This document shows, one piece after another, positions 1 to 54,353 of a stretch of 54,353 bases of DNA. The notes under the pieces are model-generated. The model ran no database searches. It saw only the letters and a program-made list of their open reading frames with translations, and was not told the origin of the DNA. Position numbers and translations under genes: made by a program. Source of the DNA: Actinomycetota bacterium (lineage in GTDB: Bacteria > Actinomycetota > Actinomycetes > Actinomycetales > Dermatophilaceae); the NCBI GenBank assembly GCA_020161845.1, contig JAIUNK010000032.1, positions 1 to 54,353 on the forward strand, written 5' to 3'. Position 1 is the first letter of the stretch. Each line of letters starts with the position of its first letter.

Positions 1-1
1 C

Positions 2-79
2 GCCGGAGCCGACAACATCGCCGCCGCCACCCGCGCCATCTTCCGCGACCCGCACCGCTTCCTCGAACTGATCGCATAA
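2..79 (+). CDS. C-terminal end of a truncated CDS, possibly a transposase
   Basis: The last 25 codons of a gene that begins outside the window, ending in TAA. The tail contains NIAAATRAIFRDPHRFLELI. I read it as similar in style to the C-termini of some DDE transposases (asparagine-isoleucine-alanine followed by a basic helix and RDP), but that is a recollection of pattern and not a firm family match. The next 630 bases hold no gene, which fits the edge of an insertion sequence. It could equally be another small helical C-terminus. Confidence 0.4.
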   Translation, partial: AGADNIAAATRAIFRDPHRFLELIA

Positions 80-709
80 CGCCCAGGTCACAACCATCAC
101 AACCGAATCAAGAACGGCATGGCCCTGCCGGCGATGGGGTGCGCCCGAGGGTGGGCGGCGTCGACCCCGTTTGGCGCATGGCGCCCGTTCAGCCCGCCTT
201 GTGTCGACGATCGAAGGGCGTTCACGTGGCGTAGGTATTCGGTCTAGTGCTTATCGGGGCGGAGGTTTGGGATCCCGTGCAGCGGGAGCGTTCGCCGGCA
301 GTCGATCGTTCCCGAACGTCGTGGAGGGTTCCGGGGAGTGCGAGGCAGATGGTCACCGTGTCCTCGCAACGATCAAATGGATCGAAGTCTGTGGCGTCAT
401 GGGTCAAGACCCAGGTGTCGATCCGGATGAGAACCATGGGTCCGAAGCGGTGCGGCCGGCTGACCCTCGTGCCGGGCAGGGCGAATCCCTCGTTAACTGC
501 GGCGAAAGGCGCTGCGGGCACCGCCTTTCGCCGCAGTTAATCCTCGGCAGAGCCAGCCCGCCGCTGCGTTGCCCGCCGGTGATGCTGTCGCCCGGCGTTA
601 GCCGACGACCGCCGTACGGCAAGACCCGTTGCCGCACGCGCTGATGGCATCGCATCATGGCCTGGCCGGGCGCCACCGCCCGGCTCCGCCAGAGCAAAGG
701 AGAGGTGAC
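80..709. other. Gene-free stretch
   Basis: No reading frame here has coding-like third-position GC with a ribosome binding site. The only clear structure is the perfect hairpin at 493-540. At the right end a strong Shine-Dalgarno (AAAGGAGAGG) precedes an ATG at 710 that leads into the broken kinase. The stretch probably consists of decayed or junction DNA between the partial CDS at the window edge and the kinase remnant. Confidence 0.6.
493..540. repeat. Perfect 19-bp inverted repeat (hairpin)
   Basis: Arms 493-511 and 522-540 are exact reverse complements, starting TTAACTGCGGCG and ending in CGCCGCAGTTAA. The 10-nt loop is CTGCGGGCAC. There is no T-run on either side, so it is not a classical intrinsic terminator. 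It lies about 410 bp after the partial CDS at the window edge. It could be a transcription stop, a remnant of a mobile element or a small non-autonomous element. The TTAA at both outer ends is notable. Confidence 0.7.
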
Positions 710-1169
710 ATGACGCAACCCGTTGTCGGCCTGCCCATGGCCGTTCCCGATCCTTCTCTGTCCCTGGAGTTCTCGTGCCTTCAGCAGCTCAGCGGCCCCG
801 GTGCAGATCGACGGCACCGAACTGATGATGGAGTGGATCAGCCATGACGGGCAGACCGCCCCGCGGCTGGCCCAGACTCGGCCGGACGAGGCCCTGCTGG
901 CCGACTACTTCGAGCAGTTGCGCGAGGCCATGGCGATCCTCACCCAGGACGGCTGGGTGCACGGGGACCTGTCGCCGTACAACATCCTTGCTGCCGGTCC
1001 CCGGTTGGTCATCATCGACCTGCCGCAGATCCTCAGCCTGACCGGGCATGATCGCGGCTTCGAGTACCTGCGGCGCGATTGCACCAATGTGTGCCGCTGG
1101 TTCACCGCTCGTGGGCTCGCGGCCGATCCGGACGAGCTGTACGACGACCTGCTGCGGCACGCGTTCTGA
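710..1169 (+). pseudogene. Truncated RIO-type protein kinase remnant
   Basis: From about 783 the frame ending at 1169 encodes the C-terminal half of a RIO-family atypical serine kinase. It contains VQIDGTELMMEW, the catalytic loop HGDLSPYNIL, the metal-binding IIDLPQ segment and the usual RRDCTNVCRWF tail. Bacterial members are normally about 280 residues, so the ATP-binding N-terminal lobe is missing here. The ATG at 710, which has a strong ribosome binding site, is in a different frame (its peptide ends at 847), so a frameshift or fusion separates it from the kinase frame. Without the nucleotide-binding lobe the product should be inactive. The neighbouring DNA is also accessory, which fits decay after a rearrangement. 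Confidence 0.7.
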
Positions 1170-1321
1170 GCCGCGGCTCACAGCGGGGCGGGTGAGCGGT
1201 TCAAGAGGCCGCCTCGTCTATGGCTCGCCCATCCATCAACCCCCATGCGGTGGATCCGGTCTCAGGACTGGTCGGCACAGGGCGATGGGGAGCAGGACAG
1301 CAATGGCGGGTGAGGAGCACC

Positions 1322-1726
1322 ATGGGCATTCCTGCAGTGAGCGGCGACGACGCCATTCGGGCCATCGTGACGCGCAACAATCGCGCGGCGACCGCCGAGC
1401 ATCGCCCGCCGTTGCAGCGTCCGTTCGGCAATGTCGACGCCCTGTCCGAGAGCGATATCCGCGCCGTCGAGGGCGCGTACGGGTACGAGCTGGCACGGCC
1501 GCCCAGCGCTGGTCTCATGCCCATGGCGGCGGTCTTCCTCGCTCAGGCCCGGGAAGCGGAGTCCCGGGGCGGCGGCGACATCATGACGGTCCTGCGGGGG
1601 TTCCAACGCGACGGAGCGCCGATCAACGACGCACTGCTCGCCGCGGTCGCCGACCGCGCGGCCCGGCAGAGCGAACAGGCGCGGGACTACCTGCGCAGCC
1701 ACCCGACGCGCAGCTATTACGCCTGA
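1322..1726 (+). CDS. Hypothetical protein, 134 aa
   Basis: I do not recognise the family. The start at 1322 is chosen because GTGAGGAGCACC precedes the ATG at good spacing. An upstream in-frame start at 1220 has no such site and would add a low-complexity leader. The product is soluble, with no membrane segment or signal peptide, and looks mostly helical, with an alanine- and arginine-rich second half ending HPTRSYYA. Third-position GC supports real coding. It stands alone between the kinase remnant and the toxin-antitoxin pair, so context gives no function. Confidence 0.55.
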   Translation: MGIPAVSGDDAIRAIVTRNNRAATAEHRPPLQRPFGNVDALSESDIRAVEGAYGYELARPPSAGLMPMAAVFLAQAREAESRGGGDIMTVLRGFQRDGAPINDALLAAVADRAARQSEQARDYLRSHPTRSYYA

Positions 1727-1975
1727 GCCCCACCCCCGACTGCGCGGCTCACTCGCCGACCGGCCAATGCCTCGCGCGGACCGCGGACGATCTTCTCGAC
1801 GGTGAGAGCCCACACTCTCGCCAGAACCGTTATGCGGGCATTGCTCCGTGAGGCACGGAGCGCGTTTCGCAGGGGCCTCGTGAGTCACGTCGATGTCTTG
1901 CCCGCAGAGGCCAACTGCGTTCGCATGGTCGCGAAGCGGGGTGTGCGCCCCCGGTGCCGAGATGAAGGAGCGCAT

Positions 1976-2001
1976 GCACTTCTGCATGTTAAAGTGCGAA
2001 C
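1976..2001 (+). promoter_or_regulatory. Putative vapB promoter/operator
   Basis: GCACTT at 1976-1981 and AAGTGC at 1992-1997 form an inverted repeat with a 10-nt spacer, ending 4 nt before the antitoxin ATG at 2002. There is no Shine-Dalgarno before that ATG, so the mRNA may be leaderless or nearly so. A dyad at this position suits autoregulation by the toxin-antitoxin complex, as is usual for type II systems. The regulatory role is inferred. Confidence 0.45.
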
Positions 2002-2238
2002 ATGCCGAAGACGATTCAGATACGTGACGTCGACGACGACGTGTATGAGGCGCTGGCGCGTCGTGCCGCCGAGGCCGGCCTGTCCGTCCCCGAGTATCTG
2101 CGCAAAGAGGCGGAGCGGCTGGCGGCCCGGCCCACGGTCGCGGAGTGGCTGGACCGTACCCGCCGTAGATCAGGTGCCCGTTCGCCGCGCGACACACTCG
2201 AGGCGTTGGACGAGTTGCGCGGGAACTGGCCCGCGTGA
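2002..2238 (+). CDS. Ribbon-helix-helix antitoxin (FitA/VapB-like)
   Basis: A 78-aa protein. Residues 1-40 have the ribbon-helix-helix pattern: a beta strand KTIQIRDVDDDVYEAL followed by two helices with [20 protein letters not shown] character. This matches the FitA/VapB antitoxins that pair with PIN-domain toxins. The C-terminal half (PTVAEWLDRTRRR onward) is the likely toxin-binding tail. The stop codon overlaps the toxin start as GTGA, so the two are translationally coupled. The N-terminal domain should dimerise and bind the upstream dyad for autorepression. Family assignment is firm; the name vapB against fitA is a matter of subfamily. Confidence 0.85.
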   Translation: MPKTIQIRDVDDDVYEALARRAAEAGLSVPEYLRKEAERLAARPTVAEWLDRTRRRSGARSPRDTLEALDELRGNWPA

Positions 2239-2627
2239 TCGTCGTCGACGCGTCCTGTCTCTACGAGGTGATCATCGACACGCCTCGGGCCGAAATCATC
2301 CGTGATCGACTGGTGGCCGAGCCCGGTCAGGCGGCACCCCACATCGTCGATGTCGAGGTGTTCGGGCTGATCCGCCGCGACTACCTGGCGGGCAGCATCG
2401 ACGAGACGCTGGCCGCGCTCGCCGTGGACGACTTGCGCACCTGGCCCGGGGAGCGGTTCGGGCATCGAGCGCTGCTCGCTCGTGCCTGGGAGCTGCGCCA
2501 TGGGGTGCGGGGGTGGGATGCCACGTACGTCGCGTTGGCCGAGATCCTGGACGCCACCCTGCTGACGCTCGATCGGCGACTGGCAACCGCCGCCGGCCCG
2601 CGCTGTGCCATCGAGGTGCCCGCCTGA
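2235..2627 (+). CDS. vapC: PIN-domain ribonuclease toxin (VapC-like)
   Basis: A 130-aa PIN-domain protein of normal VapC length. The acidic metal-binding residues are all present: D5 (VVDAS), E41 (VDVEVFGLIRR), D95 (WDATYVALAE) and D113 (LTLDRRL). Such toxins cut RNA, often tRNA or rRNA, when the antitoxin is degraded. The start is a GTG overlapping the antitoxin stop by 4 nt. The last 18 codons, including D113, and the bases beyond the stop are duplicated 957 bp downstream. The upstream copy is intact, so the toxin is probably functional. Confidence 0.88.
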   Translation: MIVVDASCLYEVIIDTPRAEIIRDRLVAEPGQAAPHIVDVEVFGLIRRDYLAGSIDETLAALAVDDLRTWPGERFGHRALLARAWELRHGVRGWDATYVALAEILDATLLTLDRRLATAAGPRCAIEVPA

Positions 2628-2660
2628 GCATCAGAAGTGGGTCACGCCTTTGGTAGCGCG
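2570..2660 (+). repeat. 91-bp direct repeat, copy 1 (vapC 3' end)
   Basis: This segment recurs at 3527-3617 with 87 of 91 bases identical, and the first 65 are identical without a break. It covers codons 113 to stop of vapC and then the last 10 or so codons of a minus-strand reading frame. The two copies bracket 866 bp carrying the copC-like gene. Confidence 0.93.
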
Positions 2661-2720
2661 TTTGTCCAATTCTTCGCGGATCGCGTTCAGGACGAGTTCC
2701 GGTGTCGTTGGGTGCTGGCA
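2631..2720 (-). pseudogene. C-terminal remnant of an unidentified gene converging on vapC
   Basis: On the minus strand a frame ending at 2631 reads PTTPELVLNAIREELDKRAT followed by KGVTHF and stop. It has the look of a genuine amphipathic C-terminal helix, and its distal codons recur almost unchanged at the second direct repeat. No start or upstream domain is seen, because the DNA beyond about 2720 belongs to the region before the copC-like gene. I do not recognise the parent family. Both repeat copies keep the same tail, with mostly conservative changes, which argues that it was once coding. Confidence 0.4.
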
Positions 2721-2826
2721 TCCGCTGTCGGCGCGCGGTCGGCTTGGGGATTCGCCAAGAGCCAGGCGATCGGGCAGACCTGAGACGATGAAGACCCGCG
2801 CTCACAGCCACTCTCGGTAGGTTCTT

Positions 2827-3417
2827 GTGTCTCACTGGGCTGTTCGGCTCCTCACGCTGCTCGCACTGGCGCTCGGGCTGTCCATGGCCATCTTGTCCAC
2901 CTACGCGGGATGGACGCCGGCCTACGCCCACTCGCAGCTCATGTCCTCCACTCCCGCTGACGGCGCCCAACTCGCCACGATGCCGGCCGCTGCCGAGTTC
3001 ACCTTCAGCGAGGACATCATGGACCAGTTCAGTCAAGCGGTCGTCGTCGGGGCCGACGGAGAACTGCGTACGGTCACGCCGACGACCCAGGGGCCACGGG
3101 TCACCGTCCCACTCAGCGACGACCTCGGAACCGGAAAGATCACCGTCCGCTACAAGGTGACCAGCAAGGACGCCCACCCCATCGCGGGCGAGATCTGCTT
3201 CACCGTTGGTAACACGAGCACATCAGATGCACCCACGTCGACCGGTGCCACCATGAAGTGCAACGAGCCCGACTCGGAACTGGCAGCGCCGAGGACCGAC
3301 GAGCCCCAGACGAACGATCACAACATCCTGTACGTCCTCGCCGGGGTAGGTGCAGCCGTGCTCATCGGTGGGGGCGCCTTCCTTCTGCGCGGCCAGAACC
3401 AGCGCAAGCTCCCCTAA
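2827..3417 (+). CDS. CopC-domain copper-binding protein, membrane-anchored
   Basis: A 196-aa exported protein. Residues 1-34 form a signal peptide ending AYA, so the mature protein begins at H35, the N-terminal histidine that binds Cu(II) in CopC proteins. D115 and H117 (SKDAHPIAGE) supply the other typical ligands, giving mature positions 1, 81 and 83. Residues about 167-187 form a C-terminal membrane anchor followed by a short basic tail. CopC proteins carry periplasmic or extracytoplasmic copper, usually beside a CopD permease; none is present here. The GTG start lies 199 bp after vapC. The gene sits between two direct repeats, so it may be part of an inserted segment. Confidence 0.85.
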   Translation: MSHWAVRLLTLLALALGLSMAILSTYAGWTPAYAHSQLMSSTPADGAQLATMPAAAEFTFSEDIMDQFSQAVVVGADGELRTVTPTTQGPRVTVPLSDDLGTGKITVRYKVTSKDAHPIAGEICFTVGNTSTSDAPTSTGATMKCNEPDSELAAPRTDEPQTNDHNILYVLAGVGAAVLIGGGAFLLRGQNQRKLP

Positions 3418-3435
3418 TGGACACCCAGAACGGCA

Positions 3436-3457
3436 AGGGGTCGTACGTCCGACCCCT
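3436..3457 (+). terminator. Hairpin after the copC-like gene
   Basis: AGGGGTCG (3436-3443) pairs exactly with CGACCCCT (3450-3457) around a 6-nt loop, starting 19 nt after the stop codon. No T-run follows, which is common for terminators in high-GC actinobacteria. Confidence 0.5.
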
Positions 3458-3526
3458 CGCAGGTCGAGTAGTTAAGGCGCAGAGCGGCCGGTCGGCTCTA
3501 CGGCCCGGCGTCCCCAGTGTCGCTCA

Positions 3527-3617
3527 CGATCGGCGACTGGCAACCGCCGCCGGCCCGCGCTGTGCCATCGAGGTGCCCGCCTGAGCATCAGCAGTGAGTC
3601 ACACCTTGGGTAGCGCG
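3527..3617 (+). repeat. 91-bp direct repeat, copy 2 (orphan vapC tail)
   Basis: Second copy of 2570-2660. Here the vapC tail (DRRLATAAGPRCAIEVPA) has no toxin gene in front of it, so this copy is a fragment. The four mismatches all lie in the last 26 bases: two are silent and two change amino acids in the minus-strand frame. Confidence 0.93.
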
Positions 3618-3641
3618 ATCGGCTTCGTCGACCAGTACGGC
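3588..3641 (-). pseudogene. Second C-terminal remnant of the same lost gene
   Basis: The minus-strand frame ending at 3588 reads AVLVDEADRATQGVTHC and stop, matching the ending KRATKGVTHF at the first repeat. Upstream of the conserved last 10 codons the two remnants differ, so they appear to come from two related but distinct genes or from different truncation points. The family is not recognised. Confidence 0.35.
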
Positions 3642-3741
3642 CGGCGCGGCACCGCGGCTCGTCAGGCAAACGCGGCCGGCTTGACCCCGACCATTGTGGC
3701 GTAGGTCACATGTTGCTGGGAACAACTTCCCCCTGGTGCAG

Positions 3742-3762
3742 GTTGAGTCTGATGAACTCAAC
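3742..3762 (+). promoter_or_regulatory. HAIR operator of the dnaK operon (HspR site)
   Basis: GTTGAGT, 7 nt, ACTCAAC: this matches the HspR-associated inverted repeat (consensus CTTGAGT-N7-ACTCAAG) in all but the outermost base pair. It lies 173 bp before the dnaK ATG. A TTGACA hexamer follows at 3779-3784. HspR, encoded as the last gene of this operon, should bind here and repress transcription until heat shock, with DnaK acting as co-repressor in the established actinobacterial model. The rest of 3618-3935 holds no gene besides the minus-strand remnant. Confidence 0.9.
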
Positions 3763-3935
3763 TTCGGTGAGTCCGGGTTTGACAAGGGCCCGGGGCGCCC
3801 CGGAGATTGAGTCTCGACCTCGCGTTCGGCGCTGCCGGGCGTGATGCCTCTCGTTCGGGTCCCGAGAGCCCCGAGCGAGTGGCGTCCCGCCCGCAGGGCC
3901 CGACCACCGACCACAGCCTGTGAGGAGCAGCATTC

Positions 3936-5882
<1,947 letters not shown>

Positions 5883-5928
5883 CCTCGCCCAGCGCGAGGT
5901 GACCTGATCCGGGATCGTGGATCCCGAG

Positions 5929-5964
5929 CCGGCGGGGCCGTCCCCACGAGGACGGCCCCGCCGG
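5929..5964 (+). terminator. Strong intercistronic hairpin between dnaK and grpE
   Basis: Perfect 15-bp GC-rich stem, arms 5929-5943 and 5950-5964, with loop CCACGA and no T-run. It lies 47 nt after the dnaK stop and 42 nt before the grpE start. It may act as a partial terminator or as an RNA-stabilising 3' structure that lets dnaK be made in excess over grpE, dnaJ and hspR. The structure is certain; the role is inferred. Confidence 0.65.
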
Positions 5965-6006
5965 GCCACATGGACAACAGCCGCGATCCGGCAAGGAGAG
6001 AAGGCG

Positions 6007-6735
6007 ATGAGCGAGAACCCCACCCCGGCCCAGCAGGCGGCCGGCCGTGGCGCGTACGAAGACGTCCAGGCCAGCACAGGCGGTGAGTCCAAGGCCACCG
6101 CGCCGCAGAGCGCGGACGCCGGGCCGGGCCTCGACCCGGAGGCGAACACCGAGGCGACCCCGCCGGCGGGCGATGACAGCGCCGCCACAGCCGCCTCGAC
6201 CGAGCAAGCTCCCGAGTTCATCGAGTCCAGCGCCGACACGGCCCCGCCCGGCTCCGCCGACCCGCACGGATCCGCCGACCCCTACGGCTCCGGCGAACCG
6301 GGCGGCGACGCCCAGTTGGCGGCCGAACGGCTCGCGGACCTGCAGCGTCTGCAGGCCGAATATGTCAACTACAAGCGCCGCGTCGACCGGGACCGCGCGC
6401 TGGAGTCCGAGCGGGCCATCGCGGGCGTCATCGAGGCGCTGCTGCCGGTCCTGGACGAGATCCACCTGGCTCGCCAGCACGGCGAGCTGGAGGCCGGCCC
6501 GTTCGCCAAGATCGCGGAGAAGCTCGAGGTCATCCTCGGCCGGTACGGCGTGGAGCGGTACGGCGAGCCCGGGCAGACCTTCGACCCCACCGTGCACGAG
6601 GCCGTCATGCACGTGCAGGCCGAACTCGCGCCCGGCACCACCGAGCTGACCGTCGTGCAGATCATGCAGCCCGGTTATCGCCTCGGCGAGCGGATCGTCC
6701 GCCCCGCCATGGTCTCGGTGGCCGACCCCGCGTGA
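6007..6735 (+). CDS. grpE: Nucleotide exchange factor GrpE
   Basis: A 242-aa GrpE, which removes ADP from DnaK. The start at 6007 is chosen because AAGGAGAGAAGGCG precedes the ATG. The frame stays open upstream, but that part runs through the dnaK hairpin. Residues 1-100 are an acidic, disordered region with short repeats of the type GSADP. The long dimerisation helix follows (LADLQRLQAEYVNYKRRVDRD), then the beta-rich head with the conserved GVERYGEPGQTFDPTVHEAV and QIMQPGYRLGERIVRPAMV signatures. The order dnaK-grpE-dnaJ-hspR is the standard actinobacterial one. Confidence 0.97.
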   Translation: MSENPTPAQQAAGRGAYEDVQASTGGESKATAPQSADAGPGLDPEANTEATPPAGDDSAATAASTEQAPEFIESSADTAPPGSADPHGSADPYGSGEPGGDAQLAAERLADLQRLQAEYVNYKRRVDRDRALESERAIAGVIEALLPVLDEIHLARQHGELEAGPFAKIAEKLEVILGRYGVERYGEPGQTFDPTVHEAVMHVQAELAPGTTELTVVQIMQPGYRLGERIVRPAMVSVADPA

Positions 6736-6880
6736 GGTGGCGGCCCCCCGACCCCGGCCGGCGCCGACCCGGCCCCCGACGTACGGAACAATTCTCCCGC
6801 CACGTCGGTTCCACCAGCGGTGATGCGCCGGCGGCCGGCGCGTCAGCAACGATCATCCGATAGGCAGCGAAGGAGGCGAG

Positions 6881-7969
6881 ATGGCCAGTCAGGACTGGTT
6901 CGAGAAGGATTTTTACTCCATTCTCGGCGTACCCTCCGACGCCGACCCCAAGGAGATCAAGAAGCGCTACCGCAAGCTCGCCCGTGACTTGCACCCCGAC
7001 GCCAACCCCGGGGACACCGGCGCCGAGCAGCGCTTCAAGGAGATCGGCGAGGCCTACGCGGTCCTGTCGGATGTGGAGCAGCGCAAGCAGTACGACGCGG
7101 TGCGCGCGATGTCTCGGGGCGGCGCACGGTTCACCGCGGGGGCCGGCGGTGCCGGCGGCGGTGCCGGCTTCGAGGACGTGTTCAGCCAGTTCTTCGGCGG
7201 AGCCGGCGCCCAGGGCAACCCGCGCTACTCCAGGGGCCGCGGCGGCTTCGGCGGCACCACCTCCCAGGAGGCTCCCGACCTCGACGACCTGCTCGGCATG
7301 TTCGGCGCGGCCGGCGGGTTCGGCGGCGCCCCGGGCGGCTCGGGTCCCGGCGGCGGCTTCTATCCGGGGGCGGGGGGTACGACGCAGACCGGTCCGCGCC
7401 GCGGGCCGCGCAAGAGCCGCGACCTGCACGCCACCGCGACCCTGTCGTTCACGCAGGCCGTCGCGGGCGACACCGTGACGATCAGCGGGGTCGGCGGCAA
7501 GACGATCACCGCCCGGATCCCCGCCGGCGTCAAGGACGGCGCGACCATCCGGCTGCGCGGCAAGGGCGAGCCGCCCACCGGCATCTCCAGCGAACCGGGC
7601 GACCTGCTCCTCAAGATCACCGTGCGGCCGCACGCCGTGTTCACCCGCGAGGGTGACAACCTGCTGCTCGACCTGCCCGTGACGTTCGCCGAGGCGGCGC
7701 TCGGCGCGGCCGTGCCGGTGCCGACGCTCGACGGCGGATCGGTCAAGGTCCGGATCGCGCCGGGCACCCCCTCCGGGCGCGTGCTGCGCGTCAAGGAGCG
7801 CGGGGTGCACCGCAAGGACGGTACGTCGGGTGACCTGCTCGCCAAGGTCCAGGTCGTCGTCCCGCAACGGCTTTCCGACGAGGCTCGCGACGCGGTGGAA
7901 ACGCTGCAGCGGCTGGACGCCGGGTACGACCCCCGCGAGGAGTTGACCCGCAAGGCGAGGACGGACTGA
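6881..7969 (+). CDS. dnaJ: Co-chaperone DnaJ, class B (no zinc finger)
   Basis: A 362-aa J-domain protein. The J domain spans about residues 8-72 with the HPD motif at 38-40, which stimulates DnaK ATPase. A glycine/phenylalanine-rich region runs to about residue 180, with FGGAGAQGN- and GGFGGAPGG-type stretches. The C-terminal substrate-binding beta domains begin with [16 protein letters not shown] and go straight on. There is no CxxCxGxG zinc finger and no cysteine in the whole protein. This is the DnaJ1/CbpA-like form usual in the actinobacterial hspR operon; a zinc-finger DnaJ2 probably lies elsewhere. The gene is followed by hspR after a single base. Confidence 0.96.
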
Positions 7970-7970
7970 C

Positions 7971-8441
7971 ATGGCGGCCGACCAGGGTGGGTTCGCGGGG
8001 GACGTGACGTACGTCCACGACGAGCACGCCCCCGTGTTCGTGATCTCGGTCGCCGCGCAGCTGGCCGGGATGCACGCCCAGACCCTGCGGCAATACGACC
8101 GGCTGGGCATCGTCACCCCGCATCGCACCCGTGGCGGCGGGCGCCGCTACAGCAGTTATGACGTCACCAAGCTGCGGGAGGTGCAGCGGCTCTCCCAGGA
8201 CGAGGGGGTCAGCCTCGCCGGCATTTCGCGCATCATGGCGCTGACCGATGAGATCGAGCGCCTGCGGCACCGGGTCGCGGATCTCGAATCGCAGCTCGCC
8301 CGTGCGGCCGGGCTGCTCGGCGCCGGGCAGCGGGTGTTCGCCGCGGGCCGACACGGCGACGTCGTCGCGGTGCGTCCGGGGCAGCGGCCCCGGCGGGCCG
8401 GCGACTCTCAGGCACTCATGCTCTGGCGGCCGTCCCGCTGA
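7971..8441 (+). CDS. hspR: Heat-shock repressor HspR (MerR family)
   Basis: A 156-aa MerR-family regulator. The N-terminal winged helix contains FVISVAAQLAGMHAQTLRQY and RTRGGGRRYSSYDVTKLREV, the HspR form of the MerR DNA-binding domain. A coiled coil (TDEIERLRHRVADLESQLAR) follows for dimerisation, then an arginine-rich tail. It represses by binding HAIR sites. Two such sites occur in this window, before its own operon (3742-3762) and before clpB (39909-39929), so both are its likely targets. The start codon lies 1 nt after the dnaJ stop, so expression is coupled. Confidence 0.95.
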   Translation: MAADQGGFAGDVTYVHDEHAPVFVISVAAQLAGMHAQTLRQYDRLGIVTPHRTRGGGRRYSSYDVTKLREVQRLSQDEGVSLAGISRIMALTDEIERLRHRVADLESQLARAAGLLGAGQRVFAAGRHGDVVAVRPGQRPRRAGDSQALMLWRPSR

Positions 8442-8473
8442 CGCGTCGGCCCGACTGCCGCCGAGGGCCGTCC

Positions 8474-8505
8474 GCTGAGCGGTCGGCCCGCTGAGCGGTC
8501 GGCCC
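8474..8505. repeat. Tandem 16-bp repeat between convergent genes
   Basis: GCTGAGCGGTCGGCCC occurs twice in direct tandem (8474-8489 and 8490-8505). Each unit with its flanks holds the short palindrome CCGCTGAGCGG. It lies in the 104-bp gap between hspR and the converging dehydrogenase gene, where a bidirectional transcription stop would be expected. Confidence 0.7.
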
Positions 8506-8545
8506 GGCATTCCGCCGAGGCCGACCCGCCCAGCTCACGGTTGGC

Positions 8546-9520
8546 TCACACCTGCGCCTTCTGCGTCACCGGGGTGAGCGCCGGCCGTCCACCGAGCACC
8601 GCCAGGACGTTCTCGGCCGCGAGTTCGGCCATCGCCGTGCGCGTCTCGACCGTGGCCGAGCCGATGTGCGGCAGCAGCACGGCCCGGTCGGTCTTGAGGA
8701 GCTCGGCGTTGACCTGCGGTTCGTTCTCGAACACGTCCAGCGCAGCACCCGCGATCTGCCCGGTCGCCAAGGCCTTGGCCAACGCCGCCTCGTCGACGAC
8801 CGGACCCCGAGAGGTGTTGATCAGGTAGGCCGACGACTTCATCATCGCCAGCGCCTTGTCGTCGATCAGGTGCTGGGTCGCCGGCGTCAGCGGGGCGTGC
8901 AGCGTGATCACGTCGGCGGTGCGGAGCAGCTCGTCCTGGTCCACGCGACGCGCGCCGAGCTCCGCCGCGACGGCGGGGTCCAGCTCGCGCTCGTCCGAGT
9001 ACTCGATGACCATGCCGAATGCCTTAGCCCGGCGCGCCACGGCCTGGCCGATCGCGCCCATGCCCAGCACTCCCAGGGTCTTGCCCTGCAGACCCGTACC
9101 GAGCATGAAGAACATGCCCCACTGCCAGGTCTGTCCGGTCCGGATGACCCGCTCGGCCTCGGAGAGCCGCCGGGTAACCATCAGGATCGAGCCGAACGCC
9201 AGGTCTGCCGTCGCCTCGGTGAGCACCCGGGGCGTGTTGGTCGCCACCACACCGGCGCCGTCGCAGGCCGCGACGTCGATGTTGTTGAAGCCGACCGCCA
9301 CATTGGCCACGATCTTGAGCTGCGGCCCCGCGGCAGCGAGCAGCTCGGCGTCCACCTTCTCGGTGAGCAGGCAGACCATCGCATCCTTGCCCGCGACCCG
9401 CTGCAGCAGCTCCTTGCGTGGGATCGGGCCGTCGGTCTCGCGGTAGTCGATCTCATGCGCCTTGCTCAGCGCGTCGATCGCCGGGTGCGGCAACCGGCCG
9501 GTCACCAGAATGGTGCTCAT
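8546..9520 (-). CDS. D-isomer-specific 2-hydroxyacid dehydrogenase (glyoxylate/hydroxypyruvate reductase type)
   Basis: A 324-aa NAD(P)-dependent dehydrogenase. The nucleotide-binding motif GMGAIG is at 153-158, and the catalytic residues are R238 (NTSRGPVVDE), E267 (DVFENEP) and H285 (LLPHIGSAT). The N-terminal VAVGFNNIDV and length suit the glyoxylate/hydroxypyruvate reductase or glycerate dehydrogenase group, which reduces 2-keto acids to D-2-hydroxyacids. The start overlaps the stop of the upstream aminotransferase by 4 nt (ATGA), so the two work as an operon. An aminotransferase paired with a keto-acid reductase suggests disposal or interconversion of an amino acid through its 2-keto acid. 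The exact substrate cannot be read from sequence. Confidence 0.9.
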   Translation of the reverse strand: MSTILVTGRLPHPAIDALSKAHEIDYRETDGPIPRKELLQRVAGKDAMVCLLTEKVDAELLAAAGPQLKIVANVAVGFNNIDVAACDGAGVVATNTPRVLTEATADLAFGSILMVTRRLSEAERVIRTGQTWQWGMFFMLGTGLQGKTLGVLGMGAIGQAVARRAKAFGMVIEYSDERELDPAVAAELGARRVDQDELLRTADVITLHAPLTPATQHLIDDKALAMMKSSAYLINTSRGPVVDEAALAKALATGQIAGAALDVFENEPQVNAELLKTDRAVLLPHIGSATVETRTAMAELAAENVLAVLGGRPALTPVTQKAQV

Positions 9521-10713
9521 CGCGACTCGACCCAGTCCTTGAGCTTGCCCAGGCCCTCGGCGATGCGCTCGGCCGAGATGCCCGAGTAGGCGATCCGGAT
9601 GAACTTGCGGTCCTCACCGGGCAGCGGGCGGCCGAAGTGGTTGCGGGTGCAGAACGAGCACCCGGTGTTGTGCAGGGCGCCCTCGGCGAACGCGGCCAGG
9701 TCGTCGATGCCGATGCGCTGCATCGTCTCGGTGACGTCCGGGAACAGGTAGAACGTCGACTCGGGCCGGGCCAGCTTGACGCCGGGGATCGCCACCAGCG
9801 CGTCGTACGCGGCGTCCCGGCGACCCTTGAGCACGTCCAGAATGCGGTGCACCTCGCCCTGGTCCTCGGTCAGCCCGGCGACCCCGCCGTACTGCACGAA
9901 GTGCGTCGTGCACGACTCGTTGTTGGTGTTCATCGTCGAGATGTATTTCGCGACCTGCGCGGGCGCGATGGCGGCGCCGAGCCGCCAGCCCGTCATGGCG
10001 AACTTCTTGGAGAAGGTGTACAGGATGACGGTGCGGTCCTTCATCCCGTCGATGCTGGTGATGGACTTGCTCTGGCCCGAGTAGCGGGTCTCGAAGTAGG
10101 CCTCGTCGGAGAGCACCCACAGGTCGTTCTCGAGGGCGAAGCGTGCGACCTCTTCGCGCTCGGCGTCGGTGGACTCGGCGCTGATCGGGTTCTGCAGGTC
10201 GTTGTAGATGATCGCCTTGGTCTTCGGCGTCACCAGCGAGCGGATCCGGTCGAAGTCCAGGGCGAACCCGGTCTCGGTGGGCACATAGCCGTAGGGCAGG
10301 CCGACCCCGCCGAGGTATTCGATCTGGCTCTCGTAGATCGGGAAGCCGGGGTTGGGGAACAGCACCTCGTCGCCCGGATCCATCACGGCCTGCAGGAACT
10401 TGGTGATGACCGGCTTGCCGCCGGGCTGCACGATGACGTTCTCCGCGGTGTAGTCGGTGCCGCGCAGACCGTTGATGTCCGCGGCCAGCGCCTCGCGCAG
10501 CGCCGGGATGCCCGGGCCGGGGCAGTAGCCGGTCTTGCCGTCGGCGATGGCCTTCGTCATCGCCTCGACGATGTTCGCGGGGGTCGCGAGGTCGATGTCT
10601 CCGAGGTGGAACGGGTAGACGGTGTTGCCCCGGGAGGCCCAATCGGCCGCCGTCGCCGAGACCGCAAACGCCGTCTCGGTGCCCAGGTTCTCAAGTCGCT
10701 TCGCAAGCGCCAT
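9517..10713 (-). CDS. PLP-dependent class I/II aminotransferase
   Basis: A 398-aa fold-type I aminotransferase. K236 in FSKKFAMTGWRLG is the PLP lysine; D203 and Y206 (SDEAY) and the C-terminal arginine in KFIRIAYSG complete the cofactor and carboxylate sites. The usual NNPTG-type loop is replaced by NDLQNPISAES, which departs from the common aspartate aminotransferase form and may mark a distinct specificity. The start at 10713 follows GAAAGGAGCACTGAC on the minus strand; the frame continues upstream but without coding character. It is the first gene of a two-gene operon with the hydroxyacid dehydrogenase. Confidence 0.88.
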   Translation of the reverse strand: MALAKRLENLGTETAFAVSATAADWASRGNTVYPFHLGDIDLATPANIVEAMTKAIADGKTGYCPGPGIPALREALAADINGLRGTDYTAENVIVQPGGKPVITKFLQAVMDPGDEVLFPNPGFPIYESQIEYLGGVGLPYGYVPTETGFALDFDRIRSLVTPKTKAIIYNDLQNPISAESTDAEREEVARFALENDLWVLSDEAYFETRYSGQSKSITSIDGMKDRTVILYTFSKKFAMTGWRLGAAIAPAQVAKYISTMNTNNESCTTHFVQYGGVAGLTEDQGEVHRILDVLKGRRDAAYDALVAIPGVKLARPESTFYLFPDVTETMQRIGIDDLAAFAEGALHNTGCSFCTRNHFGRPLPGEDRKFIRIAYSGISAERIAEGLGKLKDWVESR

Positions 10714-10915
10714 GTCAGTGCTCCTTTCGCCAAAGTCATGGTAACTCTGCGGCTCGTTGGGTGTCAGGGTCTTTCGGCGTCCTTTTCCCTCGTCGTCGCT
10801 CTTCCCCGAGTCTGCCCGGCCGGGCCGCCCCCGGCTGCCGGATTGGCCGATCGCGGCCGCCGCGCGCACCGGCTCACCGTGACCCTGGCGCCCGCGGGGC
10901 GGGCGAGCGGCATAG

Positions 10916-12301
<1,386 letters not shown>

Positions 12302-12324
12302 ACCGGCGCGCGTACCGTCGCCCT

Positions 12325-14124
12325 ATGGCATGGCGGGACGTGATCGCGACACGCGGCCGGGCGCATCGCGTGCGGGACGGGCGTCGTCCCGTGGAGCGCT
12401 ACCTGCCCGGCTACCTGGTGCTGCGGCACTACCGCCGGGGCTGGCTGCGCGGCGACCTGCTCGCCGGGCTCACCGTCGCGGCGTACCTGATCCCGCAGGT
12501 GATGGCGTACGCCGAGGTCGCGGGGCTACCCCCGGTGATGGGCCTGTGGGCCTGCCTCGGCCCGATGATCGTCTATGCGTTCGTCGGCACCTCCCGCCAG
12601 CTCTCGGTGGGCCCGGAATCCACCACGGCGCTGATGACCGCCGTGGCGCTGGCCGCCGTCGCGGGGACCGGGCCCGGCGACCGGCGGGCGGATGTGGCCG
12701 CCGCGCTGGCGCTGCTGGTCGGCGTCTTCTGCGTGCTCGGCGGAGTGGCCCGGCTGGGGTTTCTCGCCGGACTGCTGTCCCGGCCGGTCCTGATCGGCTA
12801 CCTGGCCGGGATCGCGGTCCTGATGATCGCGAGTCAGCTGGGCAAGGTGACCGGCCGCCGGGTGGGCGCGCAGGGGGCGCTCGGACAGATCGCCGACACC
12901 GCGACCCACCTCGGCCAGGTCCACCTCCCGACGGCGCTGTTGGCCGGGGCCGCCCTGGTCTCGCTCATCGCGCTGCGCCGCATCGTCCCGCTGGCGCCCG
13001 GACCGCTCGTGGTCATGCTCGCCTGCGCGGCGGCGGTCGCGTGGACGCCGCTGCGTGAGGCGGGCCTGCGCACGGTGGGCACGATTCCCGTCGGGCTCCC
13101 GACGCCTCGCTTGCCGGACCTCACCGGGATCGACCTCGGCCCGCTCGTCCCGGCCGCGCTGGGCCTGGCGGTCGTCGGCTACAGCGACAACGTGCTGACC
13201 GGGCGCGGGCTCGCCGAGCGACGTAAGGAGCGGATCGACGCCAACACCGAGTTCACCGCCCTGGGCGTCGCGAACCTCGCGGCCGGCCTGACCCACGGCT
13301 TCCCGGTGAGCAGCTCCGGCAGCCGGGCCGTGCTGGGCGATTCGATGGGCAGCCGCACCCAGCTGTATTCGCTGGCGGCGGTCGTCGTGGTGGTGCTGGC
13401 GATGTTCTTCGGCGGCGCGGTGCTCGCCGCCTTCCCCACCGCGGCCCTCGGCGCCGTGGTGGTCTACGCCGGGCTGCGGCTCGTCGACGTGGCCGAGCTG
13501 CGTCGCCTGGCCCGGTTCCGGCTCAGCGAGCTGATGCTCGCCGTCGCGACGGCGGTCGGCGTCGTCGTCTTCGACGTGCTCCTGGGCATCGGCATCGCCG
13601 TCGTGCTGTCGGTGATCGATCTGCTGCGGCGCATCGGCGATCCGCACGACGGGGTGCTCGGTTATGTGCCGGGCCGGGCCGGAATGCACGACATCGACGA
13701 CTACCCGACCGCCCGACAGGTGCAGGGTCTGGTCGTCTACCGCTACGACAGCCCCCTGTTCTTCGCCAACGCCGACAACTTCCGGCGACGCGCGCTGGAG
13801 GCTCTGGAAGAGGGCGAGGGTGAGCCCGAGTGGTTCGTGCTCAACGCCGAGGCCATCAACGAGATCGACCTCACCGCCCTGGACGCCCTGGAGAGCCTGC
13901 GCGCCGCGCTCGCCGAGCGCTGGGTGACCTTCGCGCTGGCCCGCGTCAAGCACGAACTGGCCGCCGACCTGGCCCGCGTCGGCTTCACCGAGCGCATCGG
14001 CGAGCAGCACGTCTTCGCGACCCTGCCGAGCGCCGTGCACGCCTACGTCGACTACTTCGCGCAGCGGCACGGCGCCCCGCCGCCCGGACTGCCGGATCCG
14101 CTCCCGCCGATCTACCCCGCCTGA
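12325..14124 (+). CDS. SulP-family anion transporter with STAS domain
   Basis: A 599-aa membrane protein. Residues about 40-430 carry the SulP transmembrane domain, with LLAGLTVAAYLIPQVMAYAEVAGL, GTSRQLSVGPESTTALM and a later conserved block SSSGSRAVLGDSMGSRTQ. A cytoplasmic STAS domain follows (VVYRYDSPLFFANADNFRRR and EIDLTALDALESL). SulP proteins move sulfate, bicarbonate or other anions, and the substrate here is open. The start at 12325 lies just after gdhA and lacks a strong Shine-Dalgarno. The frame is open further upstream, but that would overlap gdhA. Alternative starts within a few codons are possible. Confidence 0.92.
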   Translation: MAWRDVIATRGRAHRVRDGRRPVERYLPGYLVLRHYRRGWLRGDLLAGLTVAAYLIPQVMAYAEVAGLPPVMGLWACLGPMIVYAFVGTSRQLSVGPESTTALMTAVALAAVAGTGPGDRRADVAAALALLVGVFCVLGGVARLGFLAGLLSRPVLIGYLAGIAVLMIASQLGKVTGRRVGAQGALGQIADTATHLGQVHLPTALLAGAALVSLIALRRIVPLAPGPLVVMLACAAAVAWTPLREAGLRTVGTIPVGLPTPRLPDLTGIDLGPLVPAALGLAVVGYSDNVLTGRGLAERRKERIDANTEFTALGVANLAAGLTHGFPVSSSGSRAVLGDSMGSRTQLYSLAAVVVVVLAMFFGGAVLAAFPTAALGAVVVYAGLRLVDVAELRRLARFRLSELMLAVATAVGVVVFDVLLGIGIAVVLSVIDLLRRIGDPHDGVLGYVPGRAGMHDIDDYPTARQVQGLVVYRYDSPLFFANADNFRRRALEALEEGEGEPEWFVLNAEAINEIDLTALDALESLRAALAERWVTFALARVKHELAADLARVGFTERIGEQHVFATLPSAVHAYVDYFAQRHGAPPPGLPDPLPPIYPA

Positions 14125-14127
14125 GCC

Positions 14128-14598
14128 TCAGGAGGAGACGGCCTCCGCGAGATTGGCCAGCGACGTCTCCAGCTGCGCAGCGGTCAGCACCGGGAAGGAC
14201 AGGGTCTTGAGGATGCCCTTGTCGGTGACCCCACTCCAGTCGTACGTCAGGGTGACCTCGGTCGCGTCCGGCCCCTGGGGCTCCAGCTCGTAGGCGAACG
14301 TCCACCCGCCCGGCTGCCCGTCGTTGTAGCCGACCATGCCCGGCGCCCACGCGAGGAGCTTGTTCTCGGCGTAGCCGGTCACGAGGTTGTCCATCTGGTA
14401 GTCGCGGAACCGCTCGTTGTGCATGTTCATCCGGAAGACCTGCCCCGTCTTGGTGATGCGGTCGGTCTTCTCGTCGGAGCGGATCATCCCCGTGCCGTCG
14501 ATCCGGGCGTGGTGCTGCGGGTCCGACAGCACCCGGAAGATGTCCTTCGCGGAGGCGTCGATGAGACGGCTGACGGTGATCTTGGTGTCCTCACTCAT
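14128..14598 (-). CDS. SRPBCC (START-like) family protein
   Basis: A 156-aa protein with the helix-grip fold pattern of polyketide cyclase/START-like proteins: ITVSRLIDASAKDIFRVLSD at the start, a central beta sheet (FRMNMHNERFRDYQMDNLV, WTFAYELEPQG) and a long C-terminal helix (LETSLANLAEAV). Such proteins bind hydrophobic ligands in a cavity; no catalytic function can be assigned. Its start overlaps the end of the GntR gene by 8 nt on the same strand, so it is probably the last gene of the amidase-GntR-SRPBCC transcript. It converges on the SulP gene with a 3-bp gap. Confidence 0.82.
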   Translation of the reverse strand: MSEDTKITVSRLIDASAKDIFRVLSDPQHHARIDGTGMIRSDEKTDRITKTGQVFRMNMHNERFRDYQMDNLVTGYAENKLLAWAPGMVGYNDGQPGGWTFAYELEPQGPDATEVTLTYDWSGVTDKGILKTLSFPVLTAAQLETSLANLAEAVSS

Positions 14599-15376
14599 GC
14601 CGGTCAGTCTTGCGGACCGTGCTGGGGCGCGCCAGCGAACGGCGGTCCCGGTCGGGTGGGACCGCCCGATGGCCGACCTCGGCGATGATCCGGTCCCGGG
14701 CGGCCAACGCGTGCCGACGTACGGCGTCCTGCACCTCCTCCCGCGTCCCCTCGGCGAACGCCGTCGTGATGCGGTGGTGTTCGGCCACGGCGCACGCCGC
14801 GGCCGCGGGCGCCAGGGACGTCAGCCGGGTCAGGCGCAGCGGGGTGGCGCCGAGCCGATCGGCCAGGTCCCGCAGGTAGCGGTTGTCGCAGTGCTGCGCG
14901 ATCACCCGGTGAAACGCCAGGTCGGCCTCCAGGCAGCGGCGGATGAGCATAGCCCGATCGGTTCCCGGCGGCGGTGTCTGGGGCCCGGTCAGGACGGTGA
15001 CCAGGTCGGCATGGGTGACGGCGGCGCGGGACAGGGCCGGTACGACGGTGTCGCGCTGGGCGTAGGCGCGCTTGGCCGCGGCGATCTCCACCAGCACGCG
15101 GGCCTCGAAGAACTCCCGCACCGCGGCCGCGTCCATCGGCGGCGTGACCCGGTAGCCGCGCATCGCCGACCGCTCGATCAGCGCGGTCCCCGCCAGCCGA
15201 GCCAGGGCCTCGCGCACCGGGGTGGGTGAGACCCCCAGCCGCATCGCGAGGGACTCGATGCCGACCGGGGTGCCCGGGGCGATCTCGCCGGCGAGCAGCA
15301 TGCTCAGCACCGCGTCATAGACCTCGTCCTGCAGGGCGCGACGAACGCGCGGCGGCTGCCGGACCCGGGCGGACAT
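14591..15376 (-). CDS. GntR-family regulator (FCD type)
   Basis: A 261-aa regulator. The winged helix lies in about residues 10-75 (LQDEVYDAVLSMLLAGEIAP, then LAMRLGVSPTPVREALARL), the hallmark of the FadR subgroup. The remaining helices have FEARVLVEIAAAKRAYA and FHRVIAQHCDNRYLRDLADR, typical of an FCD ligand-binding domain that senses small carboxylic acids, often through a metal. The start at 15376 is the first ATG in frame with this domain. It lies 61 nt downstream of the amidase gene on the same strand. With the second GntR at 16241 this makes two FCD regulators in one small island. Confidence 0.9.
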   Translation of the reverse strand: MSARVRQPPRVRRALQDEVYDAVLSMLLAGEIAPGTPVGIESLAMRLGVSPTPVREALARLAGTALIERSAMRGYRVTPPMDAAAVREFFEARVLVEIAAAKRAYAQRDTVVPALSRAAVTHADLVTVLTGPQTPPPGTDRAMLIRRCLEADLAFHRVIAQHCDNRYLRDLADRLGATPLRLTRLTSLAPAAAACAVAEHHRITTAFAEGTREEVQDAVRRHALAARDRIIAEVGHRAVPPDRDRRSLARPSTVRKTDRHE

Positions 15377-15437
15377 GGCGCCATCGTAGGCAGGGCCGGC
15401 CCGATCCCACCATGCCCGCAGCCGGGCCGACGTCGGG

Positions 15438-16214
15438 TCACAGGATCGGCACGCGCTCGCGGATGCCGGGGACGGTGTCCAGGTCGGCCTGCACGACCAA
15501 CAGGTCCTCCTGCTCGGCCAGCTGGCCGACCACCCGACCCAGCGGGTCGGCGAGCACGGAGCGGCCGATCCCCAGCGGTACGGCGCCCTCCGGTGGCCGC
15601 CAGGCCATGCCGCAGGCCAGCAGGTAGGCCTGGGCGTCCATGGCTCGGGCGCGGGTGAGCAGGTCCCACTGGTCGGCCTTGCCGGGTCCGTCGCCCCACG
15701 AGGCGGCCACCAGCACCAGGTGCGCGCCGGCCTGGCCGAGCTGGGTGAAGTGGGCGGCGAAGCGCAGGTCATAACAGGTGGCGAGCCCGACGGTGATGCC
15801 CTCGACCTGCGTGGTGACAATCGATGCCCCGGGCGCGACGGTGTCGGATTCGCGGCTGCCGAAGGCGTCGTAGAGGTGGATCTTGTCGTAGCTGATCTCG
15901 CCATCGGGCCCGGTCAGCAGGAGCGTGTTGTGCACCCGGCCGTCGGCCGCCGGGGTGAACATCCCGACGACCAGGGTGATCCCCAGCCGCGCGGCACACT
16001 CCCGGATGCCGGTGGCGAACGGCCCGTCGAGGTCCTGCGCGACGGCGGCCAGGCGCGTGCCGAAGCACGCCATGCTCGCCTCCGGGAAGACCACGATCCG
16101 GGCGCCACCTCCGGCGGCGCGTTCGGCCGCCGCCGTGATGATGGGCAGGTTGGCCGCCGGATCCGGCGTCGCGGAAATCTGGGCGGCGGCCAGGCGCAAG
16201 GGGGATGCTTTCAT
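15438..16214 (-). CDS. Carbon-nitrogen hydrolase (nitrilase superfamily amidase)
   Basis: A 258-aa enzyme with the complete Glu-Lys-Cys triad of the nitrilase superfamily: E45 (VVFPEASM), K111 (YDKIHLYDAFG) and C147 (GLATCYDLRF). These enzymes hydrolyse nonpeptide C-N bonds such as those of omega-amides, carbamoyl compounds or nitriles; the CYDLRF form is typical of omega-amidase-like members. The ATG at 16214 follows CAGGAGATCCGCG. The start faces the divergent GntR gene across 26 bp containing a TTGTATTACA site. Neighbouring transporter and DUF2848 genes suggest catabolism of an imported amide or ureide-like compound; the substrate is unknown. Confidence 0.92.
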   Translation of the reverse strand: MKASPLRLAAAQISATPDPAANLPIITAAAERAAGGGARIVVFPEASMACFGTRLAAVAQDLDGPFATGIRECAARLGITLVVGMFTPAADGRVHNTLLLTGPDGEISYDKIHLYDAFGSRESDTVAPGASIVTTQVEGITVGLATCYDLRFAAHFTQLGQAGAHLVLVAASWGDGPGKADQWDLLTRARAMDAQAYLLACGMAWRPPEGAVPLGIGRSVLADPLGRVVGQLAEQEDLLVVQADLDTVPGIRERVPIL

Positions 16215-16225
16215 CGCGGATCTCC

Positions 16226-16235
16226 TGTAATACAA
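16226..16235. promoter_or_regulatory. Putative GntR operator between amidase and GntR genes
   Basis: TTGTATTACA on the minus strand, in the 26-bp gap between the divergent amidase and GntR genes. It resembles the TTGTATACAG at 18285-18294 before the transporter gene and the palindromic sites of FCD-type GntR proteins. The site is too close to both starts for long leaders, so it would control both directions. The role is inferred. Confidence 0.5.
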
Positions 16236-16240
16236 GGGAT

Positions 16241-16870
16241 ATGCCGAATGTGCAGAGCGGACGCGACCGCGCCTACGAGTATCTTCGGGCCGAGTTGCTC
16301 TCCGATCCCGAACTGCCCGGCACATTCATCAACGAACAGGACGTCGCCGAGGCCGTGGGCGTCTCCCGAACCCCGGTCCGCGAGGCCCTGCTGATGCTCT
16401 CGGCCCAGCATCTGGTGCAGCTCGTGCCGCACCGGGGCGCATTCGTGCCCACCCTGACCGGGGCCCAGGCGAGCCAGGTCTTCGCGGTCCGCGAGATGAT
16501 CGAGCACTGGTGCGCCCGCGAGGCCATCGCCAGCGGGCGCGCACCGGTCGCGCAGATGCGCGCCGCGCTCGACGTACAGCGCCGTCGCAGCGGCGACGCC
16601 AAGGCGTTCATCGAGGCGGACCGGGACTTCCATGCGCTGCTGATCTCCTCGGCGGGGAACACGGTGCTGGAGGACATGTATGAGGGGCTGCGGGTGCGGC
16701 ACGTGTTGATCGGGGTGACCGCGGTACGCCGTCCGGGGGCGCGGATCGAGGACGTCCTGGACGAGCACCAGGCGATCGTCGACGCGTTGGCCGCGGCCGA
16801 CCCGGGCCGCGCCGAGGCCGTGATCACGGCCCATCTCGACGCGACCCGGCGGCGCCTGGTCGGCTCCTGA
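16241..16870 (+). CDS. GntR-family regulator (FCD type), divergent from amidase
   Basis: A 209-aa FadR-type regulator. The winged helix has RAYEYLRAELLSDPELPGTF and VAEAVGVSRTPVREALLML; the FCD domain has FAVREMIEHWCAREAIASG, ADRDFHALLISSAGN and the closing DEHQAIVDALAAADPGRAEA. The start at 16241 follows AAGGG closely; an upstream in-frame start at 16205 would overlap the amidase gene. As a local, divergently transcribed regulator beside an amidase and facing its transporter, it probably controls both through the TTGTA-type sites. The inducer is unknown. Confidence 0.9.
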   Translation: MPNVQSGRDRAYEYLRAELLSDPELPGTFINEQDVAEAVGVSRTPVREALLMLSAQHLVQLVPHRGAFVPTLTGAQASQVFAVREMIEHWCAREAIASGRAPVAQMRAALDVQRRRSGDAKAFIEADRDFHALLISSAGNTVLEDMYEGLRVRHVLIGVTAVRRPGARIEDVLDEHQAIVDALAAADPGRAEAVITAHLDATRRRLVGS

Positions 16871-16886
16871 GGCCCAACTGCGGGGC

Positions 16887-18245
16887 TTACTGGTCCTGGC
16901 TCTGGTCCAGCACATGGTCGACATCGTCGACGACGGCTCGGCCCATCGCGAGCCCGATGAGGGTGATGCCGCAGGCGACGGCGATATAGATCGCGATGAA
17001 CCATCCGCTGTGGCCGCGCGCGGGGTCGTAGGCGGCGTACATGGCCGGCGCGAGTCCGCCACCGAGCACTCCCGCGAACGTGTAGGCCAGCGAGCTGCCG
17101 GTGTAGCGCAGCCGGGCCGGGAACTGCTCGGCGATGTGCGCCGCCTGCGGGGCATACATGAAGCAGTGGATGACCAGGCCGACGATCACGCCGAACAGTG
17201 CCATCGCGAAGCTGCGGGTCTGCATCATCGCGACGAACACGAAGATCCACACCGCGCCGGCGACCGCGCCCATCGCGTAGAGCCGCCTGCGGTCGATCTT
17301 GTCCGAGACCCAGCCGGCGAACGGCATCATGAAGATCTGGATGAAGGCGGCCGTCATCGTGCAGGTCAGGGCCTGGGCATTGGTCAGCGCCCCGGCGCCC
17401 TTCTGCAGCCAGGTGATCACATAGACCGCGAAGAAGGCGTAGAGGATGTCCGGGCCGAAACGCACCAGGATGGCGCCGAGCAGTGCGCGCCCCTGGGTCC
17501 GGAAGACCTCGGTGACCGGCGCCTTGGGGACGTCGCCCTGCTGGGCGAGCGCCTGGAAGACCGGCGTTTCCTCCAGCTTGATCCGGATCCACAGGCCGAA
17601 GGCCACCAGCGCCAGCGACAGCAGGAAGGCGACCCGCCAGCCCCACGACAGGAACGCCTCGGGGGACAGGCCCGCCGCCAGCGCCAGCACCATGAGGTTG
17701 GCCAGGAAGCTGCCCAGCGGGACCCCGGTCTGCGCCGCCGAGGCCCACAGCCCGCGGGTGCCCGGGCGGGCGTACTCGCTCGACAGCAGCACCGCGCCGC
17801 CCCACTCGCCGCCGACCCCGACCCCCTGCAGGAAGCGCATCGCGACCAGCAGGATCGGGGCCCACAGGCCCGCGGAGCCGTACGTCGGGAGCAGACCGAT
17901 CGCCGCCGTGGCGAAGCCGATCAGCAGCAGCGTCCACACCAGCACTCGCTTGCGGCCGATCACGTCGCCGAGGCGGCCGAAGAAGATGCCGCCCACCGGG
18001 CGGGCGAGATATCCGGCGCCATAGGTCATGAACGCCTTGACCATGTCCGTGTTCGGATCCGAGCCGTCGAAGAACAGCTTGCTGAAGACCGTGCCGGTGA
18101 CGGCGCCGAACAGGGCGAAGTCATACCACTCCAGGGCGGTGCCCGAGAGGCTGGCCGCGAACGCCTTGTGCAGGCTGCGACGCTCCTGCGCGGTGTGCCC
18201 CTGTGTGGGCTGCGCTTGCGCAGGGTGGGCTGGGGGTGATGTCAC
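16887..18245 (-). CDS. MHS-family MFS metabolite:H+ symporter
   Basis: A 452-aa 12-helix MFS transporter of the metabolite:H+ symporter group (ShiA/KgtP/ProP-like). It has the N-terminal SGTALEWYDFALFG signature, the MFS loop GRLGDVIGRKRVLVWTLLL and the family segment GVGVGGEWGGAVLLSSEYA. MHS proteins import dicarboxylates, shikimate, osmolytes or aromatic acids with protons. The GTG start follows GGAAGGGAG. A TTGTATACAG palindrome lies 40 bp upstream of the start, linking it to the GntR gene that converges on it with a 16-bp gap. Confidence 0.93.
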   Translation of the reverse strand: MTSPPAHPAQAQPTQGHTAQERRSLHKAFAASLSGTALEWYDFALFGAVTGTVFSKLFFDGSDPNTDMVKAFMTYGAGYLARPVGGIFFGRLGDVIGRKRVLVWTLLLIGFATAAIGLLPTYGSAGLWAPILLVAMRFLQGVGVGGEWGGAVLLSSEYARPGTRGLWASAAQTGVPLGSFLANLMVLALAAGLSPEAFLSWGWRVAFLLSLALVAFGLWIRIKLEETPVFQALAQQGDVPKAPVTEVFRTQGRALLGAILVRFGPDILYAFFAVYVITWLQKGAGALTNAQALTCTMTAAFIQIFMMPFAGWVSDKIDRRRLYAMGAVAGAVWIFVFVAMMQTRSFAMALFGVIVGLVIHCFMYAPQAAHIAEQFPARLRYTGSSLAYTFAGVLGGGLAPAMYAAYDPARGHSGWFIAIYIAVACGITLIGLAMGRAVVDDVDHVLDQSQDQ

Positions 18246-18284
18246 GAACTCGGTCTCCCTTCCAAGGCGATGACGTCATACTCG

Positions 18285-18294
18285 TTGTATACAG
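18285..18294. promoter_or_regulatory. Putative GntR operator before the MHS transporter gene
   Basis: TTGTATACAG, with the perfect 8-bp palindrome TGTATACA, in the 125-bp gap between the divergent transporter and DUF2848 genes. It matches the TTGTATTACA at the amidase promoter, so the same GntR regulator could control transporter, DUF2848 and amidase genes. Confidence 0.5.
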
Positions 18295-18370
18295 TCGCTC
18301 AGGGCAATAGCCAGACGGGAATTGTGACGGAGCCACGCGCCCGACCTGGCGCGACACGAAAGGGGCCCAG

Positions 18371-19081
18371 ATGCTGCGTTTTCGGGTGATCCGCGCCACC
18401 GGCGCGAGGCAGGACGTGACAGTGCAGGTCAGCCGCGTCCTCAACGGGGGTTATGCCGGCCGGGACACCGCGCAGGTGCAGGCCCACATCGACGAGCTCG
18501 CCGAACTCGGCATACCCGGTCCGCAGCGCATCCCCACGATGTACCCGCTCTCGGACTACCTGGCGGTCCAGGGCGACCGGGTGGCCGTGCCGCACGGCCG
18601 CACCTCCGGGGAGGCCGAGTGGGCCCTCGTCGTGCCCGGCGACGCGACCGGCCCCGAGGACTACCTGGTCACCGCGGCCTGCGATCACACCGACCGCGCC
18701 CTGGAGCGGCACGGCGTCGCCTGGTCCAAGCAGTCCGCCCCCGACTTCCTCGGCGACGTCGCCTGGCGCTGGGGCGATGTGGCCCAGCGCTTCGACGGCT
18801 TCACGCTGCGCGCCTGGGTGCGCGGCGCGGCCGGTGCGGCCGGTGAGCTGCTGATTCAGGACGGTACGCCGGCGCAGCTGCTCGGTCCCGCCTATTGGAT
18901 CGACCGGCTGGGCGAGGCCGCTCTGCTGCAGCCGGGCACGGTGTTCATGAGCGGAACGATCCCGATGATCGCCGGGGTGGATCAGTTCGCCGCCGAATGG
19001 CGCGTCGAGCTGGCCGACGGGGCCGGCGCCGTCAGCCGGGTCGGGTATCGGGTCGAGCAGCTGCCGCCCGCCTGGGACTGA
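18371..19081 (+). CDS. DUF2848 family protein
   Basis: A 236-aa protein that I assign to DUF2848. The recognisable blocks are NGGYAGRDTAQVQAHIDELA, ITAACDHTDR-like CDHTDRALERHGVAWSKQ, DFLGDVAWRWGDVAQRFDGF and the late FMSGTIPMIAG. The family has no established reaction; the conserved CDHTDR and SKQ blocks and a GT segment resemble the metal-binding fumarylacetoacetate-hydrolase style, but that is only an impression. It diverges from the MHS transporter gene. It is probably the second enzyme of the amidase island, acting on the acid released by the amidase. Confidence 0.8.
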   Translation: MLRFRVIRATGARQDVTVQVSRVLNGGYAGRDTAQVQAHIDELAELGIPGPQRIPTMYPLSDYLAVQGDRVAVPHGRTSGEAEWALVVPGDATGPEDYLVTAACDHTDRALERHGVAWSKQSAPDFLGDVAWRWGDVAQRFDGFTLRAWVRGAAGAAGELLIQDGTPAQLLGPAYWIDRLGEAALLQPGTVFMSGTIPMIAGVDQFAAEWRVELADGAGAVSRVGYRVEQLPPAWD

Positions 19082-19183
19082 GCGCCCTCGCGCCGCGGGC
19101 CGGTCCGCCAGTTCCCGCTGCCGTCTGCCTCAACGCGACCCGCCGGGGGCCGATGGGTCCCGGGATAGGTCGACCGCCCCGAC

Positions 19184-21313
19184 GTGGCGGAGGAGGTGGG
19201 CGCGCTGACCAAGCTGCAATGGTGGATCCGGTACGGGCCCGCGGTCACTCGCCACGCTCTGGATCGCAGCCCGCTGGGCCGCATGATGGGTCGTCTGCGT
19301 GCGCTGGCCTTGAGCCGCCGGGGGTGGGACCCCGCGATGGCGCTGATCCACGTCGTTGCCATGCTCATGGGTCGGGCGACCGCCGTGGCGGGCGGGCCGA
19401 GCATGGTGTGGCCGGCCGCCGGCGTGGCGATGGTGTGGTTGTACCCGCACGCCCGGCGTCGCTGGCGGCACTGCACCCCCGCCCTGCTCTGGTTGACCAC
19501 GACGACGGTCGGCATCAACCTGGCCACCGGGGCGGCCATCGGGCCGACTCTGGTCTACTGCCTCGCCAACGTCGTGATGGGCGTGGTCTCGGCCGAGGTG
19601 CTCTGTCGCGGGCGGCACGCGGACTGGTATGCCCGGCTCGACTCGCCGGCCAAGCTGTACAAGCTCTTTCTCGCCTCCATCACCGGCGGCCTGGCCAGCG
19701 GGGCGAGCGGCTCGGTCCTGCTGCACCTCGTCGCCCAGCCGACGTGGATGTCACCGCTCGAATGGGGCATGCGCAATGCGGCCGGCGCCCTGATCTTCGG
19801 GCTGCTCTGGTATCGCCTGATGAGCCATGGCGTGCGGGTGCTCGACAAGCCGCGACCGGTCGCCTACGCGGTGATCCTGCTCACCACCGTGTTGGCGTAC
19901 ACCTTCGTGATCGCGGCTGCCGACGACGCCCTGCTGTTCGTGCTGGTCCCGGTGAGCATGGTCACCGCCCTGCTGGCCGACGTCCGCACCACGGTCTGGC
20001 ACACGGTCACGGTGAGTTCCGTCATGGTCGCCTGCACGATCCTGGGCCGTGGTCCGCTGGTCGACCTGGCCCCCAGCTTTCGGGCCTTGGTGGCGCAGGC
20101 GTTCGTCGTCGTCCTGGCGATGGTCGCGATGGCCATCGTCCTGGACCGGGAGGACCGGCACCGGCTGGAACGCCGGCTCGAGGCCAACCGCCTGGCCACG
20201 GAGCAGCACGCGCTGCTGCTGGACAGGATCGTCGACTCCCTCTCGGAGGGCGTCGCGCTGATCGACACGATGGGCCAGATCGGACTCGGCAATCCGCAAC
20301 TGGTCCACATCCTCGGTTCGGAGGCGGCCGGGAACGTCCCGCCGGCGCTCTTCGATGAGACCTTCGAACACCCCGCCCCGGTCAACGAGGCGCTGCGCAC
20401 CGGTGCGACGATCACCGCCGACATCGTGATCGACGGGCCGGAGGGGCCGGCCCGCATCATCGCGGTCACCGCGGCTCCCCTGATCTCGGCCGAGGGGACC
20501 CAGGTCGTCACCGTGCTGCGCGATGTCACCGAGGACCGACGCCGCACCGAGGAGCTCGCCAACTTCGCCGGGACAGTGGCCCATGACCTGCGCAACCCGC
20601 TGACAGCGCTGCGGGGCTGGGTCGAGGCCTTGACGGAGGAGGTCAGCGAACCGTCCGCTGCGGAGATGGTGCGGCGCGTCGACAGCTCCGCGGTGCGCAT
20701 GACGGCGCTCATCGACGACCTGTTGTCGTATTCCGTCGTCCGCGGCGGTGAGCTGCGGCCGGCGGTGCATCATCTCGAGGAACTGGTCGCCGACATCGCG
20801 GATGCCCAGCGCGATCGGCTCGTCGAAGGGCAGAGCCCGGTCATCGACCTGGCCGTCGATGCGTGGGTGCGGGTCGACCCGGCGGCGCTGCGGCAGGTCA
20901 TCGCCAACCTGATCGGCAACTCGATCAAATACACCGCGGCCGGGAGCCGTCCCGAGGTCAGCGTCACCGTCGGCCCCGTGCGCGATGGGTTCCAACAGGT
21001 CAGCGTCGCCGACCGCGGCATCGGGCTGCCGCCTGGCCAGGAGGCCGAGGTCTTCCAGGAGTTCCACCGGGTCCCCGAACACCGGGAGCTCTACACCGGC
21101 ACCGGTCTGGGCCTGGCCATCTGTCGTCGCATCGTCGAAAGGCACGGCGGCCGGATCCGCGCGGCCAACCGCGCCGGCGGGGGACTGGTCGTCGATTTCA
21201 CCCTGCCCGCCGCGCAGCCCGCACCGGCCGACGTCGTCGCGTTCACCGCGTGGCGGCAGGCCCGCAGCGCCCGCCGGGCCGTGGTGTGCCCCGAGAAATC
21301 GGTCAGTCCTTAA
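19184..21313 (+). CDS. Membrane-bound hybrid-sensing histidine kinase (orphan)
   Basis: A 709-aa sensor kinase. Residues about 45-325 contain several membrane helices in an arrangement like the MASE1 integral sensory domain. A short basic segment leads to a PAS-like domain (about 345-450, with ILLDRIVDSLSEGVALID-type text). The HisKA box VAHDLRNPLTAL has the phosphorylated H467, and the ATPase domain has NLIGNSIKYTAAG (N box), VADRGIGLPPG (G1) and GTGLGLAICRRIVERHGG (G2). No response regulator gene is adjacent. The GTG at 19184 or the GTG at 19196 may be the start. larC begins 9 bp after its stop, so the two may be co-transcribed. Confidence 0.9.
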   Translation: MAEEVGALTKLQWWIRYGPAVTRHALDRSPLGRMMGRLRALALSRRGWDPAMALIHVVAMLMGRATAVAGGPSMVWPAAGVAMVWLYPHARRRWRHCTPALLWLTTTTVGINLATGAAIGPTLVYCLANVVMGVVSAEVLCRGRHADWYARLDSPAKLYKLFLASITGGLASGASGSVLLHLVAQPTWMSPLEWGMRNAAGALIFGLLWYRLMSHGVRVLDKPRPVAYAVILLTTVLAYTFVIAAADDALLFVLVPVSMVTALLADVRTTVWHTVTVSSVMVACTILGRGPLVDLAPSFRALVAQAFVVVLAMVAMAIVLDREDRHRLERRLEANRLATEQHALLLDRIVDSLSEGVALIDTMGQIGLGNPQLVHILGSEAAGNVPPALFDETFEHPAPVNEALRTGATITADIVIDGPEGPARIIAVTAAPLISAEGTQVVTVLRDVTEDRRRTEELANFAGTVAHDLRNPLTALRGWVEALTEEVSEPSAAEMVRRVDSSAVRMTALIDDLLSYSVVRGGELRPAVHHLEELVADIADAQRDRLVEGQSPVIDLAVDAWVRVDPAALRQVIANLIGNSIKYTAAGSRPEVSVTVGPVRDGFQQVSVADRGIGLPPGQEAEVFQEFHRVPEHRELYTGTGLGLAICRRIVERHGGRIRAANRAGGGLVVDFTLPAAQPAPADVVAFTAWRQARSARRAVVCPEKSVSP

Positions 21314-21322
21314 GCTGACCGG

Positions 21323-22738
21323 GTGGTCACGGGACCGGTCGGGACATCGCGGCGCATCCGCGAACTGTGGGTCGATGCCCGCTTCGGCATCGCCGGGGAC
21401 ATGCTCCTGGCGGCGTTGCTCGACGCCGGGGCGGACCTGGCCGCCGTACGCCGTGCGGTCGCCGCGGTGATCGGGGACGCGGTGTCGCTCAACACCAGCG
21501 AGGTACGCCGTGCCGGGCAGCGAGCCACCCTTGTCGACGTCCGGCTGACCCGGCCCGACCAGCCACACCGGGCCTGGGCCGAGATCCGGGCCCTCCTGCA
21601 GCACGCCGACCTGGCCCCGCGGGTGCGGGAGGGCGCGCTGGCGACGTTTGAGGCGTTGGCCGCCGCGGAGAGCCGGGTGCACGGGGTGCCCGCCGACGAG
21701 GTGCACTTCCACGAGGTCGGCGCCTGGGACTCGATCGCCGACATCGTCGGGGTGTGCGCCGCGCTGGCGGACCTCGACGTCGGGACGGTGTCCTGCACCG
21801 ACATCGTGGTCGGCGAGGGCACCGTCGCCGGGGCGCACGGTCTGCTTCCGGTGCCGCCCCCGGCCGTCCTGGAGCTCGTGGCGGGCAGCCGGCTGAGTCT
21901 GCGTGCCCTGCCGACCGGGGCGCCGGACGCTGCGGCCGAGCCGGTCGGGGAGCTCGCCACGCCCACTGGCGTGGCGCTGCTCGCGGCGTTGACCGACGGC
22001 CGCAGCCGCGCCGGCGTGCCGGCCCTCGCCTCGGCCGGTGCGGTCGGCGTCGGGGCCGGCCAGAAGGACATCCCCGGCTGGGCCAACGTCGTCCGCGTGG
22101 TGCTGGGGCCGGCGGCACCCGAGGTGGGGGAACCGGCCGGCCCCGGTGACGAGCTGCGCGTGGACTGGCTCACCCAGCTCAGCGCCAATGTCGACGACCT
22201 GGACCCGCGGGCCTGGCCGGGGGTCCTGACTGCGCTGTTGACGGCCGGCGCGGTCGACGCCTGGCTGACGCCCATCCTGATGAAGAAGGGCCGACCTGGG
22301 CACACGGTCTCGGCCCTGGTCGCCGCGTCGCCGCAGGGTGCCGCGACGGACGCCGTACGGCGTGCGCTGCTGGCCCACACCAGCACCCTCGGGGTGCGGG
22401 AGGCGACGTACCGGCGAGCCGCCCTGCCCCGCGCGTTCGTGGCCGTCCCGGTCCGGCTCGGATCTGAGGCGGCCGGATCCGAGGGGTACGGGTCCGAGGC
22501 GCACGGGTCCGAGGCGCCTGGGTCCGGGACGACCCAGGTCGCGTCGGGTGAGGTACGCATCAAGGTCGGCTACCAGCACGGTCGGATCGTCCAGGCGACC
22601 CCGGAGTTCGAGGACTGCGCGACCCTGGCCGCCGCGTCGGGCCACCCCGTGGCGCAGGTGCTTGCCGCAGCAAGCGCTGCCGCCGATGCGGCGGGCCTGC
22701 GCCCGGGGCAACCCTTCGTCGCCGACGACGGTGGCTGA
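21323..22738 (+). CDS. larC: LarC: nickel-insertion protein for the nickel-pincer nucleotide
   Basis: A 471-aa LarC homologue, the CTP-dependent cyclometallase that inserts nickel into the pyridinium-bisthiocarboxylate mononucleotide to make the LarA cofactor. Recognisable blocks are the N-terminal WVDARFGIAGDMLLAALLDA, DEVHFHEVGAWDSIADIVG, ELATPTGVALLAAL, and the later LSANVDDLDPRAWPGVL and TPILMKKGRPGHTVSAL. It is a single full-length frame, not split. Residues 379-403 hold five copies of a pentapeptide (LGSEA, AGSEG, YGSEA, HGSEA, PGSGT), an unusual insert. The GTG start follows the kinase stop by 9 bp. It converges on larB. Confidence 0.93.
   Translation: MVTGPVGTSRRIRELWVDARFGIAGDMLLAALLDAGADLAAVRRAVAAVIGDAVSLNTSEVRRAGQRATLVDVRLTRPDQPHRAWAEIRALLQHADLAPRVREGALATFEALAAAESRVHGVPADEVHFHEVGAWDSIADIVGVCAALADLDVGTVSCTDIVVGEGTVAGAHGLLPVPPPAVLELVAGSRLSLRALPTGAPDAAAEPVGELATPTGVALLAALTDGRSRAGVPALASAGAVGVGAGQKDIPGWANVVRVVLGPAAPEVGEPAGPGDELRVDWLTQLSANVDDLDPRAWPGVLTALLTAGAVDAWLTPILMKKGRPGHTVSALVAASPQGAATDAVRRALLAHTSTLGVREATYRRAALPRAFVAVPVRLGSEAAGSEGYGSEAHGSEAPGSGTTQVASGEVRIKVGYQHGRIVQATPEFEDCATLAAASGHPVAQVLAAASAAADAAGLRPGQPFVADDGG
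22457..22531 (+). repeat. Five tandem 15-bp units inside larC
   Basis: Units of 15 bp, in frame, of the form nnnGGGTCCGAGGCG, giving the pentapeptide xGSEA. Units 3 and 4 differ only at their first base. The copy number can easily vary by slippage without shifting the frame. The insert lies in a surface loop before the last beta-rich part of LarC. Confidence 0.85.
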
Positions 22739-22740
22739 GG

Positions 22741-23424
22741 TCAGCTCGCGGCGATCTGGGCGGCGGCGTGTCCGGCGCCGTACCCGTTGTCGATGTTGAC
22801 CACCACGACCCCCGGCGCGCAGGAGTTGAGCATCGCCAGCAGCGGGGCGAGGCCACCGAACGCGGCGCCGTACCCGACCGAGGTCGGCACGGCGATGACC
22901 GGGGCCGCGATCAGCCCGGCCACGACGCTGGGCAGCGCGCCGTCCATCCCGGCCACGACCACCACCACGCGAGCGGCCCGGAGCAGGTCCAGGCGGCCCA
23001 GCACGCGGTGCAGCCCCGCGACGCCGACGTCCATGACCAGCTCGGCCCGGCGACCGAGGTAGCGCGCGGTGAGCAGCGCCTCCCGCGCCACGGGGGCGTC
23101 CGAGGTGCCGGCAGCGGCCACCACGACCAGCCCGCCGGTGGGCTCCGGGAGGTCGGCGGGCCAGGCGAGTAGGCGGGCGGTCGCGTCGTACGCGGCGCCC
23201 GGGAGTTCTTCGAGGACGGCGGCCGCCCGCGCGGGATCGGCCCGGGTGAACAGGGTCACCGGCGGCCTCCCGGGGGCCGTCGCGCCGCGGTCGCGACAGG
23301 CGGCGGCGATCGCGCGCAGCTGGTCGAGCGACTTCCCCTCGCAGTAGACGGCCTCCGGATAGCCCCGGCGAGCCGCCCGGTCGTGGTCCAGGACGACGTC
23401 GGCCAGGCCGTGGTTTTCAGTCAT
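22741..23424 (-). CDS. larB: LarB: P2CMN synthase (nicotinate adenine dinucleotide carboxylase/hydrolase)
   Basis: A 227-aa LarB, the first enzyme of nickel-pincer nucleotide synthesis. It carboxylates and hydrolyses nicotinic acid adenine dinucleotide to pyridinium-3,5-biscarboxylate mononucleotide. It has the PurE-like C-terminal half: VVVAGMDGALPSVVAGLIAA, PVIAVPTSVGYGAAFGG and a closing VVNIDNGYGAGHAAA. The N-terminal DHDRAARRGYPEAVYCEGKS is typical of the family. Its start overlaps the larE stop by 8 nt, so larE and larB are one transcript. It ends 2 bp from the larC stop on the other strand. Confidence 0.95.
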   Translation of the reverse strand: MTENHGLADVVLDHDRAARRGYPEAVYCEGKSLDQLRAIAAACRDRGATAPGRPPVTLFTRADPARAAAVLEELPGAAYDATARLLAWPADLPEPTGGLVVVAAAGTSDAPVAREALLTARYLGRRAELVMDVGVAGLHRVLGRLDLLRAARVVVVVAGMDGALPSVVAGLIAAPVIAVPTSVGYGAAFGGLAPLLAMLNSCAPGVVVVNIDNGYGAGHAAAQIAAS

Positions 23425-24244
23425 CGGCCGACAGCACGCTCAGGGTGAAGGCGCCCGACTGGATCCCGGCGAGGTCGAGCGTCACATAGCGGAATCCAGC
23501 CGCCGCGATCCCGGTCCGCAGCCGCTCGCGCAGGCCCGGCGCGGCGGCCCGGGCGAGGTCCGCCGGCTCGAGCTCGACGCGGGCGATGTCGCCGTGGTGC
23601 CGCACCCGCCCGTCCCCGAAGCCCAGCTCGCGCAGCACCCGCTCGGCCTGGGCGATCTGCGCCAGCTTGGTGGGGGTGACCTCGCTGTGGTGCGGGATGC
23701 GCGAGGCCAGGCAGGGCGCGGCGGGCTTGTCCGCGCACGGCAGGCCCAGCTGGCGGGCGACGGCGCGGACGTCGGCCTTGGTCAGCTGGGCCGCCGCCAG
23801 CGGGCGCAGGACGTGATGGGTCGTCGCGGCGCGCGAGCCGGGCCGGTCGAGCCGTCGTACGTCGTCCGCATTCTCGCCGTAGGCGACCGCGTCCAACCGG
23901 TGCGCCGCGACGACCTCGTCGCCGATGCGGGTGAACAGCTCGTCCTTGCAGTGGAAGCAGCGGTCGGGTCCGTTGGCGACGTAGCCGGGGTTCTCGCCCT
24001 CGTGGGTCTCGATCTCCACGACGGGCACCCCGATGAGCCGAGCCACCTGGTGCGCGCTGGCGCGCTCGTCCGGGGCGAGGCTGGGGGAGACCCCGAGGAT
24101 GCCCATGACCTGATCCCGGCCGAGCAGCCGTGCCGCGAGGGCCAGCAGCACCGCCGAATCCACCCCGCCGGAGTAGGCGACGCCCAGCCGCCGGATGCCG
24201 GCCAACTCCCGGCCGACGGCCCGCTGGGCCTGGTCCAGCATCAT
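23417..24244 (-). CDS. larE: LarE: sulfur transferase for the nickel-pincer nucleotide
   Basis: A 275-aa ATP-dependent sulfur-inserting enzyme. The PP-loop is YSGGVDSAVLLAL. The motif RCFHCKDELF (C96, C99) and C178 in PCLASRIPHHSEVT are the family cysteines; C178 corresponds to the residue that donates its sulfur in the sacrificial-cysteine LarE. Two rounds turn the two carboxylates of P2CMN into thiocarboxylates. The ATG follows CCAGGAGGCC. It lies 15 nt after gnd and overlaps larB, giving an operon gnd-larE-larB. Whether this LarE is sacrificial or iron-sulfur dependent cannot be settled by reading alone. Confidence 0.94.
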   Translation of the reverse strand: MMLDQAQRAVGRELAGIRRLGVAYSGGVDSAVLLALAARLLGRDQVMGILGVSPSLAPDERASAHQVARLIGVPVVEIETHEGENPGYVANGPDRCFHCKDELFTRIGDEVVAAHRLDAVAYGENADDVRRLDRPGSRAATTHHVLRPLAAAQLTKADVRAVARQLGLPCADKPAAPCLASRIPHHSEVTPTKLAQIAQAERVLRELGFGDGRVRHHGDIARVELEPADLARAAAPGLRERLRTGIAAAGFRYVTLDLAGIQSGAFTLSVLSADD

Positions 24245-24259
24245 CTGGCCTCCTGGGGG

Positions 24260-25774
24260 TCAGTGCGCGGCGTCGTCCGTGCGGATCTGCGAGCGGTCTC
24301 CCGACCACAGGGTGTGGTAGGAGCCCTCGGCGTCGATACGACGGTAGGTGTGCGCCCCGAAATAGTCCCGCAGCGCCTGGGTGAGCCCGGCGTTCAGGCG
24401 GGGGGCGCGGGCCTGGTCGTAGTGCGCCAACGCGCCGCAGAATCCCGGAATGGGCACCCCGGCCGTCGTCGCCGCCGCGATCACCCGCCGCCAAGCGCCT
24501 TGGCAGCGGGCCAACTCGGCCTTGATCGACGGGGCCTCCAGCAGGGTGATGAGCTGGCCGGCGGCATATTCCGAACGGATCCGCTCCAGCAGCTTGGCCC
24601 GGATGATGCACCCGTCCCGCCAGATCTTGGCCACCTCGGCGACGTCGATGTCCCAGCCGTAGTCCTGCGCCGCGGTGCGGATCAGGTCCAGGCCCTGGGC
24701 ATAGGCGACCACCTTGCTGGCCCACAGCGCGTCGCGGACGTCATCGACGAAGCCCTGCCGTGCCGCGGGGTCCGTGAGGTCGCTCAACGTGCCGTCCGGA
24801 CCGTCCAGGGCGGCCTGGGCGGCCGCGCGCAGCTGCGGGTGGGAGGAGATCGCGCGGGCGAAGACGGCCTCGGCGATGGCATTGACCGGTACGCCGAGAG
24901 AGAGCGCGGACTGCACCGTCCAGGTGCCGGTGCCCTTCATTCCGGCCGCGTCCACGATCACGTCGACCAGCGGCTTTCCGGTGCTGGCGTCCTTGGCGCG
25001 GAGCACCTCCGAGGTGATCTCGATCAGATAGGAATCCAGGTCACCGGTGTTCCACTGCGCGAACGCCTCGGCCATCTCGTCGGCGGACAGCCCGGCGGCC
25101 TGGAGCAACTGGTAGGCCTCGCCGATGAACTGCATGTCGGCGTATTCGATGCCGTTGTGCACCATCTTGACGAAGTGGCCGGCCCCGTCCGTGCCGATGT
25201 AGGTGCAACACGGCTCGTCACCCACGTGGGCCGAGATGTCCTCCAGGATCGGGCCGAGCGCCGCGTAGGACTCCGGCGAGCCGCCCGGCATGATCGACGG
25301 GCCCTCCAGGGCGCCGACGTCCCCGCCGGAGATGCCGGCGCCGACGAAGTGCAGACCGTGCTCGCGCAGCGCCTGCTCGCGGCGGCGGGTGTCCTGGTAG
25401 TAGGCGTTGCCGCCGTCGACCACGATGTCGCCCTCCGCCAGCAGCGGCACCAGTTCGTCGATGACGGCGTCGGTGCCCTGCCCGGCCTGCACCATGATGA
25501 TGATCCGGCGGGGCGCCTCCAGCGCGGCGACGAAGTCCTCGATGCGCTGCGCCGGGACGAAGCTGCCCTCGTGGCCGTGGTCGCGGACCACCTCTTCGGT
25601 CTTGGCGAACGTGCGGTTGTACAGGGCCACGCGATACCCGTGCCGGGCGATGTTGCGGGCCAGGCTGCTGCCCATGACGGCCATGCCCACGACGCCGACC
25701 TGGGCGCTGCCGCGCGCCGCGGGATCGTCGGCCGGCACGACCGCGGGGGTGGTGCCGGTTCGTTCGGTGCTCAT
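24260..25774 (-). CDS. gnd: 6-phosphogluconate dehydrogenase (decarboxylating)
   Basis: A 504-aa 6PGDH that oxidises 6-phosphogluconate to ribulose 5-phosphate and CO2 with NADP. The nucleotide site is VGVVGMAVMGSSLARNIARH; the substrate signature is FVGAGISGGDVGALEGPSIM; the catalytic lysine is in HFVKMVHNGIEYADMQFIGE; the C-terminal AHTYRRIDAEGSYHTLW is intact. The start at 25774 follows GAGGAGCGCCCC. A 25-residue leader before the Rossmann fold is extra. It heads the operon gnd-larE-larB, an unexpected partner for cofactor genes, and has a perfect palindrome 77 bp upstream. Confidence 0.97.
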   Translation of the reverse strand: MSTERTGTTPAVVPADDPAARGSAQVGVVGMAVMGSSLARNIARHGYRVALYNRTFAKTEEVVRDHGHEGSFVPAQRIEDFVAALEAPRRIIIMVQAGQGTDAVIDELVPLLAEGDIVVDGGNAYYQDTRRREQALREHGLHFVGAGISGGDVGALEGPSIMPGGSPESYAALGPILEDISAHVGDEPCCTYIGTDGAGHFVKMVHNGIEYADMQFIGEAYQLLQAAGLSADEMAEAFAQWNTGDLDSYLIEITSEVLRAKDASTGKPLVDVIVDAAGMKGTGTWTVQSALSLGVPVNAIAEAVFARAISSHPQLRAAAQAALDGPDGTLSDLTDPAARQGFVDDVRDALWASKVVAYAQGLDLIRTAAQDYGWDIDVAEVAKIWRDGCIIRAKLLERIRSEYAAGQLITLLEAPSIKAELARCQGAWRRVIAAATTAGVPIPGFCGALAHYDQARAPRLNAGLTQALRDYFGAHTYRRIDAEGSYHTLWSGDRSQIRTDDAAH

Positions 25775-25850
25775 GGGGCGCTCCTCACTTCTCGGGGGGC
25801 CCGGACCGGGCCGGGTTGGTCTGTCCCCCATTCACCCTCGCGGCGGCCGG

Positions 25851-25870
25851 GCCGGCAACCGGTTGCCGGC
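25851..25870. promoter_or_regulatory. Perfect 20-bp palindrome between gnd and the L,D-transpeptidase gene
   Basis: GCCGGCAACCGGTTGCCGGC is an exact dyad with a central CG, the symmetry seen in operators of LacI-family sugar regulators (core AACCGGTT). It lies 77 bp upstream of gnd and 126 bp upstream of the divergent gene. No LacI-type gene is in the window, so the binding protein would be encoded elsewhere. It could also form a cruciform or RNA hairpin. Confidence 0.6.
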
Positions 25871-25995
25871 TGTTTCCCGACGCACTCACTGCTCCTACCG
25901 GCGATTCATGGTGCAGCGGCCGATGATCGACGACATCGGGACGCGCTCGTGCGCCCCGGACCCCGTCGTTTCGGTTCGTCTTCCCTGGAGTCCCT

Positions 25996-26781
25996 ATGTC
26001 ATCCACACCCACCACGCAGCCGCGAAATCGTCCGTTCGCGACGCCGCTGATCCTCGTCCTGGCTGTCCTCCTCGGCGCGTTCCTCGGCATGTTCCTCGGG
26101 GCGGGATCGGCGTCCGCCCGCGTCGTCGGCCCCGACCTGCGGCCGGGTCCCGGCGCCGAGGCCAGGTCGCTGCCGCGCTCGGCTCCGCTGGCCCGGCAGC
26201 TGGGCCTCGGGCAGGCCCTTCCGGTGCCGTACGCCGGGACGTCGCGGCAGGTCATCACCGTACGGGCTGACTGTGCGAGCTGCTCGTGGGCGACCCTGCA
26301 GGCCTGGGACGGACTCGGCGAGGGCACCTTCCTGCCGGTGACGGTCCCGATCCGGGCCCGCATCGGTGCGGCCGGGGTCGGCGTCGCCGCCGAGGGGTCC
26401 ACGAAGACCCCGCTGGGCACGTGGGATCTGCCCGGAGCGTTCGGGCTGCAGCCCAACCCGGGGACGGCATTGCCCTACTTCGTCGCCGGCCCCCTGGACT
26501 ATTGGGACGGGCGCTCGGGCGCTGCGACGTACAACACCCACGTGCGCAGCAGCGTGCCCATCGTCGGAGAGCACCTGCTGTCGGTGGGTTGGGTCTACAA
26601 CTACGCCGTGGTGATGGGGGTCAACCCGAACCGCACGCCGTACGGCGGCAGCGCGTTCTTCCTGCACGTCACCGACGGCCGTCCGACGGCCGGCTGCGTG
26701 GCGATCGACCAGGGCAGCCTCGTGGCGATCCTGCGCTGGCTGGATCCGGCCGCGCGCCCGCAGATGGTCGTCGCGCTCTAG
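25996..26781 (+). CDS. Exported L,D-transpeptidase (YkuD) domain protein
   Basis: A 261-aa protein with a signal peptide or N-terminal anchor (hydrophobic 16-37, then ASA). The catalytic segment FFLHVTDGRPTAGCVAID has H224 and C234 in the HxxxxxxTxGCV arrangement of YkuD L,D-transpeptidases. These enzymes make 3-3 peptidoglycan crosslinks or attach proteins; many actinobacterial homologues of this plain form have unknown substrates. No LysM or Ig-like domain precedes the catalytic domain. It is divergent from gnd and converges on larA, with both stop codons inside one CTAG (26778-26781). It is probably unrelated to the lar genes. Confidence 0.85.
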   Translation: MSSTPTTQPRNRPFATPLILVLAVLLGAFLGMFLGAGSASARVVGPDLRPGPGAEARSLPRSAPLARQLGLGQALPVPYAGTSRQVITVRADCASCSWATLQAWDGLGEGTFLPVTVPIRARIGAAGVGVAAEGSTKTPLGTWDLPGAFGLQPNPGTALPYFVAGPLDYWDGRSGAATYNTHVRSSVPIVGEHLLSVGWVYNYAVVMGVNPNRTPYGGSAFFLHVTDGRPTAGCVAIDQGSLVAILRWLDPAARPQMVVAL

Positions 26782-28076
26782 CCGCGCAGCCGGTAGAGCA
26801 CCTCGCCGGCGTTGGGGATGACGACGGTTCCGGGCTCCTTGGCCAAGACCTCGAGATCGACCGACGCGGGGTCGAGATAGCCCAGGTTGATCGACTCGCA
26901 CACCTCGCGCGGGATCTGGGTGGCCAGCGTGACCCGGACCCGCAGCGTCTCTTGACCGGTCGCGGCGTCGTACGTGCCCTGTCCGCGTAGGTGGGTGGAG
27001 TGCGCCAGGACGCCCCAGTGGATGTCCTTGAACCGATCCCACTGGGCGGTGAAGTAGTCGCGGCAGTGGTAGCCGATCTCGTAGATCTCGTGATGCGTCT
27101 CGCTGACCTCGGTGACGTGCGGGGCGTAGATGACCACCTCGCCGCCGTCGGCCACCGCCGGCTCCAGCTTGTAAAAGCCTTTGGCGGCGGTCCAGATGTC
27201 GTCGTACCGGGTCGGCATGCACGAGATGACCCGCTGGTACGGCGCGTCGACGTACGTGACGTGCGTCTGCGCCGCGATCGCCGCCGTCGCCGCCCACGCG
27301 TCCTCGCAGGTGCCGAACGCCGCCGCCTCCAGCTCGCCGGTGCCGGACTCGACGACGCAGCACAGCGCCAGCCGCCGGGTGGGGATGAGGGCCGCACCCT
27401 CGTTGATCATCGCCCGGACGGGGGTGATGCCGGTGGTGCCGATGATCTCGTACGACGTGATGAGGGCGCCGACCCAGTGGGTCATGTCGATGAATTCTTG
27501 GGACGCGACGCCGGGGATGAAGTACTTGTTTCCGCCGGAGATCCCGACCACCTCGTGCGGGAAGACCGGCCCCACCACGATCGCCACGTCGGACTCCACC
27601 ACGTGCCGGTTGATCAGGATGTCGGCGCCGATCGACAACCGGCCCTCGGACAGCTCCGCGATGCGCTCGCCCTCGATCCGGCCGACCTTGACCAGCATCG
27701 CCGGGTCGGCCCACTCGTGATTGACGACGGTGAGTCCGGGATAGGCGTCGGCCAGCGTCGCGGGCTGCGGGGTCCCGTCGGCGTCCGTGCCCCCCACGCC
27801 CAGTAGCCGATCGATCTCGTCGGGCTCCAGGTAGGAATGGGTGCCCAGCGCGATCACCGCGGTCAGCGACGCCACGCGTGGGGCGAGATGCCGGTGCAGG
27901 GTCCCCACCAGCAACGGCAGGGGGCAGGACCGGGTGCCGTCGGGGATGACCAGGGTCACGCGCAGCCCGTCCAGGTCCACACCGGCGACGGCCCGCGCCA
28001 CGAACTCGTCCAGCTCCCGCGCGGACACGTGCTGATGGGGCCCGCCAATGAGGTCGCAGGTCACGTGGGTCGTCAT
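26778..28076 (-). CDS. larA: LarA-family nickel-dependent hydroxyacid racemase/epimerase
   Basis: A 432-aa LarA homologue. H174, K184 and H200 (FPHEVVGISGGNKYFIPGV, then MTHWVGA) fall exactly at the numbers of the Lactobacillus plantarum enzyme, where K184 holds the pincer nucleotide, H200 binds nickel and H174 is a catalytic base. The N-terminal PDGTRSCPLP and GTH80 fit the substrate-binding segment and the second catalytic histidine. The protein should racemise or epimerise a 2-hydroxyacid. It is divergent from a KDG-kinase-like gene and close to gnd-larE-larB, pointing to sugar acids rather than lactate. No larD lactate channel is present. The ATG at 28076 begins a clean N-terminus. Confidence 0.93.
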   Translation of the reverse strand: MTTHVTCDLIGGPHQHVSARELDEFVARAVAGVDLDGLRVTLVIPDGTRSCPLPLLVGTLHRHLAPRVASLTAVIALGTHSYLEPDEIDRLLGVGGTDADGTPQPATLADAYPGLTVVNHEWADPAMLVKVGRIEGERIAELSEGRLSIGADILINRHVVESDVAIVVGPVFPHEVVGISGGNKYFIPGVASQEFIDMTHWVGALITSYEIIGTTGITPVRAMINEGAALIPTRRLALCCVVESGTGELEAAAFGTCEDAWAATAAIAAQTHVTYVDAPYQRVISCMPTRYDDIWTAAKGFYKLEPAVADGGEVVIYAPHVTEVSETHHEIYEIGYHCRDYFTAQWDRFKDIHWGVLAHSTHLRGQGTYDAATGQETLRVRVTLATQIPREVCESINLGYLDPASVDLEVLAKEPGTVVIPNAGEVLYRLRG

Positions 28077-28154
28077 GGCCGCCAGTGAAGCAACGGGCGC
28101 TCCACCCGTCAAAGCCGTCGTCATGGCCACGGTGTGGATGCTGGAGGGTTGCCC

Positions 28155-28299
28155 ATGACGCATCGCGCCGAGCGAGTTCCTCGCCGGGCCGCTGGAGGAA
28201 CGGGTGGGTGCCGTGTTGGAGTATCTGGGGGTCACCGACGAGGCGACCGCCGTCCTGGTCGGACACCAGGCTCGCGAATGGGAAGGAACAGCACTGTGA
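28155..28299 (+). CDS. Small coupled ORF with an apparent frameshift
   Basis: An ATG at 28155 has a fine ribosome binding site (GGAGGGTTGCCC). After two codons the coding-like frame is the next one: from 28162 it reads IAPSEFLAGPLEERVGAVLE and on to VLVGHQAREWEGTAL, with third positions almost all G or C in its first two thirds. It ends in TGA overlapping the GTG of the kinase gene (GTGA). Reading straight on from the ATG instead runs in frame into the kinase but gives an arginine-rich, shadow-like leader. One extra base near 28161, a programmed shift or a start further in (GTG 28204) would each explain it. The family is not recognised. Confidence 0.35.
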
Positions 28300-29405
28300 A
28301 ACTGCGGGAGAACGCCCGGTGGGCGATGGTCGTGCCGACCAGCATGGGCATCCGGATCGCCCCCGAACTCGGCCAGCCGGTGCACACCGCCGACCGGTTC
28401 CTGATGCAGGTGACCTCGGCGGAGACCAACGTGGCGAGCGTGCCCGCGGCGCTCGGGATGCCGGTCAAGGTGCTCACGGCCTTCGTGGCCGACAGCCCCA
28501 TCTCGGCCATGATCAAGGCCAACCTGCGCTCTCGGGGGATGACCTTCGAGGGTCCGGACCTGCCCCAGGGTGACGCCTGGGGGCTGCGGCACCAGTTCAA
28601 CATCGCCGACGCCGGCTACGGTGCCCGTGGCCCCCGGGTGTGGAACGACCGCGCCGGCGAGGTCGGTCGGGAGCTGTCCGTCGACCAGTTCGACCTCGAA
28701 CGCCTCTTCGGCGCCGAGGGCGTCCAGATCTTGCACATGTCCGGGCTGGTGGCCGCGATCTCGCCGAAGACCAGCGAGTTCTGCGTCGAGCTCGCCAAGG
28801 CCGCGACACGGCACGGCACCGCGGTGTCGATGGATATGAATTACCGCGCCTCGTTCTGGCGGGGCCGCGAGGAGGAACTGGCCGCGGCGTTCCACACCAT
28901 CGCCGAGCACTGCGACATCCTCTACGGCAACGAGGAGGACTTCCAGCTCTGCCTCGGCATCGACGGCCCCGCGGCCGGCGGCTCGGACATCGACGCCCAG
29001 ATCGAGGAGTTCAAGGGCATGATCGGCCGGATCCGGGCGGCCTATCCCCGCGCGCGGTACATCGGCACCTCGCTGCGCGAGGTCGTCTCCGCCAACCACC
29101 ACAGGTGGGGGCTGGTGCTGTGGGGCGCGGGGGAGAGTGCCGGACCCGGGGAGCCGGCTGACGCGGGGGAGTACGCCGTGTGCCCGCTGCGCGACATCGG
29201 CGTCCTGGATCGGATCGGCGGCGGCGACGGATCGGTGGGTGGCGTGCTGTACGGCGTACTGTCCGGCTGGTCGGTCCAGGAATGCGCCCAATTCGGTTGG
29301 GCGACGGGCTCGCTGGCGGCGACATCCGTCTACGACTACGGCCAACCGGCCGACGAGGAGCAGGTCTGGTCGATCTGGGTGGGCAACGCGCGCGTCAAGC
29401 GCTGA
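28296..29405 (+). CDS. PfkB-family sugar kinase, 2-keto-3-deoxygluconate kinase-like
   Basis: A 369-aa ribokinase-fold protein. The N-terminal block SAETNVASVPAALGMPVKVL stands for the usual GGAEANVA motif. The middle has DMNYRASFWRG, close to the NYRxKLW of KDG kinases, and NEEDFQLCLG. The ATP-site motif is DRIGGGDGSVGGVLYGVLSG with catalytic base D311; the DRxGGGD form is a KDG-kinase trait, though GS replaces the usual AF or SF. It would phosphorylate 2-keto-3-deoxygluconate to KDPG. The GTG start overlaps a small ORF and follows GGAAGGAAC. Divergent from larA, it suggests an aldonate pathway. The N-terminus may be longer if the ATG at 28155 is used. Confidence 0.82.
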   Translation: MKLRENARWAMVVPTSMGIRIAPELGQPVHTADRFLMQVTSAETNVASVPAALGMPVKVLTAFVADSPISAMIKANLRSRGMTFEGPDLPQGDAWGLRHQFNIADAGYGARGPRVWNDRAGEVGRELSVDQFDLERLFGAEGVQILHMSGLVAAISPKTSEFCVELAKAATRHGTAVSMDMNYRASFWRGREEELAAAFHTIAEHCDILYGNEEDFQLCLGIDGPAAGGSDIDAQIEEFKGMIGRIRAAYPRARYIGTSLREVVSANHHRWGLVLWGAGESAGPGEPADAGEYAVCPLRDIGVLDRIGGGDGSVGGVLYGVLSGWSVQECAQFGWATGSLAATSVYDYGQPADEEQVWSIWVGNARVKR

Positions 29406-29520
29406 CCCCGGCAGCGAAGCCCGCTGTGCCACATCGGAGCCCGCATCTGATGCCGCACCGGCAGCCGCACCGCAATGCGTGAGATCGGGCGGGTGGCACC
29501 GGAGCCCTAAGGTTGCACCC

Positions 29521-30198
29521 ATGCGCGGTGATCTGCTCCTCGTCGAGGAGTACTGGTTGTTGACGACGGGGGCTCAGATCGTGCCCGAGCCGTCGACGCC
29601 CGCGCTGCTCGGCACGGCGATGGCCGTGTTGCGGGACCTGGAACGCGCTCACGAGGTGACCTGGCGCGGGCATGGCGCCGACGCCATCCTCATCGTGACC
29701 GGGCCGTGTCGGTGCAAGCCGCCGATGCTGGCCTGGCACGATGCGCTCATCGACTACGCCGGGTCGGACAGTTGCCTCCCCGCCCGCTTCTGTCTCGACG
29801 CGATCATGGAGGAGGCCTGGCGACAGACCGCCGAGCACCTGGTCGGGCGCACCCTCGCCCTCGTCTATCGCAACCAGCTCACCCCGGATCTGTACGGCGT
29901 CGTGGACACCACCGCCGTGCGCCGGCGCCGCGAGGCGCTGCTCGACCTGCTTCCGGCGGGGGAGTACTTCCCCGATCGCGCCCTGGATCTGTTGCTCGTC
30001 GCGCATGCCTCGCACAGCCTCGGCGATCTGCTGCGGGCCCCCGGCACCGAGATCCCGGGGCCCTTGCTCAGCGTGGTCGGCGCCGCGGTCCGCCGGGCTC
30101 ACGGCGACTTCCGGCTGTACCGGGAGACGGTGACCTATCGAGACGCGAACGGCTGGGCGTACGGCCCCGCAGGCCAACGGGCCGACGACGAGTTCTGA
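29521..30198 (+). CDS. Hypothetical protein, 225 aa
   Basis: I do not recognise the family with confidence. The N-terminus MRGDLLLVEEYWLLTT faintly recalls GPP34/GOLPH3-type openings, but the conserved core of that family is not evident. The protein is soluble and mostly helical, with arginine-rich stretches (DTTAVRRRREALLDLL) and a final VTYRDANGWAYGPAG segment. Third-position GC supports coding. No strong Shine-Dalgarno precedes the ATG at 29521. It stands 115 bp after the kinase gene and before the second toxin-antitoxin pair; neither gives a functional hint. Confidence 0.6.
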   Translation: MRGDLLLVEEYWLLTTGAQIVPEPSTPALLGTAMAVLRDLERAHEVTWRGHGADAILIVTGPCRCKPPMLAWHDALIDYAGSDSCLPARFCLDAIMEEAWRQTAEHLVGRTLALVYRNQLTPDLYGVVDTTAVRRRREALLDLLPAGEYFPDRALDLLLVAHASHSLGDLLRAPGTEIPGPLLSVVGAAVRRAHGDFRLYRETVTYRDANGWAYGPAGQRADDEF

Positions 30199-30249
30199 GC
30201 CCCCCGCCACGAGTGCTCTCGAAAGCGGCCGTCAATGCGGTTGCGTCGC

Positions 30250-30276
30250 AGACTGGTCTACAACTAGTCTAAAGAC
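30250..30276 (+). promoter_or_regulatory. Putative promoter/operator of the second toxin-antitoxin pair
   Basis: AGACT (30250-30254) and AGTCT (30266-30270) form an inverted repeat, and GTCTA is repeated directly with an 11-bp period (30256 and 30267), about one helical turn. The region ends at the antitoxin ATG at 30277 and there is no Shine-Dalgarno, so a leaderless start is plausible. An autoregulatory role is inferred from its position. Confidence 0.45.
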
Positions 30277-30507
30277 ATGCCGTCGATCGGATCGTACGAA
30301 GCCAAGACCCACCTGCCGCGTCTCCTCGACGAGGTCGCGGGAGGGTCGACGTACACGATCACCAAGCACGGACGCCCGGTGGCGCGCCTCGTTGGGCTGC
30401 GGCCCGTGATCGCACAAGACGACCTCGTCGCGGCGTTTGCCGCCGCCCGGGCCGGAAAGCGCCTGGGGATGCCCGTGCGGCAGGCCATCGAAGAGGGCCG
30501 CAGATGA
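30277..30507 (+). CDS. Phd/YefM-family antitoxin
   Basis: A 76-aa antitoxin. The N-terminal SIGSYEAKTHLPRLLDEVAG and TITKHGRPVARLVGL are the classic Phd/YefM fold, which binds DNA as a dimer. The C-terminal helix (FAAARAGKRLGMPVRQAIEE) would wrap the PIN toxin. The stop overlaps the toxin start as ATGA. This is a different antitoxin fold from the one at 2002, although both partners are PIN toxins. Chromosomal pairs of this type are common in actinobacteria. Confidence 0.9.
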   Translation: MPSIGSYEAKTHLPRLLDEVAGGSTYTITKHGRPVARLVGLRPVIAQDDLVAAFAAARAGKRLGMPVRQAIEEGRR

Positions 30508-30905
30508 TCCTGGTCATCGACGCCTCCGTGACGATGGCCTGGTGCTTCGAGGACGAGCACAGCGCCGAAGCCGATCGGCTGCTCGGCTTGGTCGTCGCCG
30601 ATGGCGCGATCACGCCGGCGCTGTGGGAGGCCGAGGTCAGCAACGTGCTCGTCGGCGCGGAGCGGCGGGGGCGCACGACGCCCGCTGACAGCGCGCGCTT
30701 CCTTGCCTTGCTCGACGCGCTGCCGATTGAGGCTGCCGATCATGTCCCGTCGAAGGACCAGGTCCTGGGGGCGGCACGGGAGCACGGGCTGTCCGCGTGC
30801 GACGCGACGTACTTAGTGACCGCCATGCTGCACGGAGCAGCGCTTGCGACCTTCGACGAAAGACTCGCCGCCGCGGCGCGCTCCGCCGGTGTTCGCCTCG
30901 CCTGA
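30504..30905 (+). CDS. vapC: PIN-domain ribonuclease toxin (VapC-like)
   Basis: A 133-aa PIN toxin. The metal-binding acids are D6 (VIDASVTMAW), E44 (LWEAEVSNVL), D100 (SACDATYLVTA) and D118 (ATFDERLA), so the active site is complete. It is probably an RNA-cleaving toxin neutralised by the overlapping Phd-type antitoxin. Length is normal. It shows only family-level similarity to the VapC at 2235. It converges on the chemoreceptor gene with a 2-bp gap. Confidence 0.92.
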   Translation: MILVIDASVTMAWCFEDEHSAEADRLLGLVVADGAITPALWEAEVSNVLVGAERRGRTTPADSARFLALLDALPIEAADHVPSKDQVLGAAREHGLSACDATYLVTAMLHGAALATFDERLAAAARSAGVRLA

Positions 30906-30907
30906 GC

Positions 30908-32494
30908 TCAGTCGTTGCCGCCGAGGGAGGCGGCCACGTGATGGAGTTCGCCGGAGAGCCGCACCAGGTCGTCGATCGACTCCCGCATCCGCCCCACGTC
31001 GGCGGAGGTCGTGGCGGCCTGACCCGCCATGGAGCCCGCCGATTCCGCGGCCCGGCCGGTGGCCTGCGCCGCGTCGAGCACGGTCGCACTGATCACGCCG
31101 GTCGTCCGGTTCTGTTCGTCGACCGCCGCGCTGATCGCGCCCTGGTAGTCGCTGATCTCCCGGATCACCCTCGCGATGTTCTCGATGTCGGTGACGGCGG
31201 CGGCGACGTCACCTTGCATCAGCGCCACCTTGGCGGAGATGTCCTCGGTGGCCCGCGCCGACTCCTGGGCGAGTTCCTTGACCTCGTTAGCCACCACCGC
31301 GAAGCCCTTGCCGGCCTCGCCCGCGCGCGCCGCCTCGATCGTGGCGTTGAGGGCCAGCAGGTTGGTCTGCTCGGCGATGGAGGTGATCGCCGCGACGACC
31401 TCGTTGATCTGGGCCGATGAGGTGCCCAGCCGGGCGACCGTCTCGGTGGTGCCCGCGGCGATGGTCACCGCGTTGGCGGCGACGTCGGCCGCGGCGTCGG
31501 AGTTCTGGGCCACCTGACCGATCGACGTGCCGATGTCCTCGGTGTCCGCCGACACCCGGGCCACGTCGTCGCGCAGACCCGTCAACTCCTGCGCCAACGA
31601 GTGCGCGGAGCCGGCCGTCTGCTTGGCCCCCGCGTCGATGGACTCCCCGCCACGGCCCAGTTCGTCGGCGGCCTCCCGCAGCCGAGCGGAGGCCGCGACC
31701 ACCTCGGTCGCCACATGCTGCATCCCGTCGAGGGTGTCGTTGAGGGCCTCGCCGAGCTGGTGCAGCTCGTTGCGGGGGTTGCTGACCGGGAACCGATAGG
31801 CCAGGTCGTGGCGCCGCAGAATGTCCACCACCTGACGAAGGGGTCCGGTGATGCTGCGGCGTACGACGAGGGCCAGCACCAGGCTCAGCAGCGCGATCGC
31901 GGTGCCCCACAGCGCCAGGCGAATCCCGGCGTCCCGGGCGGCCGCGTCGACGTCGTCAACGTAGACGCCCGAGCCGATGGCCCAGCCCCACGGTTGGTAC
32001 GCGGCGACATAGGAGATCTTGGGCTGCGGGGAGTCGCTGCCCGGCTTGGGCCATTGGTAGCTGACGAACCCGCCACCCGCGCGCGCCGCCTGGCCGAACT
32101 CGATGAAGATGGACCGGCCGGTGGGGTCCTTGGTTTCGCTCGGCGGCAGCCCGACGAGCTTGGCGTTGGTCGGGTGCATGAGCACGCGACCGTCGAGGTC
32201 CTGCACCCAGAAGTAGTCCGAACCGTGGTAGCGCAGGCCCCGCAACGCCTCCAGGGCGGCGGCCTTCGCCTGGTCCTGGGTCATGGTGCCCGCCTTCGCC
32301 CGCTCGCCGTAGCCGGCCGCCACGCCCGTCGCGACGTCCACGACCGCCTTGGTTTGGCCCTCCTTCTGGGTCGCTACGACGTCACGGACCACGCCGATCG
32401 ACAAGGTGACCAGCACGGCCGTGCTGACCAGGCTGAGGACCAAAAACCCCAACAGCCGGACGGAGATGCTGACCTGTCCCAGACGTGCCCACAT
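30908..32494 (-). CDS. Methyl-accepting chemotaxis protein with sCache sensor
   Basis: A 528-aa chemoreceptor. A first membrane helix (about 13-35) is followed by an extracellular single-cache domain with the signature [19 protein letters not shown] and [13 protein letters not shown], then a second membrane helix (about 192-212), a HAMP region ([20 protein letters not shown]) and a long signalling domain whose hairpin tip is [20 protein letters not shown] followed by [20 protein letters not shown]. The sCache_2 type often binds small organic acids. It feeds CheA/CheW elsewhere, so the cell is probably motile or uses Che-type signalling. No che genes are in the window. Confidence 0.95.
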
Positions 32495-32737
32495 GCTCGA
32501 CCTCCAGGTCGCGACAATGACTGGCTCCCAATTCGCCTGGTGACGAGCGTTTCTGAGGGCGGCGCCCCGGTCAGGTCCGGCGGCCTGGCTCCCGCCGACC
32601 TCCCCGGCCTGCCGGCCGCGCCGGCCGCGCCGGCCTCACCCCCCACGGTCGGGCAACGAGCGGCAACCGCTAGAGCCGCCCGGGGCCTGCGCATTTGACT
32701 GGTGAGCACCACGCACGAGAAGCCCCAAGGAGCCACC

Positions 32738-34501
32738 ATGGTCGATCTGTCCGCCGCACCATTCCATCTCGACGCGGACGCGATCCGCTGGGTCGAGGAG
32801 ACCATCGCGGGAATGACCGACGAGGAGATGATCGGCCAGCTTTTCGTCAACATGGGCAGCTCGCGGGATCCGGACTACCTGTGCGGCGTCCTCGACGAGT
32901 TCCATATCGCCGCCGTGCGGTACAACCCGGGGACCGCGCAGGAGGTCTACGAGCAGAACAGGGTCCTGCAGGAGCACAGCACGATCCCCATGCTCGTCGC
33001 CGCCAACACCGAGGCCGGCGGCAACGGCGCGTGCACCGATGGCACCTACATCGGCTGGCAGGTCAAGGTCGCCGCGACCCAGGACCCGGAATTGGCCTAT
33101 CAGCTGGGCCGGATCAGCGGCATCGAGGCCGCCGCCATCGGCTGCAACTGGAGCTTCGCCCCGATCGTCGACATCAACCGGAACTGGCGCAACCCGATCA
33201 TCTCGGTGCGCGCGTGGGGCAGCGATCCGCAGCAGGTGCTCGACTACTCCCTGGCCTATATGCGCGGGATCCGCGAATCCGGGATCGCGCCCGCCGCCAA
33301 ACACTTCCCCGGCGACGGCATCGACGAGCGGGACCAGCACCTGTCCTCCGCGCCGAACTGGCTGTCGACGGCGGACTGGGATGCCACCTTCGGCGCCGTC
33401 TACACCGGCCTGATCGAGGCCGGGTTGCCCAGCATCATGGCGGGTCACATCGCGCTCCCGGCGTACCAGAAGCACTTCAACCCGGCCATGAAGGATGACG
33501 AGATCCTGCCCGCCACCTTGAGCAGGGAGATCATCACCGACCTCCTTCGCGGCAAGCTCGGCTTCAACGGCCTGGTCGTCACCGATGCGAGCCACATGGT
33601 CGGGATGACCGGGGTGATGGCACGGCGCGACATCCTGCCCACGGCCATCGAGGCGGGCTGTGATCTCTTCCTGTTCTTCAACGACCCCGCGGAGGACTTC
33701 GCCTGGATGATGCAGGGCTGGAAGTCCGGCAAGCTCTCCGACGCGCGCCTGCACGACGCGCTGCGTCGCACCCTGGGGATGAAGGCCATGCTCGGTCTGC
33801 ACCGCACGGCCAAGACCGAGATTCTGCGCCCCAAGGAGGAGGCGATGGCGGTGATCGGGGCCGCGGAGCACCGGGCGGTCGCTCAACGCGTCGCCGACCT
33901 CGGGATCACGCTGGTCAAGAACACCCAGCAGGCGTTGCCGATGTCGCCGCGCAAGTACCCCAGGGTTCTGGTCGTGCCCGTCGGGGGGCCACCCAACCCC
34001 ATGGCCATCGGCATTCACGGCGCCGGCGCTCATCCCGCCGACAAGCTCACGGCTCGGTTGCGGGCCCGTGGGTACGACGCCACCCGCTACCAGACGGTGC
34101 TGGACCGGACCAAGGGCAAGAGCCCGGAGGAGGTGGCCGCCGTGGTGATGGGCGCCTACGCGGGCAAGTTGCCGATCTCCGCCCTGACCGACAACTACGA
34201 TCTGGTCCTCTCCGTGGGCAACGTCAACGGGCTGATGCAGCCCGTTGAGCGGGTCTCTTGGCCCGCGACCAAGGGCACCTACGACATTCCCTGGTATGTC
34301 CACGAGATCCCCACGATCGCGATCTCGTGTGCCAGCCCGCACATGTTGCCGGACATCCCGCAGGTCAAGACCTATATCAACTGCTATGACGACAAGGACG
34401 TCACCCTGGATGTGCTGATCGACAAGCTCGAAGGCCGATCGCCGTTCAAGGGCGTACCCACCACCGATGTGTTCGCCGGCCTGGCGGACACGCACTGCTG
34501 A
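32738..34501 (+). CDS. Glycoside hydrolase family 3 protein (beta-N-acetylhexosaminidase-like)
   Basis: A 587-aa GH3 enzyme without signal peptide, hence probably cytosolic. The nucleophile is D283 in LVVTDASHM. The NagZ-type loop is KHFPGDGIDERDQH (188-201), which keeps the D-x-H dyad (D199, H201) but has GDG where the family usually has GHG. A second alpha/beta domain follows, ending near residue 580. It should cleave a terminal beta-linked N-acetylhexosamine or related sugar. The ATG at 32738 is preferred because CCAAGGAGCCACC precedes it; a GTG at 32702 lies upstream in frame. The HAD phosphatase gene follows after 15 nt, so the pair is one operon. Confidence 0.88.
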   Translation: MVDLSAAPFHLDADAIRWVEETIAGMTDEEMIGQLFVNMGSSRDPDYLCGVLDEFHIAAVRYNPGTAQEVYEQNRVLQEHSTIPMLVAANTEAGGNGACTDGTYIGWQVKVAATQDPELAYQLGRISGIEAAAIGCNWSFAPIVDINRNWRNPIISVRAWGSDPQQVLDYSLAYMRGIRESGIAPAAKHFPGDGIDERDQHLSSAPNWLSTADWDATFGAVYTGLIEAGLPSIMAGHIALPAYQKHFNPAMKDDEILPATLSREIITDLLRGKLGFNGLVVTDASHMVGMTGVMARRDILPTAIEAGCDLFLFFNDPAEDFAWMMQGWKSGKLSDARLHDALRRTLGMKAMLGLHRTAKTEILRPKEEAMAVIGAAEHRAVAQRVADLGITLVKNTQQALPMSPRKYPRVLVVPVGGPPNPMAIGIHGAGAHPADKLTARLRARGYDATRYQTVLDRTKGKSPEEVAAVVMGAYAGKLPISALTDNYDLVLSVGNVNGLMQPVERVSWPATKGTYDIPWYVHEIPTIAISCASPHMLPDIPQVKTYINCYDDKDVTLDVLIDKLEGRSPFKGVPTTDVFAGLADTHC

Positions 34502-34516
34502 GGAGTGCGGACCAGC

Positions 34517-35440
34517 ATGTCAGCAACGAGCGGCGGCAGCCCCGCCGGTACGCCGGAGGCCGCCCGGGTCCTCGTGGACTTCGTCCCCCGCCACGACTTC
34601 TTCGTCGGCATCGACTCCGACGGCTGCGCCTTCGACGCGATGGAGATCAAGCACCAGGAGTGCTTCACCCCGGCCACCATCAAGCACTGGGGCCTGCAGC
34701 CGGTCGCCAAGGCCGCCCGCGAGGTTGCCCTCTTCGTCAACCTCTATTCCACGAGCCGAGGACTGAACCGCTGGGTGGCGCTCCAGCGGGTCTTCGACCT
34801 GCTGCGCGCGCACCCCGACGTGCAGGCCCGGGGGTTCGTCGGGCCCAGCGGGGCGGCCCTGGCGAAGTTCCTCGGCTCGGGCTATCCGCGCTCGGACGCC
34901 GGCATCGCGCAGTGGGCCGACGAGCATCCCAGCGAGGAGATGTCCACTTGCCTGGCGTGGGGGGCCGCCGTCAACGCCAGCATCGCCGACATGGTGCACG
35001 GCGTACCGCCGTTCCCGCACGTCCGCGAGACCCTAGCGATGATGCAACGGCAGGCCGACCTCATGGTGGTCTCCGCGACCCCGGCGGAGGCGTTGCAGCG
35101 GGAGTGGACCGAGCATGGGCTCGCGCCGTTCATGTCCGTCATCGCGGGCCAGGAGATGGGCAGCAAGGCGCAGCACGTGCGGGCCGCGGCGATGGGCAAG
35201 TACGCCGACGCCGAGCACGTCCTGCTGATCGGGGACGCGCCCGGCGACCGGGACGCGGCCCGCGAGGCCGGCTGTCTGTATTACCCGATCAACCCCGGCC
35301 ACGAGGCGGCCAGCTGGGCCAGGCTGCGCGACGAGGCTTTCGCGCGGTTCACCGCGGGGACGTACGCCGGGGCCTATCAGGACGCGCTCGTCGCGGAGTT
35401 CGAGGCGCTCCTGCCGGATACGCCACCATGGTTGCGCTGA
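34517..35440 (+). CDS. HAD-family hydrolase
   Basis: A 307-aa HAD-superfamily protein. Motif I is GIDSDGCAFD with nucleophile D33 and acid/base D35; motif II is the VVSATP segment; motif III is the lysine in MGSKAQHVRAA; motif IV is LLIGDAPGDRDAA. A helical cap lies between motifs I and II, containing KHWGLQPVAKAAREVALFVN. It probably dephosphorylates a small phosphate ester. The co-transcribed GH3 glycosidase suggests a sugar phosphate or amino-sugar phosphate. The ATG at 34517 is chosen over a GTG 12 nt upstream; either is possible. Confidence 0.88.
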   Translation: MSATSGGSPAGTPEAARVLVDFVPRHDFFVGIDSDGCAFDAMEIKHQECFTPATIKHWGLQPVAKAAREVALFVNLYSTSRGLNRWVALQRVFDLLRAHPDVQARGFVGPSGAALAKFLGSGYPRSDAGIAQWADEHPSEEMSTCLAWGAAVNASIADMVHGVPPFPHVRETLAMMQRQADLMVVSATPAEALQREWTEHGLAPFMSVIAGQEMGSKAQHVRAAAMGKYADAEHVLLIGDAPGDRDAAREAGCLYYPINPGHEAASWARLRDEAFARFTAGTYAGAYQDALVAEFEALLPDTPPWLR

Positions 35441-35570
35441 GCCCGAACGGGTTTCGGGATGGGGCCTGGCGGGTAGGGTTTGCGCGACGCAGCGGCCGCG
35501 GGTGTTCGAGGCAGCGGCCGCCTCGCTCAGGGTCACTCCCCGGGCCGCCCGACGAGAGGAATTCGACGTC

Positions 35571-36119
35571 ATGATCCTGCTCGGCATCATCCTGATCCTG
35601 CTGGCCGCGCTGCTCGGTCTGGGTGGTCTGTGGCTGACCACCTCCGGCGACCACACGCGATTCACCGTCTCCGGTCCGCTGGGCATGAGCGTCGAGATGT
35701 CACCGGCCGCTCTGCTCATCCTGGGCATGCTCGCCATGGGCCTGCTGTGGGCGGGCTGGTGGCTGATCAAGTACGGCACTGTGCGCGGCCTGTCGCGCCG
35801 TCGGGAGCGCAAGGACCTGGAGCGCGAGCGGCGCGAGCAGGAGCGCGCCCTGGCGGAGACCAACGCCAAGCTCGGCCGCGATCGGGAGAGCGCCGCCGAG
35901 GCGGAACGCCGCCGCGAGGAGGAGCGCGTGCGGGAGGCTCGCCTGCGTGTCGAGGCCGATCGGCGCCGCGAAGCTGGCCGCGAGGATGAGGTACGGCGGC
36001 TTGCTGCGGACCGCGATGCTGCAATGCGCGACGCCGGTCAGCCGGGCGGCCCCGGTTCCGCGGGTCCGGGGTGGACGGGGCCTGGGGGAGGCCCCGGCGC
36101 ACCGCCACCCCGACCCTAA
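35571..36119 (+). CDS. Small membrane protein with coiled-coil tail
   Basis: A 182-aa protein of unknown family. Two membrane helices (about 2-25 and 46-69) flank a short external loop with GDHTRFTVSGPLGMSVEM. The cytosolic part is a long, highly charged coiled coil rich in arginine and glutamate (ERKDLERERREQERALAETN and similar), ending in a glycine/proline-rich tail. The ATG at 35571 follows GAGAGGAATTCGACGTC, a somewhat long spacing. It is a single gene between two others, closed by a strong terminator. A scaffold or envelope role is possible, but nothing in the sequence settles it. Confidence 0.7.
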   Translation: MILLGIILILLAALLGLGGLWLTTSGDHTRFTVSGPLGMSVEMSPAALLILGMLAMGLLWAGWWLIKYGTVRGLSRRRERKDLERERREQERALAETNAKLGRDRESAAEAERRREEERVREARLRVEADRRREAGREDEVRRLAADRDAAMRDAGQPGGPGSAGPGWTGPGGGPGAPPPRP

Positions 36120-36134
36120 GCCCACCTGACACCG

Positions 36135-36171
36135 GCGAAGGCCCCGGCCAGATCCACGCCGGGGCCTTCGC
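36135..36171 (+). terminator. Strong hairpin terminator after the membrane protein gene
   Basis: Perfect 14-bp GC-rich stem (36135-36148 with 36158-36171) around a 9-nt loop, beginning 15 nt after the stop codon. It has no T-run, as is common in actinobacterial intrinsic terminators. Confidence 0.8.
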
Positions 36172-36194
36172 GTTGGCTCGGTGATTCCGGAGAG

Positions 36195-36227
36195 CTTTAC
36201 AAAGGAATCTTTGCAAAGCTATCTTTG
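36195..36227 (+). promoter_or_regulatory. Three-site operator before the ArsR-like gene
   Basis: CTTTACAAAG (36195-36204), CTTTGCAAAG (36209-36218) and a half-site CTTTG (36223-36227) are spaced exactly 14 bp apart and end just before the ATG at 36232. The middle one is a perfect palindrome. The AT-rich set stands out against the local GC content. It is a natural binding array for the regulator encoded next, giving autorepression and control of the MFS gene. Confidence 0.75.
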
Positions 36228-36231
36228 GACC

Positions 36232-36912
36232 ATGTCCGACGCGCATCCGGCCATCACGCCGACCCCGGAGCAACTGCGGGGCATCTCCCATCCGCTGCGG
36301 ATGCGGATCCTTGGCCGGCTGCGCCTCGACGGCCCGCAGACCGCCACCGATCTGGCCGCCGCCCTGGGCGTCAACACCGGCCAGACCAGCTATCACCTGC
36401 GGCAGCTCGCGCAGTACGGGTTCATCGCCGAGTCCACGGGGATGGGCACCGGGCGCGAGCGGTATTGGCACGCGCTGCACCAGTCCACCCGCACCCGGTC
36501 CAGCACGCTGGACCCGGACACCTCGGCGGCGTTCCGCCAGGCCGCCGTCGTGAACCAGCTCCAGTGGGTGCAGGCGGCCGTGCAGGAGCACGCCGAGCTG
36601 CCCGCGCCGTGGCGCGAGGCGGGCACGAACAGCGACTGGTGGATCCGGCTCACCCCCGAGCAGGCCCATGAGCTCGTGGCCCGGATCGGCGCCGTCGTCG
36701 ACGAGGCGCTGGCCGCCGAGCCGCCCGCCGGCCAGGAGCCGGACGGGGCGGAGCTGTTCATGGTCCAGCTGCACGCCTTCCCGCGCCCCGGCGGCCTCGC
36801 GCACCGGGACGAGCCGGGCGACAAGTCGGACGCCGACCCCAGCGACGAGGCGAGGTCCGCGACGGGGACGCATCAATCGAGCACGCATCGATCGGACCGG
36901 GAACCGTCGTGA
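36232..36912 (+). CDS. ArsR-like winged-helix regulator
   Basis: A 226-aa regulator. The HTH is of ArsR type: LRGISHPLRMRILGRLRLDG, then TATDLAAALGVNTGQTSYHL and RQLAQYGFIAES. The extra C-terminal half (helical, with WVQAAVQEHAELPAPWREA) is not the metal-binding type and has no cysteine pair, so it may sense a larger ligand such as a drug. The ATG at 36232 sits right after the three-site operator. The stop overlaps the start of the MFS exporter gene (GTGA), so regulator and exporter are coupled. It probably represses both until an exported compound binds. Confidence 0.9.
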   Translation: MSDAHPAITPTPEQLRGISHPLRMRILGRLRLDGPQTATDLAAALGVNTGQTSYHLRQLAQYGFIAESTGMGTGRERYWHALHQSTRTRSSTLDPDTSAAFRQAAVVNQLQWVQAAVQEHAELPAPWREAGTNSDWWIRLTPEQAHELVARIGAVVDEALAAEPPAGQEPDGAELFMVQLHAFPRPGGLAHRDEPGDKSDADPSDEARSATGTHQSSTHRSDREPS

Positions 36913-38282
36913 AGAGCACCGGTCTCATCGGGGGCTGGGTCGTCGGGCAGGTCGTCGGCCTGGCCGGCACCCGGCTCATCAACCTCGCCGTGCCCTGGTT
37001 CGTGCTGGTCACCACGCGCGACCCCGCGCTGGCCGGGGTGGTCGCCCTCGTCCAGATGACGCCCTTGGTGGCCTGCAAGGCCCTGGCCGGCCCGCTCATC
37101 GACCGGGTCGGACCGGTTCGGGTCGCGGTGACGGCCGACCTGCTCAGCGCGCCCGCCGTCGCCGCTGTACCGCTGTTGCACGCCGCCGGTCACCTGAGCG
37201 TGCCGGCGCTGCTCGTAATCGTGGCCGTGGAGGGGGCGCTGCGCGGGCCGGGCGATGCGGCCAAGTACTCCCTCTGCCCCCGCATCGCGATCACCAGCGG
37301 CCAGCCTCTCGAGCGCATCACCGGGCTGGCGAACACCGTGGACCGGCTCGCCGGTGCGGTCGGAGCGGCGCTCGGCGGCCTGGTCATCGCCCTGGTCGGG
37401 GCGCCGTCGGCGCTGCTCGGCTCGTGCGTCACCTTCGTTGCGGCGGCGGCGATCATGCGGTACGTCGTGAGCCCGCGCCTCACGCCGTACGACGCTGTGG
37501 CGGTTCCTGGCGAGGCGGCGCCGGCTCTTGGTGAGGCGCAACCCAGCGCGACCGCCCCCGACGCCTCCTATCTGGGCAGTCTGCGGCAGGGCTGGGACTT
37601 CTGGCGGCGCGACCCGGTGCTCGTCGCGCTGACCGTGATGGTCGCGCTGACGAATCTGCTGGACCAGGCCTATGTGGTGGTGCTCGTCCCGGAGTGGGCC
37701 ATCCGCGGCGGCCACGGCGCCGACCTCGTCGGGGCCGTCTTCGCGACGATGACCGGGGCCGCCGTCGCCGGCTCGCTGCTGGCGTCCTGGGTGGGTCAGC
37801 GCCTGCCGCGCCTGCCGACCTACGTCATCGCGTTCGTGCTGGCCGGATTGCCCCGGTTCGTGGTGCTGGCGGTCGCCGCGCCGCTGCCGGTGCTGCTCAC
37901 CGTCATCGCCGTGGCCGGATTCGCCAGCGGGTTCATCAACCCCATCCTCGGGGCGATCACCTTCGGCCGGATCCCGCCCCGGCTGGTCGGCCGGGTGTCG
38001 TCCCTGAACACGGCGGTGGCCTGGTCGACGATCCCGTTCGGAGGCTTGGTCGGTGCTGGTCTGGTCATCGGGCTGGGGGTCGGGCCGGCGCTCGCCGTCG
38101 CCGGCGCCGCCTATTGCGTCGTGACCCTGGCTCCCGCCGTCCTGCCGCCGTTCCGCCGGCTTGACCCGCCCCCGACGCCGCAGGAGCGCGCCGACGGAGC
38201 CGTCCCGCCAGCCGCGGCGAGCCCACTCGGGCCGCGAGACAAGACTCACGTCCAGGACATTCGTCCAGGTCAACCGGGCTAA
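36909..38282 (+). CDS. MFS exporter (first of two tandem paralogues)
   Basis: A 457-aa MFS permease with about 12 membrane helices. It begins GGWVVGQVVGLAGTRLINLA and has FVLVTTRDPALAGVVAL, the loop GPLIDRVGPVRVAVTADLL and GRIPPRLVGRVSSLNTAVAW, a macrolide-efflux-like arrangement (MefA/DHA3 type). It probably extrudes a drug or secondary metabolite. The GTG start overlaps the ArsR-like regulator by 4 nt. A closely related gene follows at 38410, with many shared segments (for example LINxAVPWFVLVTTRDPALA). The substrate is unknown. Confidence 0.9.
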   Translation: MKSTGLIGGWVVGQVVGLAGTRLINLAVPWFVLVTTRDPALAGVVALVQMTPLVACKALAGPLIDRVGPVRVAVTADLLSAPAVAAVPLLHAAGHLSVPALLVIVAVEGALRGPGDAAKYSLCPRIAITSGQPLERITGLANTVDRLAGAVGAALGGLVIALVGAPSALLGSCVTFVAAAAIMRYVVSPRLTPYDAVAVPGEAAPALGEAQPSATAPDASYLGSLRQGWDFWRRDPVLVALTVMVALTNLLDQAYVVVLVPEWAIRGGHGADLVGAVFATMTGAAVAGSLLASWVGQRLPRLPTYVIAFVLAGLPRFVVLAVAAPLPVLLTVIAVAGFASGFINPILGAITFGRIPPRLVGRVSSLNTAVAWSTIPFGGLVGAGLVIGLGVGPALAVAGAAYCVVTLAPAVLPPFRRLDPPPTPQERADGAVPPAAASPLGPRDKTHVQDIRPGQPG

Positions 38283-38409
38283 ACGAGTTTTCTGGAGTGG
38301 TTTTCCCGGCAGCTTTCTGACGGTAATGTCCCTTCCGAACGTAGCTGCCCGACGGTGACTCGAACCGGATGCTGCTGCGTGTCGGGGGACGTGCGCCACG
38401 GCGCAGACC

Positions 38410-39846
38410 ATGTCGGGAGGGCTTGTGACGAGCTCGGACGAGGCGTCTATAGCCGTGCGGTGGATCTCCCGACCAACGGATGCCCTGTCCCCGACGCGAC
38501 GTGGCCAGGTCCTCCTGCTGTGGCTGACCGCGCAAGCGGTGGGACTGGCCGGCACCCGCCTGATCAACGTTGCGGTCCCGTGGTTCGTCCTGGTCACCAC
38601 GCGGGATCCGGCGCTCGCCGGCGTTGCCGCGCTGGCCCAGATGGCCCCGCTGGTGGTGGCCAAGGCGTTGGCCGGCCCCCTCATCGACCGCGTGGGGGCG
38701 GTGCGGGTCGCGGTCACTGCCGATCTGAGCAGTTGCCTGGCCGTCGCGGCGGTGCCCCTGCTGCACCTGGCCGGGGTGCTGTCCTGGCCCCTGTTGCTGG
38801 TCATCGCGGCGATCGAGGGCATGCTGCGTGGGCCGGGAGACTCCGCGAAGTACGCGCTGTGTCCCAGCCTTGCCGAGCTGACCGGACGGCCCCTGGAGCG
38901 GGTCACCGGCCTGGCCGGCACGGTCGATCGGGTCGGTAGCGCCGTCGGCGCCGCCTTCGGCGGGCTGGTGATCGCTGCGGTCGGGGCGCCCCGGGCGCTG
39001 CTGTTGTCCTGTGTCACCTTCCTGGTGGCAGCGCTCCTGATCGGGTTCGGGTTGGGCCGCCTGCTGCCCAGCGCGCTCGGTGCCGGGGTCCGGGGTGCCG
39101 GCGTCTCGCCTGCCGGCATCCAGCCGGGCGACGCTTCGCCAAGCGGCGACTCGCCGGCCGGCGCCTCGACGAGCGACTCGACGAGCGCGGCGACGGATGG
39201 GTCGGGGGAGTCGGAGGGCTCCTACGGGCAGCGACTTCGGGACGGGTTCGCCTATTGGCGCCGCGACGCCATCCTGGTCTCCGTCACCGTGCTGGTGGCC
39301 TGCACGAACCTGCTCGACCAGGCCTATCTGGCGGTGCTCGTGCCCGAGTGGGCCCTTCGCGGCGGCCTCGGCGCCGAAGTGGTCGGGCTGGTCTTCGGGG
39401 CCTACACGGCCGCCGCCGTGCTCGGGTCCGCCGTCGCCACCGCGGTGGCGGACCGCTTGCCGACCCTGGCCACCTGTGTGGTCGCCTTCCTGCTGACCGG
39501 GCCGCCGCGCTATCTCGCGCTCGGCCTGCAGGCGCCGCGCGCGGCGCTGATCGCCCTGGTCTGTGTGGCCGGTCTGGCGAGTGGCTTCCTCAATCCGGTG
39601 ATCGGTGCTGTGATCTTCGGCCGCATCCCGAGGCATCTGGTGGGCCGGGTGTCCTCGCTGCAGACCTCGCTGTGCTGGGCACTGATCCCGTTCGGTGGCG
39701 TCGTCGGGGGGCTGTTGGTGAACGACGTCGGTGGCCGGGCCGCCCTGCTGCTGTGCGGCGCGGCGTACGTCGCCCTCGCGCTCGTCCCGCTCGCCATCCC
39801 GGGCTGGCGCGCGCTGGCCGCGTCCCCGCGGCGCCGCGCGGGCTAG
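38410..39846 (+). CDS. MFS exporter (second tandem paralogue)
   Basis: A 478-aa MFS permease, similar along its length to the upstream gene: AVGLAGTRLINVAVPWFVLV, KALAGPLIDRVGAVRVAVTA, ALRGGLGAEVVGLVFGAYTA, GRIPRHLVGRVSSLQTS. A 50-residue hydrophilic insert rich in Gly, Ser, Ala and Asp (about 215-270) lies in the central loop, longer than in its neighbour. ATG 38410 or the GTG at 38425, which sits next to GGGAGGG, may be the start. The 127-bp gap before it could hold its own promoter. It arose by tandem duplication; the two could act as a heterodimer or have different substrates. Confidence 0.9.
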   Translation: MSGGLVTSSDEASIAVRWISRPTDALSPTRRGQVLLLWLTAQAVGLAGTRLINVAVPWFVLVTTRDPALAGVAALAQMAPLVVAKALAGPLIDRVGAVRVAVTADLSSCLAVAAVPLLHLAGVLSWPLLLVIAAIEGMLRGPGDSAKYALCPSLAELTGRPLERVTGLAGTVDRVGSAVGAAFGGLVIAAVGAPRALLLSCVTFLVAALLIGFGLGRLLPSALGAGVRGAGVSPAGIQPGDASPSGDSPAGASTSDSTSAATDGSGESEGSYGQRLRDGFAYWRRDAILVSVTVLVACTNLLDQAYLAVLVPEWALRGGLGAEVVGLVFGAYTAAAVLGSAVATAVADRLPTLATCVVAFLLTGPPRYLALGLQAPRAALIALVCVAGLASGFLNPVIGAVIFGRIPRHLVGRVSSLQTSLCWALIPFGGVVGGLLVNDVGGRAALLLCGAAYVALALVPLAIPGWRALAASPRRRAG

Positions 39847-39908
39847 GGGCGCGGGCTCGCCGCGGGGGCCGTTCGGGCGGCCGTACGCCGGTGATGGATC
39901 GCGACAAG

Positions 39909-39929
39909 GTTGAGCGGAATAGACTCAAG
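39909..39929 (+). promoter_or_regulatory. HAIR operator of clpB (HspR site)
   Basis: GTTGAGC, 7 nt, ACTCAAG: the right arm fits the HspR consensus exactly and the left arm differs at both ends. It lies 74 bp before the clpB ATG. With the site at 3742-3762 it places clpB in the same regulon as the dnaK operon 36 kb away, as in Streptomyces and Mycobacterium. Confidence 0.9.
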
Positions 39930-40002
39930 TTTTGTCGGCGTTGCCCAGAGTGACCGCCGCGACGGACGCGGCCATGACGACCAGACCCACGCAAGGAGAG
40001 GG

Positions 40003-42636
40003 ATGTCGCTTCAGCTCACCACCAAGGCGCAGGAGGCCTTTGCGGGCGCCGCCCGCACCGCCGCGGCGTCGGGCCACCCGCACGTTGAGCCCGCCCACCT
40101 GCTGCTCGCCCTGACCGAGCAGCCGGACACCACCACGGGCCCCCTGCTGGATGCCACCGGCAGCTCCCTGCTGGCGGCTCGCCGGGCCGCCGAGGCCGAG
40201 CTGGCCAAGTTGCCCAAGGTCAGCGGGACCACCGTCACCCAGGCCACCCCCAGCCGGTCCTTCTCGACGGTGCTGGAGCAGGCGCGCCAGGTGATGGAGG
40301 CCATGGGCGACACGTATGTCTCCACCGACCACCTGCTGCTCGCGCTGGCTCGGACCGGCCGGTTCGGACTGGACGCCGAGGCCATCGACCAGCGCATCCC
40401 GGCGCTGCGCGGCGGCGGCAAGGTCGACTCGGAGAACCCCGAAGACACCTTCAACGCCCTGGCGAAGTACGGCACGGACCTCACCCTGCGGGCCCGCGAG
40501 GGCAAGCTCGACCCGGTCATCGGGCGGGACGCCGAGATCCGGCGGGTGATTCAGGTGCTCTCCCGGCGGACCAAGAACAACCCCGTCCTCATCGGCGAGC
40601 CCGGCGTCGGCAAGACCGCCGTCGTCGAGGGGCTGGCCCAGCGGATCGTCGCTGGTGACGTGCCCGAGTCGCTGCGGGACAAGCGCCTGATCTCCCTCGA
40701 CCTGGGCTCGATGGTGGCCGGCGCGAAATACCGCGGGGAGTTCGAGGAGCGGCTCAAGGCCGTCCTCACCGAGATCCGCGAGTCCGACGGCAAGGTCGTC
40801 ACGTTCATCGACGAGATTCACACGATCGTCGGCGCGGGCGCGACCGGCGAAAGCTCGATGGACGCCGGCAACATGATCAAGCCGATGCTGGCGCGCGGCG
40901 AGCTGCGCCTGGTGGGCGCGACGACGCTGGACGAATACCGCAAGCACATCGAGAAGGACGCCGCTCTTGAGCGTCGGTTCCAGCAGGTCTACGTGGGCGA
41001 GCCCTCGGTCGAGGACACCATCGCGATCCTGCGCGGGCTCAAGGAGCGCTACGAGGCGCACCACAAGGTGGCCATCGCCGACTCGGCGCTGGTTGCCGCG
41101 GCGACGCTGTCCGACCGCTACATCCAGGCCCGGCAGCTGCCCGACAAGGCGATTGACCTCATCGACGAGGCCGCGTCGCGCCTGCGCATGGAGATCGACA
41201 GCTCGCCCGTCGAGATCGACACCCTGGCGCGCCAGGTGGACCGGATGAAGATGGAGGAGTTGCACCTGTCGCGGGAGACCGACGAGGCCTCCCGGGATCG
41301 GCTGGCCCGGCTGCGGGCCGACCTGGCTGAGCGCCAGGAGGAGCTCGCCGCGCTCACCAGCCGGTGGGAGATGGAGAAGGCCGGGCTCAACCGGGTCGGC
41401 GATCTCAAGGCGAAGCTCGACGAACTGCGCGGGCAGTCCGAGCGGCTGCAGCGCGAGGGGGACTTCGCGGGGGCCTCGCGGCTGCTCTATGGCGAGATCC
41501 CCGCAGTGGAGCGCGAACTCGCCGAGGCCCAGGCCTCCGAGGCGAGCCACAGGGCCGAGCAGATGGTCAAGGAGGAGGTCGGCGCCGACGACATCGCGGA
41601 CGTCATCTCGTCCTGGACCGGCATCCCGGCTGGACGTCTCCTGGAGGGTGAGACCGAGAAGCTGCTGCACATGGAGGAGTGGCTGGGTCGTCGCCTCATC
41701 GGCCAGGCCGCCGCGGTGCGGGCCGTCTCGGACGCCGTACGGCGCTCGCGGGCCGGCATCGCCGACCCGGATCGGCCGACGGGTTCCTTCCTGTTCCTCG
41801 GCCCGACGGGGGTCGGCAAGACCGAGCTCGCGAAGTCGTTGGCGGACTTCCTGTTCGACGACGAGCGGGCGATGGTCCGCATCGACATGAGCGAGTACGG
41901 GGAGCGCCACGCGGTCGCCCGGCTCATCGGCGCACCGCCTGGTTATGTCGGGTACGACGAGGGCGGCCAGCTCACCGAGGCCGTGCGGCGGCGACCCTAT
42001 TCGGTCGTGCTGCTCGATGAGGTGGAGAAGGCCCACCCGGAGACGTTCGACATCCTGTTGCAGGTGCTCGACGACGGCCGGCTCACCGACGGCCAGGGTC
42101 GCACGGTGGACTTCCGCAACGTCATCCTCGTGATGACGTCGAACCTCGGCTCGCAATACCTGATCGAGCCCACCCTGTCGCAGGAGGAGAAGCGCGACGC
42201 CGTGCGGCGGGCCGTGCGGGCCGCGTTCAAGCCCGAGCTCCTCAACCGCCTCGACGAGACCGTCATCTTCGACCCGCTCTCGACCGTGGAACTGTCCCGC
42301 ATCGTCGACCTGCAGGTCGAGGCGCTGGCCAAGCGTCTGGTCGATCGCCGGATCACGCTCGAGGTCACCGACGCCGCGCGCGAATGGTTGGCGGTGACCG
42401 GCTACGACCCGGCGTACGGCGCTCGGCCGTTGCGTCGACTCGTCCAGGTCGAGATCGGTGACCGGCTCGCGAAGGCGCTGCTCGGTGGCGATATCCGGGA
42501 CGGCGACACGGTCATCGTGGACCGCGACGGCGACGCGGACGCCCTGCGGCTGCTGCCGGTGGCCCGCTCGGGCGAGCGCGCACCGGAAGACATCGTGGAC
42601 GCCGAGATCGTCGAGCCCGAGGCGATCGAAAGCTGA
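40003..42636 (+). CDS. clpB: ATP-dependent disaggregase ClpB
   Basis: An 877-aa Hsp104-type chaperone that dissolves aggregates with DnaK/DnaJ/GrpE. The N domain has the two Clp repeats (residues 1-145). The first AAA domain has Walker A GEPGVGKT (198-205) and the Walker B segment VTFIDEIHT. The middle coiled-coil domain (about 400-525) distinguishes it from ClpA/ClpC. The second AAA domain has [18 protein letters not shown] and [17 protein letters not shown]. The tail is acidic. The start at 40003 has AAGGAGAGGG ahead and is the normal ClpB N-terminus ([13 protein letters not shown]). It is transcribed alone from a HAIR-controlled promoter. Confidence 0.98.
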
Positions 42637-42670
42637 CCGCTGCAGTGAACCGACCATCACCGAGATGACG

Positions 42671-42709
42671 GCCACCGACCGTCCCGCAGTGGGCGGGACG
42701 GTCGGTGGC
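42671..42709. terminator. Bidirectional terminator between clpB and tenA
   Basis: Perfect 17-bp stem (42671-42687 with 42693-42709) with a 5-nt loop AGTGG, between two convergent transcription units. It is the longest uninterrupted GC-rich hairpin stem I found at a gene end in the window. Symmetry lets it serve both clpB and the thiamine operon. Confidence 0.85.
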
Positions 42710-42724
42710 GCTGGGCGTGATCGG

Positions 42725-43384
42725 TCAGATCGGCCAGGTCTCGGCGCGGTAGGCGGCGTCCCAGAACATCCACTCGTAGCGGCTGGCGGTCCGGAACGCC
42801 GCGGCCATCAGCTGCCGGATCTCCGGCGCCGCCGCCTCGGCCAGCCGATCGACCAGCGCGATCGCCGTGCGGGTGGATTCGGCGAAGGCCGGGTCGCCGT
42901 ACTGCCCGATCCAGTCCCCGAAGGGGTGGTCGGCGAGCCCGCCCGGGGCGCCGGTCACCCGGTCCAGCAGCCGCGACCCGACGTCCTCGTAGATCCAGAA
43001 GCACGGCAACAGGCCCGCCGCCAGCGCCTCATAGCAACCACCGGCCGCGAGGGCGAGCAGGTGGTTGGTGTACGCCGTGGTGGTCGCGGAGGCGGTGGCG
43101 ACGCTCAGATCGGCCACCCGGCTGGCGTGCAGCTGCCGTTCGACCAGGATCGCTTCCCGCGCGCTGCCGGCCCAGAAGACCACGTCGTCGGGCGTGCGCG
43201 CCTGGGCGGCGGCCGCGGCCAACGCGCGGGCATAGGCGTCCAGATAGAGCGCGTCCTGGGCCAGATAGCCCACGAACAGCTCGCGCGGCAGGGTCCCGTC
43301 CTCCAGCCCGGTCAGGAACGGGTGCGCGTCGATGGCCGTGCGGATCGGCGCGATCTCGCTCCAGCAGTCCGTCGAAAAGCTCAT
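42725..43384 (-). CDS. tenA: TenA-family thiaminase II / aminopyrimidine aminohydrolase
   Basis: A 219-aa all-helical TenA protein. The nucleophile is C128 in LLPCFWIYEDVG; the pocket residues D44 and Y47 lie in YLAQDALYLDAYARAL; the late WIGQYGDPAFAESTRTA and YEWMFWDAAY segments are family hallmarks. It hydrolyses degraded thiamine pyrimidines (formylaminopyrimidine to HMP) for salvage. The start overlaps the thiD stop by 4 nt. Its place at the end of a riboswitch-controlled thiM-thiE-thiD operon supports salvage of pyrimidine for ThiD. Confidence 0.95.
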   Translation of the reverse strand: MSFSTDCWSEIAPIRTAIDAHPFLTGLEDGTLPRELFVGYLAQDALYLDAYARALAAAAAQARTPDDVVFWAGSAREAILVERQLHASRVADLSVATASATTTAYTNHLLALAAGGCYEALAAGLLPCFWIYEDVGSRLLDRVTGAPGGLADHPFGDWIGQYGDPAFAESTRTAIALVDRLAEAAAPEIRQLMAAAFRTASRYEWMFWDAAYRAETWPI

Positions 43385-44205
43385 ATCCAGCGTCCCCCCG
43401 TGGTGTGTTCATGGAAGTGGTGCACCGGTCCAGGCCCGGCACCGATGTCGAGTGAGTCCGCCCGGCGCAATGCCGCCGTGAGCCAGTCCTTGGCGGCGGC
43501 AACCGTGCGGATCCAATCGCTCTGCCGCGGCCGCAGCGCGGCCAGCGCCGACGACAGGGTGCAGCCGGTGCCGTGCGTGTTGGCCGTCGGCACCCGTGGC
43601 ATGGCGAAGCAGTGTTCGCCCTCCTCGTCGAGCCACAGGTCGACGGCGTCGCTGGTGTCCTGCAGGTGCCCGCCCTTGATCAGCACCCGCCGCGCGCCCA
43701 ACTCCGCGCGCAGCAGCAGCGCCTGCTCGCGCATCCCGGCGACCGTCGTCGCGGCGTCGCGCCCGGTGAGCACGCCGGCCTCGGGCAGGTTGGGGGTGAT
43801 GACGTCGGCGTACGGCAGCAGCGCCCGCACCGCATCCACCGCATCGTCGGCGAGCAACCGGCTGCCGGAGGTCGCGACCATCACCGGGTCGAGCACCCGG
43901 AACCGCCCGGCCAGCGGCCCGCGCAGGTAGTCGCCCACGGCCGCCGCGAGCGCCGCCGAGCTGAGCATCCCGATCTTCACCGCGTCGATGCGCACGTCGG
44001 CGAGCAGCGTGTCGAGCTGGGCTCGGACGAAGTCCACCGGCACCTCGTGGACACCGGTCACGCCCGTCGTCGCCTGCGCGGTGAGCGCGGTGACGACCGA
44101 GGTGCCGTAGGCGCCCAGCGCCGAGAAGGTCTTCAGATCGGCCTGGATCCCGGCCCCGCCGGAGGGGTCGGAGCCGGCGATCGTGAGGGCGACGGGCGGC
44201 TTCAT
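43381..44205 (-). CDS. thiD: HMP/HMP-phosphate kinase ThiD
   Basis: A 274-aa ribokinase-fold kinase that phosphorylates hydroxymethylpyrimidine and its monophosphate. Hallmarks are [48 protein letters not shown] and the C-terminal [15 protein letters not shown] with the anion-hole GTGC. Length and motifs are complete. The start codon overlaps the thiE stop by 4 nt, and its own stop overlaps tenA. It supplies HMP-PP to ThiE. Confidence 0.96.
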
Positions 44206-44933
44206 GGAGACTCCTTGCGTACGTCGAGTGCCGCGGGCCGGCCGAGGCCTCCTGCCGCGGCCCAGGCAGCGACCAGTTCCCGGGTGGCCGCTTCGATGTC
44301 GGGCCGACCGCAGATCGCGCTGACCACCGCGAGGCCGTCGACTCCCGCGGCGCGCAGCGGCGTCGCGTCGCTCGCCTTCACGCCGCCGATCGCGCAGGTG
44401 GGCCAGGGGCTGCCCGCCGCCAGGTCGGCGATGTGGGCCGGCCCGGCCGCCGGAGCATGGTCGGGCTTGGTGGCGGTCGGACGATAGATGCCCAGGCCGA
44501 GGTAGTCGATGACCGTGCGGTCCGGGTCGACGTCGGCGGCGGCGGCCAGCTCGGCCGTGCTGTTGACGGACAGGCCCAGCAGGGCCGTGGCACCGAGCAG
44601 CTCGCGCGCCCGGCGTACCGGCAGGTCCCCCTGCCCCACGTGCGCGCCCTGCGCGCCGATCGCCGCCACGAGGTGGACGCGGTCGTTGACGATCAGCGGT
44701 ACGCCGGAGCCCGCCAGCGCGTCGCGCACCGAGCGGCCCAACGCGACGAATTCGGCGTCGGAACAGTCCGGGTCGCGCAGCTGCACCAGCGTGACGCCCG
44801 CGGCGACGGCGCGACGCACGGTCTCGGGCACCCCCAGCGCCCCGCACTGGCCGGTGTCGGTGACCAGATAGATCGACAGGTCCAGCGGCGGCCGCCTAGG
44901 GCCGCCGGCGGAACCGCCGGTGCCGGCCGGCAC
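44202..44933 (-). CDS. thiE: Thiamine phosphate synthase ThiE
   Basis: A 243-aa TIM-barrel enzyme joining HMP-PP and hydroxyethylthiazole phosphate to thiamine phosphate. Motifs include [78 protein letters not shown] and [20 protein letters not shown]. The GTG start gives a short Gly/Pro-rich leader; the barrel begins near residue 20. It lies 3 bp downstream of thiM and overlaps thiD by 4 nt. Normal length is about 215, so the leader may be partly spurious. Confidence 0.95.
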
Positions 44934-44936
44934 GGC

Positions 44937-45770
44937 TCAGGAGAGCCGGACGCGCTCGGCGAGGCGCTCCGGGCTCAACACGTGCAGCTGATCGAGCAGG
45001 GCGACCGCGAACGAACCCGGGCCACCGGCGACCGCCGCCGCGTCCTCGGCGGCCACGCAGAGGGTGGCCGTCGCCGCGGTCGCGGCAACCAGGCAGCCTT
45101 CCGAGACCGCCGAAAATGCCGCCATCAGGGCCCCGAGCGAGCAGCCCACGCCGGTGACCTTGGTGAGCCACTCGTGCCCGTTGGCGATGCGCACCGTGTC
45201 GCGTCCGTCGGTGATGAGGTCCACCTCGCCGCTCACCGCCACCACGCAGTCGTGCTGGAGGGCAAGGAGTTTCGCCGCCTGAGCCGCGGCCTCCGGGTCA
45301 TCCGCCGAGTCCACCCCGCGACCGCCGGCCCCGCCCATGAGGCCCGCGATCTCGCTGGCGTTGCCGCGAATCGCCGACGGCGAACCGGCCGCCAGGAGCT
45401 CGCGGGCCACCTCCGTGCGCCACGGCAGACCGCCCGCGCCGACCGGGTCGATCACCCACGGGGTGCCCTCCGCCGTCGCGCCGGTGACCGCCGCTCGCAT
45501 CGCCGCGACCGTGTCGTCATACGGGGTGCCCAGATTGACCAGCACCGCCGAGCTCACCCGAGCGAAGCCGTCCGCCTCGTGCGGATTGTCGACCATGGCG
45601 GGCGCAGCGCCCACGGCCAGCAGGACGTTGGCGGTCCAGTTGGCGACCACGATGTTGGTCAGGCATTGCACCAGTGGCCCCGATTCCCGCAGCGACCGCA
45701 GTGCGTTCGCGCAGGCCTGCGGGCTGACGGTGCTCGTGCCGGTGTCGGGGGCAGTGTGCTCGTGCTCCAT
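44937..45770 (-). CDS. thiM: Hydroxyethylthiazole kinase ThiM
   Basis: A 277-aa ribokinase-fold kinase that phosphorylates the thiazole alcohol for salvage. Hallmarks: VQCLTNIVVANWTANVLLAV, AMVDNPHEADGF, TPWVIDPVGAGGLPWRT, AIRGNASEIAGLMGG and the GTGC-like VTGVGCSLGALMAAFSAV with C at the anion hole. It is the first gene of the operon, 6 bp after the riboswitch. With tenA, thiD and thiE but no thiC or thiG here, this operon is the salvage arm; de novo genes must lie elsewhere if present. Confidence 0.96.
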   Translation of the reverse strand: MEHEHTAPDTGTSTVSPQACANALRSLRESGPLVQCLTNIVVANWTANVLLAVGAAPAMVDNPHEADGFARVSSAVLVNLGTPYDDTVAAMRAAVTGATAEGTPWVIDPVGAGGLPWRTEVARELLAAGSPSAIRGNASEIAGLMGGAGGRGVDSADDPEAAAQAAKLLALQHDCVVAVSGEVDLITDGRDTVRIANGHEWLTKVTGVGCSLGALMAAFSAVSEGCLVAATAATATLCVAAEDAAAVAGGPGSFAVALLDQLHVLSPERLAERVRLS

Positions 45771-45776
45771 GGGACG

Positions 45777-45860
45777 TCCCTACGCTAGTGCGAACTAGAT
45801 CAGGTTCGACGAGTGTGATCTCAGCCCCGGCCGTTCGTTCGGGGCACCCCGCGTCGTGCC
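45777..45860 (-). promoter_or_regulatory. TPP riboswitch (THI element)
   Basis: On the minus strand the conserved blocks appear in order: GGGGTGCCC, GGCTGAGATCACA, CGAACCTGATCTAGTTCGC and GCGTAGGGA. These are the classic landmarks of the thiamine pyrophosphate riboswitch. The closing AGGGA lies 7 nt before the thiM ATG and is also its best ribosome binding site, so ligand binding should hide it and shut translation off. No separate terminator hairpin lies between element and gene. Confidence 0.96.
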
Positions 45861-45873
45861 CCCACTGTAGCCG

Positions 45874-46665
45874 TCAGGCCAGATCGACGACGACCGGGGC
45901 GTGATCGCTGGCGCCCTTGCCCTTGCGCTCCTCGCGGTCGATGAACGCTCCGGTCACCCGGTCGGCGAGCGCCGGTGAGCCCAGGGCGAAGTCGATGCGC
46001 ATGCCTTGCTTCTTGGGGAATCGCAGCTGCGTGTAATCCCAATAGGTGTAGACCCCCGGGCCGGGGCAGTGCGGCCGGACCAGATCGGCGAAGCCCGCCT
46101 GCACCACGCCGGTGAAGGCCGCCCGCTCCGGCGCGCTGGTGTGCGTCTTGCCCGCGAAGAACGCCGGATCCCAGACGTCGTCGTCCAATGGGGCGACGTT
46201 CCAGTCGCCCATCAGCACGACCTGGGTCGTGGGGTCGGTCGCGAGCCAGCCGCGGCCCGCGTCGGCCAGCGCGCCGAGCCAGTCGAGTTTGTAGTGGTAG
46301 TGCGGGTGCTCCAGCTCCCGCCCGTTGGGCACGTAGAGCGACCAGATCCGGACCCCGCCGCAGGTCGCCCCCAGCGCCCGGGCCTCAGCCGCGAGCTCCG
46401 GCTCGCCCCACTCGGGCATCCCGGGGAAGCCGAGCGTCGCCTCGCTCAGGCCGACCCGGGAGGCGATGGCGACCCCGTTCCACTGGTTGAGGCCGTGAAA
46501 GGCCACCTCATAGCCCGCCGCCTCGAAGGGCAGCACCGGGAACTGGCTGTCCTTGCACTTGGTCTCCTGCAGCGCCAGCACGTCGATGTCGTGCCGCGCC
46601 AACAGGGCCACGGCACGGTCGACGCGGCTGCGAATCGAGTTGCAGTTCCAAGTAGCGATGCGCAC
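45874..46665 (-). CDS. xthA: Exodeoxyribonuclease III (AP endonuclease)
   Basis: A 263-aa EEP-fold nuclease that cuts at abasic sites in base-excision repair. Motifs: MRIATWNCNSIRSRVDR, LALQETKCKDSQFP with metal-binding E34, WSLYVPNGRELEHPHYHYK, VVLMGDWNVAPLDDDVWDP and the final KGASDHAPVVVDLA. It is full length. It ends just upstream of the riboswitch on the same strand, so a transcript through it could reach the thiamine operon. It diverges from the SDR gene. Confidence 0.96.
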   Translation of the reverse strand: MRIATWNCNSIRSRVDRAVALLARHDIDVLALQETKCKDSQFPVLPFEAAGYEVAFHGLNQWNGVAIASRVGLSEATLGFPGMPEWGEPELAAEARALGATCGGVRIWSLYVPNGRELEHPHYHYKLDWLGALADAGRGWLATDPTTQVVLMGDWNVAPLDDDVWDPAFFAGKTHTSAPERAAFTGVVQAGFADLVRPHCPGPGVYTYWDYTQLRFPKKQGMRIDFALGSPALADRVTGAFIDREERKGKGASDHAPVVVDLA

Positions 46666-46724
46666 GGCCCGAGCCTAGTGCGGCCGGCCGACAACGCTCC
46701 GGGCCGCTGGACCTGGCGGGTGTT

Positions 46725-46756
46725 CGGCAGGGACCGGCAGGGACCCGGCAGGAACC
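46725..46756. repeat. Three imperfect 10-11-bp tandem units
   Basis: CGGCAGGGAC, CGGCAGGGACC and CGGCAGGAACC follow one another in the 128-bp gap between xthA and the divergent SDR gene. They may be the remains of slippage or a regulator array; nothing else marks the spot. Confidence 0.55.
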
Positions 46757-46793
46757 CGGACTCGGGTCGGGACCCGTCGGTAACCTGGGCTGC

Positions 46794-47588
46794 ATGACCA
46801 CTGCCCTCATCACCGGCGCCACCGCCGGCATCGGTCGATCGTTCGCCGAGGAACTGGCTCGCACCGGCCATGACCTGGTTCTCGTGGCCCGGGACGGCGC
46901 CCGGCTGGAGTCGGTCGCGGCGGAGCTGCGCACGACGTACGGCGTGGCCGGCGAGGTCCTCGTCGCCGACCTGGCCGACCGGGCGCAGCTGCAGCGGGTG
47001 GCCGATCGGCTCGCGCGGGACGGCGAGGATGCCGTCGACCTGCTCGTCAACAACGCGGGATTCGGACTCAAGAGCACCTTCCTGCAGTCCGACATCGCCG
47101 CCGAGGAACGCCAGCTCGCCGTGCTGTGCCAGGCCGTGCTCGTGCTCAGCCATGCGGCGGGCCGGGCGATGACCGGGCGCGGCCGGGGTCACATCCTCAA
47201 CGTCAGCAGCGTCGCCTCCTTCGTGACGATGGGCACCTATTCCGCCGCCAAGGCCTGGGTCACCACGTTCACCCAGGGGCTCGCCAACGAGCTGAGCGGC
47301 TCAGGAGTGGGCGCCACCGTGTTGTGCCCCGGCTACACCCGCACCGAGTTTCACCAGCGCATGGGCGCCTCGATGAAGTCCATCCCCGGTCCGCTGTGGC
47401 TCGACGCCGACGACCTCGTTCGAGCGGCGCTCGCCGACGTCGCGGCCGGCCGGGTCGTCAGCACGCCGGGACTGGTCTACCGGGCGACCGAGCTCGCCAC
47501 GGGGATGCTGCCGCGGGAGGTGCTCCGGCGGCTCTCCGGTGTCCTGTCGGGGGAGAAGGGTCGGCTCGCGGAACGCAGCGGGCAGTGA
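46794..47588 (+). CDS. Short-chain dehydrogenase/reductase
   Basis: A 264-aa classical SDR. The cofactor loop is TGATAGIGRSFAEELA, the structural motif is LLVNNAGFG, the catalytic serine lies in NVSSVASFVTMG and the dyad is Y-x-x-x-K in GTYSAAKAW. The active site is intact. The C-terminal LVRAALADVAAGRVVSTPGL segment resembles SDRs often annotated as DltE-like or general oxidoreductases. It is probably NADP-linked, with unknown substrate. It lies 25 bp before pyrE on the same strand, which may mean co-transcription but no common pathway. Confidence 0.92.
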   Translation: MTTALITGATAGIGRSFAEELARTGHDLVLVARDGARLESVAAELRTTYGVAGEVLVADLADRAQLQRVADRLARDGEDAVDLLVNNAGFGLKSTFLQSDIAAEERQLAVLCQAVLVLSHAAGRAMTGRGRGHILNVSSVASFVTMGTYSAAKAWVTTFTQGLANELSGSGVGATVLCPGYTRTEFHQRMGASMKSIPGPLWLDADDLVRAALADVAAGRVVSTPGLVYRATELATGMLPREVLRRLSGVLSGEKGRLAERSGQ

Positions 47589-47613
47589 CCACCCGGCCCC
47601 CTAGGCTGGGGCC

Positions 47614-48162
47614 GTGACCGACGCCAAATCCCGCCTCCTGCAGCTCATCAAGGCCAAGGCCATCGTGCACGGCCGGGTGACCCTCTCCTCGGGCAAAGAG
47701 GCCGACTACTACGTCGACCTGCGCCGCATCACCCTCGATGGGGAGGCCGCTCCGCTCGTCGGGGAGGTCATGCTGGATCTGACCGCCGACCTGGACTTCG
47801 CCGCGGTCGGCGGGCTGACGATGGGGGCCGACCCGGTGGCCACGGCGATGCTGCACGCGGCCGCCGGGCGGGGCCGGCAGCTGGACGCCTTCGTCGTGCG
47901 CAAGGCGGGCAAGGCGCACGGCCTGCAGCAGCGGATCGAGGGGCCGTCGATCGAGGGCCGCCGGGTGCTGGTGGTCGAGGACACCTCGACGACCGGCGGC
48001 TCGCCGTTGACGGCGGTGCAGGCGTGTCGCGAGGCGGGTGCCGAGGTCGTCGCCGTCGCGGTCATCGCGGATCGCAGCTCGGGCGCGGCGGAACGCCTCC
48101 AGGCCGAGACCGGACTCGACTATCGGTTCGCCTACGGACTCGGCGATCTCGGTCTCGGCTGA
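47614..48162 (+). CDS. pyrE: Orotate phosphoribosyltransferase
   Basis: A 182-aa phosphoribosyltransferase making OMP from orotate and PRPP in pyrimidine synthesis. Motifs: SGKEADYYVDLRRITLDGEA, AVGGLTMGADPVATAML, VRKAGKAHGLQQRIEG and the PRPP loop VLVVEDTSTTGGSPL. Length is normal for the actinobacterial enzyme. The GTG start follows the SDR gene by 25 bp. No other pyr gene is adjacent. Confidence 0.96.
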   Translation: MTDAKSRLLQLIKAKAIVHGRVTLSSGKEADYYVDLRRITLDGEAAPLVGEVMLDLTADLDFAAVGGLTMGADPVATAMLHAAAGRGRQLDAFVVRKAGKAHGLQQRIEGPSIEGRRVLVVEDTSTTGGSPLTAVQACREAGAEVVAVAVIADRSSGAAERLQAETGLDYRFAYGLGDLGLG

Positions 48163-48217
48163 CCACAACGGGCTGACCACGACCGGCTGTTACCACCACC
48201 GGTTGACCACGGCCGGT
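48160..48217. repeat. Tandem array of about 14-bp units after pyrE
   Basis: Four imperfect units of the type TGACCACnACCGGC (48160, 48174, 48188 longer by two, 48204) and a partial fifth. The array begins at the end of pyrE and fills most of the gap to the converging TetR gene. No hairpin is obvious. It could be a slippage product or a protein-binding array. Confidence 0.65.
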
Positions 48218-48243
48218 TGCCCACGAAAGGGCTCCGGACCGGG

Positions 48244-48891
48244 TTAGGGCGCCGGGGCCTCGCTCGGCCGCAGGTACCCATCGACCAGCCGTCGGATCTC
48301 GGCGTCGACGACCGGCTGGCCCAGCTCCCCGACCGCGACGCCGGAACCGAGGGCGAACGGGGTCAACGCCTGGACCAGCACGGTGCCGATCGTGTGATGA
48401 TCCGCACGACGTACCGAACCATCGCCCATCCCGCGCTGCAGGTCCGGGGTCGCCGCCGCCACCAGCGCCCGCTGGCTCGTGCCGAGGTGCTCGGTGAGAT
48501 ACGGCGCCAGCAGCGTGGTGTCCCCGCCGACCAACGCGCGCACGAAGTCGGAGGCCGCCACCCCCTTGACGAGGCGAAGGGCCAGCTCCACCAGTCGGTC
48601 CCGGCCCGAGCCGTCCGGCAGGTCCCGGGTTGCGCGGACGATGATCGTCTCGGTCTCCCGGGTGAGAGCGGTCAGGGCCAGGCGCTTCACGTCGCCGCCC
48701 CGCCGGTAGAGGGTGATCCGAGCCAACCCCGCGCGACGCGCGACGGAGGTCGCGGACAGCTTGTCGAGCCCGGATTCGACCACCTCGGCCCGGACCGCTT
48801 CGAGCAGCCGCTCGCGGCTGGCGTCCGGCTCGGCCGAGGGAGCCGACCCGGATGCTCGCTCGTCGGGGGATTCACCTGGCCCACTCGGCAT
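48244..48891 (-). CDS. TetR-family regulator
   Basis: A 215-aa TetR-type repressor. The HTH lies at about residues 27-72: RERLLEAVRAEVVESGLDKL and TSVARRAGLARITLYRRGGD. The C-terminal helical domain (PYLTEHLGTSQRALVAAATP) is the ligand pocket; the ligand is unknown. A 25-residue acidic leader precedes the HTH. It is divergent from the diacylglycerol-kinase-like gene across about 118 bp and may regulate it. No clear palindrome was found in the gap. Confidence 0.9.
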   Translation of the reverse strand: MPSGPGESPDERASGSAPSAEPDASRERLLEAVRAEVVESGLDKLSATSVARRAGLARITLYRRGGDVKRLALTALTRETETIIVRATRDLPDGSGRDRLVELALRLVKGVAASDFVRALVGGDTTLLAPYLTEHLGTSQRALVAAATPDLQRGMGDGSVRRADHHTIGTVLVQALTPFALGSGVAVGELGQPVVDAEIRRLVDGYLRPSEAPAP

Positions 48892-49009
48892 TTCGCCATC
48901 GTTGCATGCTTGGTAGGTCCGTGGTCCGCGGGTGTGTCATGGTGAGAGGCAGGATTTGCGCGCACGCGCGCAGGGGGATCCGATCGGGTTGGCCGGAACG
49001 GAGGATGGC

Positions 49010-49861
49010 GTGGTCCGGGACGTCCGTCTCGTCGTCAATCCCGACGCAGGTCGCGGCTGGGCCGCCGCCCAGGCGAGCGCCGTGGCGGAGGTGATGCGCA
49101 CCCAGGGTTGGACCGTCGAGGTGTGCCATGCCACCGCAGGTCAGCTTGAGCGCCTGGCCAGCGCGGTCGATCCCCATGTGCTGGTCTGTTCCCTCGGTGG
49201 CGAAGGCACCCACGCGCGGGTCGCGTCGGGAGCGTACGTCGCCGGCGCGCTCTTCACCCCGCTGCCGGGGGGCCGTGGCAACGACCTGGTCCGCGCCGTG
49301 GGCCTGCCCCGACATCCGGTGGCGGCGGCGCAACGCCTGCTGCACGTGCAGGAGCGCCGGATCGACCTCGGTGACGTCGGCGGGGCGCCATTTCTCGGGG
49401 TGGTCAGCATCGGCGCCTCCGCCCGGGCGAACGCACTGGCCAACAGCTCCCCGATGACCGGTGCCAGGGCCTATCACGTCGCGGCCGCACGAATGGCGCT
49501 GAACGCCCGCCCCTCGACGTACCGGCTGGACCTGGACGGTGAGGTCCTGGAGGTCTGCGCGTACGAGGTCGCGATCGGACTGTCGGGGCGCTACGGCGGC
49601 GGGATGCGGATCTGTCCCCAGGCCGAGCTGGACGACGGACTGCTGGACGTCACGATCATCACCGGTCCCCGGAGCACCTTCCCGCGGGTGCTGACCAACA
49701 TGTTCAACGGGCGACTCGGCTCGGTGCGCGGGGTGCTGATGTTGCGGGCCCGGACGGTGCACGTGGAGGGGGAGGGGCCGGTGTTCGCCGACGGCGACCG
49801 CATCGGCGACCTGCCCATCACCGCGACCGTGAGCCCGCGGGCCCTGCGGCTGCTGGCCTGA
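49010..49861 (+). CDS. Diacylglycerol kinase catalytic-domain lipid kinase
   Basis: A 283-aa protein of the DagK/YegS type, phosphorylating diacylglycerol or a related lipid. The N-terminal VRLVVNPDAGRGWAAAQ is the family opening. The nucleotide motif is GGEGTH (63-68), with glutamate where the family has GGDGT, and the second loop TPLPGGRGNDLVRAVGLP is normal. The C-terminal GGGMRICPQAELDDGLLDV and the late VEGEGPVFADGDRIGDLPI match the beta domain. The GTG at 49010 follows ACGGAGGATGGC; the frame is open upstream. The D-to-E change may weaken but need not abolish catalysis. Confidence 0.86.
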   Translation: MVRDVRLVVNPDAGRGWAAAQASAVAEVMRTQGWTVEVCHATAGQLERLASAVDPHVLVCSLGGEGTHARVASGAYVAGALFTPLPGGRGNDLVRAVGLPRHPVAAAQRLLHVQERRIDLGDVGGAPFLGVVSIGASARANALANSSPMTGARAYHVAAARMALNARPSTYRLDLDGEVLEVCAYEVAIGLSGRYGGGMRICPQAELDDGLLDVTIITGPRSTFPRVLTNMFNGRLGSVRGVLMLRARTVHVEGEGPVFADGDRIGDLPITATVSPRALRLLA

Positions 49862-49867
49862 GCGCGG

Positions 49868-50545
49868 TCAGTCCCGGCGGGCCTGGATCGAGTCGGCGAC
49901 CGCCTCGCCGGCCTCGCGGACGATGGCCTTCGTGCGCCGTCGATGCGCGAGGTATTCGAAGACCATCGGCAGCACCGACACGAACACGATCAGCAGGATC
50001 GCGGCCTCGAGATTGTCGTGCACGACGTTGATCGTGCCGAGGAAGTAGCCGAGCAGCGTGATGCCGGTGGCCCACAGCACGGCACCGACGAAGCTCCAGG
50101 TGAAGAAGCGGCGGCGGTCCATCCGGCCGACCCCGGCGACGACCGTGATGAAGGTCCGCACGATCGGCACGAACCGGCCGATGACCAGGGCCTTGTTGCC
50201 GTGCTTGTCGAAGAACTCGATGGTCTGGTCGAAGTACTTTTTCTTGAGGATCCGTCCGTCCCGCCGGTAGAGCGGTTCGCCGATGGCGCGTCCGATCTCA
50301 TAGCCGACGACATTGCCCAGGAACGCCGCCGCCGACAGGATCACGCAGGCCAGCCCGATCGAGACGGGCACATCGCCCCGCCGAATGAACAGGCCGACGC
50401 TGAACAGCAGCGAGTCGCCGGGCAGGATCGGGAAAAGCAGCCCGCACTCGATGAACACGATGGCGACGCTGACCCAGAAAAACTGGGTCCCGAACTGATT
50501 GAGCAGGTATTGCGGGTCCATCCAGTCGGGACCGAGGGCAGGCAT
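49868..50545 (-). CDS. DedA-family membrane protein
   Basis: A 225-aa DedA/SNARE-associated-type protein with about five membrane segments. It has FIECGLLFPILPGDSLLFSV, GNVVGYEIGRAIGEPLYRR, the amphipathic loop FFDKHGNKALVIGRFVPIVR and TFITVVAGVGRMDRRRFFTW. DedA proteins act in lipid scrambling and envelope integrity, with conserved acidic and arginine residues here intact. The ATG at 50545 gives a short leader before MDPQYLLNQFG. It converges on the lipid-kinase gene with a 6-bp gap, a possible link through membrane lipids. Confidence 0.93.
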   Translation of the reverse strand: MPALGPDWMDPQYLLNQFGTQFFWVSVAIVFIECGLLFPILPGDSLLFSVGLFIRRGDVPVSIGLACVILSAAAFLGNVVGYEIGRAIGEPLYRRDGRILKKKYFDQTIEFFDKHGNKALVIGRFVPIVRTFITVVAGVGRMDRRRFFTWSFVGAVLWATGITLLGYFLGTINVVHDNLEAAILLIVFVSVLPMVFEYLAHRRRTKAIVREAGEAVADSIQARRD

Positions 50546-50615
50546 CACGGGGTCAAGGTTACCGGGGGGCTGCTGGGCGTTCCCTGGGAGCGCGGCGTGC
50601 GCGCCGTGCGCGCCG

Positions 50616-51218
50616 TCAGAGCCCGGGCCAGGACCGGATGAACCAGCCGTCGTCGCCGCACTCCAGCATGATCGGCGCGGCATGGGCCAGGAACGGCTCG
50701 CGCGCAGCCTCCCCGGTCAGGTCCACGGCGACGAGGGGCAGCACGACGGTGAGCAGCGCCCCGTGTGAAAAGACCAGCACGTGCTCGCCGCGATGCAGGT
50801 CGGAGATGGTCTCCAGCGCGGCGCGCAGCCGGTCGCGCACCTGCCTGCCCGACTCGGCGCCGGGCAGTCGGGCGTCGAGGTCGCCGGCGCGCCACGCGGC
50901 GTACGCCGTCGCCGCCCGCGGGTTTTCGAACGGCGCCCCCTGCAGGTCGGCGACGTGCACCTCGTCCAGCCCGGACAGTCGCCGGGCGGGTACGCCGAGG
51001 GCCTCCGCCGCGATCTCGGCCGACTGGGCGGCCGGGGTCATCGCGGAGGAGTAGACCGCCGCGATCCGCCGGTCCGCCAGGCCCTTGGCGAGGGCTGCGA
51101 CCTGGTCGCGCCCCGTGTCGGTGAGTCGTCCGCCGTCGTTGCCCAGCTGCGGCGGGTGGTCGTACGCCGCGTCCCCATGCCGGGATACCAGCAGCGTGGC
51201 GGGACAGTGCAGGCTCAC
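50616..51218 (-). CDS. Histidine phosphatase (phosphoglycerate-mutase-like)
   Basis: A 200-aa histidine phosphatase. The RHG catalytic motif is LLVSRHGDAAYDHPPQ, the second histidine is in VLVFSHGALLTVVLPLVAVD, and the arginine and glutamate of the pocket are in YSSAMTPAAQSAEIAAEALG and LDEVHVADLQGAPFEN. The family removes phosphate from small molecules or proteins. The start overlaps the TetR stop by 4 nt, so the two are co-transcribed. Confidence 0.9.
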   Translation of the reverse strand: MSLHCPATLLVSRHGDAAYDHPPQLGNDGGRLTDTGRDQVAALAKGLADRRIAAVYSSAMTPAAQSAEIAAEALGVPARRLSGLDEVHVADLQGAPFENPRAATAYAAWRAGDLDARLPGAESGRQVRDRLRAALETISDLHRGEHVLVFSHGALLTVVLPLVAVDLTGEAAREPFLAHAAPIMLECGDDGWFIRSWPGL

Positions 51219-51871
51219 CTGCGTACCTTAGCGGGGCCGTTGCGCAGGCGGTCTGCGAGGCCATCGACGTACGTCGTGAGCAGCGTCCGGATCCGCCCGG
51301 CCGGCAGGGCCTCGGGATGGTTGACGCCGAGCAGGGTCAGCCCGTCGACGAAGACCCGCAGCGCCTCCGCCTCGGCCTCCGCGGTCGGCTCCAGCACCGT
51401 GTCGAGGCGCTCCGGCCACGGCCGCCCCAGCAGCTCGCAGACCACCCCTCGGACGATATAGGCCTCGCCGATCCAGGCCTGGCGGCGGATCTCGTCCAGG
51501 GCCGGGTCCACCTGGGCCCGAGCCATGACCGCCAGCCAGACGCGGGCCTCGGCGATCCGTTCCTCGTCGAGGGGTAGGAGCTGCTCGAGGAGGAGGATGG
51601 CCCGGCCGTCCTGGGCGGGTTCGTGCTCGGCCGGTTCTCGCTCGACGATGGCCCGCAGGCGCTCGGGGATCCGGCGCAGCTGCAGCTCGACGCCGAACCG
51701 CAGCAGCTCCTCCTGGGTGCGGAAGTAGTGCCGCAGGGCCCCCGCCGACCAGCCCGCCTCCTCCGCGACGGCGCGGACCGAGGCTCCCTCGACCCCTGCG
51801 CGCACGATGACCCGGCACAGCGCCGCCGCGATCTGCGCGCGCCGCGCGTCGTGGTCCACCTGCTTGGGCAC
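51215..51871 (-). CDS. TetR-family regulator (BetI-like)
   Basis: A 218-aa TetR repressor with HTH at about residues 10-52: RRAQIAAALCRVIVRAGVEG, SVRAVAEEAGWSAGALRHYF and RTQEELLRFGV. The C-terminal domain has the BetI/TetR_C_6 look (EARVWLAVMARAQVDPALDE). It is divergent from the GAP-family gene across a 96-bp gap that contains a 10-bp inverted repeat and a smaller palindrome. It probably represses that gene and itself. Confidence 0.92.
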   Translation of the reverse strand: MPKQVDHDARRAQIAAALCRVIVRAGVEGASVRAVAEEAGWSAGALRHYFRTQEELLRFGVELQLRRIPERLRAIVEREPAEHEPAQDGRAILLLEQLLPLDEERIAEARVWLAVMARAQVDPALDEIRRQAWIGEAYIVRGVVCELLGRPWPERLDTVLEPTAEAEAEALRVFVDGLTLLGVNHPEALPAGRIRTLLTTYVDGLADRLRNGPAKVRR

Positions 51872-51882
51872 CCGCCCATTCT

Positions 51883-51931
51883 GACACGCGTGTGTTGAAA
51901 CATCTCGCCATCAGCGCTACCGTTTCAACAC
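51883..51931. promoter_or_regulatory. TetR-type operators between the regulator and GAP-family genes
   Basis: GTGTTGAAAC (51891-51900) and GTTTCAACAC (51922-51931) are exact inverted arms separated by 21 nt. Overlapping the left arm is the perfect palindrome ACACGCGTGT (51883-51892). The set lies just upstream of the TetR start and 37 nt before the GAP-family ATG, fitting control of both divergent promoters. Confidence 0.75.
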
Positions 51932-51967
51932 GGTCGTATCAATACATGCGTGCGAGAAAGGCTAGCC

Positions 51968-52708
51968 ATGGATCTGCCCGCCCTCGGCGGACTCGGGCTG
52001 CTCGCCCTGGTCGACAGCACGAGCTTCGGTACTCTCGGCCTGCCCGTCCTGATGCTGGCCCAGCGCCGCGTCGCCACGCGCCCCTACCTCTTCTACCTCG
52101 CCGTCATCTGCGGCTTCTACGCCCTGCTCGGCGTCGGGCTCCTCGCGGGAGCCGGGATCCTCACCTCGTGGATCGGGTCCGCGGGCGAGGACCCCGCCGT
52201 GCTGCGAGCGCAACTCGCCATCGGCGTCCTGCTCTTCGCTGTCAGCTTCTTGGTCGACAAGAAGGGCCGCGCGTGGCTCCGGCGGTTGCGTGGGCGCCCC
52301 GAGCCGGTTCCCGGTCAGGGCCGGCACGCGCGCTGGGCCGCGCGCGTCACCGGCCCCGGCGCCGACCTGCGGGTCGTCGGAGTCGTGGCCCTGGCCGCCG
52401 GGCTGATCGAGGCGGCCTCGATGGTTCCCTACCTCGGCGCCATCGGCATCATCTCCGCCGCTCGCCCGCCGTGGTCGGTGGCGCTGGCGGTGCTCGGCGC
52501 GTACGTCCTGGTCATGGCCGCTCCGGCGCTACTCCTCCTGGGCGGTCGATTGGCCCTGGCGGACCGTCTCGACCGGCCGCTCGCTCGGGTGCAGTCTTGG
52601 ATCGAGCGCAACTCCGAGGACACCCTCGGCTGGATCCTCGGGATCGTCGGCTTCGTCGTGGCGGCGGATGCGGCCAACCGACTGATGGCCGTCGGGCTCC
52701 TCGGCTGA
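51968..52708 (+). CDS. GAP/Sap-family membrane protein
   Basis: A 246-aa, six-helix membrane protein. The opening GGLGLLALVDSTSFGTLGLP and the later paired helices with MVPYLGAIGIISAARPPW and GWILGIVGFVVAADAANRL are typical of the GAP (Sap, sulfolipid/GPL-addressing) family, related to LysE-type exporters. Mycobacterial members help surface glycolipid export; the substrate here is unknown. The ATG at 51968 follows GAAAGGCTAGCC. It is divergent from the TetR gene that probably represses it. Confidence 0.85.
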   Translation: MDLPALGGLGLLALVDSTSFGTLGLPVLMLAQRRVATRPYLFYLAVICGFYALLGVGLLAGAGILTSWIGSAGEDPAVLRAQLAIGVLLFAVSFLVDKKGRAWLRRLRGRPEPVPGQGRHARWAARVTGPGADLRVVGVVALAAGLIEAASMVPYLGAIGIISAARPPWSVALAVLGAYVLVMAAPALLLLGGRLALADRLDRPLARVQSWIERNSEDTLGWILGIVGFVVAADAANRLMAVGLLG

Positions 52709-52724
52709 GCCTAGAATCACGGCC

Positions 52725-53393
52725 GTGAGCAGCGCGGACGAGCGGGCGGTCGGCGTCGGGCCGTGGCCCGGCGGGGAGACGGCCTGGCCGCGGGGCCCGG
52801 GCGGCACGCTGGCGTCGACGTACGATCCGGAGCTGCTCGCCCACGGCGACGCGCGCAACGTGGCGGATCGCTATCGGTACTGGCGCCACGACGCGATCGT
52901 CGCCGACCTGGACACCCGCCGCCACGACCTGCACGTCGCCGTCGAGAACTGGGAGCACGACTTCAACATCGGTTCGATTATCCGCACCGCCAACGCCTTC
53001 AATGTGGCCGCATTCCACATCGTCGGGCGGCGCCGGTGGAACCGGCGGGGCGCGATGGTCACCGACCGCTACCAGCACGAACACCATCACGCGAGCGTGT
53101 CGGACCTGCTCGCCTGGGCGCGCGAGGCGGGGCTGGTCGTGCTCGCCATCGACAACGTGCCCGGCAGCGTGCCGATCGAGGGGTACGCCGTGCCGCGGCG
53201 CGCCCTGCTGCTGTTCGGCCAGGAGGGTCCGGGGTGCAGTCCCGACGCGCTGGCCGGCGCCGACGCCGTGCTGCATATCACCCAGTACGGGTCGACCCGG
53301 TCGATGAACGCCGGAGCCGCGGCCGCTATCGCGATGCACACCTGGATCCGGGCCCACGCGCGGCTCGAACCGGACGGCCGGGCCGGTGGATGA
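52725..53393 (+). CDS. SpoU/TrmH-family RNA methyltransferase
   Basis: A 222-aa SPOUT methyltransferase. Motif 1 is NIGSIIRTANAFNVAAFHIV, motif 2 is LLLFGQEGPGCSPDALAGAD, and motif 3 is ITQYGSTRSMNAGAAAAIAM, which together form the trefoil knot for AdoMet. It methylates a ribose 2'-OH in tRNA or rRNA. The first 50 residues are a variable leader. The GTG start comes 16 bp after the GAP-family gene and its end overlaps the next gene by 8 nt. Confidence 0.93.
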   Translation: MSSADERAVGVGPWPGGETAWPRGPGGTLASTYDPELLAHGDARNVADRYRYWRHDAIVADLDTRRHDLHVAVENWEHDFNIGSIIRTANAFNVAAFHIVGRRRWNRRGAMVTDRYQHEHHHASVSDLLAWAREAGLVVLAIDNVPGSVPIEGYAVPRRALLLFGQEGPGCSPDALAGADAVLHITQYGSTRSMNAGAAAAIAMHTWIRAHARLEPDGRAGG

Positions 53394-53757
53394 CCTGCTG
53401 GTCGAGCACGTGCTGCGGGCCGTCGAGGCGGTGCCGCCCGGGCGGGTCACGACGTACGGCGCCATCGCCGCCCTGATCGGGGGCACGGCGCGGCAGGTCG
53501 GCGCGGTGCTGCGACATTACGGGTCGAACGTCGCGTGGTGGCGCGTCGTCAACGCGGCCGGGCAGCTGCCGACCCACCTGCACGACCAGGTGCGTCCGCA
53601 CTGGGCCGCGGAGGGCATCGCGTGGGCGTCGAGCCGGCGGGGGTGTGCGCTGGCGGCGCACCGCGTCGATGAGGCGGCCTGGGCAGCGGCGTACGCCGGG
53701 GCCACCCGCGACCTGCCGCCCTGCCACCGTGTCCCGCGGACACTAGCTGGTCGATAG
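53386..53757 (+). CDS. Alkyltransferase-like protein (ATL)
   Basis: A 123-aa protein of the MGMT DNA-binding domain. PPGRVTTYGAIAALIGGTAR is the normal HTH-side motif, and RQVGAVLRHYG fits too. At the active site the usual PCHRV is replaced by AWWRVV (W51, W52), so the alkyl-accepting cysteine is missing. Such ATL proteins bind O6-alkylguanine without repairing it and hand the site to nucleotide excision repair. It overlaps the methyltransferase gene by 8 nt. The C-terminal end reads PPCHRV, probably by chance. Confidence 0.85.
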   Translation: MDDLLVEHVLRAVEAVPPGRVTTYGAIAALIGGTARQVGAVLRHYGSNVAWWRVVNAAGQLPTHLHDQVRPHWAAEGIAWASSRRGCALAAHRVDEAAWAAAYAGATRDLPPCHRVPRTLAGR

Positions 53758-53819
53758 CTTCCTCTGGCAGGCTCGGGCCGCGAGACCCCTCCGAGAACTT
53801 CGAGCCCGGGAGACGCCCC

Positions 53820-54227
53820 ATGGCGCAGCAACTCAACCCCTACCTGACCTTCGACGGCAGCACCGCGCAGGCGATGGCGTTCTACGCCTCGGCCCTGGGC
53901 GGCACCGTGCGGACGATGACCTTCCGCGAGTCCGGCATGGACATCGACGGGGTGATGCACGCCGCCCTGGAGACCCCGGCGGGCTTCCACCTCTACGCCA
54001 GCGACACCGCGCCCGGCATGAGCCCCGAGCTGATCGTCGGGAACAACCTGCAGATCAGCATCTCCGGGGACGACGAGTCGGTGCTGCGCGGCTATTGGGA
54101 CGCCCTGGGAGAGGGCGGGCAGGTCGTCATGCCGCTGGAACGGCAGATGTGGGGCGACGTCTACGGCCTGCTTGTGGACAAGTTCGGCATCGCCTGGCAT
54201 GTGAACATCGCGACCGCGGCCCCCTGA
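53820..54227 (+). CDS. VOC-superfamily protein (PhnB/glyoxalase-like)
   Basis: A 135-aa vicinal-oxygen-chelate fold protein of the PhnB-like group. It begins LNPYLTFDGSTAQAMAFYAS, has the middle ALETPAGFHLYASDTAPG and GNNLQISISGDDESVLRGYW, and ends MWGDVYGLLVDKFGIAWHVN, the typical DPFGxxWxxx-like tail. The metal-binding histidine/glutamate set of true glyoxalase I is not clear, so the reaction is open. It is a single gene after the ATL gene. Confidence 0.9.
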   Translation: MAQQLNPYLTFDGSTAQAMAFYASALGGTVRTMTFRESGMDIDGVMHAALETPAGFHLYASDTAPGMSPELIVGNNLQISISGDDESVLRGYWDALGEGGQVVMPLERQMWGDVYGLLVDKFGIAWHVNIATAAP

Positions 54228-54278
54228 GGCGCGTTGTGTGGGTTTGGTCTCGATGGCGTGTCGGTGCCTGACGTGAGG

Positions 54279-54329
54279 GTGCCCCTGGCCAGCGTGGTGG
54301 GTGTCGAGATCGCCACCTGGCAGGGGCAC
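54279..54329. repeat. Imperfect inverted repeat at the window edge
   Basis: GTGCCCCTG (54279-54287) and CAGGGGCAC (54321-54329) are exact inverted arms. Beyond them the match continues with gaps (TGGCCAG against CCTGG, then GTGG against CCAC). It lies directly before an ATG at 54334. It may be the terminal inverted repeat of an insertion sequence or a leader hairpin. Confidence 0.5.
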
Positions 54330-54333
54330 TTCT

Positions 54334-54353
54334 ATGGTGAACGTCGAGGACCT
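54334..54353 (+). CDS. Start of a CDS running off the window
   Basis: ATG with CAGGGG upstream, then the first codons MVNVED before the sequence stops. Too short to identify. Its place right after an inverted repeat hints at a transposase, but this is a guess. Confidence 0.3.

Follow-up and report, generated by a model that had tools for sequence, protein, structure and literature searches.

Organization of the lar locus

The window, the whole stretch of DNA that was analysed, covers 54,353 nt of contig JAIUNK010000032.1 from assembly GCA_020161845.1 (Actinomycetota bacterium; Dermatophilaceae), and its lar genes, gnd and PfkB-family kinase gene are all full-length open frames. The gene of the nickel insertion protein, larC (21323-22738, + strand), holds LarC1 and LarC2 within one frame and was matched by TIGR00299 with 175 bits (cut-off 90), NF052512 with 111 bits (cut-off 50) and PF01969 with 380 bits. 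It converges, at a distance of 2 nt, on larB (22741-23424, - strand; NF033503, 267.5 bits, cut-off 175), coding for the carboxylase/hydrolase of nickel-pincer cofactor synthesis. By 8 nt larB overlaps larE (23417-24244, - strand), the ATP-dependent sulfur transferase gene (TIGR00268, 269.6 bits, cut-off 150). All three cofactor genes are present and score above the NCBIfam cut-offs. With C96-x-x-C99 and C178, LarE shows the CXXC-C motif described for [4Fe-4S]-type enzymes (PMC9283937), and these cysteines do not fit the single-Cys “sacrificial” type suggested by the NCBIfam name.

Just 15 nt upstream of larE ends gnd (24260-25831, - strand; TIGR00873, 638 bits, cut-off 426.7), a dedicated gene for a long NADP-type 6-phosphogluconate dehydrogenase, whose start is more likely at 25774 (gene 24260-25774) than at 25831. 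A + strand gene of 261 aa (25996-26781) separates gnd from larA, which therefore stands outside the gnd operon. The larA gene (26778-28076, - strand) starts with the ATG at 28076, encodes 432 aa of a putative GntE-type nickel-pincer 2-hydroxyacid (aldonate) C2-epimerase and matches PF09861 with 70.9 bits (cut-off 23.3). Divergent from it lies a PfkB-family kinase gene of the KDG-kinase-like branch (about 28278-29405, + strand; PF00294, 63.5 bits, cut-off 25.8), with an unsure N-terminus at 28278, 28296 or 28326. Coordinates and family matches bear out the gene placements, the gnd-larE spacing, the larE-larB overlap and the convergence of larC, as given in an earlier sequence-only reading. Further along the + strand are found a NagZ-like GH3 glycoside hydrolase gene (32702-34501; PF00933) and a HAD hydrolase gene (34505-35440; PF13419). 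A contaminant origin of the contig was rejected, as the window and a 20-kb stretch from another contig of its genome correlate in tetranucleotide usage at 0.92, in comparison with 0.83 or less for other genomes (14 stretches); with five short own-genome stretches (3-4 kb) the correlation was 0.63-0.76.

Directly 5' of gnd-larE-larB, at 25853-25868, lies the perfect palindrome CGGCAACCGGTTGCCG, a putative LacI-type operator that may regulate these genes. Palindromes of this type occur at the cluster promoters of uronate genes in relatives, where 14 matches were collected; two were left out of training, one overlapping another in L042 and one that precedes an unrelated gene in L059. By using the resulting matrix, trained without the window, the site scored 20.5 bits, and the next best match in the 54 kb reached 10.1 bits. 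In the loci outside the training set, the best matrix match lay away from the cluster promoter in 15 of 27, and 26 of 100 shuffled versions of the window contained one or more copies of the consensus when up to three mismatches were allowed. No match among the window's ten highest-scoring ones falls in the larA-PfkB gap, and a LacI gene near the palindrome was not found in the window. The initial enumeration of palindromes had returned mainly GC-rich noise alongside the useful motif.

Residues, fold and family of LarA

The LarA superfamily is described by the reference residues D72, R75, H108, H174, K184, H200 and K298. H174, K184 and H200 occur at exactly these numbers, as had been noticed from the sequence, and D46, R49, H80 and K299 occupy the remaining catalytic and cofactor positions; all seven are invariant across 26 aligned sequences and line up with the PDB members compared. 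The GntE signature, defined as E, V, A and H at LarA positions 175, 176, 358 and 359 (PMC11770544), is present as E175, V176, A358 and H359 and is likewise invariant across the 26. A358-H359 align to the A-H of 4nar and not directly to L. plantarum LarA, and the 4nar loop reads E-S. The single-histidine LarA subgroup, in which Asn replaces H174 (PMC12611868), does not apply, since H174 is present and invariant.

By sequence, profile and predicted fold, the nearest solved structure is 4NAR, the assayed D-gluconate 2-epimerase GntE2 of Thermotoga maritima. Identity to GntE2 is only about 31%, and the substrate could therefore differ. Tree and fold place LarA with GntE2, apart from the malate and the lactate racemases; a grouping with the latter, which would have told against the sequence-only reading, did not occur. 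The forks around GntE2 are open in this tree, a further LarA group (L023-L025) branches off on the same side, and L026, C. glutamicum GntE1 and the sequences of groups 18-20 are left out of it. The group-18 hexonate epimerase model NF052594 gives 131 bits, below its cut-off of 500, and is still the best NCBIfam match, so LarA probably belongs to another group of the same kind. Taken by its sequence features, LarA is most likely a GntE-type aldonate C2-epimerase acting on gluconate and mannonate.

Neighbours of larA in relatives and pathway steps in the genome

LarA matches were obtained in 25 of 117 genomes, and 20, including that of the window, were kept as carriers of GntE-type larA. Those dropped were G083, G100 and G115, whose matches of 27-32% identity belong to another LarA group, together with G108 (E 1.6e-4) and G098 (a fragment). 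In total, 35 larA loci were compared, L049 and L050 being omitted as duplicates of L029 and L030. In relatives, larA is often found near genes for uronate isomerase, fructuronate reductase, a gluconokinase-like protein, beta-glucuronidase and a long-type gnd; among cultured relatives, Nostocoides sp. F2B08 and Agilicoccus flavus have the full cluster. These neighbours imply a putative route from glucuronate through fructuronate, mannonate, gluconate and 6-phosphogluconate to ribulose-5-P. Of the 35 loci, 14 contain a gnd gene, and in 8 (window counted) it stands immediately 5' of larE on the same strand. The adjacency recurs more than expected by chance, and a lack of conserved gene order, which would have told against the sequence-only reading, was not observed. 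A simple gene caller was used for the uxaC/larA and gnd/larE counts; it missed the larE of L037, recovered by tblastn. No UxaC, UxuB, GntK, GH2, GPH or Gnd lies near larA in 10 of the 35 loci, some of them short contigs, and long Gnd lies on another contig or far from larA in 4 of 12 long-Gnd carriers (G050, G057, G064 and G070).

Mannonate dehydratase, UxuA, was matched in none of the 20 larA carriers among the 117 genomes, and uxaC was found in 17 of them, G019 and G057 being without UxaC besides the window's genome. When only UxaC carriers are considered, UxuA occurs in 0 of 17 with larA versus 5 of 19 without (P 0.047, the genomes being related), which suggests a weak mutual exclusion of larA and UxuA. 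This is no general rule, as T. maritima carries uxuA alongside gntE.

In the window's own genome (G000), searches returned no match to UxaC, no family match to UxuB and no match to UxuA. For a P-loop gluconokinase the best TIGR01313 score was 24.8 bits (cut-off 113.75), and the best FGGY match was only 28% identical. These steps are not found in their known forms, and the full route is therefore not readable from this genome; the description of the set as complete stands for the cofactor genes larB, larC and larE and fails for the sugar-acid pathway. Two classes of Gnd match are present, with a short-type homologue on contig C24. The single member of the ILVD/EDD family we take to be ilvD. The only KDPG-aldolase family match lies on contig C72 in a separate galactonate-type operon, together with a galactonate dehydratase, a KDG/KDGal-type kinase and a sugar ABC transporter, the last read from sequence. 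The proposed link of LarA to a sugar acid thus divides: the KDG branch was set aside, UxuA having no match in any of the 20 carriers, while the pentose-phosphate branch gains support from the grouping with GntE2, the gnd-larE adjacency and the palindrome.

The best PDB matches of the PfkB protein are 4gm6 and the KDG kinase 2afb, and a counterpart with 64.5% identity adjoins uxaC-larA in L057. It is the best candidate in this genome for the kinase of the gluconate step. A counterpart of the GH3 protein (59% identity) abuts uxuB-uxaC in L030, and counterparts of the HAD hydrolase lie beside the larA/uxuB cluster of L030 and near larA-gnd in L062 (74% and 55% identity).

A proposed aldonate route, its alternatives and known systems

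We favour, with a probability of about 0.6, a GntE-type LarA with its own cofactor supply, through which mannonate would be converted into gluconate, then 6-phosphogluconate, and delivered to Gnd. LarB, LarE and LarC would build the nickel-pincer nucleotide, predicted to be held in LarA via K184 and H200. H80 and H174 would alternate as acid and base, the hydride leaving C2 of the aldonate and returning on the other face, which would interconvert D-mannonate and D-gluconate. The published mechanism of LarA is the same acid-base mechanism. Gluconate would be phosphorylated to 6-phosphogluconate, in this genome most likely by the divergent PfkB in place of a usual gluconokinase, and this product would be oxidised and decarboxylated to ribulose-5-phosphate by the dedicated long-type Gnd. 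In relatives, UxaC and UxuB would supply mannonate from glucuronate, and the nickel enzyme would thus replace the usual mannonate dehydratase/KDG/KDPG exit. If this is right, such a replacement in glucuronate breakdown would extend over several actinobacterial families, carbon would be routed to pentose phosphates and NADPH, away from KDPG, pyruvate and glyceraldehyde phosphate, and growth on glucuronides would be nickel-dependent in these bacteria. The version in the window, without the usual kinase, would point to a candidate new kinase.

A tentative extension, to which we give rather low odds, is that larA and PfkB form a self-standing module. PfkB would be a mannonate (or gluconate) kinase, a new substrate class within the KDG-kinase-like branch, LarA would be the 2-epimerase working either ahead of this kinase or behind it, and mannonate would in this way reach the pentose-phosphate pathway in a genome that gave no UxaC, UxuB, UxuA or known gluconokinase. 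It is unlikely, though conceivable, that phosphorylation comes first, with PfkB as mannonate kinase and LarA as a 6-phosphomannonate 2-epimerase feeding 6-phosphogluconate to Gnd. Extracts of Lactobacillus suebicus have been shown to contain both activities (PMC6978723), and the genome of the window has no recognised gluconokinase but a PfkB adjoining larA. However, GntE2 works on unphosphorylated mannonate (PMC7583248), the named best structural match of PfkB is a KDG kinase, and 9 of the 35 loci still have a gene for an FGGY gluconokinase-like protein, which could itself phosphorylate either acid.

Equally unlikely in our estimate, LarA would epimerise another sugar acid here, such as a mannonate isomer or glucarate/mannarate, the uronate context of relatives not being shared. 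The missing UxaC, UxuB and UxuA matches speak for this, as does the doubt published on mannonate for GntE1 (PMC7583248), but the identity of 77-81% to the LarA of UxaC clusters (L030, L031, L051, L054, L055 and L057) and the common operator-like site 5' of gnd argue for the same substrate. A remnant state, in which the uronate genes have gone and larA-gnd-larEBC serve no pathway any more, appears quite improbable. In its favour, searches for UxaC, UxuB and gluconokinases found none, larA had no match in three genomes of the same genus, and G098 holds a copy that looks decayed, a larA fragment lying next to a uxaC fragment and a short uxuB, but the lar genes, gnd and PfkB are full-length here, the LarA catalytic residues are all kept and the palindrome is perfect. 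A racemase of lactate or another short 2-hydroxyacid is very improbable, since, despite superfamily membership, conserved catalytic residues and a D-2-hydroxyacid dehydrogenase gene (8546-9520; family-level match only) 17 kb from larA, LarA has E, V and A where F175, F176 and W358 are expected, scores 57.6 bits with the Ni_dep_LarA model NF033504 (cut-off 460) and sides with GntE2 in tree and fold. This dehydrogenase leaves the claim of no lactate dehydrogenase only partly right, whereas those of no larD and no permease held, as no MIP/LarD-like channel or lactate permease was detected among the 46 of 52 called window genes covered by the Pfam scan.

Compared with known systems, the favoured GntE-type route has several relatives. 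The L. plantarum lactate racemase belongs to the same superfamily, with the same cofactor residues and larB/C/E, and differs in pocket residues, tree position and the larD not seen here. The Ashwell (isomerase) pathway (UxaC, UxuB, UxuA, KdgK, KdgA) has its upper steps in common with the clusters of relatives, but its UxuA step is not found, LarA and Gnd standing in its place. In Lactobacillus suebicus (PMC6978723), the isomerase pathway is joined to 6-phosphogluconate and Gnd without UxuA/KdgK/KdgA, with phosphorylation before epimerisation and known from activities rather than genes; the larA-PfkB module, if true and if phosphorylation came first, would offer candidate genes for these activities. 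C. glutamicum GntE1 (LarAH19), likened here by description, is actinobacterial, with mannonate/gluconate activity and a uronic acid gene context; its KM for mannonate is 120 mM, and its discoverers doubted mannonate as the native substrate (PMC7583248). For actinobacterial enzymes of the GntE type, the route, if right, would supply a natural place in metabolism.

The closest likeness is with T. maritima, whose GntE2 (LarAH20, PDB 4NAR) agrees with the protein of the window in LarA fold, catalytic set, E175 and the A-H of the pocket, and whose gnd-uxaRED-gntEK operon also links gnd to gntE. The Thermotoga route from mannonate through gluconate and 6-phosphogluconate to pentose phosphate was proposed in 2012, as cited in PMC6978723 and PMC7583248. 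Thermotoga keeps gntK and uxuA, uses UxaE/UxaD and has a GntR-family regulator, whereas in the window the cofactor genes follow gnd, a LacI-type palindrome lies 5' of gnd, and uxaC, uxuB and gntK were not found in the genome. The system of the window is, in essence, a variant of one already proposed in Thermotoga, with unusual neighbours.

Gene order around larA

The system found in the window, comprising a GntE-type nickel-pincer epimerase, the genes for its cofactor and a dedicated Gnd, is well supported at the level of family, and the predicted substrate of LarA as a GntE-type epimerase is moderately supported. The positions and orientations claimed in the sequence-only reading for larC, larB, larE, gnd, larA and the PfkB gene were all six borne out. 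larC (+) converges on larB-larE (-), with 15 nt between the end of gnd and larE and an 8-nt overlap between larE and larB, while larA (26778-28076, -) starts at 28076 and the divergent PfkB gene extends to 29405. Absent from that reading was a plus-strand gene of 261 aa (25996-26781), which lies between gnd and larA and shares 4 nt with the 3' end of larA. Because it separates gnd from larA, larA stands outside the gnd-larE-larB unit. Pfam and NCBIfam profile searches gave no match for the 261-aa protein, and its terminus, SAFFLHVTDGRPTAGCVAI, resembles an L,D-transpeptidase active site.

Elsewhere in the window, two PIN-domain (VapC-like) genes were observed (2235-2627 and 30504-30905), as well as a D-2-hydroxyacid dehydrogenase family gene (8546-9520, -) adjoining an aminotransferase. 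At 14591-19081, two FCD-type GntR regulators flank a carbon-nitrogen hydrolase, a metabolite:H+ symporter-like protein and a DUF2848 protein, an arrangement suggestive of a unit for carboxylate or amide catabolism.

Uronate genes and larA in relatives

Across 35 larA loci, the window counted in, the neighbours include UxaC (uronate isomerase, 19 loci), the UxuB family (18), Gnd (14), an FGGY gluconokinase-like gene (9), a GPH glucuronide-type transporter (6), a GH2 beta-glucuronidase (5) and TRAP genes (4), together with LacI (19), LarB (21), LarE (20) and LarC (17). Families were named through NCBIfam by one representative each; the glucuronate isomerase, beta-glucuronidase, GPH and TRAP subfamily models were matched over their cut-offs, whereas fructuronate reductase and gluconokinase were best matches under cut-off. 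uxaC and larA are divergent and adjacent in 14 of the 35 loci (gap 2-236 bp). The genome taken as Nostocoides sp. F2B08 carries a transketolase (over cut-off) within the cluster run; at most about 8 kb from larE lie GH2 and a gluconokinase-like gene of the FGGY type. On an Acidobacteria contig (L062), larA is flanked by gnd and by an SDR gene whose top model, D-mannonate oxidoreductase, scores slightly under cut-off; on a contig titled Deltaproteobacteria, an FGGY kinase gene and gnd come after larA. In 10 of the 35 loci, several of them short contigs, the surroundings of larA hold none of these sugar genes. In L073 (G098:C1, about 5245-7055), a larA piece adjoins a uxaC piece and a short uxuB, a decayed-looking cluster copy in a two-contig, nearly complete genome. 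L023, L024 and L025 represent another LarA group within the same order of bacteria, having PHEVLGFANHNK where the loop is otherwise PHEVVGISGGNK.

GntE-type larA is carried by 20 of 117 related genomes (25 LarA matches minus five that were of another group, weak or a fragment). UxaC occurs in 17 of these 20 carriers versus 19 of the 97 other genomes (Fisher P 4.5e-8), and UxuA in seven of the 117, none of them among the 20 carriers. Among UxaC carriers, UxuA is found in 0/17 with larA versus 5/19 without (P 0.047), a weak exclusion, the genomes being related; T. maritima, for its part, carries gntE as well as uxuA.

Gnd was surveyed in 71 genomes of the window's family, the long type being defined by the TIGR00873 cut-off. 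Short-type matches occur in at least 61 of the 71, among the matches listed, and the long type is sporadic, present in 12 of 14 larA carriers versus 15 of 57 others (P 7e-5). It lies close to larA in eight of those 12 carriers, and on another contig or far off in four. The window gnd is of the long type, and a short-type match is located on contig C24 of the same genome.

Putative operator, kinase and missing steps

A palindrome near TGGCAACCGGTTGCCA is present in relatives in the promoter regions of uxaC-larA, GH2-lacI and GPH. Allowing up to three mismatches, 639,840 bases yielded 15 matches, of which the window contributes one and relatives 14, versus 1-8 in each of five base-shuffled sets. 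With a matrix of 12 training sites from eight loci, window excluded, the top match in the window is CGGCAACCGGTTGCCG (25853-25868), directly before gnd, at 20.5 bits; the second-best within the 54 kb reaches 10.1 bits. Among 27 non-training loci, including the window, the best match falls between -300 and +60 of a cluster-gene start in 12 (2.5 expected) and elsewhere in 15. The consensus (up to three mismatches) also arises in 26 of 100 window shuffles, so the weight of the putative operator rests on place and score rather than on its occurrence as such. The window yielded no LacI gene.

In the window's genome, no match was found to the UxaC, UxuA and UxuB families, nor to P-loop gluconokinase over cut-off, and the best FGGY counterpart of the cluster kinase shares 28% identity with it. 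Of the two enzymes for which the sequence-only reading had proposed a genome search, mannonate dehydratase gave no match and KDPG aldolase was recovered, in an operon apart from the window, on contig C72, that also holds a galactonate dehydratase (over cut-off), a KDG-type PfkB kinase and an apparent sugar ABC transporter. The window PfkB is therefore not the sole candidate KDG kinase. It occupies the place of uxaC in many relatives, and its homologue in Aestuariimicrobium kwangyangense, 64.5% identical, adjoins uxaC-larA, whereas the top-scoring match in the 116 other relatives is 34% identical (164 versus 854 bits). From these observations we infer that the window PfkB may phosphorylate gluconate or mannonate.

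In a Nostocoides locus (L030), counterparts of the GH3-HAD gene pair (32702-35440, +) adjoin uxuB-uxaC, and a HAD counterpart also lies near larA-gnd in L062, which suggests that the wider region is part of the same metabolism as larA. The NagZ-like GH3 retains a D-x-H dyad, KHFPGDGIDERDQH, and the pair could handle amino-sugar-glucuronate saccharides.

Comparison with known systems

In 2012, Rodionova and co-workers reportedly put forward, for Thermotoga, a route from mannonate through gluconate and 6-phosphogluconate to Ru5P. No description of this route in actinobacteria was found in a search of mainly open-access literature. Valk and co-workers demonstrated mannonate kinase and 6-phosphomannonate epimerase activities in extracts of L. 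suebicus (PMC6978723); single-histidine LarA is the subject of PMC12611868. C-x-x-C with a later Cys is present in all 20 LarE sequences listed. The window LarE (23417-24244, -), although actinobacterial, has with C96-x-x-C99 and C178 the CXXC-C motif that T. maritima LarE uses in connection with a [4Fe-4S] cluster (PMC9283937), and the "sacrificial" family name probably does not apply to it.
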